Shown here: positions 1 to 49,157 of the stretch, one piece after another | Numbering within the stretch: position 1 is the first letter of the stretch | Layout of the letters: each line of letters opens with the position of its first letter | Notes under the pieces: generated by a model | Databases searched by the model: none | Told to the model about the DNA's origin: nothing | The model's input: only the letters and a program-made list of their open reading frames with translations | Assembly (NCBI GenBank): GCA_017624495.1 | Contig: JAGAMY010000027.1 | Coordinates: 1 to 49,157, forward strand | DNA length: 49,157 nucleotides | DNA from: Lachnospiraceae bacterium | GTDB lineage: Bacteria; Bacillota; Clostridia; Lachnospirales; Lachnospiraceae | Direction of reading: 5' to 3' | Translations under genes and position numbers: made by a program

Positions 1-598
1 AGAAAATACAGGCGAAGCCAATATTTTTGTTGGAGATTCAATGTTTGCAATTTATGCAGATGATTATGCGGTAGAGGAAAGCTATATGGAAGATAATATG
101 CCTTCTTCTGCTGATTTGTCATCAGGAAGAAAATTTGATGGAATATTATATGGAAAAATAAATCCGGAAAATGCGTCAAATATTGAACTGGAATGTGGAG
201 ATGTAGTATTTGTGCTTAAGGAATCTGCACAGCCAGAAACTACAGTAAGTAATTCTGGAACCGGAATTATACCAGATGCATTGACATATAGTACAGATGC
301 AATTCCATATATGGATATTGCCGGAAGTTATTCCGGAATAAAAGCAAGTTGTTCACTAAGTATGTATAGTTCATTTGACGGTGAAGCAGTAGGAGTGATT
401 TCTATAAATGATGCGACAACGACTTATAGTGGAGAAATTATAGAATTACAGACAAATGTATATCAGGTTCTTTCTGAAGATGGGAAGACTATCATTTTTG
501 GAGTTTCAGGAACATCAATAGATGATATGGATATGCATTTATTTATTGATGGCGCAGATTTGGGATACTTGGTAATGACAGAACATTATGTTTCATAA
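1..598 (+). CDS. C-terminal part of a probable secreted protein (5'-partial)
   Basis: The reading frame is open from base 2 to the stop at 596-598, so the gene starts left of the window; the ATG at 41 has no convincing ribosome binding site and is probably internal. The visible 198 or so residues are acidic, rich in Ser, Thr, Gly and Tyr, and almost free of long hydrophobic segments, which fits an extracellular beta-rich domain. I do not recognise a family. It lies 32 bases upstream of another secreted-protein gene on the same strand, so the two may be co-transcribed. Function unknown. Confidence 0.65.
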   Translation, partial: ENTGEANIFVGDSMFAIYADDYAVEESYMEDNMPSSADLSSGRKFDGILYGKINPENASNIELECGDVVFVLKESAQPETTVSNSGTGIIPDALTYSTDAIPYMDIAGSYSGIKASCSLSMYSSFDGEAVGVISINDATTTYSGEIIELQTNVYQVLSEDGKTIIFGVSGTSIDDMDMHLFIDGADLGYLVMTEHYVS

Positions 599-630
599 GA
601 AAAGGATTTTATAAAAAGACGGAGGAAAAT

Positions 631-2355
631 ATGAAGTACAATATACAATTAAGAGTATGCATGATTCTTTTTGTGGTAAGTTTATGCTTTATGATTCCGG
701 AAAGTATCAAAGCAGCTATGACCGTAACTGGTGGAGAAAGCATGGAAGAGGCAGTAGAAGTAGAATTAGAGCAGGAATATACGACAACAGGAACAGAAGG
801 CTGGTTTAAGATTACCACACCGGAGTATGCAAAATATATCGGTGTAGGATATGATAAGTATTCAGAAATGACCGGATATAATGCCAGTGGTCTGGAACTT
901 ACAACGGGTTACAGTTGGGGTGACAGAATACCATCTTTAGGAGAACAGACTGAATACTGGGAAACAACAGAAGGTGGTTATTCATATAGTCAGCCAGTTG
1001 AGGCAGAAGAAGAGTATTATTTTTATATCAGTACAATAAAAGCAACTAATTGTACATTTAAAATTGTTTGTGGGACAGCATATGCACAGGATGAACGTCA
1101 GACGGTGATGCTTAACCAAGATTATTCATGGTATACATATTTAGATATTTTTAATGGAAATTATCAGTTTGTAGCATCCAAAACAGGATACTGTAAGGCA
1201 ATCATTAGTACCAAGGGAAGTAGTTATGTTTCATATGGAGTAAGCTATCGTGATTATACACCAATGGTATCTGGTACATGTGTTAAAAATGAAGAATCTG
1301 AGTTGTTGTTTCAGGTCGAACAGGGAATGACCTATTATTTTTGGATAGAGCCGGGAGACGATACAAATATCCAATTCCATATTTCAGATATACAGGTATC
1401 ATCAATTACATTAAACAGCACAAATCTGACATTAAAACATACGGAAAATTATTTATTACAACCATATATTTTGCCAGAAAATGCTGTGTTAAAAACTGTT
1501 AGCTATACCAGTTCAAATCCAAACGTTGCTACAGTATCTGAAAATGGCTTGATAACAGCGGTTTCCGGTGGAACAGCAATCATTACCTGTATAGCCAATG
1601 ATGGTAGCGGTGTTTGTACACAGTGTACAGTAAATGTACCACCTATCTATGTGCAGAGAATTGATTTGCCTTATACAGCGCTTAATTTGGATTTAATGGA
1701 AGATGACGATGATTATGGAACGATTACTGCCAAAGTATATCCAGAAAATGCAGATAATGGCAGTGTTTCATGGTTTAGCAGTAACCCGGAAGTTGCAAGT
1801 ATAACGCAGGAAGGTGCGCTGTATTTACATAGCATAGGAACAACAGTTATTACCTGTCGGGCAAATGATGGAAGTAATGTAGAGAGTACCTGTTTGATAA
1901 CGATAGGTGAATCTATGGAGTATGGTGAAAAAGCCACAATAGAGGGTATAAAATATAAAGTTACATCAGATACAATGCAAGGAGGAACGGTTGCAGTAAC
2001 TGGTGTGAGTAGTACATCGAAAAAATCCTATTCTATTCCGGATAAAGTAACCATAAATGGCTATGATTATAGCATCGAAAGTATTGGTAATAAGGCATTT
2101 TCAAAATGTAAAAAGGCGAAAACAATAACTCTTGGAGCAAATATAAAGTCTATTGGAAAACAGGTTTTTTATAATTGTAAAAAATTAAAGACATTAACTA
2201 TAAAGTCAAAGAAATTGAAATCTGTAGGAAGTAATGCATTGAAAAATGTAAATGCAAAATTAAAAGTAAAAGTTCCAAAATCGAAGATAAAGAAATATAG
2301 AAAGCTGTTTACGAATAAGGGACAGAAATCAACGGTAACATTTAAAAAGATGTAA
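631..2355 (+). CDS. Secreted protein with two Big_2 Ig-like domains and a BspA-type leucine-rich repeat
   Basis: The protein has 574 residues. A signal peptide spans about residues 1-28 (hydrophobic core ILFVVSLCFMI, cleavage near SIKAA). Residues 30-250 look like two beta-sandwich modules resembling pre-peptidase C-terminal domains. Two bacterial Ig-like group 2 domains follow at about 254-337 and 338-427, each with the typical SSNP..A.V...G.ItA..GGTAiIT pattern. The Lys-rich tail from about 435 shows the BspA-like LRR_5 signature (IGNKAFSKCKKAKTITLG and a second similar unit). Such proteins are surface or secreted adhesin-like factors. The start is supported by GGAGG about 6 bases upstream. 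No sortase motif is seen; a terminator follows directly. Confidence 0.85.
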   Translation: MKYNIQLRVCMILFVVSLCFMIPESIKAAMTVTGGESMEEAVEVELEQEYTTTGTEGWFKITTPEYAKYIGVGYDKYSEMTGYNASGLELTTGYSWGDRIPSLGEQTEYWETTEGGYSYSQPVEAEEEYYFYISTIKATNCTFKIVCGTAYAQDERQTVMLNQDYSWYTYLDIFNGNYQFVASKTGYCKAIISTKGSSYVSYGVSYRDYTPMVSGTCVKNEESELLFQVEQGMTYYFWIEPGDDTNIQFHISDIQVSSITLNSTNLTLKHTENYLLQPYILPENAVLKTVSYTSSNPNVATVSENGLITAVSGGTAIITCIANDGSGVCTQCTVNVPPIYVQRIDLPYTALNLDLMEDDDDYGTITAKVYPENADNGSVSWFSSNPEVASITQEGALYLHSIGTTVITCRANDGSNVESTCLITIGESMEYGEKATIEGIKYKVTSDTMQGGTVAVTGVSSTSKKSYSIPDKVTINGYDYSIESIGNKAFSKCKKAKTITLGANIKSIGKQVFYNCKKLKTLTIKSKKLKSVGSNALKNVNAKLKVKVPKSKIKKYRKLFTNKGQKSTVTFKKM

Positions 2356-2360
2356 AAAAG

Positions 2361-2400
2361 TACCTGAATCTCTATGAAAAACGAGGTTCAGGTATTTTTG
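2361..2400 (+). terminator. Intrinsic terminator after the Ig-like/LRR gene
   Basis: A 12-bp stem (arms 2361-2372 and 2383-2394, one G-T wobble) with a 10-base loop is followed by TTTTTG. It begins 5 bases after the stop of the preceding gene. Confidence 0.85.
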
Positions 2401-2525
2401 TTGTTATACATCCGCAGTGGCAGATTCTGTAGTTGTCCATTTACATATCGTAAACCCAAAAATCTGAATAATACATTATTTCTATGAAACAACAAATAAA
2501 AAAGTCACACAGGAGGAATCAGCAC

Positions 2526-2618
2526 ATGAAAACAGTAGTGGAAATTTTAAAAGCAGTAGGAAAAACAGCAGCTAAAGTCATCATCTGGGTTGCCGGAAAA
2601 CTGGAAGGAGTGAAGTGA
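2526..2618 (+). CDS. 30-residue ORF leading into the DUF932 gene
   Basis: A 30-codon ORF with AGGAGG at 2511-2516, 9 bases before the ATG. The peptide is a hydrophobic, lysine-containing helix (core KVIIWVAGKL). Its stop is followed one base later by the ATG of the DUF932 reading frame, so the two are probably translationally coupled. It could be a real small protein or a leader whose job is to deliver ribosomes. Family not recognised. Confidence 0.5.
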   Translation: MKTVVEILKAVGKTAAKVIIWVAGKLEGVK

Positions 2619-2619
2619 G

Positions 2620-3555
2620 ATGTCAGCAAATGTGGAAAGTATGTTTTATGTAAGGGAAAAACCGTAGCATGGGTTGGGAACAGAGGTAAAGGAAGCACCT
2701 AATTCTACAGATGCCTTGCGTTTGGCAGGTTTGGACTGGCAGGTCATACAGCGTGATGTATATTCCGAAGATGGTTACATCATTCCCGGCTATAAAGTGA
2801 ATGTCAGAAGCAGTGATTTTTCTACCCTTGGAATCGTAACAGAACGCTATCAGGTGGTACAGAACGAAGAAGCCTTCAAATTTACGGATGAATTATTGGG
2901 CGAAGGTGTTACTTATGAAACCGCAGGCTCATTACAGGGTGGAAGACGGGTATGGATGCTTGCCAAAATGCCGGAGAAGTATATTATTGCCGGAGATGAG
3001 ATTACACCATACTTTGTCATTATGAACAGCCACGACGGTTCCTGTAGTATCAAAGCAGCCATGACACCAATTCGTGTTGTCTGCCAGAATACATTAAATC
3101 TTGCCTTAGACAGGGCAAAAAGAGTATGGACAACAAAACATACAGAAAATATCCTGAGCCGTATCAGTGAAGCAAGACAGACCATATTAATGGCAGACCA
3201 GTATATGTCCGAGCTTGGAAAAGAAATCGACGGTTTATCCCGTATTAAATTATCTGACCGCAAGGTTATGGAATATATGAGTGAGTTCTTTCCGGTAACA
3301 GAGGATATGAGCAGTCTGCAAAGAAGTAACAACCAGAAGCTGTTAAGTAACATGAAAGCCAGATATTTTGATGCACCGGATTTACTGGATGTAGGTAAAA
3401 ATGGCTATCGTTTCATCAATGCAGTATCAGATTTTGCCACCCATGCAAAGCCAATACGAAAGAGAAAGAACTATAAGGAAAATCTGTTCCTTAGAACCGT
3501 GGAAGGAAATCCAATGATAGATAAGGCATATAAAATGGTTTTATCAGCGGCATGA
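2620..3555 (+). pseudogene. DUF932 (phage/plasmid-like) protein gene with in-frame amber codon
   Basis: From the ATG at 2620 the frame reads MSANVESMFYVREKP, then TAG at 2665-2667, then HGLGTEVKEAPNS and on without another stop to 3555. As I recall the family, DUF932 proteins begin with a conserved REKPWHGLGT, so the TAG sits exactly at the Trp codon (TGG to TAG). The body (for example QVVQNEEAFKFTDELLGEG, VCQNTLNLAL, RYFDAPDLLDVGKNGYRF) matches the family and is otherwise intact, for a total of 311 codons. A 293-residue product could start at TTG 2674, but no ribosome binding site is evident there. DUF932 proteins often sit beside RecT and YqaJ in mobile elements, as here; their role is uncertain. 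It may be a recent pseudogene, a read-through gene or a sequencing error. Confidence 0.75.
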
Positions 3556-3568
3556 GAAAGTATTTTAT

Positions 3569-3599
3569 GGAGTACTCAAAAAATGGGTACTCTATTTTT
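3569..3599 (+). terminator. Terminator-like hairpin after the DUF932 gene
   Basis: GAGTAC at 3570-3575 pairs with GTACTC at 3587-3592, followed by a T-rich tract (TATTTTTT). The stem is short (6 bp), so it may only reduce read-through into the next genes of the cassette. Confidence 0.5.
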
Positions 3600-3618
3600 T
3601 CGGAAAGATGGTGTTTGT

Positions 3619-3924
3619 ATGCAGAACAGAGAGTTGTTTTGTAAAAGAATAGCAGAGGAATTAAAAGAATTTAAGGATTCAGTGCTTACAAAGGACAAGG
3701 AAAGTATCTATGGCGATAGCTACAAGATAGAAGTTTATGTAAATATCTATGAGATTTTAATAGAACAGGCGGAAAAGCTATCAGAAGCTGTTCTGCTTGT
3801 ATGGTTAAATCAGTCATCCGGAATCATAGCATCATTATATGTCAGATGGCTTAAAAAAGAAGATGGTTTCTATGAGGAATTAAAAAATCATGTATTAGAG
3901 GAGATGATACAATGCGAAGATTAG
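3619..3924 (+). CDS. Small DUF3848-like protein of the recombination cassette
   Basis: About 101 residues from ATG 3619, preferred to the in-frame ATG at 3583 because that one lies inside the preceding hairpin, while GGAAAG at 3602-3607 precedes 3619. The sequence is helical and acidic. Its pattern (IYEILIEQAEKLSEAVLLVWL, then a conserved W and a C-terminal acidic helix) resembles my memory of DUF3848 proteins, which occur in Firmicutes mobile elements; that match is tentative. The 3' end overlaps the YqaJ gene by 13 bases, so it is in the same operon. Function unknown. Confidence 0.65.
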   Translation: MQNRELFCKRIAEELKEFKDSVLTKDKESIYGDSYKIEVYVNIYEILIEQAEKLSEAVLLVWLNQSSGIIASLYVRWLKKEDGFYEELKNHVLEEMIQCED

Positions 3925-4844
3925 TTTCAACCGTAGGATTACCAAAAGAAGAATGGTTAAAATACCGGAAACAGGGAATTACAGGCACAGATGCCGGAGC
4001 AATTACCGGAATGAATCCCTATGTCAGTGCATTTCAGGTTTATCAGGATAAGACAACGGAAGAAATCTCAGACTTTGATAATGAAAGTATGCGTCAGGGA
4101 AGGGATTTGGAAGATTATGTGGCACAGCGTTTTATGGAAGAAACCGGATTAAAGGTAAGAAAAGCAAATGCCATATACCAGAATGAAGAACATCCTGTTA
4201 TGCTTGCCGATTTTGACAGGCTTATTATAGGGCAGAAAGCCGGACTGGAGTGTAAAACCGTATCGCCATATTCTTCGGATAAGTGGAAAGATGGGAATAT
4301 ACCATTACATTACCAGATGCAGGTACAGCACTATCTTGCGGTATCGGGATATGACTGCTGGTATGTGGCAGCTATTATTTTCGGCAGGGAATTTGTCATA
4401 CGAAAGATAGAGCGTGACGAGGAACTGATACAATATCTGATTACCATAGAGGAACGGTTCTGGAATGAGCATATTGTAAAAGGAATTATGCCAGAACCGG
4501 ACGGAACGGACAGCTGTTCAGAGCAGATTGCAAAGTTGTATTTTAAATCCGATTTTGAGAAGTCAGTGCAATTACAGGGGTTTAATGGTCTTTTGAACCG
4601 CAGGGAAGAATTAGTACAGATGATTGGAAAGATGGAGAAAGAAAAGGACACTATCGACCAGAAGATAAAATTGGAAATGCAGGATGCCGCTTATGCCATG
4701 ACAGAAGATTATAAGATTTCATGGACACAGAGCGAATCCAAACGCTTAGATTCCAAGAAACTGAAAGAAGAGCATCCCAAACTGTATGATAGTTATTGTA
4801 AAACAATCAATAGCCGCAGATTTACCGTAAATCATGCGGCATAA
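3912..4844 (+). CDS. YqaJ-family viral recombinase exonuclease
   Basis: The protein has 310 residues. The N-terminal half is a PD-(D/E)XK nuclease of the YqaJ/lambda-exonuclease type: RKQGITGTDAGAITGMNPY (substrate-binding helix), RQGRDLEDYVAQRF, then ADFDR and GLECKT as the D...ExK catalytic core, and HYQMQVQHYLAV. The C-terminal ~90 residues form a predicted coiled coil ending in a Lys/Arg-rich stretch. These enzymes resect double-stranded DNA 5' to 3' to give single strands for a RecT/Bet annealase, which is encoded immediately downstream, forming a two-component single-strand annealing system. The start overlaps the preceding gene by 13 bases. Confidence 0.9.
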   Translation: MRRLVSTVGLPKEEWLKYRKQGITGTDAGAITGMNPYVSAFQVYQDKTTEEISDFDNESMRQGRDLEDYVAQRFMEETGLKVRKANAIYQNEEHPVMLADFDRLIIGQKAGLECKTVSPYSSDKWKDGNIPLHYQMQVQHYLAVSGYDCWYVAAIIFGREFVIRKIERDEELIQYLITIEERFWNEHIVKGIMPEPDGTDSCSEQIAKLYFKSDFEKSVQLQGFNGLLNRREELVQMIGKMEKEKDTIDQKIKLEMQDAAYAMTEDYKISWTQSESKRLDSKKLKEEHPKLYDSYCKTINSRRFTVNHAA

Positions 4845-4865
4845 AAATAATGGAGAGTGAAAGCT

Positions 4866-5654
4866 ATGGATTTAAAAGAAGAATTAAAACAACAGGCAAA
4901 AGCAGAGCCTGTTGCAGATAAAGAGGTTAAATTAACAAAAAATATGACAATACCGGATATGGTAAAAGCCATGGAACCGGAGATTAAGAAAGCCCTGCCA
5001 AGTGTACTGACACCGGAACGCTTTACAAGGATTGCTTTATCGGCATTAAATAATACACCGCAGTTACAGCAGTGTACACCAATGAGTTTTATTGCGGCAT
5101 TATTAAATGCGGCACAATTAGGGTTAGAACCCAACACTCCATTAGGACAGGCGTATTTGATTCCCTACAAAAATAAGGGTGTTTTAGAATGTCAGTTTCA
5201 GATAGGTTACAAAGGACTGATTGATTTGGCATATCGTAACGGACAAATACAGACCATTCAGGCACAGGCAGTCTATGAAAATGACTATTTCGAGTATGAA
5301 TATGGATTAGAGCCTAAGCTTGTACATAGACCTGTATCCAAGGACAGGGGAGAAGTGACATACTTTTATGGTATTTTCCGTACAGTCAATGGAGGCTTTG
5401 GATTTTGTGTAATGTCTAAGTTTGACATGGATAATTACGCCAAGACTTATTCCAAAGCATTTGGTTCTGATTATTCCCCATGGAAAACCTGCTATGATGA
5501 AATGGCGAAAAAGACCGTTATAAAACAGGCTTTAAAATATGCACCGATAAAAACGGATTTCCAGAGAGCATTATCTACAGATGAATCTATTAAGAATCAG
5601 ATTTCGGAAGATATGTTTTCTGTGCAGAATGAAATTGTAATGACAGCGGCATAA
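4866..5654 (+). CDS. recT: RecT single-strand annealing protein
   Basis: 262 residues from ATG 4866; GGAGAG at 4852-4857 favours this start over the in-frame GTG at 4857. RecT features are clear: FTRIALSALNNTPQLQQCTP, SFIAALLNAAQLGLEPNTPL, GQAYLIPYKNKGVLECQFQI, GYKGLIDLAYR and the SPWKTCYDEMAKKTVIKQAL segment. RecT binds resected ends made by the YqaJ nuclease and anneals complementary strands. The gene lies 21 bases after yqaJ. A hairpin terminator follows the stop. The C-terminus ends in a short acidic tail, as is usual for annealases. Confidence 0.95.
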   Translation: MDLKEELKQQAKAEPVADKEVKLTKNMTIPDMVKAMEPEIKKALPSVLTPERFTRIALSALNNTPQLQQCTPMSFIAALLNAAQLGLEPNTPLGQAYLIPYKNKGVLECQFQIGYKGLIDLAYRNGQIQTIQAQAVYENDYFEYEYGLEPKLVHRPVSKDRGEVTYFYGIFRTVNGGFGFCVMSKFDMDNYAKTYSKAFGSDYSPWKTCYDEMAKKTVIKQALKYAPIKTDFQRALSTDESIKNQISEDMFSVQNEIVMTAA

Positions 5655-5706
5655 GTGGCTATTCATGGATAATTTTCTATGGTCGGGTAGGAAGATAGAA
5701 TTTTAG

Positions 5707-5746
5707 AGAGGCATTCATGGTCTTAGGACTGTGGATGCCTCTGTTT
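5707..5746 (+). terminator. Hairpin terminator of the DUF932-RecT operon
   Basis: Arms 5707-5722 and 5727-5742 pair over 16 positions with a few wobbles and a TTAG loop, followed by a weak T tract (GTTTAATG). It sits 50 bases past the recT stop and before the reverse-strand HTH gene. Confidence 0.65.
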
Positions 5747-5768
5747 AATGCAATGCATCCGAAAACGA

Positions 5769-5939
5769 TTAGCTTGTCTGCTTTTTTATGAAATCTTCCA
5801 AAGCATCTTTTCTTACAATAAGCCGGGAGCCGATTTTACAGCTTTTAATTTTTTTCTCTTTGAGTAGTTTATAGGCAGTACTTTTGCCAATGCCAAGTTC
5901 ACGGCAGATATCTTCAATAGTTAATAAGTTTTCGTTCAT
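5769..5939 (-). CDS. Excisionase-family helix-turn-helix protein (HTH_17)
   Basis: A 56-residue protein read on the minus strand, start ATG complementary to 5937-5939 and stop complementary to 5769-5771. An AAGGAG ribosome binding site lies just upstream (plus-strand ACTCCTTTC at 5944-5952). The sequence LLTIEDICRELGIGKSTAYK, then IKSCKIGSRLIVRKDALEDF, is the MerR-like winged helix-turn-helix of small excisionase-type proteins. It probably regulates the element or acts as a recombination directionality factor. It is separate from the Tn916-type Xis at the right end, so a regulatory role is more likely. It is transcribed towards the recT terminator. Confidence 0.85.
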   Translation of the reverse strand: MNENLLTIEDICRELGIGKSTAYKLLKEKKIKSCKIGSRLIVRKDALEDFIKKQTS

Positions 5940-6229
5940 AGGGAACTCCTTTCTGAGTGCTGTTTAAAAGTATTTATTTCTATTACATAACTGTTGGTTG
6001 TAATTAAAAATTATTTGAGCTAAACAGTTGAATAAAAAAGTCCGAAAGGTACGCAATTTATAATATAAAAATTTGCATGGAAAAGAGGTGAAAAAGCCAA
6101 TAAAATCAATGCTTTTAAGGCAAAAATATAAAGATAATCGCCAAAATTAATTGCGTATCTGTGCTAAGTAAATATATATACATAAAATTACTGGACTTAA
6201 TAGAATATAGATAAAGGAGAATTACACAT
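5940..6229. other. Intergenic region between HTH gene and mobilization genes; oriT/operator candidate
   Basis: This AT-rich stretch separates a leftward HTH gene from the rightward mobilization genes. A perfect 9-bp inverted repeat is present: TACGCAATT at 6050-6058 and AATTGCGTA at 6149-6157, 90 bases apart. Its position directly upstream of MobC-like and relaxase genes is where oriT is usually found, but no nic site could be recognised. The strong ribosome binding site AAAGGAGA at 6213-6220 belongs to the next gene. Confidence 0.35.
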
Positions 6230-6505
6230 ATGAGCAGAAAGAAAAGAGAAAATAAAGAAAAGGTTATACAGACATGTTGTTCAATGAAAGAATACGAACA
6301 GATAAAAGTATTAGCCGAAAAGAATGATATGAATATATCAAAATATACCAGAATTATGCTTTTTGAAGATACTAAGATTTCAAAAAACAGTATTTCTATA
6401 TTAGTAAAACTGCAAGACATTTGTGAATATATCAATGCAAAGCAGAAAGCACCAGATAAAAAATTAGAAAGGATGTTGGATGACGTATGGAAAAGCTTGT
6501 CATAA
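6230..6505 (+). CDS. MobC-like ribbon-helix-helix mobilization accessory protein
   Basis: 91 residues, start supported by AAAGGAGA 9 bases upstream. The sequence is basic at the N-terminus, then has a short beta strand (VIQTCCSMKEYEQIKVLA) and the helix-helix segment NDMNISKYTRIMLFED. This is the ribbon-helix-helix layout of plasmid and transposon mobilization accessory proteins that bind oriT and help load the relaxase. It overlaps the downstream relaxase gene by 19 bases, which strongly supports the pairing. Specific family membership is inferred. Confidence 0.7.
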   Translation: MSRKKRENKEKVIQTCCSMKEYEQIKVLAEKNDMNISKYTRIMLFEDTKISKNSISILVKLQDICEYINAKQKAPDKKLERMLDDVWKSLS

Positions 6506-6963
6506 AAATGAAAAATAGCCACTATAAATCCCCTGTGAGAATGAAAAATTTAGTAAAATATGTTGCTGCACAGGGGAAGAATAAGGACAGGGAAAAATTA
6601 CTTTATTTTAAAATTAGAGGAACATCTTCTAAGATAAATAAAGCAGTAAAGCAAATGGTATGTATACAAGAAATGTATGGAAAAGATTACGAGAGAAGAA
6701 TGTATCATTTAATCGTGAGTTTTCCAAAAGATATGCATGATAAATCTGTAATCATTAAATGTGCAGATGAGATATCGGATTACATATTTAAGGATTATCA
6801 GGTTGCATATGGTATACATATGTCAAAGGAAAACTGGCATATTCATTTTGCAATTAATGCGGTAAGTTACCGGACAGGGAAGAAGTGGCATCAAAGTAAA
6901 AAAGAATTTCAGGAGTTCAAAGATAACCTGAAAGATATGATAGAATCCATTTGTTCAGAATGA
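6487..6963 (+). CDS. Short relaxase / mobilization nuclease
   Basis: 158 residues. The segments YHLIVSFPKDM and ENWHIHFAINAVSYRTGKKW match the core strand and the HUH metal-binding motif (H-I-H, followed by N) of MobP-like relaxases. A candidate nucleophile is Tyr in NLVKYVAAQGKN near the N-terminus. The enzyme would nick at oriT and carry the strand into a recipient. Most relaxases exceed 300 residues; this one stops soon after the HUH motif, without a C-terminal extension. It is either a naturally minimal relaxase or a truncated remnant. The stop (TGA at 6961-6963) is followed by an inter-operon hairpin. The start overlaps the MobC-like gene by 19 bases. Confidence 0.75.
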   Translation: MEKLVIKMKNSHYKSPVRMKNLVKYVAAQGKNKDREKLLYFKIRGTSSKINKAVKQMVCIQEMYGKDYERRMYHLIVSFPKDMHDKSVIIKCADEISDYIFKDYQVAYGIHMSKENWHIHFAINAVSYRTGKKWHQSKKEFQEFKDNLKDMIESICSE

Positions 6964-6992
6964 TATTTTGAAAAATGGTATAAATTGTAAAT

Positions 6993-7033
6993 GTATTCCC
7001 AAAGCCATGTGAAATTACGGCTTTGGGGAATAC
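6993..7033. terminator. Hairpin between convergent genes
   Basis: GTATTCCCAAAGCC (6993-7006) pairs with GGCTTTGGGGAATAC (7019-7033), with one bulged G. It lies between the converging relaxase and zinc-finger genes and could stop transcription from both, though neither side has a good T tract. Confidence 0.5.
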
Positions 7034-7042
7034 AAACATGTG

Positions 7043-8659
7043 CTATGCTTTTTTATGATATTTTCGAGGAGGCGAAAAAGCGTTTTCTTCAGATAGAGAG
7101 TTTAATTTGTTGGTAAAGGTTTCTAAAGAAGTAGACAATTTAGTTTGATTTACTAAAGTAATAGCTTCATATTTTAGCTTGTTAAAATTCTTCTGTAAAG
7201 ATTTATCTCGCCGGGCACGCTTATAAAAGCATGTAAGATAATGGTCACATATCTGCTGATATTCAGACCGGGAATGCGTCTTTTTATCAGAATAAGAATT
7301 TTGGTGAATTTTATGCTGATTTTTGTGTTCGTTACAGTATTTTTGCTTTTTGGATTTAGTAGTAAAATAACAGTCGCAAAAAGGACATTTTTTAATTAGG
7401 CAATTTTCTTGTATGATATCTAGCAACTCAATGGCAAGGAGTTGTTCAAAATCTTGAAATCCTATAAGCTGACAACCATTATAGGATTCGAGGGTTGTAG
7501 GATAGCATTTTGGTAAGGTTTTAGTAATATAATCTTTAGCTGGAGAGCTACTGTCAATACAATCCTTGATATAAGCATATATATTATCCGTTAAAAATGT
7601 AGCTATTTCATCATCGGATAGTACAAAAGATGGACAGTTGTTTCTTTCCGTTTCGAATTTATAATATTGCATGAAATAATATTTAGCTATTTTGTGCATA
7701 GTTTGATGCGGAGAATAAACCTTGCAAGTATCTATTAAACGATAAAATCTAGGATTATTAGTTAAAAGCAGGGCATATTGCTGCACAACTTTTGTATCCT
7801 TATATAAACTAAGTAAGTTGGAAAATACAGAAAAATAGTCTGTGAATACATCTGCTATGGTCTTTAAACGAAAAAGAATATATTGTGAGTTGTATTTTTC
7901 TATAAGTCTGTTTATTTCATCTTTAAAGAAATATATGTTAAAAGAAGTATCGGTATCATTTTTAGGAATAATATTTTTACTGTAAAACAACCAGAAATTT
8001 TGCATTTTCTTTTGTATAAATTCATTTGCAGAGTCACTGAACAGTAATTCGTATATAGGAAGAAAAAGTTTTTCAAGAAATGCTTGTTCATAAGATAAGA
8101 ATTTCTTGAAAGCCTGATGTAAACTATTTTTATGTTGTTGGCGGAAATTGTGATATGCATTTCTTTCTAATTTAGTTAGATCGTTATCACGATATTTTTG
8201 TAAATCAGGAGGCAGAATATTGTTATTACGAAGATAAATGTAAAAACGATATTCCCATGTTTTGGAGCAATATTGGAATAAAGCGTGTCCTATATAGGAA
8301 AGTGATATACTGCTATGAGTAAAAAATGGATGTAATTCTTTTATGTGTACATATATTGTGTTGAGCTGATTTGTTGCAGAAGTACTATCGTAGGATTCGT
8401 TTTGGGCGTAGTTGTAGTATTTTTTTAGAGAATCCTCTAATTTTGCGAAGCCATCTGTGATTTTCGGGAGCATTTCTAAAAAAGTATTATGCTGGTTTGT
8501 ATAAGAATAAATGTCAAAAATTTTTTCGTTGCTTGAAACATAAGTAGTGCTTTTTTCTGTTGTTTTTAAAATATAATAATGATTATTTCCTAAATAATAA
8601 TTTTCTTTTCTATCGGTTATCAAATCTTCGTAAATGCTATTTCTTTCAGGATTTTTCAT
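7043..8659 (-). CDS. 538-residue protein with C-terminal zinc-finger motif (DUF6076-like)
   Basis: A long, mostly helical, Tyr/Phe/Asn-rich protein without signal peptide or membrane segments. Near residues 425-445 the motif KKCPFCDCYFTTKSKKQKYC, followed by NEH, is a Cys4 or Cys3His zinc-binding site (CxxC...C..H), and the tail is strongly basic. This layout resembles DUF6076 proteins of Firmicutes, which are often found in mobile elements; I am not certain of the family. The start is supported by a GGAGG ribosome binding site at about 8669-8673 on the minus strand. It is divergent from the ATPase unit and convergent with the relaxase, so it is a separate transcription unit, possibly cargo. 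Very AT-rich. Function unknown. Confidence 0.7.
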   Translation of the reverse strand: MKNPERNSIYEDLITDRKENYYLGNNHYYILKTTEKSTTYVSSNEKIFDIYSYTNQHNTFLEMLPKITDGFAKLEDSLKKYYNYAQNESYDSTSATNQLNTIYVHIKELHPFFTHSSISLSYIGHALFQYCSKTWEYRFYIYLRNNNILPPDLQKYRDNDLTKLERNAYHNFRQQHKNSLHQAFKKFLSYEQAFLEKLFLPIYELLFSDSANEFIQKKMQNFWLFYSKNIIPKNDTDTSFNIYFFKDEINRLIEKYNSQYILFRLKTIADVFTDYFSVFSNLLSLYKDTKVVQQYALLLTNNPRFYRLIDTCKVYSPHQTMHKIAKYYFMQYYKFETERNNCPSFVLSDDEIATFLTDNIYAYIKDCIDSSSPAKDYITKTLPKCYPTTLESYNGCQLIGFQDFEQLLAIELLDIIQENCLIKKCPFCDCYFTTKSKKQKYCNEHKNQHKIHQNSYSDKKTHSRSEYQQICDHYLTCFYKRARRDKSLQKNFNKLKYEAITLVNQTKLSTSLETFTNKLNSLSEENAFSPPRKYHKKA

Positions 8660-8895
8660 GTAGATATCCTCCGTTAAATGCTATTTTGTCATTATAGTAA
8701 AGTGTTTGATGGTAAATTGTCAATGAGTATATTTTGAAAACTAAATTGACATAGGGAACTAAAAGATGAGGATTATAGTGAACATTTTTATCCCCACTAT
8801 GTGATATCGTGATGATGTCGGAAAAATAAAATTCCATCAATAAGTGTAAAAAGGTGGAAATATTCCCACAAAAACAAGAAAAGAGGTGGAAAGTA
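8660..8895. promoter_or_regulatory. Divergent regulatory region between the zinc-finger and ATPase units
   Basis: The 236-base gap must hold promoters for both directions. TTGACA appears at 8746-8751 on the plus strand and its complement TGTCAA at 8718-8723, forming an outward-facing inverted pair. The nearest -10-like hexamers (plus TATAGT at 8774; minus TATAAT at 8691-8696) are 21-22 bases away, longer than normal, so assignments are uncertain. A further inverted repeat, ATAGTG/CACTAT, lies at about 8775-8804 and could be an operator. Confidence 0.35.
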
Positions 8896-9057
8896 ATGGA
8901 TGAAAGATTTTGGCAGTTTCAAATTTATCCGGAGAATGAGGTAGAGCCAGAAAAAAAGAAGAAAAGAAGTTATATTTTAGACTTGATTCCAAAGGATGGT
9001 TATTTGGCAAAATATAGAAAGAAGGAGAAAGAAAAAAATGAAAACTACAGAAGATAA
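8896..9057 (+). CDS. Small basic protein upstream of the ATPase
   Basis: 53 residues from ATG 8896, with GAGGTGG at 8883-8889. An upstream in-frame ATG at 8854 lacks a ribosome binding site. The protein starts MDERFWQFQIYPENE and ends in a long Lys/Glu-rich tail. It overlaps the start of the next gene by 20 bases, so the two are likely co-translated. No family recognised; it could be an accessory DNA-binding factor of the ATPase. Confidence 0.5.
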   Translation: MDERFWQFQIYPENEVEPEKKKKRSYILDLIPKDGYLAKYRKKEKEKNENYRR

Positions 9058-10741
9058 TACAAAAATGAATTATCATTGGACAGATACGGAGGGTTTGTTT
9101 CAAGTGAAAGAAACAGAAAATGTATATGTTGGAAATTTTTATCCAGAGGTAAAAGATGTACAAGATATACAGGAAGAAAAGTACATTGTGCTAAATTTAA
9201 AAATTGTAGGAGGTTATGACATAGAAATAATGTTGCCTGTTAAGAAATTACAAAGAGTACGATGGTTTGACTTATGTCAGCAATGCTTAATAGATGAACA
9301 TAACAAGGAGGCATATGCTTTTCTCAGGTATTTGGTACAAGTGCAGGTGGCTCAATATGAAAGGGAAATAACCCGTATTACACATTACACGCAATTAGGA
9401 TGGAATGTAGATGTGTATGGTAACAATGTGTATGTTTTTGGAAATGGTCAAATAGGTGGAGATAAGAATGCAAAAACAGCATCACATTTAAGTCCATATA
9501 AATTAAGCTATTTAGAAGAAAAGCAAGGAGAAATGCTAAAAATCTTTATTGACGTACTAAAAACAGCTCCTATGGAAGGTCTTATTACATTGGGATATTT
9601 TTTTACCGGGCTTTTGAGGCAGTTGTATAAAGAGGCAGGTGTACCAGTAGACTTTATTCTATATTTGGCTGGAGAGCAGCAAAACAGAAAAACAACACTT
9701 GCTAAATTAACAAATAATTTGTATTGCAGAGATACTGATATGGATTTTGCAGTAAGAACCGTAGAAAAAACAAGTAACGCTGTTGCAGAAAAACTAATTT
9801 CTGCATATAAAGATACAACACTAATTTTAGATGATGTTTCAAAAACTCGTGATAAAAAATATCAGCAAAAACAGGAGGATGTTGTAGAACATATTGTAAG
9901 GTTGGTTGGAAATCGTGCAAGAAAAAGTATAAATTCCGGAAATGGTGTTCGGGAATGTTTGCCAAATGCAAATGTAATTATTACTGGAGAATATATTCCT
10001 ATATTTTCTGAATCTACATTGAGTAGAATGTTGATTTTAGAAATAGATTATCCAATTGAAGCTTATTGGTTGAGAATACTTGGGGAAAATCCGCAGATGC
10101 TTTCTACGGTCGCCTATAGTTTTCTTTCTTGTGTGCAGATGGATTACGATAGGATTGTTAGCGTAATTAAAGAGAATTTTAGTATTTATCGTCATAATAG
10201 AGAAAAACATGTGCCCTATCAGGAAAGACTCAATGAACATGGTTTCATTATGGAAAGTACCTATTATATACTGCATGATTATTTATGCAAAAATGGTTAT
10301 TCGGAAGAATCGAATGATCTTATGTACAATATGACAGCTGCATTGAAAAGTACACTTTTAAAGCAGGTGAGGATAATTAAAAAGATAGTTGCAAAAGATA
10401 GTAAGAAAGATTTTTGTGCTGCGTTTGCAGAGCTGTATAATAGAAAAAAGTTAAGCATAGCACAAGAAAAAGAGTGTTATGATAAAAATTGTGACGATGC
10501 ATTTTTTCAGGGAAAAGATATTATCTGTATAACGACCGTAAATTTACGTGATATGATGCGCATATACTATAATGATTCGACGATTACGATTCAGGCAGTT
10601 ACAAAACAATTCAGAGAGGCTCGTTTTCTGTTAATGGACAATAGTAAGAATTTAAAATCGACCAAAAAATTAGATAATGAGCGATATCTGCATATTTTGA
10701 AAGTAAGTGTTAAAGAATACTATAAATATAGTATCGTGTAA
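9038..10741 (+). CDS. Element-encoded P-loop ATPase resembling DUF927 / replication helicases
   Basis: 567 residues from ATG 9038 (AAGGAG at 9022-9027). Residues ~207-222 carry a Walker A-like loop, LAGEQQNRKTTLAKL, and about residues 262-270 a Walker B, TTLILDDVSK. A further segment, NANVIITGEYIPIFSESTLS followed by RM, looks like sensor 1 and an arginine finger. The order N-terminal nucleic-acid-binding region, ATPase, C-terminal region resembles DUF927-type proteins of phages and plasmids, thought to be superfamily 3 or AAA-like replication helicases; this assignment is tentative. No primase motifs were seen. It sits between the mobilization genes and xis/int, consistent with an element replication protein. 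The region is notably AT-rich. Confidence 0.6.
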   Translation: MKTTEDNTKMNYHWTDTEGLFQVKETENVYVGNFYPEVKDVQDIQEEKYIVLNLKIVGGYDIEIMLPVKKLQRVRWFDLCQQCLIDEHNKEAYAFLRYLVQVQVAQYEREITRITHYTQLGWNVDVYGNNVYVFGNGQIGGDKNAKTASHLSPYKLSYLEEKQGEMLKIFIDVLKTAPMEGLITLGYFFTGLLRQLYKEAGVPVDFILYLAGEQQNRKTTLAKLTNNLYCRDTDMDFAVRTVEKTSNAVAEKLISAYKDTTLILDDVSKTRDKKYQQKQEDVVEHIVRLVGNRARKSINSGNGVRECLPNANVIITGEYIPIFSESTLSRMLILEIDYPIEAYWLRILGENPQMLSTVAYSFLSCVQMDYDRIVSVIKENFSIYRHNREKHVPYQERLNEHGFIMESTYYILHDYLCKNGYSEESNDLMYNMTAALKSTLLKQVRIIKKIVAKDSKKDFCAAFAELYNRKKLSIAQEKECYDKNCDDAFFQGKDIICITTVNLRDMMRIYYNDSTITIQAVTKQFREARFLLMDNSKNLKSTKKLDNERYLHILKVSVKEYYKYSIV

Positions 10742-10822
10742 ATTCCTGTTTTTCTACTACGAAGCCAAGAAAAATCAAGAAATACAATGATACATTATCC
10801 ACTTGAAAAGGAGGAAACCATT

Positions 10823-11029
10823 ATGCATACAACGAAAGAAATTCCATTCTGGGAGAAATACACATTATCCATCGAAGAAGCATCGCAGTATTTTCGCATT
10901 GGTGAGAAAAAGCTAAGACAGTTAATCTTAGAAAATCCGGCAGCGGATTTCATACTTATGAACGGAAACCGTGCGCAGATAAAACGCAAACTGTTTGAAC
11001 AGTACATAGATGCGGCTACAGTTGTCTAA
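10823..11029 (+). CDS. xis: Tn916-type excisionase Xis
   Basis: 68 residues from ATG 10823, with AAAGGAGG at 10807-10814. The sequence [20 protein letters not shown], then GEKKLRQLI and [18 protein letters not shown], closely parallels Tn916 Xis as I know it. It is a small winged-helix protein that bends the element ends so that integrase can excise. It lies 93 bases upstream of int with a terminator between, the same arrangement as in Tn916-family elements. Confidence 0.93.
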
Positions 11030-11041
11030 ATAAGTTATGAC

Positions 11042-11091
11042 AAAGAGCCTTTGATATGGTATGATTAGTCTATCGTATCAAGGCTCTTTTT
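11042..11091 (+). terminator. Terminator between xis and int
   Basis: AAAGAGCC(T)TTGATA at 11042-11055 pairs with TATCAAGGCTCTTT near 11076-11089, followed by TT, with a bulged T. It ends the xis transcript and makes int expression depend on read-through or its own promoter. Confidence 0.75.
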
Positions 11092-11122
11092 AGTTGAAGT
11101 GATAACGAAAGGAGCATGACCT

Positions 11123-12319
11123 ATGAGTGAAAAGAGGAGGGACAACCGTAACCGGATTCTTAGACAGGGAGAAAGCCAGCGTTCCGATGGACGATATATG
11201 TTCAAATACATAGATTCTGCAGGACAGGTAAAATATGTCTACAGCTGGCGTTTAGACAGAAACGACAAAACCCCGGCAGGAAAGAAACATGATTTATCCT
11301 TACGGGAGAAAGAAAAAAGGATAGAAGCAGATATTTTTGACCAGATTGTACCGGACGGTGGCAACATGACCGTATTAGATTTGGTTAAAAAATACATCTC
11401 TCTAAAAGCAGGGATTCGCCATAATACAGAAGCAAATTATAACTTTGTCATTCGCATAATTGAAAAAGAGGAGTTTGGAAAGAAACGGATAGATAAGGTA
11501 AAGTTATCTGATGCCAAAGCGTGGCTGATTAAGCTGCAAAAGGACGGCAGAGGTTACAGTAGCATTAAATCTGTCCGTGGAGTAGTTCGTCCAGCTTTTC
11601 AGATGGCATATGACGATGACTTAATCCGTAAAAATCCATTTGAGTTTCAATTAGCAACGGTGGTTGTAAATGACAGTGTAACCAGACAGGCTATCACAAG
11701 AAAACAGCAGAGAGATTTCTTGAATTTTGTAAAAAGTGATGAGCATTTTAGCCAATATTATGACGGAATATACATCCTTTTCCATACAGGACTTAGAATA
11801 TCAGAGTTTGTAGGACTGACAAAAGCAGATATAGACTTTGAAAACCGCAAAATCCGGATAGATCATCAGCTGCAAAGAAGCCGTAGAATGGAATATATTA
11901 TAGAAGATACAAAAACCACAAGCGGAACACGCCTAGTTCCCATGACAGATGATGTATACGAATGTTTCAAACGCATATTATCAGCACGCAAAAAGCCGAA
12001 AATAGAACCTATGATTTCCGGTTATACAGGATTTTTGTTTCTGGATAAAAATGACATGCCTATGGTAGCCTTGCATTGGGAAAAGTATTTTCAGCACATC
12101 TGTGAAAAGTATAACAGCATTTATAGAGTGCAGATGCCCAAAATCACACCCCATGTATGCAGACATACCTTTTGCAGTAACATGGCAAAATCCGGTATGA
12201 ATCCGAAAACCCTTCAATATATTATGGGACACAGTGATATAGGCGTTACCTTAAATACATACACCCATTTAGGTTTTGAAGATGTAAAAGATGAGATGCA
12301 AAGAGTCTGCAACCTCTGA
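11123..12319 (+). CDS. int: Tn916-family tyrosine integrase
   Basis: 398 residues. The N-terminal ~75 residues (RRDNRNRILRQGESQRSDGR, then YMFKY) form the Tn916-type arm-binding domain, followed by a SAM-like core-binding domain (~80-190) and the catalytic domain. Catalytic residues are visible: Arg in FHTGLRISEF (about residue 224), HVCRHTF (His and Arg near 343-346), the His in MGHSDIG and Tyr in NTYTH (about 378). The enzyme integrates and excises the element. AAAGGAG lies 8 bases before the ATG. It is the last gene of the element, pointing outward towards the right end. Confidence 0.95.
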   Translation: MSEKRRDNRNRILRQGESQRSDGRYMFKYIDSAGQVKYVYSWRLDRNDKTPAGKKHDLSLREKEKRIEADIFDQIVPDGGNMTVLDLVKKYISLKAGIRHNTEANYNFVIRIIEKEEFGKKRIDKVKLSDAKAWLIKLQKDGRGYSSIKSVRGVVRPAFQMAYDDDLIRKNPFEFQLATVVVNDSVTRQAITRKQQRDFLNFVKSDEHFSQYYDGIYILFHTGLRISEFVGLTKADIDFENRKIRIDHQLQRSRRMEYIIEDTKTTSGTRLVPMTDDVYECFKRILSARKKPKIEPMISGYTGFLFLDKNDMPMVALHWEKYFQHICEKYNSIYRVQMPKITPHVCRHTFCSNMAKSGMNPKTLQYIMGHSDIGVTLNTYTHLGFEDVKDEMQRVCNL

Positions 12320-12328
12320 TAAATAGCG

Positions 12329-12426
12329 GGTTGTACGAAGATGCAGTTTACAACTGGTTGTACAACTTTTGCTAGAAAAGATATACCAAAATCAGCCACC
12401 AAAAGCCAAAAAACGGTTTTTGGTGG
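12329..12426. repeat. Repeats between int and the chromosomal phosphatase; possible attachment end
   Basis: Two direct copies of GGTTGTAC lie at 12329-12336 and 12356-12363, the second next to its inverted partner TACAAC. Downstream, CCACCAAAA (12396-12404) and TTTTGGTGG (12418-12426) form a perfect 9-bp hairpin, overlapping an alternative stem CCAAAAA/TTTTTGG. Such repeats are expected at integrase arm sites and element ends. No T tract follows, so a simple terminator is less likely. The matching left end was not found. Confidence 0.45.
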
Positions 12427-12485
12427 ATTAGAGTAAAATACAGAAGAAACAAAGAAAAATCAACTTATAAGGAGATATACAGTCA

Positions 12486-12950
12486 ATGATTAAAGTACTT
12501 TTCATCTGCCACGGCAACATCTGCCGCAGCACCATGGCCGAGAGTGTTTTCACGCATCTCGTCACCCAGCGCAACCTAACCCACGCATTTGCAATCAATT
12601 CCGCTGCCACCAGCCGCGAAGAAATTGGCAACCCACCACATTACGGCACAGTGGCAAAGCTTCGCCAAGTCGGCATCCCCGTAGTCCCACACCGTGCCAT
12701 CCAGATGACAAAAGCCGACTACGATGACTACGATTACCTCATTGGCATGGATACTGCCAACATCCGCAATATGAGTCGCATCGCCGGTGGAGACTCGGAT
12801 AACAAAATCTTCAAACTACTGTCTTTCGCAGGAACATCCAGAGACATCGCAGACCCATGGTACACTGGTAATTTTGATGAAACCTATGCAGATGTAGTAG
12901 AAGGTTGTGAAGCTTTTTTAACCTATTTAAAGAAAAATAATCAAATATAA
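12486..12950 (+). CDS. Low-molecular-weight protein-tyrosine phosphatase
   Basis: 154 residues. The phosphate-binding loop C8-HGNICR-S15 sits at the N-terminus, as in all low-molecular-weight PTPs, and the general acid Asp is in IADPWYTG (D123). The enzyme hydrolyses phosphotyrosine by a cysteinyl-phosphate intermediate; in Firmicutes it often counteracts capsule or stress tyrosine kinases, but no kinase gene is adjacent. AAGGAG lies 11 bases upstream. The gene prefers C-ending codons (AAC, CGC, ATC, ACC), unlike its neighbours, and is richer in GC, which suggests a different origin. It is the first gene right of the mobile element. Confidence 0.95.
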   Translation: MIKVLFICHGNICRSTMAESVFTHLVTQRNLTHAFAINSAATSREEIGNPPHYGTVAKLRQVGIPVVPHRAIQMTKADYDDYDYLIGMDTANIRNMSRIAGGDSDNKIFKLLSFAGTSRDIADPWYTGNFDETYADVVEGCEAFLTYLKKNNQI

Positions 12951-13038
12951 TGCTAATTTTCCCCCACTTAATTATGGTGAAAAACGTCGGACACATATAG
13001 AATAAATGCAAACAACAATAACCATAAGGGGGAATTTT

Positions 13039-13755
13039 ATGATTTGGTGGATAATAGCAGCATTATGCGCATTTTTTGTAAAAGGGCTATGTGGTTTTGC
13101 CAACACATTAATATTTACCACAATACTTAGCTTTGGAAACAGTAATATTAATATTACACCGGTAGAATTAATTTTAGGTTATCCTACCAATGCTATTATG
13201 GCATGGAAAGAGCGTAAATCCATAAAACTATCTGTATGTATACCCTTAGCTGTTCTTGTACTCGCAGGAAGTATACCGGGAATGTTCTTTTTAAAAACAG
13301 CGGATACCAGACTGATAAAAATCCTATTTGGATTTGTGATTATTTTTATCGGTATGGAAATGCTTTATCGGGAAAAACAGCATCAGAAGCGCAGACAGTC
13401 TAAGACGATACTTGGGATAATCGGGATTTTATCCGGGATACTCTGTGGGGTATATGGTGTAGGTGCATTATTAGGTGCGTATGTTGGCAGAGTCACAGAG
13501 GATAGTCATGCATTTAAAGGAAATATTTGTATGGTATTTCTGGCAGAAAGCACATTTCGGGTGATTGTCTATACAATGACAGGCATTATCACAGTAGAGA
13601 CATTGAAACAGGCAGTTGTTCTGATGCCTGTAATGTTGCTGGGGTTATTTTTAGGGATGAAAAGCGGCAAAATACTGGATGAAAAAATAGTAAGAAAAAT
13701 AGTAATTATCATGTTGGTGATTTCAGGAGGAAGCTTGATTTTAGCCAATTTATAA
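13039..13755 (+). CDS. TSUP (TauE/SafE) family permease
   Basis: 238 residues from ATG 13039, chosen because AAGGGGGAA precedes it; a longer frame from 13006 has no ribosome binding site. About seven hydrophobic segments are seen, and the two-fold repeat of the family shows in GLCGFANTLIFTTIL and GILSGILCGVYGVGALLGAY. TSUP proteins move small organic or sulfur-containing anions (sulfite, sulfoacetate, and similar) across the membrane; the substrate cannot be told here. The histidine phosphatase gene follows after 20 bases, so they may be co-transcribed. Confidence 0.88.
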   Translation: MIWWIIAALCAFFVKGLCGFANTLIFTTILSFGNSNINITPVELILGYPTNAIMAWKERKSIKLSVCIPLAVLVLAGSIPGMFFLKTADTRLIKILFGFVIIFIGMEMLYREKQHQKRRQSKTILGIIGILSGILCGVYGVGALLGAYVGRVTEDSHAFKGNICMVFLAESTFRVIVYTMTGIITVETLKQAVVLMPVMLLGLFLGMKSGKILDEKIVRKIVIIMLVISGGSLILANL

Positions 13756-13775
13756 AAATAGAAAGAGAGAAAAAT

Positions 13776-14318
13776 ATGGCACATATATATTTTACAAGAC
13801 ATGGACAAACCATCTGGAATGTAGAAAATAAAATTTGCGGAGCAACGGATATTGCTTTGACAGATTTAGGACACCGGCAGGCAATTGCGCTGGGGGAAGA
13901 AATTTTACGTCAGGGATTAAAAATTGATGAGATTTTATATTCGCCTCTTATTCGTGCGGCAGAAACGGCAAGACATATTTCAGAAGTAACAGGCATACCC
14001 ATGCGTAAAGAAGTTCGCTTAAAAGAGCAAAACTTTGGAAAATATGAATCAACGCCAAGGGATGGAGCAGAATTTGCAGAAATGAAAACCCATTTTATAG
14101 ACCATTTTGAGGGTGGGGAAACTATGCTGCATTTAGCGCAGCGTATTTATAACCTGTTGGATGAAATGAAAGCAGAGGCAGAGGATAAGACATATCTTTT
14201 AGTTGCACATAATGGGATTTCAAGAGTCGTACATTCCTATTTTCATGATATGGAAAATGAAGAATACGCAAAATTTGGAATAAAAAATTGTGAAATCCGA
14301 AAATATGAGTTTAAATAG
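13776..14318 (+). CDS. Histidine phosphatase family protein
   Basis: 180 residues. The catalytic R8-H9-G motif is in FTRHGQTIWN, with the second half of the active site in YSPLIRAAETA and VAHNGISRVV (second catalytic His). This fold covers phosphoglycerate mutases, cobalamin and sugar phosphatases; the size and sequence fit a small-molecule phosphatase, substrate unknown. The ribosome binding site is weak (GAAAGAGAG). A promoter for the chemoreceptor follows the stop. Confidence 0.9.
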   Translation: MAHIYFTRHGQTIWNVENKICGATDIALTDLGHRQAIALGEEILRQGLKIDEILYSPLIRAAETARHISEVTGIPMRKEVRLKEQNFGKYESTPRDGAEFAEMKTHFIDHFEGGETMLHLAQRIYNLLDEMKAEAEDKTYLLVAHNGISRVVHSYFHDMENEEYAKFGIKNCEIRKYEFK

Positions 14319-14349
14319 TACAAATATCGTACGATTTTCCTATGGAACG

Positions 14350-14378
14350 TTGACAAGAAAATTAATATATCGTATCAT
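14350..14378 (+). promoter_or_regulatory. Sigma-A type promoter of the chemoreceptor gene
   Basis: TTGACA (14350-14355), 17 bases, TATCAT (14373-14378); it lies 77 bases upstream of the chemoreceptor ATG at 14455. Confidence 0.75.
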
Positions 14379-14454
14379 GTACATATGTAACAAAAAAAGT
14401 TGCAAAAAGGGATGAAAATTAATAAAAGTGTTCAAAGATAAAGGGAGATGGCGT

Positions 14455-16236
14455 ATGAAAAAGGCAAAAGAAAACAAAAAAGACATGCAAAAAAAGGCTG
14501 TAAAGAAACCTGAGAAAAGAAAAAAATGGAATTTAGGTATTCAGGGAAAAATTAACGGACTAATATTTTTCATCGTAATACTGTTTTCGGGATTACTTTT
14601 TTTCACTGCACAAAAATCCATGCAGTACAATGACCAGTACGAAAAAGTAATTGAGAATATCAGTAAAATTTCCTACATTAAGACCAATGCACCGAAAATG
14701 GCAAAAACTGTTATGCATATGTGTGCTGCAGGTGCAGATATTAAGAGCAGCGGACACCCGGAAATGGTAGAGACCATGCAGCAGTACATAGAGGACATCC
14801 GGAATAATATTGGAGACGATGTGGAATATAATCAGAACCGTAACCAGTTGGAAAGTCTTGCATCAGAAGTAAATAAATATGTAACCGCATACAATGAAAT
14901 TGTGAAAATTTCAGGAGATAAATATTCTAACAAAGCGGCATCACAGGCAGAAGCATTTAATAATTCTACCGCTTTCCTTGCGACCAGTGCAGAGACACTT
15001 TTAGGTTATGAAATTACCAGAAGTGAGGCACTGCAGAAGGGCATACAGACAGAGTTTAAGGCATTATTTACATCATTAATGGTTGTAATTGTGATAGCAG
15101 TAGTGTTTACGGTTGCGATTTCTATAGCAGTATCTACAAGCATCACAAAACCGATTCAGCGTTTGAAAAAGCGCATGGTAGTTATTGCGGACGGAGATTT
15201 GTCCGGTGCGGATATTTCTGTAAAAACTAAGGATGAAACCGGACATTTAGCAGCAGCATTTAATAAAATGAAGCATAGTATTGCGAATATCTTAGGGCAG
15301 ATTTTAGAAAGTGCAGCAGAATTAAAAATGGCAACAGGTACAGTAAATGACAGTATCGAGGAAAATGTAAACGGAAGTGCGCAGATTGCCCAGTCTGTAG
15401 GGGAAATGCTGACCAGACTGCAGAAGCAGCAGGATGAAGTGACAAAAATAGCAGAGCAGATTCAGGAAATGGAAAGCATTTCCGGTGTTGTTGTGGAAAA
15501 TGCAAAAAATATTCATTCTGCCACGGAAGATGCAAGGGAAAATGCAGAAAGCGGTATGGAAAAAATTGTTGCTTATGTTGGACAGTTAGAAATTATTAAT
15601 GAGTCCATACAGGAAGTGACAGATGTATTTAGCCGATTTAATGATAATACCAGACAAATGACGGCCGCATTAAATTCTATTTCAGAGATTGCTTCACAGA
15701 CCAATCTTTTGTCCTTAAATGCGTCTATTGAAGCAGCAAGAGCAGGTGAAGCAGGTCGTGGATTTGCCGTAGTAGCAGACGAGATACGAAAGCTTGCGGA
15801 TGATTCCCAGAGTGCGGCACAGGATATCGGTGCGATGATTAATAGGATTCAGGATGAATCTGAACATATGAATAGTAAATTAAGCGAAAGTCTTGAGCAG
15901 TTACAAAAGGGTAATGAAATGACAGCAGAAACCTGCAACAGCTTTGAAATTATCAAAAACGGAACAGAAGCAGTAGGAACAAGTGTTGCAGATATTATGG
16001 AAAAACTGAATGAACTCATGGAAAAAATTGGTGATACGGTAGGAAGTGCCAGTGAAATTCAGAGTGCAGCGGATGAAAGCGTAATGGAAATCAACGGCAT
16101 CAATACGGTTGTTACGAATGAAAGCGCAAATTTGGAGGCAATTTCTTCGGCAACAGGACAGCTTTTAGGACTTACCGGAAGATTAGAGAGCATGGTAGGA
16201 GAATTTAAGCTGGATGAAACAACGGTGAACAAATAA
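14455..16236 (+). CDS. Methyl-accepting chemotaxis protein (transmembrane chemoreceptor)
   Basis: 593 residues from ATG 14455 (AAGGGAG 7 bases upstream). A basic cytoplasmic tail is followed by TM1 at about 33-53 ([18 protein letters not shown]), an extracellular helical-bundle domain of ~150 residues, TM2 at about 207-228 ([17 protein letters not shown]), a HAMP domain starting [12 protein letters not shown], and a methylation/signalling helical hairpin with tip [20 protein letters not shown]. It would relay an external signal to a CheA-CheW complex, possibly the one encoded at 30.7-33.4 kb. The next operon is a sugar importer whose binding protein could be a ligand partner, but that is only inference. 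It ends at a long hairpin. Confidence 0.93.
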
Positions 16237-16259
16237 CAAAATAGCGAATATTTGCATGG

Positions 16260-16335
16260 ACAATTTGAGGAAGTGTTAAAATATTTTGCATATTTATGCA
16301 GAGTTTTGACATCTTCCTCAAATTGTTTATTTTGT
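16260..16335 (+). terminator. Long hairpin terminator after the chemoreceptor
   Basis: ACAATTTGAGGAAG (16260-16273) pairs perfectly with CTTCCTCAAATTGT (16313-16326); inside, GTTAAAA/TTTTGAC and GCAT/ATGC extend the stem with small interruptions. TTATTTTG follows. The size (67 bases) is larger than an ordinary terminator. Confidence 0.7.
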
Positions 16336-16348
16336 ACACAAAATAGAG

Positions 16349-16377
16349 TTGACAAATGCACAAATGTATCATAATAT
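16349..16377 (+). promoter_or_regulatory. Sigma-A promoter of the sugar ABC transporter operon
   Basis: Consensus TTGACA (16349-16354), 17-base spacer, TAATAT (16372-16377). The predicted transcript would have a leader of about 140 bases before the binding-protein ATG. Confidence 0.85.
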
Positions 16378-16404
16378 ATAAATACGTCAAACAAAGAATA
16401 TGGC

Positions 16405-16429
16405 GAAAACACCACAGGGAAATGTTTTC
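16405..16429 (+). promoter_or_regulatory. Inverted repeat in the sugar transporter leader
   Basis: GAAAACA (16405-16411) and TGTTTTC (16423-16429) form a perfect 7-bp inverted repeat with an 11-base spacer, just downstream of the expected start of transcription. It could be a repressor operator; no matching regulator is encoded beside it. Confidence 0.4.
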
Positions 16430-16520
16430 TAAGAGGAAAGTAGTGCAAATTACACAAAAGTCTTAAAACATTAGCCGTGGAAAAGAATTCGTCAAAAAAG
16501 GATAAGGGAGGACACGAACT

Positions 16521-17615
16521 ATGAAAAAAAGAATTTTAAGTGCAATGCTCAGTCTGGCTATGGCAGCTACATTATTTGCAGGCTGCGGCGGTGGTGATTC
16601 CGCAGGGGGAAAAGCAGGTGGAGACAAAAAAGTTGGTGTAGCGATGCCGACACAGTCATCTGAGAGATGGATCAACGATGGTGCAAACATGAAATCAGAG
16701 TTAGAGAAGCTTGGATACGAAGTTGACCTTCAGTACGCAGAAGATGATGTACAGATGCAGGTATCTCAGATTGAAAACATGATTGCAAGTGGTGTTAGCT
16801 GTTTAGTTATCGCATCTATCGATTCATCCGCACTTGTAAACGTAGAAGCACAGGCAAAAGAAGCTGGTATTCCAATTATCGCATATGACCGTTTATTAAT
16901 GGATACCGATGCAGTTTCTTACTACGCAACATTTGATAACAAAGGTGTAGGTACAGCAATTGGTAAATACATCGAAGAAAAGAAAGATTTACCTGGCGCA
17001 CAGTCAGCAGGAGAAAATTATACAATCGAATTCTTCATGGGTTCACCGGATGATAACAATGCGAAAATGTTATATGATGGTGTAATGGAAGTATTACAGC
17101 CATACTTAGACGATGGTACATTAGTATGTAAATCCGGCAGAACATCTTTCGATGATACATGTATCTTAAGATGGTCACAGGAAACAGCACAGCAGAACTG
17201 TGAAAACTACTTAACAGGTTTCTATGCAGACGAAGATTTAGATATTGCTTGTTCCGCATTTGATGGATTTGCTTATGGTATCAAAGCTGCTTTAGAAGGT
17301 GCTGGATACACAGATGCTAACTGGCCAATGATTACAGGTCAGGATGCAGAGCTTATGGCTGTTAAAAATATTATCAGTGGAAAACAGTCCATGTCCATCT
17401 ACAAAGATACCCGTCTTCTTGCAGCAAAATGTGTAACCATGGTTCAGGCAGTGCTTGAAGGTGCAGAACCTGAAATCAACGATACAGAGCAGTACAACAA
17501 TGGTAAGATTGTAGTTCCTTCTTACTTATGTACACCTGTAGCAGTAGATAAAGATAACTACCAGAAAGAAATCGTTGACGGTGGCTACTACACAGAAGAA
17601 CAGTTAGCAGAATAA
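16521..17615 (+). CDS. chvE: ChvE-type monosaccharide-binding lipoprotein
   Basis: 364 residues. A lipoprotein signal peptide ends in the lipobox LFAGC with the lipidated Cys at 22, followed by a Gly-rich linker. The periplasmic-binding fold starts KVGVAMPTQSSERWINDGAN and includes DVQMQVSQIENMIASGV, AYDRLLMDTDAVSYYATFDN and the TGQDAELMAVKNIISGKQSM hinge region, characteristic of the ChvE/multiple-sugar (xylose, galactose, arabinose and others) group. It captures sugar outside the membrane for the GguA-GguB type importer encoded next. Codons are well adapted, suggesting high expression. A strong promoter lies upstream and an attenuator-like hairpin lies between it and the ATPase gene. Exact substrate unknown; the nearby GH43 protein would suit arabinose or xylose. 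Confidence 0.92.
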   Translation: MKKRILSAMLSLAMAATLFAGCGGGDSAGGKAGGDKKVGVAMPTQSSERWINDGANMKSELEKLGYEVDLQYAEDDVQMQVSQIENMIASGVSCLVIASIDSSALVNVEAQAKEAGIPIIAYDRLLMDTDAVSYYATFDNKGVGTAIGKYIEEKKDLPGAQSAGENYTIEFFMGSPDDNNAKMLYDGVMEVLQPYLDDGTLVCKSGRTSFDDTCILRWSQETAQQNCENYLTGFYADEDLDIACSAFDGFAYGIKAALEGAGYTDANWPMITGQDAELMAVKNIISGKQSMSIYKDTRLLAAKCVTMVQAVLEGAEPEINDTEQYNNGKIVVPSYLCTPVAVDKDNYQKEIVDGGYYTEEQLAE

Positions 17616-17632
17616 TCTTAAAAGATATTCAT

Positions 17633-17662
17633 GGCGGCGGCTTTGACCGCCGCCTTATTCAT
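17633..17662 (+). terminator. GC-rich attenuator hairpin between binding protein and ATPase genes
   Basis: GGCGGCGG (17633-17640) and CCGCCGCC (17647-17654) form a perfect 8-bp stem with a 6-base loop, followed by TTATTCATTT. This partial terminator or mRNA-stabilising stem would leave more transcript for the binding protein than for the ATPase and permease. Confidence 0.75.
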
Positions 17663-17682
17663 TTAGAAAGGAAACCATACAT

Positions 17683-19233
17683 ATGTCTAAATATATCTTG
17701 GAAATGAATCACATAACGAAAGCTTTTTCGGGTGTAAAAGCATTAGACGATGTAAATCTGAAAGTTAAACGTGGTGAGATACATGCATTATGTGGTGAGA
17801 ACGGTGCGGGTAAATCTACATTAATGAATGTTCTTTCAGGAGTTTATCCTTTTGGAAGTTATGAAGGTGATATTGTCTATCATGGAGAGGTTTGTAAGTT
17901 CCATAACATCCGTGAAAGTGAAGCAAAAGGTATTGTAATTATTCATCAGGAGCTTGCGCTTAGTCCAAATCTTTCCGTTGCAGAAAATGTGTTCCTTGGA
18001 AATGAACAGACTTCTGCAAAAGGTGTAATTAACTGGACGATAACACGCAAAAAAGCACACGAAATGTTAGAAAAAGTAGGGCTTGGCGGTGAAGATGTCA
18101 ATGTACCTGTAGGAAGCCTTGGGGTAGGTAAACAGCAGTTGATTGAAATTGCAAAAGCCATGGCAAAAAAAGTAGAATTGCTGATTTTGGATGAACCAAC
18201 AGCAGCATTGAATGATGAAGAAAGTAAAAAGCTTTTGGAAATCATGTTAGAATTGAAAAAACAGGGAATTACCTGCATTATTATTTCCCATAAATTAAAT
18301 GAAATCAGTTATGTAGCAGATTCCATTACCGTTATCCGTGATGGTAAAACGATTGAGACACTGATAAAAGGTGAAGACGATTTTTCAGAAGATAGAATCA
18401 TTAAAGGTATGGTAGGTCGTGAACTTACCAATCGTTATCCGGTTCGTGAAGGTGTTGCCATTGGCGATACTATTTTCGAAATAAAAGATTGGAATGTATA
18501 TCACCCGGATGATGCTAACAGGCAGATGATTAAAAATGTCAATATTCAGGTAAAAGCCGGAGAAGTCGTTGGTCTTGCAGGACTTATGGGCGCCGGAAGA
18601 ACAGAGCTTGCCATGAGTATTTTTGGAAAATCTTATGGACAAAAGATATCCGGAAGTATTCTGATTAATGGTAAAAAAGTAGAAATCAAAAATGTAAAAG
18701 ATGCCATTGACAATAAGCTTGCCTATGTATCAGAGGATAGAAAAAATTATGGTCTGGTGCTGATTGATGATATCAAACGAAATATGACAATGGCTGCACT
18801 GCGAAGCTTTTTCTCTAAAAATGGTGTGGTAAACAGCAATGATGAGATTCTTGCAGCAGAAGAGTATAAGAAAAAAATCAATGTAAAAGCAAACTCCATC
18901 AACCAGACTGTTGGTTCTTTATCCGGTGGTAACCAGCAGAAGGTTGTTTTGGCAAAATGGATGCTGACACAGCCGGATGTACTCATTCTTGATGAGCCTA
19001 CCCGTGGTATTGACGTAGGTGCAAAATACGAAATTTATTGTGTAATTAATGAACTTGCAAAATCAGGTAAAGCAGTAGTTATTATTTCTTCTGAAATGCC
19101 TGAGATTATTGGTACCTGCGACAGGGTATACGTCATAAATGAGGGTGAGATTGCAGATGAATTAAGCAAAGAAGAAGTTTCACAGGAAAGAATCATGCAA
19201 TCAATTATGGCTCACAATAGAAAGGATGATTAG
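17683..19233 (+). CDS. gguA: Sugar ABC transporter ATP-binding protein (GguA/MmsA type, two ABC domains)
   Basis: 516 residues with two fused nucleotide-binding domains. Domain 1: Walker [10 protein letters not shown], signature region [17 protein letters not shown], Walker [12 protein letters not shown]. Domain 2: degenerate Walker [10 protein letters not shown], signature [17 protein letters not shown], Walker [14 protein letters not shown]. This is the standard layout of monosaccharide (RbsA/MglA/GguA) ATPases, where only one site is fully catalytic. It energises sugar uptake with the permease encoded 2 bases downstream. The gap to the binding-protein gene is 67 bases and holds the attenuator. 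Ribosome binding site AGAAAGGAAA. Confidence 0.95.
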
Positions 19234-19235
19234 AA

Positions 19236-20405
19236 ATGGAAAAGAAAAATGTTGTTAACTTAAATATGAAACAGTATGGTATGTTTCTGGCGCTGATTGC
19301 GATTTATGTAATCTTTGCCATTATGACAGGTGGCAAAAACTTATCTCCTGCAAATATCAATAACTTGATTATGCAGAATGGATATGTAGTAATTTTGGCT
19401 GTTGGTATGCTGCTTTGTGTACTGACTGGTAACGTAGACCTTGGTGTAGGTTCTGTTGTAGCTGTAACCGGTGCAACAGCAGGTATCCTGATGGTTGATT
19501 ACGGTACGAATATGTGGGTAGCCATTATTGTTGCTTTAGTGATTGGTTTGTTAATCGGTATGTTTGCTGGTTTCTTTATTGCATACTTATCCATTCCTCC
19601 ATTCGTAGTAACCTTAGCAACTATGTTAATGGGTCGTGGTCTTACATATACATTACTTCAGGCACAGACAAAAGGACCTCTTCCAGATGAATATGTATTT
19701 ATCGGTGCAGGTTTCCTTCCGACAGTAAAAGTACCATTTGCAGGCGGTACATTGGATTTAGTAAGTATCGGTGTAGCAGTGGTTGTTACGGTTTGTATTA
19801 TCTTAGGTGAAATGAAAAGCATTGCCACAAAGAAAAAATATGGCTTTGCATTGAACCCAACATGGCAGATTATCGCAAAAAATGCAGTATTTATGTTTAT
19901 TGTATGGTTCTTCTTCTATAAACTGGCACGTTACAATGGTATTCCATTTGTATTAATTATCATGTGTGTACTGGTATTTATCTATGTATTTATTACTACA
20001 AGCACAGTAGCAGGTCGTCAGATTTATGCGTTAGGTGGAAATGCAAAAGCAGCAAGACTTTCCGGTATTGATACCAGAAAAGTATTCTTCTGGGTATACA
20101 CCAACATGGGTGTATTAAGTGCTGTAGCAGGTATCGTGCTTTCAGCCCGTAACGCATCCTCTACACCAAAAGCCGGAGACGGTTTCGAAATGGATGCTAT
20201 TGCTTCCTGTTATATTGGTGGTGCAGCCGTTGCCGGTGGTGCCGGAACAATCACCGGAGCAGTAGTAGGAGCTTTCATTATGGGTATCTTAAATAATGGT
20301 ATGTCCTTATATGGATGGTCCACAGATATTCAGAAAATTGTAAAAGGTGCTGTACTTTTAGGTGCTGTAACCATTGATATTTTATCTAAGAGAAAGAAAA
20401 ACTAA
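19236..20405 (+). CDS. gguB: Sugar ABC transporter permease (GguB/MmsB type)
   Basis: 389 residues with about ten hydrophobic segments. The family signature appears in LGVGSVVAVTGATAGILMV, IPPFVVTLATMLMGRGLTY and the C-terminal GGAAVAGGAGTITGAVVGAF. The central insertion with loop TKKKYGFALNPTWQ is typical of the longer MmsB/XylH-like permeases that pair with ChvE-type binding proteins. It follows the ATPase stop by 2 bases and is ended by a strong terminator, closing a three-gene operon. Confidence 0.94.
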   Translation: MEKKNVVNLNMKQYGMFLALIAIYVIFAIMTGGKNLSPANINNLIMQNGYVVILAVGMLLCVLTGNVDLGVGSVVAVTGATAGILMVDYGTNMWVAIIVALVIGLLIGMFAGFFIAYLSIPPFVVTLATMLMGRGLTYTLLQAQTKGPLPDEYVFIGAGFLPTVKVPFAGGTLDLVSIGVAVVVTVCIILGEMKSIATKKKYGFALNPTWQIIAKNAVFMFIVWFFFYKLARYNGIPFVLIIMCVLVFIYVFITTSTVAGRQIYALGGNAKAARLSGIDTRKVFFWVYTNMGVLSAVAGIVLSARNASSTPKAGDGFEMDAIASCYIGGAAVAGGAGTITGAVVGAFIMGILNNGMSLYGWSTDIQKIVKGAVLLGAVTIDILSKRKKN

Positions 20406-20420
20406 TAAAAGAAATAAAAA

Positions 20421-20461
20421 ATATCGCTAAAGTGAAAATCACTTTAGCGATATTTTTTTTG
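20421..20461. terminator. Bidirectional terminator
   Basis: A perfect 15-bp stem (20421-20435 with 20439-20453) and AAA loop, flanked by A-run on the left and eight T on the right. It can stop the sugar operon on the plus strand and the ligase-like gene on the minus strand. Confidence 0.93.
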
Positions 20462-20468
20462 AGAAAAA

Positions 20469-21662
20469 TTAATCTGTTGTAAAATTATCAAAATAACCCT
20501 GAATCAAAATGATTGGAGTACCTTTATCACCGGAACCACTTGTTAAATCACAAAGAGAACCAATTAAATCTGTTAACTGTCTAGGTGTAGTACCCTGAGA
20601 AGCCATATTTCCAACCAGATTATCCTGTTTGGATTTGATACTATTTGAGATAGCTTCTTTTAATTCTGCACCACTAAGGTTTGCAAAATCATTATCTGCA
20701 AGATATTTTAATTTCAATTCATTTGGAGTACCCTGTAAACCATCTGTAAATGCCGGGGAAACAACAGGATCTGCTAACTCCCAGATTTTACCCTGTGGGT
20801 CTTTGAAAGCACCGTCACCATAGACCATAACTTCCACATGTTTTCCGGTTTTTTCTAAAATGCTTTCCTGAATGGCTACAACCAAATCCTTACATTCCTG
20901 TGGGAAAAGTTTAATCTTATCTTCTGTGGATTTGTTAGAACCTAATAAACCATATTTCTCATTAAAACCACTGCCATTTACAGGAGAATTCAGAATATCG
21001 TCCAAACCACATACAACTTTTGCACCGTTTGCAAGTAAAATACGTTTGGTTCTTACACGAGTATGAATATCACAGTTGATAATGCAGTCTGTGTAATCTA
21101 AAATAGTTTTCGCCTGATTTGCAAAAATAATTTCAACTTCTGCTCCGGCATCTTTGATGATGTTTGCATAGTAGTCTACATAATCTACACCGGTAAACTC
21201 ATGTTTGTTTTCACCAAACAATTCACGATATTTTTCTAATGTTAAAACATCAGAGTATGGATTGATACCGGCTTCGTCTAACTGATCATAGGTCAGAAGT
21301 GCGTTACCTACTTCATCACTAGGATAGCTCAACATCAATACGACTTTTTTTGCCCCCATTGCAATACCTTTTAAGTTGATGGCAAAACGGTTACGGGAAA
21401 GGATTGGGAAAATAACACCAATGGTTTCACCGCCTAATTTAGCCTTAACATCATCAGCAATATCCTGAACAGTTGCATAATTTCCCTGTGCTCTTGCCAC
21501 GATGGATTCTGTTAAAGCAATAACATCTCTGTCACGAAGGGAAAAGCCTTCGCTTTCAGCTGCAGCTAAAACACTGTCAACTGTGATGTCTATTAAGTTG
21601 TCACCTTCACGAATGATAGGACAACGGATTCCTCTTGAAATAGTACCGACTCTTCTTTCCAT
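20469..21662 (-). CDS. Coenzyme F420-0:gamma-glutamyl ligase-family protein (CofE-like)
   Basis: 397 residues from the ATG complementary to 21660-21662, with AAGG upstream; a longer frame to 21782 overlaps the promoter and is rejected. The N-terminus VGTISRGIRCPIIREGDNLI, then SLRDRDVIALTESIVARAQG, matches the F420 ligase fold (GxREDxI / D.vvltqkivsKaeG). Later segments IINCDIHTRVRTKR and GDGAFKDPQGKIWELADPV fit the longer homologues found in Firmicutes. CofE adds glutamates to F420-0, but no F420 genes are present here, so this homologue likely makes another amide or gamma-glutamyl bond. Monocistronic, with its own promoter. Confidence 0.8.
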   Translation of the reverse strand: MERRVGTISRGIRCPIIREGDNLIDITVDSVLAAAESEGFSLRDRDVIALTESIVARAQGNYATVQDIADDVKAKLGGETIGVIFPILSRNRFAINLKGIAMGAKKVVLMLSYPSDEVGNALLTYDQLDEAGINPYSDVLTLEKYRELFGENKHEFTGVDYVDYYANIIKDAGAEVEIIFANQAKTILDYTDCIINCDIHTRVRTKRILLANGAKVVCGLDDILNSPVNGSGFNEKYGLLGSNKSTEDKIKLFPQECKDLVVAIQESILEKTGKHVEVMVYGDGAFKDPQGKIWELADPVVSPAFTDGLQGTPNELKLKYLADNDFANLSGAELKEAISNSIKSKQDNLVGNMASQGTTPRQLTDLIGSLCDLTSGSGDKGTPIILIQGYFDNFTTD

Positions 21663-21688
21663 TATTTTACCTTCTTTATTTATAGATT

Positions 21689-21705
21689 TGATGCATAAAG
21701 CATCA
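21689..21705 (-). promoter_or_regulatory. Hairpin in the leader of the CofE-like gene
   Basis: TGATGC (21689-21694) and GCATCA (21700-21705) form a 6-bp perfect inverted repeat between the predicted promoter and the ATG. It could be an operator or a small mRNA stem. Confidence 0.3.
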
Positions 21706-21719
21706 TGAAATACATTGAT

Positions 21720-21748
21720 ATTATACATAGACATGTTTGTTGTTGCAA
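21720..21748 (-). promoter_or_regulatory. Sigma-A promoter of the CofE-like gene
   Basis: On the minus strand, TTGCAA (21743-21748), 17 bases, TATAAT (21720-21725). Confidence 0.75.
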
Positions 21749-21885
21749 GTATTGATTTGTCATATTTTGCAAATTTATGCAAAAAAATGGTTGGAATAAT
21801 ATATGAATAAAGTGAACAATTGAAAGGAAAAAAAGAGTTGTGAAAAAAATATATTTTTGTAAAAAAATTGTATAGATAATATATG

Positions 21886-21914
21886 TTGCTGAATGTGTAA
21901 TTTTTTGGTATAAT
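21886..21914 (+). promoter_or_regulatory. Extended -10 promoter of the GH43 gene
   Basis: TTGCTG (21886-21891), 17-base spacer ending in TGG, TATAAT (21909-21914). The TGn before the -10 box is an extended -10 element. The ATG lies 35 bases downstream. Confidence 0.8.
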
Positions 21915-21949
21915 TTTATAGAAAAATCAAAGGAAAGAAGGAGATTGCT

Positions 21950-24900
21950 ATGAAATTTAAACAATGGCTGAAAACAGCTTTAGCAGGAACATTAGCATTT
22001 GCCATGGTGGCGACCTCTATACCAATGGATGTGTCTGCTGTGGATACACAGTACACAGAAGACCTTGTATTGCATTGGGACATGACGGCGGATGAAAATG
22101 GGAACTTGAAGGACTTGACAGGAAATGGTCATGCAGGTAAACAGAATGGTTCTGTATCGTTATCTACAGTTGAAACAATTCCGGTATTAAATATGACGGG
22201 CGGTTATGTAGATATACCGGATGGTACGATTAGTACAGAAGCAACAGAAGTAACAGTAAATATGTTGGTAAAAATATCGGAAAATGTGCCGGCTTCATGG
22301 ATGTTTTGCTTAGGTACAAATAACAAGAGATATATGTACTTTACAGGATGTTGTAGTGCGGATCAGGGAAAAGTTATGCGTGGTGGTGTTGGAAATGCAC
22401 CGGATAGTGGTAATGGTTGGAGTTATGAAAGTGTAGTAACAGGTGAACAGGCATTGACAGCAGGAGAATGGCAGAATGTTACTGTTACATATAAAGATGG
22501 TGGGAATTTTGTTTTTTATTTAAATGGTGAAAAACAGGCAGAACAGGCTATCTCAGCAGGAAATGCTGTAAAGGATGAAAGAACTTGTACATTGCAAGGT
22601 CTTATGAAAGCAAATGATGACCGTGATGGATATATGGGATGGTCGTTCTATACTGGAAATGACCCTAAATTCCAAGGTGCTGTAGCTGATTTTAAGATTT
22701 ACGAGCGTGAAATGAATGCAGAGGAAGTTAGTGCATTATATGGTGAAGTAAGTGACACGTTAATAGACTTAAAACTGAGTGATTTTGGTCCTTCAAATAT
22801 TGATTTGAAAGCAGAAGATTGTCTGTCGGATGGTATATCTGCGGATGCAGTAACTGCTGATTTACAGTTGCCAACAACGACTACTATTAGTGTTGAAGAG
22901 TATACCAAAGAAGCACAGATTACCGGATGGACAAGCAGTAATCCGGACATCATGTCAAATGAAGGTGTAATAAATCCTATGGTAAAAGATGTAGAAGTTA
23001 CCATGACAGCGGAAGTAACGTTTAATGGTCGTACTGTAGAAAAGCCATTGACATTTATCGTGGCAGCAGATAAACAACCGGATAAAGTTGTAGCATGGGA
23101 TGAAGAATGGCTTACAATTTCAAATGTAAAGGATATTCGGGGAAATATTACGCTTCCTGCAATTGGTGATGCAGATTCTTCAATTACATGGGAATCTACC
23201 AACGAAGAAGTGATTCGTACAACTGCTGATGGAAAGATTCTTCCGGGTAAAGTGACACGTCAGGAAGAAGATACGGAAGTGAAATTGACAGCTACCATTG
23301 CATATGGAGAAGGTGAAGATAAAGTAACTGCAACAAAAGAGTTTGATTGTGTGGTAAAAGCAAAAGCAGAAGTAGGCGAAATGACAGATTATCTCTTTGC
23401 ATACTTCCCATATACATCTACAAAGGACGAAAGAATTTACTTTGGTATCAGTGATGATGGTACAAACTTTGATGCTTTAAACGATGGTAAATTCGTATTA
23501 GAATCTAAATTAGGTACACATGGTCTTCGAGATCCGTTTATTATCCGTTCACCGGAAGGTGATAAATTCTATCTTATTGCAACGGATTTAACAGTTGCAG
23601 GTGTGACACAGGATGGAGTTAAATATCCAGGTATGGGCTGGGGAGATAACCAGAGAATGGGTAGTAAGAGTATTATGGTCTGGGAATCTACGGATTTAGT
23701 AAACTGGTCAGAACAGAGAATGTGCGAAGTAGCCGATGAAGCAGCAGGATGTACATGGGCACCGGAAGCATACTGGGACGAAGAAACAGAACAGTTTGTG
23801 GTATTCTGGGCATCAATGATAGATGGACAGCATAATGTCTGGCTGGCAACCACAAGAGATTTCTATAGCTTCTCAGAACCGCAGGTATGGATAGATGAAG
23901 CTGCTTCTGTTATTGATACAACAGTAATTAAAGCAGGAGATTATTACTATCGTTATACAAAAAATGAATCAGGTAGTAAGAATGTATACGGAACACCAAG
24001 CAAGCGTGTATATTGTGAAAGAAGCACATCCTTATTAGGAGAATGGGAGCTTGTACATAGTGATTCTCTTAACGTAGGCGGTGGACAGATTGAAGGTGCA
24101 TGTATTTCTAAAATCAATCCGGAAGATGTAAAAACTGTTAAAGCATATGCAGCAGCAAAAGGAATCACATTAGAAGGCGACGAAATTTACTGCTTATCCG
24201 CAGATCAGACAGGGTCTACAGTATTCTTAGGACTTTCTGATGATATTACAAAAGGTTGGTTCCATGTATTAGGAACAGCTAAGAATGAAGAAGTGGATGG
24301 AGTATCTATTTACTCCATGCCTGAACCGGATGCCAGCCATGGAACAATTATGCCGATTACATCAGCAGAATATGAAGCATTACAGGAAGCTTATGGTACA
24401 CCTGTTATGGGTGATGTAGAAGTGCCAGAGGTTGTAGAAGTAGGTTATGATGAAAGTGCAATACCTTCTTCTGTAAAAGTATCTATGGGACGTATCTATG
24501 TAGATGCAGATGTTACATGGACAAAGGAAGGCAGTTTTGCAGAAATTGGAACTGTAACTTTAACTGGAACAACAGAAGAGGTTACTATTTTAGGAAAAAC
24601 TGTTGAAGCTGCTACAATTACAAAGGAAATTAACGTAGTTGATAAAACAGCATTAAAAGCAAAAATTGCTGAGGCAGAAGCGTTAGAAGAATCAACGTAT
24701 ACATCAGCTTCATGGAAGAAATTAGAATCTGCGTTGAAAAAAGCAAAAACCGAAAATACAACACAGACTGCCATTGATAATGCGGTAAAAGCGTTGGCAG
24801 ACGCTATGGATGAATTGGTAGCATTAGGGGACAAATCCGCTTTACAGACATTGATTGCAGAAGTTGAAAAGCTTGTGGCAACAGAGTATACAACTGAAAG

Positions 24901-25621
24901 CTGGGCAACGTTACAGACAGCATTAACAGGTGCAAAAGCTGTAAATGATGATTCACAGGCTACAGAAAGCATGATTAGTGAAGTGGTAAGCGCATTGACA
25001 GATGCTAAGACAAAATTGGTGAAAGCGCAGGTAACACAGCCAACACCAGAAACTCCACAGAACCCAGAAACCCCACAGAATCCGGAAACTCCGCAGACAC
25101 CACAGACTCCACCAGCAACAGAAACCACAATCACTTTAAGCGAAACGAAAGTAGTTATGGGTCTTAAAGAAAAGAATGTGAAATTAACAGCTGATGTTGA
25201 GGGTGCAGCAGCCGGACAGGCAGTTACATGGTCATCTAGTAATGAAAAAGTAGCAACTGTAAAAGATGGAAAGATTACAGCTTCGAATAAGAAAACAGGT
25301 AAAGCAACAATTACAGCCACAACGGCAGACGGCAAGACTGCAACCTGTGAAGTAGTTGTAAAGAAAGCGCCTACAAAGATTACATTAAATAAAAAGAGCG
25401 TAACCTTAAACTTAAAGAAAAAGAAAACTTTCCAGATTAAAGTAAAGAAATATAAACCAAGCAATGCAGCAAGCTACAAACTTACTTACAAATCAAGTAA
25501 GAAGAAAATAGCAGATGTATCCAAAACAGGATTAGTAACCGCTAAGAAAAAAGGCACAACAAAGATTACGGTTAAGACATACAATGGTAAAAAAGCAACC
25601 ATTACAATTAAAGTAAAATAG
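21950..25621 (+). CDS. Secreted multidomain GH43 glycoside hydrolase with LamG, Ig-like and FIVAR modules
   Basis: 1223 residues. Signal peptide ~1-30 (ending DVSA); LamG/concanavalin domain ~32-265; Ig-like spacer domains ~275-475 (TGWTSSNPDIMSNEGVI; TWESTNEEVIRTTADGKIL); five-bladed GH43 propeller ~477-805 with the RDP motif in HGLRDPFIIRS (~525), WAPEAYW (~602) and a Glu in GGGQIEGACIS (~714) as likely catalytic positions; Big_4 domain ~807-896; two FIVAR helical repeats ~897-1027; Pro-rich linker; two C-terminal Ig-like domains, the last very Lys-rich. GH43 enzymes cleave arabinose- or xylose-containing glycans. No LPxTG motif; the basic tail may hold it to the wall. It lies downstream of a monosaccharide importer, which fits use of the released sugars. 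Own promoter and terminator. Confidence 0.9.
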   Translation: MKFKQWLKTALAGTLAFAMVATSIPMDVSAVDTQYTEDLVLHWDMTADENGNLKDLTGNGHAGKQNGSVSLSTVETIPVLNMTGGYVDIPDGTISTEATEVTVNMLVKISENVPASWMFCLGTNNKRYMYFTGCCSADQGKVMRGGVGNAPDSGNGWSYESVVTGEQALTAGEWQNVTVTYKDGGNFVFYLNGEKQAEQAISAGNAVKDERTCTLQGLMKANDDRDGYMGWSFYTGNDPKFQGAVADFKIYEREMNAEEVSALYGEVSDTLIDLKLSDFGPSNIDLKAEDCLSDGISADAVTADLQLPTTTTISVEEYTKEAQITGWTSSNPDIMSNEGVINPMVKDVEVTMTAEVTFNGRTVEKPLTFIVAADKQPDKVVAWDEEWLTISNVKDIRGNITLPAIGDADSSITWESTNEEVIRTTADGKILPGKVTRQEEDTEVKLTATIAYGEGEDKVTATKEFDCVVKAKAEVGEMTDYLFAYFPYTSTKDERIYFGISDDGTNFDALNDGKFVLESKLGTHGLRDPFIIRSPEGDKFYLIATDLTVAGVTQDGVKYPGMGWGDNQRMGSKSIMVWESTDLVNWSEQRMCEVADEAAGCTWAPEAYWDEETEQFVVFWASMIDGQHNVWLATTRDFYSFSEPQVWIDEAASVIDTTVIKAGDYYYRYTKNESGSKNVYGTPSKRVYCERSTSLLGEWELVHSDSLNVGGGQIEGACISKINPEDVKTVKAYAAAKGITLEGDEIYCLSADQTGSTVFLGLSDDITKGWFHVLGTAKNEEVDGVSIYSMPEPDASHGTIMPITSAEYEALQEAYGTPVMGDVEVPEVVEVGYDESAIPSSVKVSMGRIYVDADVTWTKEGSFAEIGTVTLTGTTEEVTILGKTVEAATITKEINVVDKTALKAKIAEAEALEESTYTSASWKKLESALKKAKTENTTQTAIDNAVKALADAMDELVALGDKSALQTLIAEVEKLVATEYTTESWATLQTALTGAKAVNDDSQATESMISEVVSALTDAKTKLVKAQVTQPTPETPQNPETPQNPETPQTPQTPPATETTITLSETKVVMGLKEKNVKLTADVEGAAAGQAVTWSSSNEKVATVKDGKITASNKKTGKATITATTADGKTATCEVVVKKAPTKITLNKKSVTLNLKKKKTFQIKVKKYKPSNAASYKLTYKSSKKKIADVSKTGLVTAKKKGTTKITVKTYNGKKATITIKVK
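25046..25099 (+). repeat. Three tandem 18-bp repeats coding for a Pro-rich linker
   Basis: Three consecutive 18-base units encode PETPQN, PETPQN and PETPQT inside the GH43 gene, joining the FIVAR repeats to the C-terminal Ig-like domains. Third-position differences between units show they are not a fresh duplication. Confidence 0.9.
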
Positions 25622-25636
25622 TATATGGTGAAAAGT

Positions 25637-25674
25637 ACAGGGTTTGAGTCTTTGGGCTTAAACCCTGTTTTTTC
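25637..25674 (+). terminator. Terminator of the GH43 gene
   Basis: ACAGGGTTTGAG (25637-25648) pairs with CTTAAACCCTGT (25657-25668), one wobble, followed by TTTTTC. Confidence 0.9.
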
Positions 25675-25779
25675 TAAAATATGAGCGGATTTAGTCTATA
25701 AAGTGCATACATTTTTGGATATTAAACCGAAAATGTTGAAAAAATATCAGAAAATATGTCGATTTTACAAAAAAATCTC

Positions 25780-25808
25780 TTGTGAAATTAGTACATATTT
25801 ACTATAAT
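25780..25808 (+). promoter_or_regulatory. Promoter of the chemosensory cluster
   Basis: TTGTGA (25780-25785), 17 bases, TATAAT (25803-25808), with the first kinase ATG 31 bases downstream. No sigma-28-like flagellar promoter is seen. Confidence 0.7.
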
Positions 25809-25838
25809 ATTAATAACTGATGTACTGGAGGAATGCGA

Positions 25839-27290
25839 ATGGGGCAGAACAGCTTGTTTCAATTTTCCATAGATAATGCATTGGAAATTATAGTGATATT
25901 TGATGATGGCGGGACAATTTTATATGCCAATCAGTCAGCAAAAGAACAATTAGAATATGAAGAACTGTGTGATAGTCCGATTACAGAGATTTTTCCGGGA
26001 GCATTTCAAATTGCAGACGGATGTATTGTCATGGAAATGCAGGCAGACGGTGAAATGCAGACAATGATGGCATACCGCAAAAACCGGACATGTTTTCCTG
26101 TTAAGGCAAAGCTGTTTGCATACGATAATGCAGAAGAATTTGGTATCAATGATGAACAGCAGATATATGTTTGTACGGCATTAAATGCTTCTACAGAAGA
26201 TTTTCTGGAGAAACAGGCGAATCGTGCAGAACAGGAAGCGGAAGAAGCACAGAAAGTGAAAAATGAGTTTGTGGCAAATGTAACCCATGAGCTTCGAACA
26301 CCTGTCAATGGCGTATTGGGAAATACACAGGAGTTGCTTAGTGAAGAAACAGAGCCAAAGAAGCTAAAGCTTCTGCATTTGATTGAACGTGGCTGCAGGG
26401 ACATGAATGCATTGATTAACAATATTTTGGATTTCTCCAAATTAGAGGCAGGAAAGTTTGTTTTAGAGCCACGAAGATTCAATTTCCGCAGTATGCTTGA
26501 TTATGTAAAAGGAAATCACAGTAACCGCATTATAGAAAAAGGGTTACAATTTTCCATTATGGTATCACCGGAAGTTCCGGAGTTTATCATTGGTGATGAG
26601 CTTAGAATTGTGCAGATTTTAAATAATTTGTTGTCAAATGCATATAAGTTTACCTCCGTAGGTGAAATACATGTAGAGATTGTAAAAACTGCGCAGATGG
26701 GAAATCGTGCAGAATTATTCTTTATGGTTATCGATACGGGAATAGGAATTGCAAGGGCAGATCAGGACAAACTGTTTAAGAGTTTTTCGCAGGTAGATGC
26801 CTCTATTTCAAGAAAATATGGCGGAACCGGTCTTGGACTAAATATTACCAAGCAGTTAGTGGAACTTATGGATGGCAGTATACATGTAGATAGTGAAGTG
26901 GGACGCGGGACGACATTTTCCTTTCATGTATGGGTAGAAATACCACAGGAAGACTGCAAAAATGAACAGGAATTTTCCATGAGCCTGGAAGAACAGGAAT
27001 TACTCTATAAATTAAAGAATCTGACCGAGAATTCTGTTAGTGAAAATATACGAAAATATGGTACAACGGAAAATAAAAAAGAACTGGAAAAGAAAATGTC
27101 GAAGCTGATTCTTTCCGTAGAAATGGAAAACTGGGAAAAGGCAGAGATGTTTGCAGAATCAGTAAAACAGTTAGTAGAAGAGGCACCAAGAGAAGTAAAG
27201 AGTGCAGCACTTCGATTGAAAATGGCAGTACAAAAGGGCGATTATGAGAAGGCATCAGCCGCTTTTGAGTTGTTACAGGAAACGATGTAG
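25839..27290 (+). CDS. Cytoplasmic PAS-domain sensor histidine kinase
   Basis: 483 residues from ATG 25839, chosen over ATG 25833 because GGAGG at 25827-25831 gives proper spacing. No membrane segment. A PAS domain (~1-115; SIDNALEIIVIFDDGGTILY) is followed by HisKA with the phosphoacceptor His in FVANVTHELRTPVNG, then the ATPase domain with N box (NNLLSNAYKFTSVGE), G1 (DTGIGIA), F box (FKSFSQVDAS) and G2 (GGTGLGLNI). A ~100-residue helical C-terminal extension without a recognisable receiver or Hpt His ends the protein. It begins a cluster of ten signalling genes and probably phosphorylates one of the downstream receivers. Confidence 0.92.
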   Translation: MGQNSLFQFSIDNALEIIVIFDDGGTILYANQSAKEQLEYEELCDSPITEIFPGAFQIADGCIVMEMQADGEMQTMMAYRKNRTCFPVKAKLFAYDNAEEFGINDEQQIYVCTALNASTEDFLEKQANRAEQEAEEAQKVKNEFVANVTHELRTPVNGVLGNTQELLSEETEPKKLKLLHLIERGCRDMNALINNILDFSKLEAGKFVLEPRRFNFRSMLDYVKGNHSNRIIEKGLQFSIMVSPEVPEFIIGDELRIVQILNNLLSNAYKFTSVGEIHVEIVKTAQMGNRAELFFMVIDTGIGIARADQDKLFKSFSQVDASISRKYGGTGLGLNITKQLVELMDGSIHVDSEVGRGTTFSFHVWVEIPQEDCKNEQEFSMSLEEQELLYKLKNLTENSVSENIRKYGTTENKKELEKKMSKLILSVEMENWEKAEMFAESVKQLVEEAPREVKSAALRLKMAVQKGDYEKASAAFELLQETM

Positions 27291-27308
27291 GCATCATGGA
27301 GGAGAAGG

Positions 27309-28382
27309 ATGACAGAAATGAAATCGACCAGAGAAATTCCACGGATTCTGATTGTGGATGATGTGGAAGCGAACCGGTTTATTTTAAGGGATATTATATC
27401 CGAAATGGGATATCAGCCGGTTTTGACGGAAAAAGGTACACAGGCACTAAAAATGGTGCAGCATATGAAGATTCATTTGATTATTCTTGATATTGCCATG
27501 CCGGAAATGGATGGATATGAGGTCTGCCGACAGTTGAAGGAAGACCCGGCGACAAGGGAAATACCGGTTATATTTATATCTGCTTTTGATGAACCGGCAG
27601 ATATAGTAAAAGGTTTTTCCATCGGTGGAGAAGATTATGTTACCAAGCCGTTTATTCCGGAAGTAGTAAAAGCGAGAGTGGATATGCATTTGAAGCTTTC
27701 AGAGGCAAACCGCAGTATGATGGAAATGAATCGTCAGTTACAGAAATCTGTCAGTGAACAGCTTAAGCAGATGGAGGCGGAACGGAGAAGTGTTTTATAT
27801 GCACTGCTTCGGGTGGCAAGGGAAAATGCCTGCTATGATGACAATTATATGGACAGATTAAGCTACAACTGCCGTATACTGGCAGAAGCTTTGCAGATGT
27901 CTGCCATGTATGGTTATCTGATATCGGATAATTATATTGATACAATTGAACTGGCTGCGCCGTTATGTGATTTGGGTAATATGGCGATTCCTACCCAGAT
28001 TTTACAAAAACAGGGAAGACTTACACCGGAGGAAAATTCAACTATGCGTACGCATACGGTGATTGGTGCAAGGATACTTCGGGATATTGGTAATGCCGGT
28101 ATAGATAATGGCATGATACATATGGCGGTGGAAATAGCTAATTCCCATCATGAGAACTGGGATGGTACAGGGTATCCGGATGGTAAGAAAGGGGAAGAAA
28201 TTCCGCTTTCTGCACAGATTGTAGCAGTAGCAGGTGCTTACTGTGCGTTGACGGAGAATCGAAGTTATCGTGAAGCGTTCAGTCAGGATAAGGCATTTGA
28301 AATAATGGAGGAAGATGTTGAAATTAAGTTTAATCCGGATATTTTCTGGGTGTTAAAAAAGATTTCAAGACAGCTTCGTTAA
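27309..28382 (+). CDS. Response regulator with degenerate HD-GYP domain
   Basis: 357 residues. The receiver domain (1-130) is intact: D17/D18, phosphoacceptor D61 in IILDIAMPEMDG and Lys in VTKPF. A coiled linker leads to an HD-GYP-like domain (~160-357). The GYP part (HHENWDGTGYPDG) and the H in MRTHTVIG are kept, but HDxGK reads C220-D-L-G-N224, and the downstream VADvfDAL reads VAGAYCAL (G309, C312). Loss of metal ligands suggests it no longer hydrolyses cyclic di-GMP and may act by binding. A GGAGG site precedes the ATG. The gap to the kinase gene is 18 bases. Confidence 0.9.
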   Translation: MTEMKSTREIPRILIVDDVEANRFILRDIISEMGYQPVLTEKGTQALKMVQHMKIHLIILDIAMPEMDGYEVCRQLKEDPATREIPVIFISAFDEPADIVKGFSIGGEDYVTKPFIPEVVKARVDMHLKLSEANRSMMEMNRQLQKSVSEQLKQMEAERRSVLYALLRVARENACYDDNYMDRLSYNCRILAEALQMSAMYGYLISDNYIDTIELAAPLCDLGNMAIPTQILQKQGRLTPEENSTMRTHTVIGARILRDIGNAGIDNGMIHMAVEIANSHHENWDGTGYPDGKKGEEIPLSAQIVAVAGAYCALTENRSYREAFSQDKAFEIMEEDVEIKFNPDIFWVLKKISRQLR

Positions 28383-28412
28383 AAGATATAAATGGTACAT
28401 GGGGTTACATAC

Positions 28413-29216
28413 ATGACAAATGAAGAGTTTTTGCGGATTAGTTATTTTGTAAAGAGCCGTTATGGTATAGATATGGACCGCAAGAAAGAAATCATAGACG
28501 GTAGACTTAAAAATTATATCGCAGCACAAGGGTTTGATAGTTACAGTGCTTATATGAATGCAGTAGAGAAGGATATTACCGGAGGGTTAGAAAGAGAGTT
28601 AGTCAATATACTGACGACAAATCATACCTTTTTTATGCGGGAATTTGAGCATTTTGACTTTTTAAAACAGGTGGTACTTCCTGAGCTTCGCAAAAAGGAA
28701 GAGAGGAGAAAGGATTTGTGTATCTGGTGTGGAGCTGCATCCACAGGTCAGGAACCCTATATGTTAGCGATGCTATTAAAGGAATTTTTTGGTTTGGAGC
28801 ATGGGTTGTGGGATACAAAAGTTCTTGCAACAGATATTTCTACAGAGGTATTGCAACAGGCTGTAGCAGGCAGATATGACAGAGAACAGATTGAGTGTCT
28901 GCCGGATACATGGAAACGTCGTTTTTTACGTTCCATAGATAATGGTATGCGTTATGAAATTACGCAGGAAATTAAGGATGAGGTACTGTTTCGACAGTTT
29001 AATCTCATGGATGCATTTCCTTTTAAAAGGAAAATGCACGTTGTCTTTTTGCGGAATGTCATGATTTATTTTGATAAGGAAACAAAAGGGCAGTTAATAC
29101 AAAAGGTATATGATGTGATGGAACCGGGAGGGTATTTGTTTGTTGGCAGGACAGAAACTATCGACAGAAACAATACACCTTTTAGGATGGTTCAGCCATC
29201 TATATTCCGAAAATAA
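28413..29216 (+). CDS. cheR: CheR chemoreceptor methyltransferase
   Basis: 267 residues from ATG 28413 (GGGG upstream; the in-frame ATG at 28392 lacks a site). The N-terminal helical domain (FLRISYFVKSRYGIDMDRKK) is followed by the SAM-binding domain with IWCGAASTGQEPYMLAM, VLATDISTEVLQQAVAGRY, and FLRNVMIYFDKETKGQLI. CheR methylates receptor glutamates and works against CheB, whose gene follows 17 bases later. The SAM loop has GAAST where AGCST is more common, but the Glu is kept. Confidence 0.95.
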   Translation: MTNEEFLRISYFVKSRYGIDMDRKKEIIDGRLKNYIAAQGFDSYSAYMNAVEKDITGGLERELVNILTTNHTFFMREFEHFDFLKQVVLPELRKKEERRKDLCIWCGAASTGQEPYMLAMLLKEFFGLEHGLWDTKVLATDISTEVLQQAVAGRYDREQIECLPDTWKRRFLRSIDNGMRYEITQEIKDEVLFRQFNLMDAFPFKRKMHVVFLRNVMIYFDKETKGQLIQKVYDVMEPGGYLFVGRTETIDRNNTPFRMVQPSIFRK

Positions 29217-29233
29217 GAAAGGGAGAATGACAT

Positions 29234-30262
29234 ATGCGTCAGATACGGGTATTAGTAGTCGAAGATTCTCTGGTTTTCAGGGAACTATTGGTGCAGAATC
29301 TGAATGCGGACCCCGCTATTACGGTAGTGGCAGCAGCAAGGGATCCCTTTGAAGCAAGAGATGCGATTGTAAAACATAAGCCGGATGTTATGACACTGGA
29401 TATAGAGCTTCCACGCATGAATGGGATAGAATTTTTAAAGAAATTAATGCCGCAGTATCCACTTCCGGTGGTGGTTATCAGTTCCTTGAGTGAAAAGGTA
29501 TTTGATGCCATGAATGCCGGGGCGGTAGATTTTGTAGCAAAGCCACAGGGAGCGAACCGTGAACAATTAACAGCATTTATAAAAAATGATCTTCCGGTGA
29601 AGATAAAAGTAGCATCCATAGCGAAGGTGAGCAGTTGGAAAAAAGCACCGCTTACCATGCCAAATCAGCCACTTTCCATAAGTAATAAAGATTTAATTGT
29701 GGCAATTGGGGCTTCTACCGGTGGTACAGAGGCGATTGCTTCTGTATTAAAAGAATTTGGTAAGGATATACCGGGAGTGGTGGTTGTACAGCATATGCCG
29801 CCGGGGTTTACCGCTATGTATGCAGAGCGGTTAAATACACAGTGTCAAGTAAGTGTAAAAGAAGCAAAATCCGGGGATGCAGTTGTGCCGGGACAGGTAT
29901 TGATTGCACCGGGTGGTGATGCACATATGCAGTTAGTAGAAAGAAATGGTGTATATCAGGTTGTTGTCCGACAGGGACCAAAAGTAAATGGGCATTGTCC
30001 GTCTGTAGATGTTCTGTTTCATTCGGTAGCGGATGTAGCAGGAAGCAGGGCGGTAGGTATAATTTTAACCGGAATGGGAGGCGATGGTGCAAAAGGTCTT
30101 CTTGCTATGCGAAAAGCGGGAGCAAGAACGATTGGGCAGGATGAATCCACTTGTGTTGTCTATGGTATGCCAAAAGTGGCATATGACTTGGGGGCAGTGG
30201 AGTATCAGGAAAAATTGCCGGATGTTGCGAAGAGAACCTACATGGTTTTAAACAAAATGTAA
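29234..30262 (+). CDS. cheB: CheB chemoreceptor methylesterase/deamidase
   Basis: 342 residues. The receiver domain has D11 and phosphoacceptor D56 (MTLDIELPRMNG); the C-terminal methylesterase has the catalytic triad S161 (GASTGG), H187 (VQHMPPGFT) and D284 (TGMGGDGA). Length and motif spacing are standard. It demethylates receptors when phosphorylated by CheA, giving adaptation. AAAGGGAG lies upstream of the ATG; the next gene starts 21 bases after the stop. Confidence 0.97.
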   Translation: MRQIRVLVVEDSLVFRELLVQNLNADPAITVVAAARDPFEARDAIVKHKPDVMTLDIELPRMNGIEFLKKLMPQYPLPVVVISSLSEKVFDAMNAGAVDFVAKPQGANREQLTAFIKNDLPVKIKVASIAKVSSWKKAPLTMPNQPLSISNKDLIVAIGASTGGTEAIASVLKEFGKDIPGVVVVQHMPPGFTAMYAERLNTQCQVSVKEAKSGDAVVPGQVLIAPGGDAHMQLVERNGVYQVVVRQGPKVNGHCPSVDVLFHSVADVAGSRAVGIILTGMGGDGAKGLLAMRKAGARTIGQDESTCVVYGMPKVAYDLGAVEYQEKLPDVAKRTYMVLNKM

Positions 30263-30283
30263 CAGGCAGAAAGGAAGAGAAAA

Positions 30284-30676
30284 ATGAAGATTTTATTAGC
30301 AGAGGACGATTTCGTCACAAGAAAATTTATGACAGGTTTCTTGTCAAAATACGGTGAATGTGATGTTACCGTAGACGGAATGGAAGCAGTAGATGCTTTC
30401 ATGATGGCATTAGAAGATGATGAGCCATATGATTTGGTTTGCTTAGATATTATGATGCCGGTTATGGATGGATATCAGGCACTTATGGGTATCCGTAATT
30501 TAGAAAAAGAGCGGAATATTCCGCCGGAGAAAGCGGCAAAGGTGATTATGACTACCGCATTAAACGAAGAAAAAAATGTCAAAATGGCATTTGAACTTGG
30601 ATGTACAGTATATTCAGGTAAGCCGATTGATCAGGATAGATTTGAACAGGTTTTAAAGAAATTTGGACTGGTATAA
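30284..30676 (+). CDS. Single-domain response regulator (CheY-like)
   Basis: 130 residues, receiver domain only: D8/D9, phosphoacceptor D55 in CLDIMMPVMDG, T90/T91 in VIMTTA and K113 in YSGKPI. It lies directly before cheA and is the obvious phosphate acceptor of that kinase, but whether it binds a flagellar switch is unknown. The loop PPEKAAKV between beta-4 helices is longer than in E. coli CheY. Confidence 0.92.
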   Translation: MKILLAEDDFVTRKFMTGFLSKYGECDVTVDGMEAVDAFMMALEDDEPYDLVCLDIMMPVMDGYQALMGIRNLEKERNIPPEKAAKVIMTTALNEEKNVKMAFELGCTVYSGKPIDQDRFEQVLKKFGLV

Positions 30677-30697
30677 AACTAGAGAAAGGAGCATGAA

Positions 30698-32860
30698 ATG
30701 GCAGAAGAGTTTAATACCCAGGGAATGTTAGACATGTACCTGTTTGAGAACGGACAACTGCTTGAAAGGCTTCAGGAAATCGTATTAGAGCAGAAGGATG
30801 AAGATTGTTTCGATGAGGACAGTATCAATGAGATATTCCGTACGATGCATACAATCAAAGGTTCTTCCGGGGTAATGATGTTTGATGAAGTTACCAAGAT
30901 ATCCCACAAGTTAGAAGATGTATTCTTCTATCTGCGAGAGTCAAAACCGGACAATGTTCCCCATTTAGAATTGGTGGAACATGTTCTGCAGGTGGCAGAT
31001 TTTATCACAGGAGAGTTAGAAAAACTACAGGATGGTGAATCTGCGGATGGGGATGCAACTGAAATCGTAGCAGCCATCGATGCATTTCTGACAGCCATCA
31101 AGAATGGAGAGGGAGAACAGGGTAAGGAGATTAAGGAAAATGTGCATGAGGAGCCACAGCAGTTTTATATTGCACCAATGGCGACAAGTGCAAGTCATTT
31201 TTACAAGATTTACCTGACTTTCCATCCGGATGTACAGTTAGCAAACGTACATGCCTACAAAACAGTTTATGCGTTAAAGGAAATTGCAGAAGATTTATTG
31301 CATTATCCTGAAGATATTATTTCTGATGAATCCACAGCAGAGGAAATTTTAGAAAATGGCTTTAAGATATTATTACAGTCACAGAGTACAGAAGAGCAGC
31401 TGCGTGAGATTGTACAGGAAGGTTACGAATTAAAGAAAGTAGATATTTATGAATGTAGTGCCAAGGAGTTTCAGCAGGGATTTGACAGCTTTGGCACGGA
31501 AATCCGCATAGATTTAGAATCCAGCGTGGAAGAGATTGAAGCGAAAGCAGAACAAGCCGAACAGGCAGAAAGTGCCAAAACTCCGGTAAAACAGCCGGAG
31601 CCAAAGAAGATTGCGCCCGGTGATTTCGTTATTGAATCTAAAGAGCCCGGTAAAGGAAAGAAACTAGCCAAAGATAAGCCGAAAAAGCAGGAAAAAGCAC
31701 AGTTTATCAGTGTGGATGTGCACAAGATGGATATGTTGATGGACTTAATCGGTGAATTGGTAATTTCCGAGTCTGTTGTATTGCAGAATCCGGATTTAAA
31801 AGTACCGGGATTAAAACTGGATAATTTCAATAAAGCAGCAGGACAGATGACAAAAATTTCTACGGATTTGCAGAATGTTATTATGAGCATGCGAATGATG
31901 CCGCTGACAAATACTTTCCAGAAAATGAACCGAATCGTATTTGATGTTTCCAGAAAATTAGGAAAAGAAATCGAATTTGAAATGATTGGTGAACATACAG
32001 AGGTGGATAAGAATATCATTGAACATATTTCTGACCCACTTATGCATTTGGTAAGAAATGCGGTAGACCATGGAATTGAAAGCGTAGAAGAACGTCAGGC
32101 AAGCGGGAAAACAGAAAAAGGTAAGATTACTTTAAAAGCAAAGACCGAATCCGGAAAAGTATGGATAAGCGTACAGGATAATGGAAAAGGCTTAAATCGT
32201 GATAAGATTCTGGCGAAAGCAAGAAAGCAGGGAATCATTGACCCGTATAAACCGGATAGTGCTTATGCAGATAAAGAAGTGTATCAGTTTATTACATTGC
32301 CGGGATTTTCCACAAATGAGAAGGTTACCGAATATTCCGGTCGAGGCGTAGGTATGGATGTAGTTGTATCCAATTTAGCATCCATAGGCGGAACATTAGA
32401 AATTGAAAGTACACCGGGACAGGGAAGTACCATGAATTTAAAGATACCATTGACACTTTCCATTATTGATGGAATCGTTATGGAAGTAGGAAAGTCCTCT
32501 TTTGTTATCGAAACTGGTTCTGTAAAAGAATTTGTCGGTGTCCGCGAAGATATGCTCTATCATGAGCCAAGCGGTGAAGAGTTTGTTATGCTTCGTGGTG
32601 AAGGGTATCCGGTACTTCGAATTGGTGAATGGTACAATTTAAAAGATTATCAGGCAAACACAAACGAAGGTATGCTTGTATTGGTGGAAGTGGAAGAAAA
32701 GATGATTTGTCTGTTTGTAGACCGTTTAGTGGGCAAACAGGAGATTGTTGTAAAACCAATTCCGGATTATATCAAAAAAGTAAAAGGTTTATCAGGTTGT
32801 ACCCAGTTAGGTGATGGAAGTATTGCACTGATTCTGGATGCACCGGGATTAATTGAATAA
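30698..32860 (+). CDS. cheA: CheA chemosensory histidine kinase
   Basis: 720 residues. P1 Hpt domain with H51 in FRTMHTIKGSSGVMMF; a P2-like regulator-binding domain at ~150-265; an acidic/basic linker (~270-330); P3 dimerisation helices (DMLMDLIGELVISESVVL); P4 ATPase with HLVRNAVDHGIES, DNGKGLNRDKI and GRGVGMDVVVSNLASIGG; and P5 CheW-like C-terminus. Domain order is that of classical CheA. It autophosphorylates on P1 and passes phosphate to CheB and the single-domain regulator. AAAGGAG precedes the ATG; cheW follows after 32 bases. Confidence 0.97.
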   Translation: MAEEFNTQGMLDMYLFENGQLLERLQEIVLEQKDEDCFDEDSINEIFRTMHTIKGSSGVMMFDEVTKISHKLEDVFFYLRESKPDNVPHLELVEHVLQVADFITGELEKLQDGESADGDATEIVAAIDAFLTAIKNGEGEQGKEIKENVHEEPQQFYIAPMATSASHFYKIYLTFHPDVQLANVHAYKTVYALKEIAEDLLHYPEDIISDESTAEEILENGFKILLQSQSTEEQLREIVQEGYELKKVDIYECSAKEFQQGFDSFGTEIRIDLESSVEEIEAKAEQAEQAESAKTPVKQPEPKKIAPGDFVIESKEPGKGKKLAKDKPKKQEKAQFISVDVHKMDMLMDLIGELVISESVVLQNPDLKVPGLKLDNFNKAAGQMTKISTDLQNVIMSMRMMPLTNTFQKMNRIVFDVSRKLGKEIEFEMIGEHTEVDKNIIEHISDPLMHLVRNAVDHGIESVEERQASGKTEKGKITLKAKTESGKVWISVQDNGKGLNRDKILAKARKQGIIDPYKPDSAYADKEVYQFITLPGFSTNEKVTEYSGRGVGMDVVVSNLASIGGTLEIESTPGQGSTMNLKIPLTLSIIDGIVMEVGKSSFVIETGSVKEFVGVREDMLYHEPSGEEFVMLRGEGYPVLRIGEWYNLKDYQANTNEGMLVLVEVEEKMICLFVDRLVGKQEIVVKPIPDYIKKVKGLSGCTQLGDGSIALILDAPGLIE

Positions 32861-32892
32861 AAAATAAACATATAAGAAAGGAATAGGTGCAT

Positions 32893-33399
32893 ATGAGTGA
32901 GTTTGAAACACAACGTGATAAATATGTGACCTTCAAATCCGGGAATGAATATTTCGCATTAAAAATTCAGTATGTAAATGAGATTATTGTTTTTCAGGAA
33001 ATTACAGAAGTACCGGAAAGTGAAGATTACATAAAAGGGCTTATTAACCTGAGGGGTAAAATCATCCCGGTCATTGATGTCAGGGTACGTTTTAAACAGG
33101 AACCTATCGAATATACAGACAGAACCTGTATTATTGTCATCAATGTAAAGGACACAGTTGTAGGCCTGATTGTAGAAAAAATTGCGGAAGTAGTAGAGAT
33201 TACAGAAGAAAATATTCTTCCGCCACCGTCTGCAACCATCGGACATGAAGAGAAATCCCAGAACAAATATGTATATGGGATTGGAAAAGTGGGAGAAAGT
33301 GTAAAGCTTCTGCTTGACCCGGACAGATTATTAAAAGATGAAGACTTAACTGTATTAGATCAGATTAGTGAAGAAACAGACATGGAAGAAGGAGAGTAA
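32893..33399 (+). CDS. cheW: CheW coupling protein
   Basis: 168 residues from ATG 32893 (AAAGGA 10 bases upstream; an in-frame GTG at 32887 is possible). The two SH3-like subdomains are recognisable: [39 protein letters not shown] and [20 protein letters not shown]. CheW links the chemoreceptor to CheA P5. Its stop lies 5 bases before the chemoreceptor ATG, whose ribosome binding site is inside the cheW 3' end. Confidence 0.96.
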
Positions 33400-33404
33400 T
33401 TACT

Positions 33405-34757
33405 ATGGGCAAAAATATGAAAGTATCTACACAATTAGCAATTGGCTTTATTATTATTGAAGCATTACTTGTAATTTCATTGTATACAGGGTATACAACA
33501 GCAGCACAGATTATTACTGTAGAAGATCCACAGCATTATTTAGGCAGTTATGCGAAATTTACCGCTGTGATGTTTATTGCCATGATGATTATATCTACAG
33601 GTGTTGCAGTTACGATGACAAGAAAAATTCGTGTAGCATGTGCAGATTTGAAAGTTGCAGCAGATGCGCTTGCAGCCGGAAAAGTGGATATGAAATTAGA
33701 AAAACGCAGTAATGATGAGTTTGGTGAGTTAGCAGATGATTTCCAGAAAGTAGTAGACAATATGCGTTATCAGGCACAGATTGCACAGGAAGTTGCCAGT
33801 GGAAACATGCAGGTAGATGTAAAACTGTTATCGGATGAAGATGTATTAGGTATTGCTTTAAAAACAATGATTCAGGGAAACAATCATGCCATTGGAAGTA
33901 TCAAAGAATCTGCATATCAGGTTACTACAAGCTCCTCACAGGTAGCAAGTGCAAGTGAAGCTTTAGCACAGGGTTCTACAGAACAGGCAAGTGCTATCGA
34001 ACAGATTACAGCATCTATTGCAGATGTAGCAACTAAGACAAAAGAAAATGCAGATATGGCAAACAATGCAGAAGAATTAATTTTACAAGCAATTGAAGAT
34101 GTGAAAAAAGGTAACGAAGAAATGCAGCAGATGGTGGTTGCTATGCAGGATATCAATAAATCCTCAGAAAGCATTTCCAAGATTATTAAGGTTATCGATG
34201 ATATCGCATTCCAGACTAATATTTTAGCATTGAATGCAGCAGTAGAAGCAGCAAGAGCTGGAGAAGCAGGAAAAGGCTTTGCCGTAGTAGCAGAAGAAGT
34301 AAGAAACTTAGCAGCAAAGAGTTCTTCCGCAGCAGCAGAAACAGCAGAATTAATCGAGGATTCTATTCAGAAGGTAGAAGCAGGTTCTCAGATTGCAAAT
34401 GGTACAGCAGAAGCATTAGAAGAAATTACAAAAGTAGTACAGCAGAGTGAAGCTTTGATTACAGAAATTGCAGAAGCATCCAATTATCAGGCAACAGCTA
34501 TTGCACAGATTGACCAGGCGGTAGAACAGGTATCACAGGTAGTACAGACCAATTCTGCTACCAGTGAAGAGTGTGCGGCAGCCAGCATGGAATTATCCAA
34601 TCAGGCAAGCAGAGTTCGTGATTTGCTTTCTGTATATAAATTAAAAGAGCATCCGCAGATGTCTATGGGAATGGGCATGACAGGTCATGCTTATGCAGGT
34701 TCTGTAGATAGAAATGAACAGATTATATCCTTAAATGACAGCTTTGGAAAATACTAA
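33405..34757 (+). CDS. Methyl-accepting chemotaxis protein with a minimal external loop
   Basis: 450 residues. TM1 at ~9-31 ([20 protein letters not shown]) and TM2 at ~49-68 ([18 protein letters not shown]) are separated by only about 20 residues, so there is no external ligand-binding domain. HAMP (starting [14 protein letters not shown]), a second HAMP-like or linker segment, and the signalling tip [20 protein letters not shown] follow. It probably senses a membrane or cytoplasmic cue, or another membrane protein. Co-transcription with cheA/cheW marks it as the dedicated receptor of this system. The terminator after it divides the cluster from the two hybrid kinases. Confidence 0.94.
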
Positions 34758-34769
34758 AATATTGCAGAT

Positions 34770-34820
34770 GAGCATGTTGGCATCCGGACTAAAACCGGAT
34801 GTCGGGATGCTCTTTGTTGC
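34770..34820 (+). terminator. Hairpin terminator after the chemoreceptor
   Basis: Arms GAGCAT...CATCCGG (34770-34787) and CCGGATG...ATGCTC (34795-34812) pair with an internal mismatch loop, followed by TTTGTTGC. The T tract is modest, so read-through to the kinases is possible. Confidence 0.7.
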
Positions 34821-34871
34821 TATTCATAAAAAGCGGTTAAAGAGGTTTTATGTTTAAGTGGGAGGATGGAA

Positions 34872-37640
34872 GTGGACAAAGTAACGTATGACAGAAATCA
34901 AAAAAATATAGAAAGATTTCTGATGGGAATTTATGTTATGTATACGGTTTCCATTATAGCTACATTTGCAGATAAAGAAAATGGTGGCTGGATGGCATTT
35001 ATGCTCCTGTTTGAGCTGATGATTAGCCTTATTGTACATATCAGTGAATATAAGGATTATGCATTTCGGGCAAAATTTTCTGCAATTATGATGCAGTGCA
35101 GTATGATACTATATGCAGTATCTGTGGAAGAGATTTCAAAGGCGTTGCCATCTTTTTTAACATTTACGGTTTGTCTTGGGTTATTTGGTATCCCGGATAT
35201 TATTTATACATCTGTAGTGGCAACATTTGTGATGTTTATTTATCATGGTTTGATTTTAGGATATTTTGAAGTGGATACGGCTGCTGAAATTGGCAGACTG
35301 ATATCCCAGATGGTAAATGTATTATTGTTAGAATACATTGTATATATATGGACAAAGAGGAATAGTGAAGGCAGCACACAGTTATTGGGAGTTATCAATG
35401 ATTTAAAAGAAGTGGAAAGCACAAAGGATGATTTTGTGGCAAATGTCAGTCATGAAATCAGAACACCGATAAATACTATTTGCGGAATGAGCGAAATCAT
35501 GCTGCGGGAAGAACTGCCTTATAAGATAAAAGACCAGTTATTAGATATTCAGCGGGCAGGACGGAATCTGATGTCAATTGTCAGTGATATCTTAGATTTC
35601 TCAGAATTGCAATCCGGTGAGATGGAGTTAGAGGAAGAGGCTTACAATATCACATCTACGATAAATGATGTTATCAATATGACGATGGCAAGAAAAAATG
35701 AAAAGAAGATTGAAGTTATTGTGGATTGTAATGCCAATATTCCCAGTGTGCTTTTAGGAGATGAAAAGAAGCTGCGCCGTGTTATTATGAATCTGGTAGA
35801 CAATGCCATAAAATTCACAGAAGAAGGCTGTGTCAGCATCATGGTAGGTTATCGTAAAGAAAGTTATGGGATAAATCTTACGGTTGCGGTGAAAGATACA
35901 GGAATTGGTATGGATGAAAAAAGTGTAGAAAAACTTTTTACCACATTCAGTCAGGTGGATGCCAGCAGAAAACGTCAGGAAGGCGGCATTGGTTTAGGAC
36001 TTGCCATTTCCCATGCTCTTGTTAAGAAGATGGGTGGTGCGATTACTGTAAAAAGCAAATTGGGAAGAGGAAGTTTTATCCAGTTTACAGTACCGCAAAA
36101 GGTATTGGATGAAACACCATTAGCAACTCTTGAAGACAGAGAAAATGTCCGTGTGGCAACGTATATTGATATGGAACAGTTCGATATGATGGCTATTCGT
36201 GATGAATATACAAAAACAATTATGCACATGGTAGAACAGCTTCGGGGAAAATGTCACATTTGCCGCAATTTTGCAGAGTTACAGCGACGGGAAGCAAAAG
36301 AAGGTTTTTCGCATATATTTATCAGTATTGCGGAATATAAGGAAGAGCAGATTTATTTTGATGAATTATCCAGAAGAGCAAAGGTGGTTGTGATTTTAGA
36401 GCATGAGGATGAAAAAAATGTAACAAATCCAAGATTGTTAAAGATTTACAAGCCATTTTACATTTTGTCTGTTGTTTCTGCTTTAAACGGTTCTTATGAT
36501 GGTGAAGAAATGCAGACCTCTGTCAAAATGGAGAAATTTATTACGAAAGATGCCCATATTTTAGTGGTGGATGATAATCGTATGAATCTTAGGGTAATAG
36601 AAGGACTTCTTGCAAATTATCAGATAAAAGTGACGAAAGCTACCAGTGGTCGAGAGGCTTTAGAAAAGGTAGTTACAGCAGACTATGATTTTATCTTTAT
36701 GGATCATATGATGCCGGAAATGGATGGTGTGGAGACCATGCAACGTATCCGTCATAAAGTGGGAACGTATTATCAGAAAGTCCCGATTGTGGCATTGACT
36801 GCAAATGCTGTTGCAGGTACAAGAGAAATGCTTTTAGCCGAAGGATTTGATGATTTCTTAGAAAAGCCAATCGAGCGTTCTGTATTAGAGCGTGTACTTA
36901 GACGTAACATTCCGGAGGAAAAGATTGTTATCTGTAAAGAACAGAAAGAAAAGGAAAAGACCATAGAACAGGTACAGGTTCAGATGCCTGTGACAGCATT
37001 AAGTCTTGAAGAAAAGATAACGGCTGCAGGTCTGGATGTAAAAAAAGGTGTTCTGTATTGCAATGGACAGGAGGCATATATCAAAGTTTTACAGGGATAT
37101 TGTGAAGATTATGATGATGCCGGCGCACAGGCAGAGGATTTATTTGAAAAGCAGGATTGGAAAAATTATACCATTACTGTTCATGGAATGAAGAGTGCTA
37201 TGCGAAGTATTGGTGCCTTAGATATTTCAGATATGGCGCTTGGTCTTGAAATGGCAGGAAAAGAAGGAAGAATATCCTATATTTTGGAAAATCATAGGGA
37301 TTTAGTGGATGCACACCGGAAGCTTTTGAAGCGTCTGCGGGAGATTGAAGAGCTTTGTCCAAAGAAGGAAGTGCAGGAGGTACAAAAGAGCAGTGCACTG
37401 CCAGAGCTGGAAGATTCCCAGTTTGATAGGTTTATAGCAGATATGGAAGAAGCAATGTATTCATTAAATGGCAGCAGGTTATTGGAAATTATTGCCGATT
37501 TGCAGAAATATCAGTATCATGGAGAAAGCTTAGAAAACTCCCTGATGCAGATAAAACGAAAGGCAGAAATGTCAGATTATATTTCAGCAGTGGAGATGAC
37601 TGTACAGCTAAAGCAGAGTTTGGCAGATAAGGAGAAATAA
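34872..37640 (+). CDS. Membrane hybrid histidine kinase with pseudo-receiver, receiver and Hpt domains
   Basis: 922 residues if GTG 34872 is the start; GGGAGG at 34860-34865 abuts the in-frame ATG 34866, so the GTG is better spaced. Several N-terminal membrane segments (~15-165) are followed by HisKA (FVANVSHEIRTPINTICGMS), ATPase (MNLVDNAIKFTEEG, DTGIGMDE, GIGLGLAISHA), a degenerate receiver (~420-550, no Asp pocket), an intact receiver (~558-680; ILVVDDNRMNL, IFMDHMMPEMDG, LEKPI) and an Hpt domain with His in TITVHGMKSAMRSIG. This is a complete internal phosphorelay (His-Asp-His). The final phosphate would leave through the Hpt. The next kinase follows after 3 bases. Confidence 0.93.
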   Translation: MDKVTYDRNQKNIERFLMGIYVMYTVSIIATFADKENGGWMAFMLLFELMISLIVHISEYKDYAFRAKFSAIMMQCSMILYAVSVEEISKALPSFLTFTVCLGLFGIPDIIYTSVVATFVMFIYHGLILGYFEVDTAAEIGRLISQMVNVLLLEYIVYIWTKRNSEGSTQLLGVINDLKEVESTKDDFVANVSHEIRTPINTICGMSEIMLREELPYKIKDQLLDIQRAGRNLMSIVSDILDFSELQSGEMELEEEAYNITSTINDVINMTMARKNEKKIEVIVDCNANIPSVLLGDEKKLRRVIMNLVDNAIKFTEEGCVSIMVGYRKESYGINLTVAVKDTGIGMDEKSVEKLFTTFSQVDASRKRQEGGIGLGLAISHALVKKMGGAITVKSKLGRGSFIQFTVPQKVLDETPLATLEDRENVRVATYIDMEQFDMMAIRDEYTKTIMHMVEQLRGKCHICRNFAELQRREAKEGFSHIFISIAEYKEEQIYFDELSRRAKVVVILEHEDEKNVTNPRLLKIYKPFYILSVVSALNGSYDGEEMQTSVKMEKFITKDAHILVVDDNRMNLRVIEGLLANYQIKVTKATSGREALEKVVTADYDFIFMDHMMPEMDGVETMQRIRHKVGTYYQKVPIVALTANAVAGTREMLLAEGFDDFLEKPIERSVLERVLRRNIPEEKIVICKEQKEKEKTIEQVQVQMPVTALSLEEKITAAGLDVKKGVLYCNGQEAYIKVLQGYCEDYDDAGAQAEDLFEKQDWKNYTITVHGMKSAMRSIGALDISDMALGLEMAGKEGRISYILENHRDLVDAHRKLLKRLREIEELCPKKEVQEVQKSSALPELEDSQFDRFIADMEEAMYSLNGSRLLEIIADLQKYQYHGESLENSLMQIKRKAEMSDYISAVEMTVQLKQSLADKEK

Positions 37641-37643
37641 CAG

Positions 37644-40310
37644 ATGTGGAAAAAGATTGTTCAGCTTGTTCATGGAAAAGACTGTGAATTGCGGGAAAGA
37701 ATGTTACGTTCAATCATTCTGGTTGGTGCGATAGCAACGGTAGTTGCAATTACGGAAATCATACTTGTAATGGAAGTAAACACAGGACTGTTGGCAATGT
37801 TGCTGTTACTTTTATTTGTCATGGGTTTAGATTTTGTGCTTACTTTTAAATATCGACAGTATGATTTTGCAGCTATATTGCTTGGTGTGGTTATTGCTGC
37901 CGTTGTTATGCCGATTATGTATTTGGTAAGTGGGGCAATTGAGAGTGGAGCTTCTGTCTGGCTTGTGCTGGGCATACTGTACATATTCATTATGTTTAGT
38001 GGAAAAAGACTGGTGTTCTTTTTACTATTGTGCATAACTTCATATGCAATTACATTTGGGCTGGCGTATGCGTATCCACAGTTAATCGTTCCCATGTCAT
38101 CGCGTTCAGCCGCATATTTTGATGCATTTTTCTCTGTGCTGGCAGTAGGAGCAGTGACGGGTGCGATTTTAAAGGCACATATGCTTGTGTTTGAAAATGA
38201 GCATAAATTAACGATTAAGCAACAGGAAAAAATAGAAGAAGCAAGTAATTCCAAAAATGTATTTTTTGCAAATATGAGTCATGAAATCCGTACACCGATT
38301 AATGCGATTATTGGTTTAAATGAAATGATTCTGCGGGCAAACCCAACAGGAGAAACAAGGGAATATGCCATGGATATCCAGCTGGCAAGTCAGATGCTTT
38401 TAAATCAGGTAAATGATATTTTAGATTTGTCACAGATTGAAATGAAAAAAATGCACATTATTCCTGTGGAGTATCAGACAAAGGAAGTGTTTAAAGAATT
38501 ATCGGAGTTGATTCGTGCACAGTTGGAAAAGAAAAAACTCGAATTCTATTTAGATGTTGACCCGAATCTGCCAAGTACGCTTTTGGGTGATGTGAAAAGA
38601 TTGCGGCAGATTTTGTTGAATATTCTGGATAATGCCGTAAAGTATACGGAAACAGGTTCTGTTACCTTAACAGCACAAAAAGAAGAGGTGAATACAGGAG
38701 AGATTGTTTTAAAAGTTAAGGTGGCTGATACAGGAATTGGTATCCGTAAAGAGGATGTAGAGCATATTTATGATTCTTTTAAACGTATCGATGAAAAGAA
38801 AAATGCGCAGGTAATGGGCAGCGGTTTAGGCTTAGCTATCACGAAACAATTAGTTGACCTGATGGATGGTGAAATTACCATAGACAGTATTTATACAAAG
38901 GGTACAATATTTACAGTCAGTATAAAACAAAAAGTCGTGGACGCAAGACCGATTGGTACAATGGATATCGGCAGAAGTACCAAAGGGGAAATTTATAGGC
39001 CGAGTTTTGAGGCTGTTGAAGCAAGAATTCTGATTGTGGATGATAACAAAATGAATTCTATGGTGGCAAGCCGTCTGTTAATGGATACCAAAGTGCAGAT
39101 TGATATTGCAAACAGTGGTTATGAATGTTTAGAAATGACCCGTAAGAAATATTATCATGTGATTTTATTAGATTATATGATGCCGGGAATGGGTGGAGCA
39201 GAAACATTAAAGGCACTTCGTAATCAGGAAAATGGTCTGTGCAGGGATTCCGCAGTAATTGTGCTGACGGGAAATGCCTTGTCCGGAGCAAAGGAAGCAC
39301 TTATGGATCAGGGCTTTGACGGATATGTGGAAAAGCCGATACAGGGAAAGGTTTTAGAAAAAGAAATATTAAAATTCCTGCCGGGAGATATTATTGAATA
39401 TCAGGAATCTGCTCATATCGAAGCAGAAGCAGACAGTCAGATTCAAAGAATTACAGGAAAGAAACGTAAGAAGGTATGTATTACAGCAGATTGTGCCTGT
39501 GATTTACCGGAAGAGCTTTTAGAAAAATACGATATTAAGCTGATGTATCTCTATGTAAAAACACCACATGGCCGTTTTGCGGACACAAGGGAAATTGATT
39601 CAGACAGTTTGATGCAGTACATATCTAAAGATAGTACAACAGCTTTTGCAGATAAGGTAATGGTAGAAGAATACGAAGAATTTTTTGCAGAGGTACTGAC
39701 ACAGGCAGAATCCGTGATACATCTTGCATTAGCATCTAAGTCAGGACGAAGCCATAGTATATCTGTGGAAGCAGCCAAGGGATTTGACCATGTACACGTT
39801 ATTGATTCCGAACAGGTATCCGGCGGACAGGGACTGGTTGTTTTATATGCAGCAAAAATGGCAATGGAGGGCAGAAGCGTAAATGCTATTTGTGAGGCTT
39901 TAAATGAAATGAAAAGTAAAGTTCGTATGAAATTTATTATGCCCGGAGCAGAAATTTTTTATCATAATGGACGTATTAAAGCATTGCCGGCAAAAATCTG
40001 CAGTCTGTTACAGCTGCATCCGTTAGGAGAAGTCAGACAGAGTAAGACGACTCTTGTGCGGATAATGACAGGAAGCTTAGAAAGCGCATGGAAACGTGCT
40101 ATTCGCTGGCATTTGCGTAAAAAATGGCGGATAAACCGGGATGTGGTATTTATTACGCATGTGGGATTAAGTGTAAAGCAACAGGAAATGGTTATTAAAG
40201 AAATATTAAAGTGTATTCCGTTTGAGCAGGTTATTATACAAAAAGCATCTTTTACAACGGCATGTAATGTCGGATTAGAAACCATCGGAATTGCATATTA
40301 TACATTATAA
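37644..40310 (+). CDS. Hybrid histidine kinase fused to a C-terminal DegV (fatty-acid-binding) domain
   Basis: 888 residues. About five or six membrane segments lie in ~20-180; HisKA has His in FFANMSHEIRTPINAIIGLN; the ATPase has NILDNAVKYTETG, DTGIGIR and SGLGLAITKQL; the receiver has ILIVDDNKMNS, ILLDYMMPGMGG and VEKPI. Residues 611-888 form a full-length DegV domain: VCITADCACDLPEELLEKYD, DSTTAFADK, ALASKSGRSHSI, HVIDSEQVSGGQGLVVLYAA, YHNGRIKA and the final FTTACNVGLETIGIAYY. DegV/FakB proteins bind one fatty acid. Here the usual final His of the THxGPG motif is Cys. The domain likely makes the kinase respond to, or act on, a lipid; inference. AAGGAG precedes the ATG, 3 bases after the previous stop. 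Confidence 0.9.
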   Translation: MWKKIVQLVHGKDCELRERMLRSIILVGAIATVVAITEIILVMEVNTGLLAMLLLLLFVMGLDFVLTFKYRQYDFAAILLGVVIAAVVMPIMYLVSGAIESGASVWLVLGILYIFIMFSGKRLVFFLLLCITSYAITFGLAYAYPQLIVPMSSRSAAYFDAFFSVLAVGAVTGAILKAHMLVFENEHKLTIKQQEKIEEASNSKNVFFANMSHEIRTPINAIIGLNEMILRANPTGETREYAMDIQLASQMLLNQVNDILDLSQIEMKKMHIIPVEYQTKEVFKELSELIRAQLEKKKLEFYLDVDPNLPSTLLGDVKRLRQILLNILDNAVKYTETGSVTLTAQKEEVNTGEIVLKVKVADTGIGIRKEDVEHIYDSFKRIDEKKNAQVMGSGLGLAITKQLVDLMDGEITIDSIYTKGTIFTVSIKQKVVDARPIGTMDIGRSTKGEIYRPSFEAVEARILIVDDNKMNSMVASRLLMDTKVQIDIANSGYECLEMTRKKYYHVILLDYMMPGMGGAETLKALRNQENGLCRDSAVIVLTGNALSGAKEALMDQGFDGYVEKPIQGKVLEKEILKFLPGDIIEYQESAHIEAEADSQIQRITGKKRKKVCITADCACDLPEELLEKYDIKLMYLYVKTPHGRFADTREIDSDSLMQYISKDSTTAFADKVMVEEYEEFFAEVLTQAESVIHLALASKSGRSHSISVEAAKGFDHVHVIDSEQVSGGQGLVVLYAAKMAMEGRSVNAICEALNEMKSKVRMKFIMPGAEIFYHNGRIKALPAKICSLLQLHPLGEVRQSKTTLVRIMTGSLESAWKRAIRWHLRKKWRINRDVVFITHVGLSVKQQEMVIKEILKCIPFEQVIIQKASFTTACNVGLETIGIAYYTL

Positions 40311-40333
40311 AAAGTCCTTAGAAAAGAAATTGA

Positions 40334-40378
40334 AAAACCTCAATATTTATGTTAGCATAATTATTGAGGTTTTATTAT
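40334..40378 (+). terminator. Terminator at the end of the signalling cluster
   Basis: Perfect 12-bp stem: AAAACCTCAATA (40334-40345) with TATTGAGGTTTT (40362-40373), followed by ATTATT. Confidence 0.85.
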
Positions 40379-40426
40379 TGCGTATAGTGCCAAAGAAATG
40401 GCTGAATATAAGGAGGTCAAAAGACA

Positions 40427-41107
40427 ATGGAAGCATACAAACAGGAATTTATTGAATTTATGGTAGAAAGTGACGTATTAAAATTTGGTGATTTTACATT
40501 AAAAAGTGGCAGAAAATCCCCATTTTTCATGAATGCAGGTGCATATGTAACCGGTTCACAGCTTATGCGTTTAGGTGAATATTACGCAAAAGCTATTCAT
40601 GATACCTATGGTGACGATTTTGACGTATTATTTGGACCGGCTTATAAAGGTATTCCAATCAGTGTAGTAACCGCCATTGCATATAGCAAATTATATGGAA
40701 AAGAAATCCGTTACTGCTCTGACCGTAAGGAAGAAAAAGACCACGGAGCAGATAAAGGCAGTTTTCTTGGCAGCAAATTAAAAGATGGCGATAGAGTGGT
40801 AATGATTGAAGACGTAACTACATCCGGCAAATCTATGGAAGAAACTGTTCCAAAGGTAAAAGGTGCGGCAAATGTAGAAATCGTTGGACTTATGGTTTCT
40901 TTGAACCGTATGGAGGTCGGACTTGGCGGAGTAAAGGGTGCTTTAGACGAAGTCAGTGAAACCTATGGATTCCCGGCAAATGCCATTGTAACCATGGAAG
41001 AAGTCGTGGAGCATTTATATAATCGTGAATGTAATGGAAAAATTGTGATTGATGATACATTAAAAGCAGCAATTGATGAATACTATAAACAGTATGGAGT
41101 AAAATAG
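40427..41107 (+). CDS. pyrE: Orotate phosphoribosyltransferase
   Basis: 226 residues. N-terminal FGDFTLKSGRKSPFFMNAGA is typical of PyrE, and the PRPP-binding loop is VVMIEDVTTSGKSM. The enzyme converts orotate and PRPP into orotidine monophosphate in pyrimidine synthesis. AGGAGG at 40411-40416 precedes the ATG. It stands alone here, apart from other pyr genes, and starts a run of closely spaced genes. No PyrR-binding attenuator could be recognised in the 50 bases between the upstream terminator and the ATG. Confidence 0.96.
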   Translation: MEAYKQEFIEFMVESDVLKFGDFTLKSGRKSPFFMNAGAYVTGSQLMRLGEYYAKAIHDTYGDDFDVLFGPAYKGIPISVVTAIAYSKLYGKEIRYCSDRKEEKDHGADKGSFLGSKLKDGDRVVMIEDVTTSGKSMEETVPKVKGAANVEIVGLMVSLNRMEVGLGGVKGALDEVSETYGFPANAIVTMEEVVEHLYNRECNGKIVIDDTLKAAIDEYYKQYGVK

Positions 41108-41127
41108 TATTTTCAAAGGAGAGAAAT

Positions 41128-41577
41128 TTGGGAAAAAAGAGCAGAATTCTCTTATTTGCGGCGTATCTGGCGATGCTGTGTTATTTTTTGTTTTTTGCAG
41201 AAAGTATGGGAAGAACCTTTTCAGAGAGGCAGTACCATTATAATCTACTGCCTTTCAAAGAAATTACCCGTTTCTGGAAGTACAGACATTCTTTAGGTTT
41301 TATGTCTGTGGCATTAAATCTTGCAGGAAATGTGCTGGCATTTCTTCCTTTTGGAACTTTTCTGCCGGGGATTTTTGTGCGATGCAGACGATTTTTTCTT
41401 ACAACTCTGTTAAGCTTTGAATTTAGTCTTTGTGTAGAGGTTATCCAGCTTATATGGAAAGTAGGAAGTTTTGATGTGGACGATATCCTGTTAAATACCC
41501 TTGGAGGAATGATAGGCTATATCATTTTTTATGTGTATTACAGGTTCAGGCATCCGGGAACAAAGGATAAAGGATAA
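41128..41577 (+). CDS. VanZ-family membrane protein
   Basis: 149 residues from TTG 41128, supported by AAAGGAGAG just upstream. Four hydrophobic segments are present and the VanZ-like core NLAGNVLAFLPFGTFLPGIF, then SLCVEVIQLIW, VGSFDVDDILLNTLGGMIGY is clear. VanZ confers low-level teicoplanin resistance in Enterococcus, but most homologues have no known role; it should not be read as resistance. It lies 20 bases after pyrE. Confidence 0.9.
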   Translation: MGKKSRILLFAAYLAMLCYFLFFAESMGRTFSERQYHYNLLPFKEITRFWKYRHSLGFMSVALNLAGNVLAFLPFGTFLPGIFVRCRRFFLTTLLSFEFSLCVEVIQLIWKVGSFDVDDILLNTLGGMIGYIIFYVYYRFRHPGTKDKG

Positions 41578-41596
41578 AGACACACGGGAGGTAAGG

Positions 41597-41920
41597 ATGA
41601 GAAGAAAAAATCACTATAAATTTACCGGAAAAAAACATTCAAGGAGAGGGATGCTGTCCTGCGCTTTAGCGGCAGCATCCATCTTTGCGCTGTTATATGT
41701 TTTTTATAATTCCTTTTTACAGCAGGGAAATGGCAGTGTATATTTAGGCAGTGCGGGGGTACTTGCCCTGTTTGTGGCGGTGATTTCGTTTGTACAGGCA
41801 GTAAAAAGTATTCGGGAAGAAGATACATTTCGTGGATTTCCGATTTTGTCGGTGATACTTTCCGTTTTAGCGTCAGGTGCATGGATTGCGGTATATACGG
41901 CAGGCTTCTTTTTCGTATAA
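41597..41920 (+). CDS. Small membrane protein, DUF6142-like
   Basis: 107 residues from ATG 41597, with GGGAGG at 41586-41591. A basic N-terminus (RRKNHYKFTGKKHSRRGMLS) is followed by three hydrophobic helices. The start and spacing resemble what I recall of DUF6142 proteins in Lachnospiraceae. Function unknown. It is 19 bases downstream of the VanZ-like gene and likely in the same transcript. Confidence 0.75.
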   Translation: MRRKNHYKFTGKKHSRRGMLSCALAAASIFALLYVFYNSFLQQGNGSVYLGSAGVLALFVAVISFVQAVKSIREEDTFRGFPILSVILSVLASGAWIAVYTAGFFFV

Positions 41921-41941
41921 AAGCCTGTGGAAAGGAATACT

Positions 41942-42529
41942 ATGGAAAAATTAGAACAACAGTTACGTTTTTTGCTGGAATTGGATAAACAAAAAAAGAT
42001 TGTGCGTCAGACATATTTGGCAGATGGCAGCCGGAAAGAAGGAGATGCAGAACATGCATGGCATTTAGCTGTTATGGCATTTTTGCTGGCAGACTATGCA
42101 AATGAAAAAATTGATGTTTTAAAAACCATAAAAATGGTACTTCTTCATGATGTGATTGAAATTGATGCAGGAGATACCTATGCCTATGATACTTGTGGAT
42201 TAAAAACCAAACAGGAGCGGGAGTTAAAAGCAGCAGAGCGTATTTATGGTATGCTGCCAGAAGAGCAGAAAATGGAATACCGTGCACTCTGGGATGAATT
42301 TGAAGCAAGAGAAACCCCGGAGGCGAAATTTGCAAGGGCATTGGATAATGTACAGCCGATTTTATTAAATCATGCTTCGGGCGGCCGCTCATGGCGTGAG
42401 CATGAAGTGAAAAAATCGCAGGTTATGAACAGAAATGCATATACCCATGAAGGAAGTGAAACTCTGTGGGAGTACATCCGAAATATTATTGAAGAAAATG
42501 TAAAACAGGGGAATTTGCAGGATGCATAA
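41942..42529 (+). CDS. HD-domain nucleotidase-like hydrolase (YfbR/HD_3 type)
   Basis: 195 residues from ATG 41942 (AAAGGA upstream). The HD ligands appear in order: H in DAEHAWHLAVM, HD in MVLLHDVIEIDAGD, and D in FARALDNVQPILLNH. This pattern matches YfbR-like 5'-deoxynucleotidases and related HD_3 hydrolases. It probably dephosphorylates nucleotides or a similar phosphate ester with a divalent metal; substrate not known. Its position between pyrE and the pur operon is compatible with nucleotide metabolism. Confidence 0.88.
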   Translation: MEKLEQQLRFLLELDKQKKIVRQTYLADGSRKEGDAEHAWHLAVMAFLLADYANEKIDVLKTIKMVLLHDVIEIDAGDTYAYDTCGLKTKQERELKAAERIYGMLPEEQKMEYRALWDEFEARETPEAKFARALDNVQPILLNHASGGRSWREHEVKKSQVMNRNAYTHEGSETLWEYIRNIIEENVKQGNLQDA

Positions 42530-42553
42530 ATAAACCGGAAAGGACAGCAGTAA

Positions 42554-44626
42554 ATGGGTTATAAAGAAATATTCAAAGAATCCAATGAGGAAGTTGCAGA
42601 AAGATATGCGTTAGTAATGGAACGGATTGCAGAAATCCGTTTAGAAAATAATGTTGCAGAAAAATATCAGGAGTATTTTAAAAAGTCCGCAGATTTTATT
42701 TGTCAGGTAAATGCGGTTTTGCAGCAGGAAAGTGCAGGAGAGCTTGAAAACAGAGAGCTTGCTGTCTGCGAAGAAACCAATCAAAAGCTTTATCAGGACA
42801 TATTGCCGGAGTATTATGAAAAAAGCTTTGCCAATCCGTCTTTTGCAGTAGAGGCATTGGGTGAAGATTTTGGGCAGATGCTATGCTTTTTATATACTGA
42901 GCTTCGTGCCATGATTTCCTATGCTTTTGAAGGCAGAAAAATGCATTTTACGATTTTGTGTGAGCTGTTTATGGAAATCTATAACTGTTTTGAAGCAGAT
43001 AGTGAACCGGATAAAAAAGAAATCAAAAATATAATTTACTGGTTTTTCCATGATTATAGTGAGGTGTTTGCAGAGGATAAGGTTCGGGATATGGTTGACC
43101 CGGAATACGATTTCTTTGCGCAGATTGTAAATACTTCGGATTTGGAAGATATGCGTTATTTATACCGTTATGGTGAATATATCAGTGATTGTGAAATTAC
43201 GGTTGCAAAGTTTTTAAATCAGCTAAGCGAAGAAGAAATTCAATCCATGGCAGATACCATGACAGAGGGGTATCGCATCGGTTTTGAAACAACTGGAAAG
43301 GATTTGTCCAAAAAGGAAACTGTATGTGTGGAATATCCGATTGGTTTTGAGCGTGTGATTCGAAAAGTAATTGCCAACTTTGAAAAATTAGGCTTAAAAT
43401 CCACGATTTACAGAGACCCGGTATCTTCCTTTGGCAGAACCGGAGGCGGCAAGCGTGGATGTTATGTAAAATCTGTAAATAAGCAGTTTGAATTTGACCA
43501 TAAGGCAGACCGCAGTTTTTACTTAGACAAGGCATATGTAGAACGCAGACTAGAGGCAATGAAGGCAGCCTTTGAAAAATATAAAAAAGAAGCGAAGCAT
43601 CATGCAGGACCGGCAGTCATGGAAATTTTTGGTGAAGTACCTTTTGAACCGATGATTAAACCGGAAGCACCAAAATACAGCAGTGAACAGAATGAGCTGA
43701 ATGTGTACCAGATGAGCCGCTTAGGACAGATGACAAATACCTATATTCCGGGAGAAGAGCGCAGTTTTACGATTATTGCCTACCCGATACCAACTATCGG
43801 CGAAAAGTTCCCGGAGATTTTTAAGGAAACGGTAAAAATTAATACCTTAGATTATATGGCTTACCGGAACATGCAGCAGAAAATTATCGATGTATTAGAT
43901 ACTGCTGACCGTGTGCATATCACCGGAAAAGGTGCAAATAAGACAGATTTATGGGTGAAGATTCATCTCCTTGCAAATCCGCAGGAAGAAACAGCCTTTG
44001 AAAACTGTGTGGCAGATGTGAATATCCCGGTGGGAGAAGTCTTTACATCACCTGTTTTAGCAGGAACAGAAGGAAAACTGCATGTGACACAGGTTTATCT
44101 GAATGAATTGAAATATCTGAATTTAGAAATTGACTTTGTGGATGGTAAAATTGCAGAATATACCTGTACGAATTTTGCCACAGAGGAAGAAAACAAGCAG
44201 TTTATACACGAAAATCTGCTGCATCATCATAAGACGCTTCCAATGGGTGAGTTTGCTATTGGTACAAATACCACAGCATATCGTATGGCAAGAGACTATG
44301 ATATTGCGGATAAACTGCCGATTTTGATTGCAGAAAAGACGGGACCGCACTTTGCAGTGGGCGATACCTGCTATTCTCATGCAGAGGATACAAAGGTGTA
44401 CAATCCTGATGGTAAAGAAATTGTGGCAAGGGATAATGAGATTTCTATTTTAAGAAAAGAAGATATGGAAAAAGCCTATTTTAACTGTCATACGGATATT
44501 ACCATTCCTTATGATGAATTAGACAGTATTGTAGCAGTGGCAAAGGATGGCAGCACGAAGGATATTATCAGAAATGGTAAATTCGTGGTATCAGGAACAG
44601 AGGAGTTGAATGTGCCGCTGATGTAG
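42554..44626 (+). CDS. M29-type aminopeptidase with long N-terminal extension
   Basis: 690 residues. The C-terminal ~370 resemble the M29 (AmpS/AmpT) metallo-aminopeptidases: NIPVGEVFTSPVLAGTEGKL with a metal-binding Glu, MGEFAIGTNTTA with the second Glu, TGPHFAVGDTCYSH with His and Tyr, and NCHTDITIPYDE as the H.D ligand pair. M29 proteins are usually near 370-410 residues; here about 300 extra, mostly helical residues precede the catalytic part. The enzyme would release N-terminal amino acids in the cytoplasm. The ATG follows GGAAAGGACAG. The toxin-antitoxin-like pair starts 18 bases after the stop. Confidence 0.82.
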   Translation: MGYKEIFKESNEEVAERYALVMERIAEIRLENNVAEKYQEYFKKSADFICQVNAVLQQESAGELENRELAVCEETNQKLYQDILPEYYEKSFANPSFAVEALGEDFGQMLCFLYTELRAMISYAFEGRKMHFTILCELFMEIYNCFEADSEPDKKEIKNIIYWFFHDYSEVFAEDKVRDMVDPEYDFFAQIVNTSDLEDMRYLYRYGEYISDCEITVAKFLNQLSEEEIQSMADTMTEGYRIGFETTGKDLSKKETVCVEYPIGFERVIRKVIANFEKLGLKSTIYRDPVSSFGRTGGGKRGCYVKSVNKQFEFDHKADRSFYLDKAYVERRLEAMKAAFEKYKKEAKHHAGPAVMEIFGEVPFEPMIKPEAPKYSSEQNELNVYQMSRLGQMTNTYIPGEERSFTIIAYPIPTIGEKFPEIFKETVKINTLDYMAYRNMQQKIIDVLDTADRVHITGKGANKTDLWVKIHLLANPQEETAFENCVADVNIPVGEVFTSPVLAGTEGKLHVTQVYLNELKYLNLEIDFVDGKIAEYTCTNFATEEENKQFIHENLLHHHKTLPMGEFAIGTNTTAYRMARDYDIADKLPILIAEKTGPHFAVGDTCYSHAEDTKVYNPDGKEIVARDNEISILRKEDMEKAYFNCHTDITIPYDELDSIVAVAKDGSTKDIIRNGKFVVSGTEELNVPLM

Positions 44627-44644
44627 GATAAAGGAGGTGCTTTT

Positions 44645-44935
44645 GTGCGGGATATTACCAAGGTTTATGAGGAAATTGTTGATTTTGCCAGACAATTTCA
44701 GACGGAAAAAGTCGTACTTTTTGGTTCTCGTGCAAGAGGAACGCATCAGGAAAAAAGTGATATAGATATAGCAGTCTATGGTTGTTTAGACTTTGATAAA
44801 TTGCAGGATAAATTAAATGAAGAACTATGGTCACTTTTAGAATTAGATATTATCAACATGGATGCAGCATATATATCAGAGGATTTAAAACGGGAAATTC
44901 AAAGAGATGGAGTTGTTTTATATGAAAAAATATGA
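44645..44935 (+). CDS. MNT-type nucleotidyltransferase (antitoxin-like)
   Basis: 96 residues from GTG 44645, with AAAGGAGG upstream. The nucleotidyltransferase motif GS-x10-DxD is complete: G27-S28-R29 and D39/D41 in LFGSRARGTHQEKSDIDIAV. This minimal nucleotidyltransferase type pairs with HEPN proteins and in studied type VII systems AMPylates the HEPN toxin to silence it. The partner gene overlaps by 14 bases, the normal organisation. Confidence 0.88.
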   Translation: MRDITKVYEEIVDFARQFQTEKVVLFGSRARGTHQEKSDIDIAVYGCLDFDKLQDKLNEELWSLLELDIINMDAAYISEDLKREIQRDGVVLYEKI

Positions 44936-45320
44936 TAATTTTCATACACATTTGATGGTTTTATCAAGAGCCTCTGATGAGGATTTGGAAAATGAATTTA
45001 TTATCAGTGGAATCATTGATAAATTTTTTGTACAGTTTGAATTAGGGTGGAAAGTATTAAAAGAACTGCTTTTACAGGAAGGTGATGTAAGAGGGCACAC
45101 CGGTTCTCCAAGAGAAATTATAAAGGCGGCATTTTCCTGTTTTGATTTTATCGAGGAAGAGGTTTGGCTTCGGATGCTTAGAGAACGTAATGACTGTACG
45201 CATATTTATAATGGAGATATGGCAAAAGAACTTGTGAGAAATATTCTTGAAATTTATATTCCGGAATTTCAGAAAATGGATAAAGCAGTCGCAGAGAAAA
45301 TAAGCAACGCTAATAAATGA
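44922..45320 (+). CDS. HEPN-type nucleotidyltransferase partner (HI0074 family, toxin-like)
   Basis: 132 residues from ATG 44922, helical. The segment FELGWKVLKELLLQEG and later SPREIIKAAF are typical of the HI0074 nucleotidyltransferase-substrate-binding family, and the R89-x4-H94 motif (RNDCTHIY) matches the HEPN ribonuclease signature; a downstream Tyr at 96 is the residue AMPylated in related systems. It could be an RNase toxin inhibited by the upstream MNT protein. Activity is not proven by the sequence. Confidence 0.82.
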   Translation: MKKYDNFHTHLMVLSRASDEDLENEFIISGIIDKFFVQFELGWKVLKELLLQEGDVRGHTGSPREIIKAAFSCFDFIEEEVWLRMLRERNDCTHIYNGDMAKELVRNILEIYIPEFQKMDKAVAEKISNANK

Positions 45321-45378
45321 TAGTAGTATTTATAATTAGTATTTCTTAGTGATTCTGTGTACAATGTAGGTAACATTA

Positions 45379-45405
45379 GGGACAGTGGATTTATGCTGCT
45401 GTCCT
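45379..45405 (+). promoter_or_regulatory. Leader hairpin upstream of purE
   Basis: GGGACAG (45379-45385) and CTGTCCT (45399-45405) form a 7-bp stem (one wobble) with a 13-base loop, 35 bases before purE. No T tract follows. The conserved core of a purine riboswitch was not recognised. A TACAAT at 45360-45365 may be the -10 box of the operon. Confidence 0.35.
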
Positions 45406-45439
45406 AGAGATATATGGAGAATAGAAAAGGAGAATAATC

Positions 45440-45940
45440 ATGGCAAAAGTAGGAATTGTAATGGGTAGTGACTCAGATATGCCTGTAATGGCAAAAGCAG
45501 CAGACATTTTAGAGCAGTTAGGAATTGACTATGAAATGACAATTATTTCTGCCCACAGAGAACCGGATGTTTTCTTTGAATATGCAAAGACCGCAGAAGA
45601 AAAAGGATTTAAAGTAATTATTGCAGGTGCAGGTATGGCAGCACATCTGCCGGGTATGTGTGCAGCAATTTTCCCAATGCCGGTTATCGGTATTCCAATG
45701 CATACTACATCCTTAGGTGGAAGAGATTCCTTATATTCCATCGTACAGATGCCTTCCGGAATCCCGGTTGCTACAGTTGCCATTAATGGCGGAGCAAATG
45801 CAGGACTTTTAGCAGCAAAAATTTTAGCTACCAGCGATGCAGATTTATTGCAGAAGTTAAAAGACTATTCTAACGACTTAAAAGAACAGGTACAGGCAAA
45901 AGACGCAAGATTACAGGAAGTCGGATATAAAAATTACTAA
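45440..45940 (+). CDS. purE: N5-carboxyaminoimidazole ribonucleotide mutase
   Basis: 166 residues. The class I PurE signature is clear: GIVMGSDSDMPVM, SAHREPD, GAGMAAHLPGM and GIPMHTTSLGGRDSLYSIVQ. The enzyme moves the carboxylate of N5-CAIR to carbon 4 in purine synthesis. AAAAGGAG precedes the ATG. First gene of a four-gene operon visible here; purC, purF and purH are not in the window. Confidence 0.97.
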   Translation: MAKVGIVMGSDSDMPVMAKAADILEQLGIDYEMTIISAHREPDVFFEYAKTAEEKGFKVIIAGAGMAAHLPGMCAAIFPMPVIGIPMHTTSLGGRDSLYSIVQMPSGIPVATVAINGGANAGLLAAKILATSDADLLQKLKDYSNDLKEQVQAKDARLQEVGYKNY

Positions 45941-45969
45941 AAAATAATATACGAAAAAGGAGATAAGCA

Positions 45970-46995
45970 ATGGATTACAAGAATTCAGGTGTAGATATCG
46001 AAGCAGGTTACAAATCAGTAGAATTAATGAAAGAGCATGTGAAAAAGACCATGAGACCGGAAGTGTTAGGTGGTCTTGGCGGATTTTCAGGAGCATTTTC
46101 TCTTGAAAAAATCAAAGATATGGAAGAACCAACATTAGTATCCGGTACAGATGGATGTGGTACAAAGGTTAAGCTTGCATTTATCATGAACAAGCATGAT
46201 ACCATCGGTATTGATGCAGTGGCTATGTGTGTAAATGACATTGCCTGTGCAGGTGGTGAACCATTATTTTTCTTAGATTATATTGCATGTGGTAAAAACT
46301 ATCCTGAAAAAATTGCTACCATCGTAAAAGGTGTTGCTGAAGGGTGTATCCAGTCCGGTTGTGCACTTATCGGTGGTGAAACAGCAGAACATCCGGATCT
46401 TATGCCTGTTGACGAATATGATTTGGCTGGTTTTGCAGTTGGTGTTGTAGATAAAAAAGATATTATCACAGGTGCAAACTTAAAAGCAGATGATGTCATT
46501 ATCGGTATGGCATCCTCCGGTGTACATTCTAACGGTTTCTCCTTAGTTCGTAAGATTTTCAAAATGGATGCGGAAACCTTAAATACATATCATGAAGAAT
46601 TAGGAAAAACTCTTGGTGAAGCGTTACTTGCACCAACAATAATTTATGTAAAAGCATTAAAATCCATCAAAGAAGCCGGTGTTACTGTAAAAGCATGCAG
46701 TCATATTACAGGCGGCGGTTTTCAGGAAAATGTACCAAGAATGTTACCGGAAGGCAAACATGCAGTGATTGAAAAGAACAGCTACGAAGTTCCGGCTATC
46801 TTTAAAATGATGGCAAGAGAAGGAAATGTAGCAGAAGATATGATGTACAATACTTATAACATGGGTATTGGTATGATGGTTTGTGTAGACCCTGCGGACG
46901 TGGATAAGACTATGGAAGCAATCAAAGCTGCCGGAGATACACCATATGTTATCGGTAAAATTACAGATGGTGAAAAAGGAGTAACCTTATGCTAA
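45970..46995 (+). CDS. purM: Phosphoribosylformylglycinamidine cyclo-ligase
   Basis: 341 residues, normal length. Motifs: [57 protein letters not shown] and [17 protein letters not shown]. It makes 5-aminoimidazole ribonucleotide with ATP. The last bases overlap purN by 7, indicating translational coupling. Confidence 0.97.
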
Positions 46996-47615
46996 ATATA
47001 GCTGTTTTAGTGTCTGGCGGCGGCACAAATTTGCAGGCAGTTATGGATGCTATAGAGAATGGCACCATTACCAATGCCAAAATTTCTGTTGTCATCAGTA
47101 ATAATAAAAATGCCTATGCCTTAGAACGTGCAGCTTCTAAAGGAATTGAAGGAATATGTATTTCTCCTAAGGATTTTGAAAGCAGGGCAGAATTTAATGC
47201 TGCTTTCTTGGAAAAATTAAATTCCTATCATGTGGATTTAGTGGTTTTGGCAGGATTTTTAGTGGTAATTCCACCGGAAATGATTGCACAGTACAGAAAC
47301 AGAATTATCAATATTCATCCATCTTTGATACCATCTTTCTGCGGAACAGGTTACTATGGCTTGAAGGTGCATGAAGGTGTATTAGAGCGTGGCGTAAAGG
47401 TGACAGGTGCAACAGTGCATTTTGTAGACGAAGGAACGGATACAGGACCTATCATTTTACAGAAAGCGGTTGCTGTTGTGGATGGCGATACGCCGGAAGT
47501 ATTACAGAAACGTGTGATGGAAGAAGCAGAATGGAAGATTCTTCCGCAGGCAATTCATCTGATAGCCAACGGTAAGGTAAGAGTAGAAAACGGAAAAACC
47601 AAGATTGATGTATAA
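46989..47615 (+). CDS. purN: Phosphoribosylglycinamide formyltransferase
   Basis: 208 residues. [43 protein letters not shown] and [17 protein letters not shown] mark PurN, with catalytic Asn-His-Asp (N in INIHPS, its H and D in DTGP). It formylates GAR with 10-formyl-tetrahydrofolate. It overlaps purM by 7 bases and is followed by purD after 13. Confidence 0.97.
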
Positions 47616-47628
47616 GAAAGGACAAAAT

Positions 47629-48903
47629 ATGAAAGTACTTATTGTAGGAAGCGGCGGAAGAGAACATGCCATTGCAGCAAGTGTTGCAAAGAGCAGCCGT
47701 GTAGATAAGATATACTGTGCACCGGGTAATGCCGGAATTGGCAAAATTGCAGAATGTGTAAACATTGGTGCTATGGAATTTGATAAATTAGTAGCTTTTG
47801 CAAAGGAAAATGCGATTGATTTCACCATCATTGGAATGGACGACCCATTAGTAGGTGGTGTGGTTGATGAATTTGAAAAAGCAGGCTTAAAAGTATTTGG
47901 ACCTAGAAAAAATGCAGCTATCTTAGAGGGTTCTAAGGCATTTTCCAAGGATTTGATGAAAAAATATAACATTCCGACAGCCGGATATGAGACCTTTGAC
48001 GATCCAAAGAAGGCTTTAGCATACTTAGAAACAGCTAAGATGCCTATCGTATTAAAGGCAGACGGACTTGCTTTAGGAAAAGGTGTGTTAATCTGCAACA
48101 CATTAGAAGAAGCAAAAGCCGGCGTAAAGGAAATCATGGAAGATAAGAAATTTGGTTCTGCCGGAAATAACATGGTTGTGGAAGAATTTATGACAGGTCG
48201 TGAAGTATCTGTATTATCTTTTGTAGATGGTAAGAGTATTCAGATTATGTCTTCTGCACAGGATCATAAACGTGCAAAAGATGGTGACCAGGGCTTAAAT
48301 ACCGGTGGAATGGGAACATTCTCTCCAAGTCCGTTCTATACAGCAGAAGTAGACGAGTTCTGTAAGAAATATATTTATCAGGCAACTGTAGATGCTATGG
48401 CATCTGAAGGAAGAGAATTTAAAGGTGTTATCTTCTTTGGTTTAATGTTGACAGAAGAAGGTCCAAAGGTATTAGAATATAATGCAAGATTTGGTGACCC
48501 GGAAGCACAAGTAGTTCTTCCAAGAATGAAGAATGACATTATCGATGTAATGGAAGCCTGTGTAGATGGCACATTAGACCAGTTGACATTAGAATTTGAA
48601 GATAATGCTGCAGTTTGTGTAGTATTAGCTTCTGATGGTTACCCTGTAGCTTATGAAAAAGGTTTTGAAATTACAGGAGAAGAAAATTTTGAAGGCAAAG
48701 ACGGCTATTACTGCTTCCATGCAGGTACAGCTTTGAATGAAGAAGGAAAAGTTGTGACCAATGGCGGTCGTGTGCTTGGCATTACAGCAAAGGGAAGTGA
48801 TTTAAAAGCTGCAAGAGCAAATGCTTATGAAGCTACAAAATGGGTTTCTTTTGAGAATAAGTATATGCGTAATGATATCGGTAAAGCGATTGATGAGGCG
48901 TAA
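47629..48903 (+). CDS. purD: Phosphoribosylamine-glycine ligase
   Basis: 424 residues from ATG 47629 (AAAGGAC upstream). MKVLIVGSGGREHAIA at the N-terminus, then ADGLALGKGVLICN, SAQDHKRAKDGDQGLNTGGM and EYNARFGDPEAQVVLPRM are typical PurD ATP-grasp motifs. It joins phosphoribosylamine and glycine. Last pur gene visible; no terminator with a T tract follows, but hairpins do. Confidence 0.97.
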   Translation: MKVLIVGSGGREHAIAASVAKSSRVDKIYCAPGNAGIGKIAECVNIGAMEFDKLVAFAKENAIDFTIIGMDDPLVGGVVDEFEKAGLKVFGPRKNAAILEGSKAFSKDLMKKYNIPTAGYETFDDPKKALAYLETAKMPIVLKADGLALGKGVLICNTLEEAKAGVKEIMEDKKFGSAGNNMVVEEFMTGREVSVLSFVDGKSIQIMSSAQDHKRAKDGDQGLNTGGMGTFSPSPFYTAEVDEFCKKYIYQATVDAMASEGREFKGVIFFGLMLTEEGPKVLEYNARFGDPEAQVVLPRMKNDIIDVMEACVDGTLDQLTLEFEDNAAVCVVLASDGYPVAYEKGFEITGEENFEGKDGYYCFHAGTALNEEGKVVTNGGRVLGITAKGSDLKAARANAYEATKWVSFENKYMRNDIGKAIDEA

Positions 48904-49157
48904 AATTCCGGTTTGACGATGTATGTTATCCCGGAATGCCGGGCGAAGCTTCCGGCAGACGTGCGTTGTGTGGCTAAGTTTCCGTCCGGTATAAACGATA
49001 TTGGAAGCTGGCAAAAAGAGCCGGGGACTATACAGTGGCAGAGTGTCCGTGAAATAAGTATTTCTAATTATTTTCATATAGACTGTGGCAACGGACGCCA
49101 CCGTTTTCAACATGACATCCCTGTCATGGTTCAAACTTGCGCCGACGTCCTGTCGGC
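48904..49157. repeat. GC-richer edge region with several short perfect hairpins
   Basis: No convincing gene. A frame open from ATG 48919 to the edge has no ribosome binding site and no recognisable domain. Four short stems are seen: CCCGG/CCGGG (48930-48943), GTGGC/GCCAC (49085-49101), CATGACA/TGTCATG (49111-49128) and GCCGAC/GTCGGC (49141-49157, cut by the edge). The composition is richer in GC than the pur operon. It may be a repeat family or the start of a structured RNA or mobile sequence. Confidence 0.45.

Follow-up and report, generated by a model that had tools for sequence, protein, structure and literature searches.

What role could a domain of the DegV family, to which the fatty-acid-binding protein FakB belongs, play at the C-terminus of a hybrid histidine kinase? 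The question is raised by a gene in the window, a stretch of 49,157 nucleotides of a Lachnospiraceae bacterium genome (assembly GCA_017624495.1, contig JAGAMY010000027.1, positions 1 to 49,157 of the forward strand). The gene, here called HK2-DegV, directly follows the gene of another hybrid kinase, HK1 (Table 1).

Domain structure of the fusion protein

The original prediction held that a single reading frame encodes membrane segments, HisKA, ATPase and receiver domains and, from about residue 611, a full DegV domain. This was borne out: the translation contains zero internal stops and the C-terminal part gives a full-length and highly significant match to the Pfam DegV model (E 3.9e-37, 128.6 bits against a cut-off of 27, model positions 1–279 of 280), as well as a match above the cut-off to NCBIfam TIGR00762 (130.3 bits against 99.7). 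The existing name under the NCBI model is 'DegV family EDD domain-containing protein'. The membrane region has no Pfam match.

Table 1 Features of the kinase pair and its surroundings (nucleotide positions in the window; residue numbers refer to the encoded protein)
Feature	Positions	Strand	Description	Basis
Chemosensory cluster	25833..34757	+	PAS-HK, receiver-HD-GYP, CheR, CheB, CheY-like receiver, CheA, CheW, MCP	Pfam
Terminator-like hairpin	34777..34805	+	Weak; lies between MCP and HK1	5 sites of this kind in the region against 3.4 expected
HK1	34866..37640	+	Partner hybrid kinase, 924 residues; HisKA 187–251, HATPase 298–411, receiver 565–677	Pfam
Hpt domain of HK1	37086..37271	+	Sole Hpt found in the window's pair	Pfam PF01627, E 2.5e-4, 21.7 bits, below the cut-off of 24.6
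HK2-DegV	37644..40310	+	Hybrid histidine kinase-receiver-DegV fusion gene, 888 residues	One open frame; orthologue in L036
Membrane region	37713..38171	+	Residues 24–176, about six hydrophobic segments	Simple hydropathy scan
HisKA	38253..38441	+	Residues 204–266, phospho-acceptor His213	Pfam PF00512, E 5.5e-17
HATPase_c	38586..38930	+	Residues 315–429	Pfam PF02518, E 2.3e-25
Receiver (Response_reg)	39027..39368	+	Residues 462–575, phospho-acceptor Asp510	Pfam PF00072, E 2.3e-20
DegV	39471..40304	+	Residues 610–887; Ala, Gly, Arg, Thr and Asn at the FakB1 Thr62, Ser95, Arg173, Arg205 and His270 positions	Pfam PF02645, TIGR00762, residue census, tree

The kinase and receiver residues are all intact in the window protein, including the HisKA histidine, the ATP-binding boxes and the receiver aspartate and lysine. 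Among 92 proteins with the order kinase, receiver and DegV (HK-REC-DegV; window counted), the HisKA histidine is present in 90, the receiver phospho-aspartate and lysine in 91 each and the receiver Thr/Ser in 90, and the residues checked in the N, G1 and G2 boxes of the HATPase domain are identical in all 92. Conservation in 90 to 92 of the 92 thus extends over the HisKA His and Glu, the N-box, the G-box and the receiver Asp and Lys. Two proteins (L132 and L134) lack the acceptor histidine, and L134 also lacks the phospho-aspartate.

Between the window protein and its orthologue in L036, dN is 0.21 in the DegV part; dS is saturated (2.5 in the DegV part, with no estimate for the membrane part), and therefore low dN alone is claimed, and only between these two closest orthologues. 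An AlphaFold run on the window and L036 sequences alone gave a mean pLDDT of 33.8, too low for a usable model.

Occurrence and phylogeny

The fusion recurs in another genome of the same genus (L036, contig JAGALK010000076.1, Lachnospiraceae bacterium RGIG8549, from water deer caecum) as a single frame of 899 residues with 73% identity to the window protein in the best segment. A second, divergent fusion lies on another contig of the window's own genome (G000:C36), with a DegV part that is 40% identical, and the fusion of L066 sits on the 3.19-Mb contig of a one-contig genome. An assembly error or frameshift joining two genes is ruled out by the single open frame together with the same fusion in other genomes.

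A survey for proteins that combine kinase and DegV domains identified a recurrent fusion. The query was an alignment of 14 domains (13 fused and the stand-alone L041), with which 397 genomes of the family were searched. At least 70 of these genomes match inside a frame of at least 485 residues, by a hand count among the best matches listed with at most six candidates scored per genome, a few of the frames being cut short or lacking a kinase check. This recurrence, with the fusion present in dozens of further genomes among the matches listed, excludes a rare one-off event. Two wider searches, one of 391 class genomes (E up to 1e-58) and one of 398 phylum genomes (E up to 1e-70), with thresholds that could have missed more divergent fusions, found kinase fusions in this family and, beyond it, in three genomes of g410, a genus that belongs to a different family of the class. 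When checked, all three g410 fusions were preceded by a kinase gene and had Asn in place of His270.

Residue and phylogenetic comparisons were based on 99 fused-type domains, taken from the matching regions, the window and L036, in frames of at least 330 residues. Two that are cut by contig ends (L063 and L146) were included; excluded were domains covering fewer than 230 model positions (L049, L050 and L068), loci duplicating a region already represented, and the fusions of L051 and L052. The types, assigned by Pfam for a sample and for the remainder from protein length, the placement of DegV and alignment of the kinase part, are HK-REC-DegV (73), proteins with at least 60 residues after DegV (19) and seven others, namely DegV-HK-REC (L108), DegV-dCache-HK-REC-Hpt (L114), DegV-HK-Hpt (L130), DegV-Hpt (L124 and L145) and the two cut by contig ends. 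The comparison set comprised 43 stand-alone DegV domains, biased to high scorers with the 14-domain alignment.

In a FastTree tree of 154 DegV domains (support values read from the unrooted tree, rooting on 2dt8), the 99 fused-type domains and six stand-alone kinase-adjacent genes form one clade with a support of 1.0. The other side of this branch holds the 43 stand-alone comparison domains, none of which falls inside the 105-member clade, together with 2dt8, the L051 and L052 fusions and three more stand-alone genes. The window belongs to a subclade of 15 members (support 0.97). When the tree is rooted on 2dt8, five of the kinase-adjacent stand-alone genes (support 0.69) form the sister group of the remaining 100 members (support 0.84), suggesting, at modest tree support, that adjacency to a kinase preceded the fusion.

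The upstream kinase and the Hpt domain

HK1 ends 3 nt upstream of the fusion gene, and this arrangement is general in the clade. A same-strand histidine kinase lies directly upstream in 95 of the 100 clade members that have an upstream gene, a kinase being called where the same-strand ORF has a histidine kinase as its best match among the genes of the window; the 95 include L127, whose DegV gene is cut by the contig end, L131, whose upstream ORF probably represents a piece of that same kinase, the L071 gene that follows another fusion, L137, in which the upstream ORF is a DegV-type kinase with its DegV as a separate ORF, and short upstream ORFs such as those of L045 and L096. The gap is between −4 and +30 nt in 67 of the 95 and at most 100 nt in 94. 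The five members without an upstream kinase call are L039, L073, L132, L133 and L134, with L132 and L134 in a different gene setting. Controls gave no comparable association: a kinase was found at −100 to +200 nt upstream of none of 24 stand-alone DegV genes (only 13 of which have any same-strand ORF there), beside none of 17 high-scoring stand-alone DegV genes of the class and phylum (an 18th, L179, being left out) and upstream of none of the three stand-alone genes outside the clade.

The Hpt domain of HK1 carries the acceptor histidine in the motif His-Gly-Met-Lys-Ser. Three of the 66 pairs whose DegV protein is HK-REC-DegV were set aside: in L127 a contig end cuts the DegV gene, L131 is the case of a probable kinase piece mentioned above and in L071 the upstream gene is itself a fusion. 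The C-terminal part of HK1 contains an Hpt domain in 62 of the remaining 63 (Pfam, E up to 0.01), against one of 23 pairs in which the DegV protein either is longer or has DegV at its start. In 20 of these 23 longer or DegV-first proteins an Hpt motif follows DegV, and in L114 the Hpt is recognized by Pfam; L096 is without an Hpt and none was seen in L108, which is cut by a contig end. Pfam scores the Hpt above the cut-off in L046, L048, L114, L130 and L145 and below it in L124. DegV lies between the receiver and the Hpt motif in 17 members and is joined directly to the Hpt in L145 and, with the sub-threshold domain, in L124.

An Hpt domain is therefore encoded together with the receivers, as expected for a phosphorelay, that of the window scoring below the Pfam cut-off. 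Each gene pair seems to share one Hpt, and its complementary placement is the strongest sign that both genes would act as one relay. Conserved gene order alone is no proof that HK1 and HK2 interact physically, although such an interaction may be envisaged.

The closest NCBIfam matches of the kinases are models of the BarA/TorS/ArcB type, with scores far below the cut-offs of the models. The HisKA-HATPase-receiver core is the same as in those hybrid kinases, and HK1 also shares their terminal Hpt. The pair differs from them in that DegV stands where the Hpt would be expected, or is inserted between the receiver and the Hpt, and in that two adjacent genes have one Hpt.

FakB hallmark residues in the fused domain

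The family is said to have been defined by Broussard et al. in 2016 by five residues, Thr62, Ser95, Arg173, Arg205 and His270, without Ser171. In PMC8892158 and PMC9136124, the fatty-acid carboxylate network of FakB1 is described as Thr62, Ser95, Ser171 and His270; PMC9136124 also describes Arg173 as essential for phosphorylation, Arg205 as key for FakA and membrane binding, and the docking of FakB by the FakA C-terminal domain. FakB1 numbering was checked on the 6alw alignment, in which positions 62, 95, 171, 173, 180, 205 and 270 are Thr, Ser, Ser, Arg, Trp, Arg and His.

The window domain keeps one of the five key residues, Arg173, and has Asn at position 171 (for the others see Table 1). 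Position 171 is Gly rather than Ser in 39 of the 43 stand-alone proteins, so that the residue found there in the window says little. The five key positions separate the two groups: Thr62 is present in 12 of the 99 fused-type domains (Ser in 69, Thr or Ser in 81) against 40 of 43 stand-alone domains, Ser95 in 59 against 42, Arg173 in 41 against 43, Arg205 in two against 43 and His270 in two (Asn in 89) against 37, with three gaps among the latter. None, one, two or three of the five are kept in 19, 46, 32 and two fused-type proteins, respectively, whereas the stand-alone proteins keep three, four or five in two, six and 35 cases. All 17 high-scoring stand-alone controls of the class and phylum carry Thr, Ser, Arg, Arg and His.

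The surface is changed as well. At the Lys203 position, 96 of the 99 fused-type domains and none of the 43 stand-alone domains have a hydrophobic residue, the Arg205 position is hydrophobic in 77 of the 99, and the position of the membrane-inserting Trp180 is basic in 43 of the 99 against two of the 43. Arg205 is also lost in L051, a fusion of DegV to Dak2/FakA_M outside the clade, and its loss may therefore partly follow from covalent fusion, although six stand-alone clade members that also lack Arg205 speak otherwise.

The census of key residues and the altered docking and membrane surface disfavour a role of the fused domain as a FakB carrier for FakA. A FakA middle domain was found in all 12 fusion-bearing genomes tested and the window's genome contains three stand-alone DegV genes; the carrier role can therefore be filled elsewhere. 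Of the two roles proposed originally, lipid delivery gated by phosphorylation is unlikely in view of the loss of FakB residues in the fused-type domains. The other, direct sensing of a bound fatty acid, survives in part: a sensing or gating role of DegV is the most economical reading of a genuine and recurrent fusion that goes with phosphorelay genes, while service as a FakB-like fatty-acid carrier for FakA is not supported.

The Fak pathway might alternatively be read by contact, with the fused domain docking FakA or ligand-loaded FakB in the manner of the FakA C-terminal domain described above. The FakA-type genes of the 12 genomes would agree with this, but the FakA-contact residue Arg205 is almost absent and those fused domains that were scanned are recognized as DegV, the nearest approach to FakA-like_C being a match below the threshold in L096 (E 0.0087); this explanation is considered highly improbable.

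If the domain instead shared the free fatty-acid ligands of FakB and reported their level to the kinase, its homology to the FakB structures would be accounted for, as would the residues of the 84 fused-type domains that lie outside the subclade of the window, of which 77 have Thr or Ser at position 62 and 59 have Ser95. A precedent for a lipid input to a histidine kinase is provided by Staphylococcus aureus SaeRS, for which PMC5539427 reports fatty acids as negative regulators of signalling, with Fak acting indirectly by lowering the fatty-acid pool. The histidine-kinase system there responds to a pool of lipids on which FakB acts, but the link is indirect through the level of free fatty acid, whereas in the fusion DegV is part of the kinase itself. 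The replacement of the carboxylate-network His by Asn, the Ala/Gly/Asn combination of the window and the basic residues at the Trp180 position argue against such a sensor, which is judged rather unlikely. Direct fatty-acid sensing as first suggested is thus supported by the homology and weakened by the remodelled carboxylate site, and FakB-style holding of a free fatty acid by the window protein is disfavoured.

Loss of function as a binding protein must also be considered. In the 15-member subclade of the window, Thr62 is replaced by Ala in nine members and Ser95 by Gly in 14; with the polar head-group residues largely gone, these proteins could have no ligand of this type. DegV might then be a dead scaffold that binds no small molecule and offers a protein surface for holding HK1 and HK2 together or for positioning the receiver and the Hpt. 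The hydrophobic docking patch is what would be expected of a buried interface, and the regular company of a kinase gene fits as well. The near-fixed Asn at the head-group His position and the Ser at the Thr62 position in 69 of the 99 domains, however, look less like drift than like a binding site that was modified and kept, and the scaffold is regarded as an unlikely, if credible, explanation.

Gene setting

The chemosensory cluster lies upstream of the pair, with a gap of 108 nt between the MCP gene and HK1. The order CheA-CheW-MCP-HK1-HK2DegV occurs in nine of the 105 clade members (window counted), eight of which fall in the window's subclade, with L136 outside it. Flagellin is encoded in eight of the nine genomes with this chemotaxis-linked form, the ninth being the genome of the window, which is 55% complete. 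In many other members a receiver or receiver-HD-GYP-like gene, so labelled by best match only, is found just upstream of HK1. A promoter scan of the region gave no signal (26 found against 23.5 expected).

Proposed role and comparison with known systems

The preferred interpretation, held with about even confidence, is that a FakB-derived domain which no longer acts as a FakA carrier would be a ligand-responsive regulator in a paired-kinase phosphorelay. A FakB-type protein would first have been placed beside a hybrid kinase; its surface and head-group site would then have changed, with the loss of FakA service and of FakB-style fatty-acid exchange with the membrane, and the changed DegV would finally have been joined to the C-terminal side of the receiver in a second hybrid kinase. 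HK1 and HK2-DegV would form a two-gene paired-kinase phosphorelay in which HK2-DegV is the second member and both kinases feed one shared Hpt, located on HK1 in the window and at the end of HK2-DegV in other members. DegV most likely binds a putative intracellular, probably hydrophobic, ligand and, positioned after the receiver or between the receiver and the Hpt, would in its ligand-bound form alter the flow of phosphate through kinase, receiver and Hpt. Output could pass to the nearby CheY-like or HD-GYP receivers.

LuxQ-type kinases have a partner ligand-binding protein, LuxP, which is encoded beside the hybrid kinase and acts through it. The likeness to the present system is one of outline only: the fused DegV is not LuxP-like, no family relation is claimed and, being C-terminal to the receiver, DegV is presumably cytosolic, unlike LuxP. 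With FakB the relation is one of homology. The full-length domain (PF02645) is the same, phmmer finds the solved FakB structures (S. aureus FakB1, PDB code 6alw, and MW1315, PDB code 4x9x) and some core positions are conserved in both groups; unlike FakB, the domain is fused to a kinase, with most of the five key residues replaced and the docking and membrane surface changed.

The kinase-DegV architecture may well already be listed in domain databases. No such fusion is described in the titles and abstract openings of the open-access literature searched, or in the portions examined of PMC9385722, PMC3146951, PMC12288450, PMC10146087, PMC9136124, PMC8892158 and PMC5539427.

It is tentatively proposed, with somewhat less than even confidence, that these proteins represent a new class of intracellular sensor, in which a FakB-derived receptor with Asn-for-His head-group chemistry gates a paired-kinase relay with a single movable Hpt, in many genomes of one family, taken to be the Lachnospiraceae, and in a single genus belonging to a further family of the class. 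FakB is known as a carrier that presents fatty acids to FakA, and about 100 sampled members of one DegV branch are now tied to kinases, providing a clear and testable case of a metabolic carrier turned into a signalling part. The design is unusual in that two kinases nearly always keep one Hpt between them. Kinase-linked DegV domains should consequently not be annotated as fatty-acid carriers; they may instead give these bacteria a route for sensing a lipid or another hydrophobic metabolite inside the cell.

Partner kinase, fusion loci and gene neighbourhoods

Residues 412–564 of HK1, the partner hybrid kinase, matched no Pfam family and may constitute a degenerate receiver; several other HK1 proteins have a comparable gap between the HATPase and receiver domains. 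Elsewhere in the window, a large surface-type protein carries Laminin_G_3 and FIVAR domains as well as bacterial Ig domains of the atrophied and group 2 types, together with a sub-threshold GH43 match.

Among the DegV loci from other genomes (L-numbers), no kinase gene directly precedes the fusion in L132 and L134. In the L132 protein Pfam matched neither a HisKA nor a receiver domain, and a cache-GGDEF gene lies downstream of its gene. Genes of ∼507 aa, judged by length only, recur in several loci at the position downstream of the fusion that the DUF6976 and symporter genes occupy in L100.

Features of the window and of other DegV loci
Feature	Position	State or basis
L132 fusion protein	7249–9837	Acceptor His absent
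L134 fusion protein	7225–9837	Acceptor His absent
L100, DUF6976 gene and sodium:alanine symporter downstream of HK-REC-DegV-Hpt gene	10911–13404	
L071, tandem pair of HK-REC-DegV genes behind a single HK1	8354–13743	
L051 fusion, Dak2-FakA_M-DegV	8100–9893	Pfam, tree
L052 fusion, ArsR-type HTH then DegV	8226–9440	Pfam, tree
HK1 HATPase–receiver interval (∼150 residues)	Window 36099–36557	
Large surface-type protein	Window 21950–25621	Pfam domains

Other DegV architectures

Five DegV proteins (L180, L181, L182, L183 and L173) retain the FakB residues and bear an extra N-terminal stretch of ∼65–190 aa, in which no Pfam match was found at E values up to 0.01. FakA parts and a DegV are combined in one chain in L051, with phenylalanine at the Arg205 position of the DegV. 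The DegV of L052, which lies outside the clade, keeps all five FakB residues. This HTH-DegV protein represents a putative second way of building a DegV-linked regulator, separate from the kinase-linked clade.
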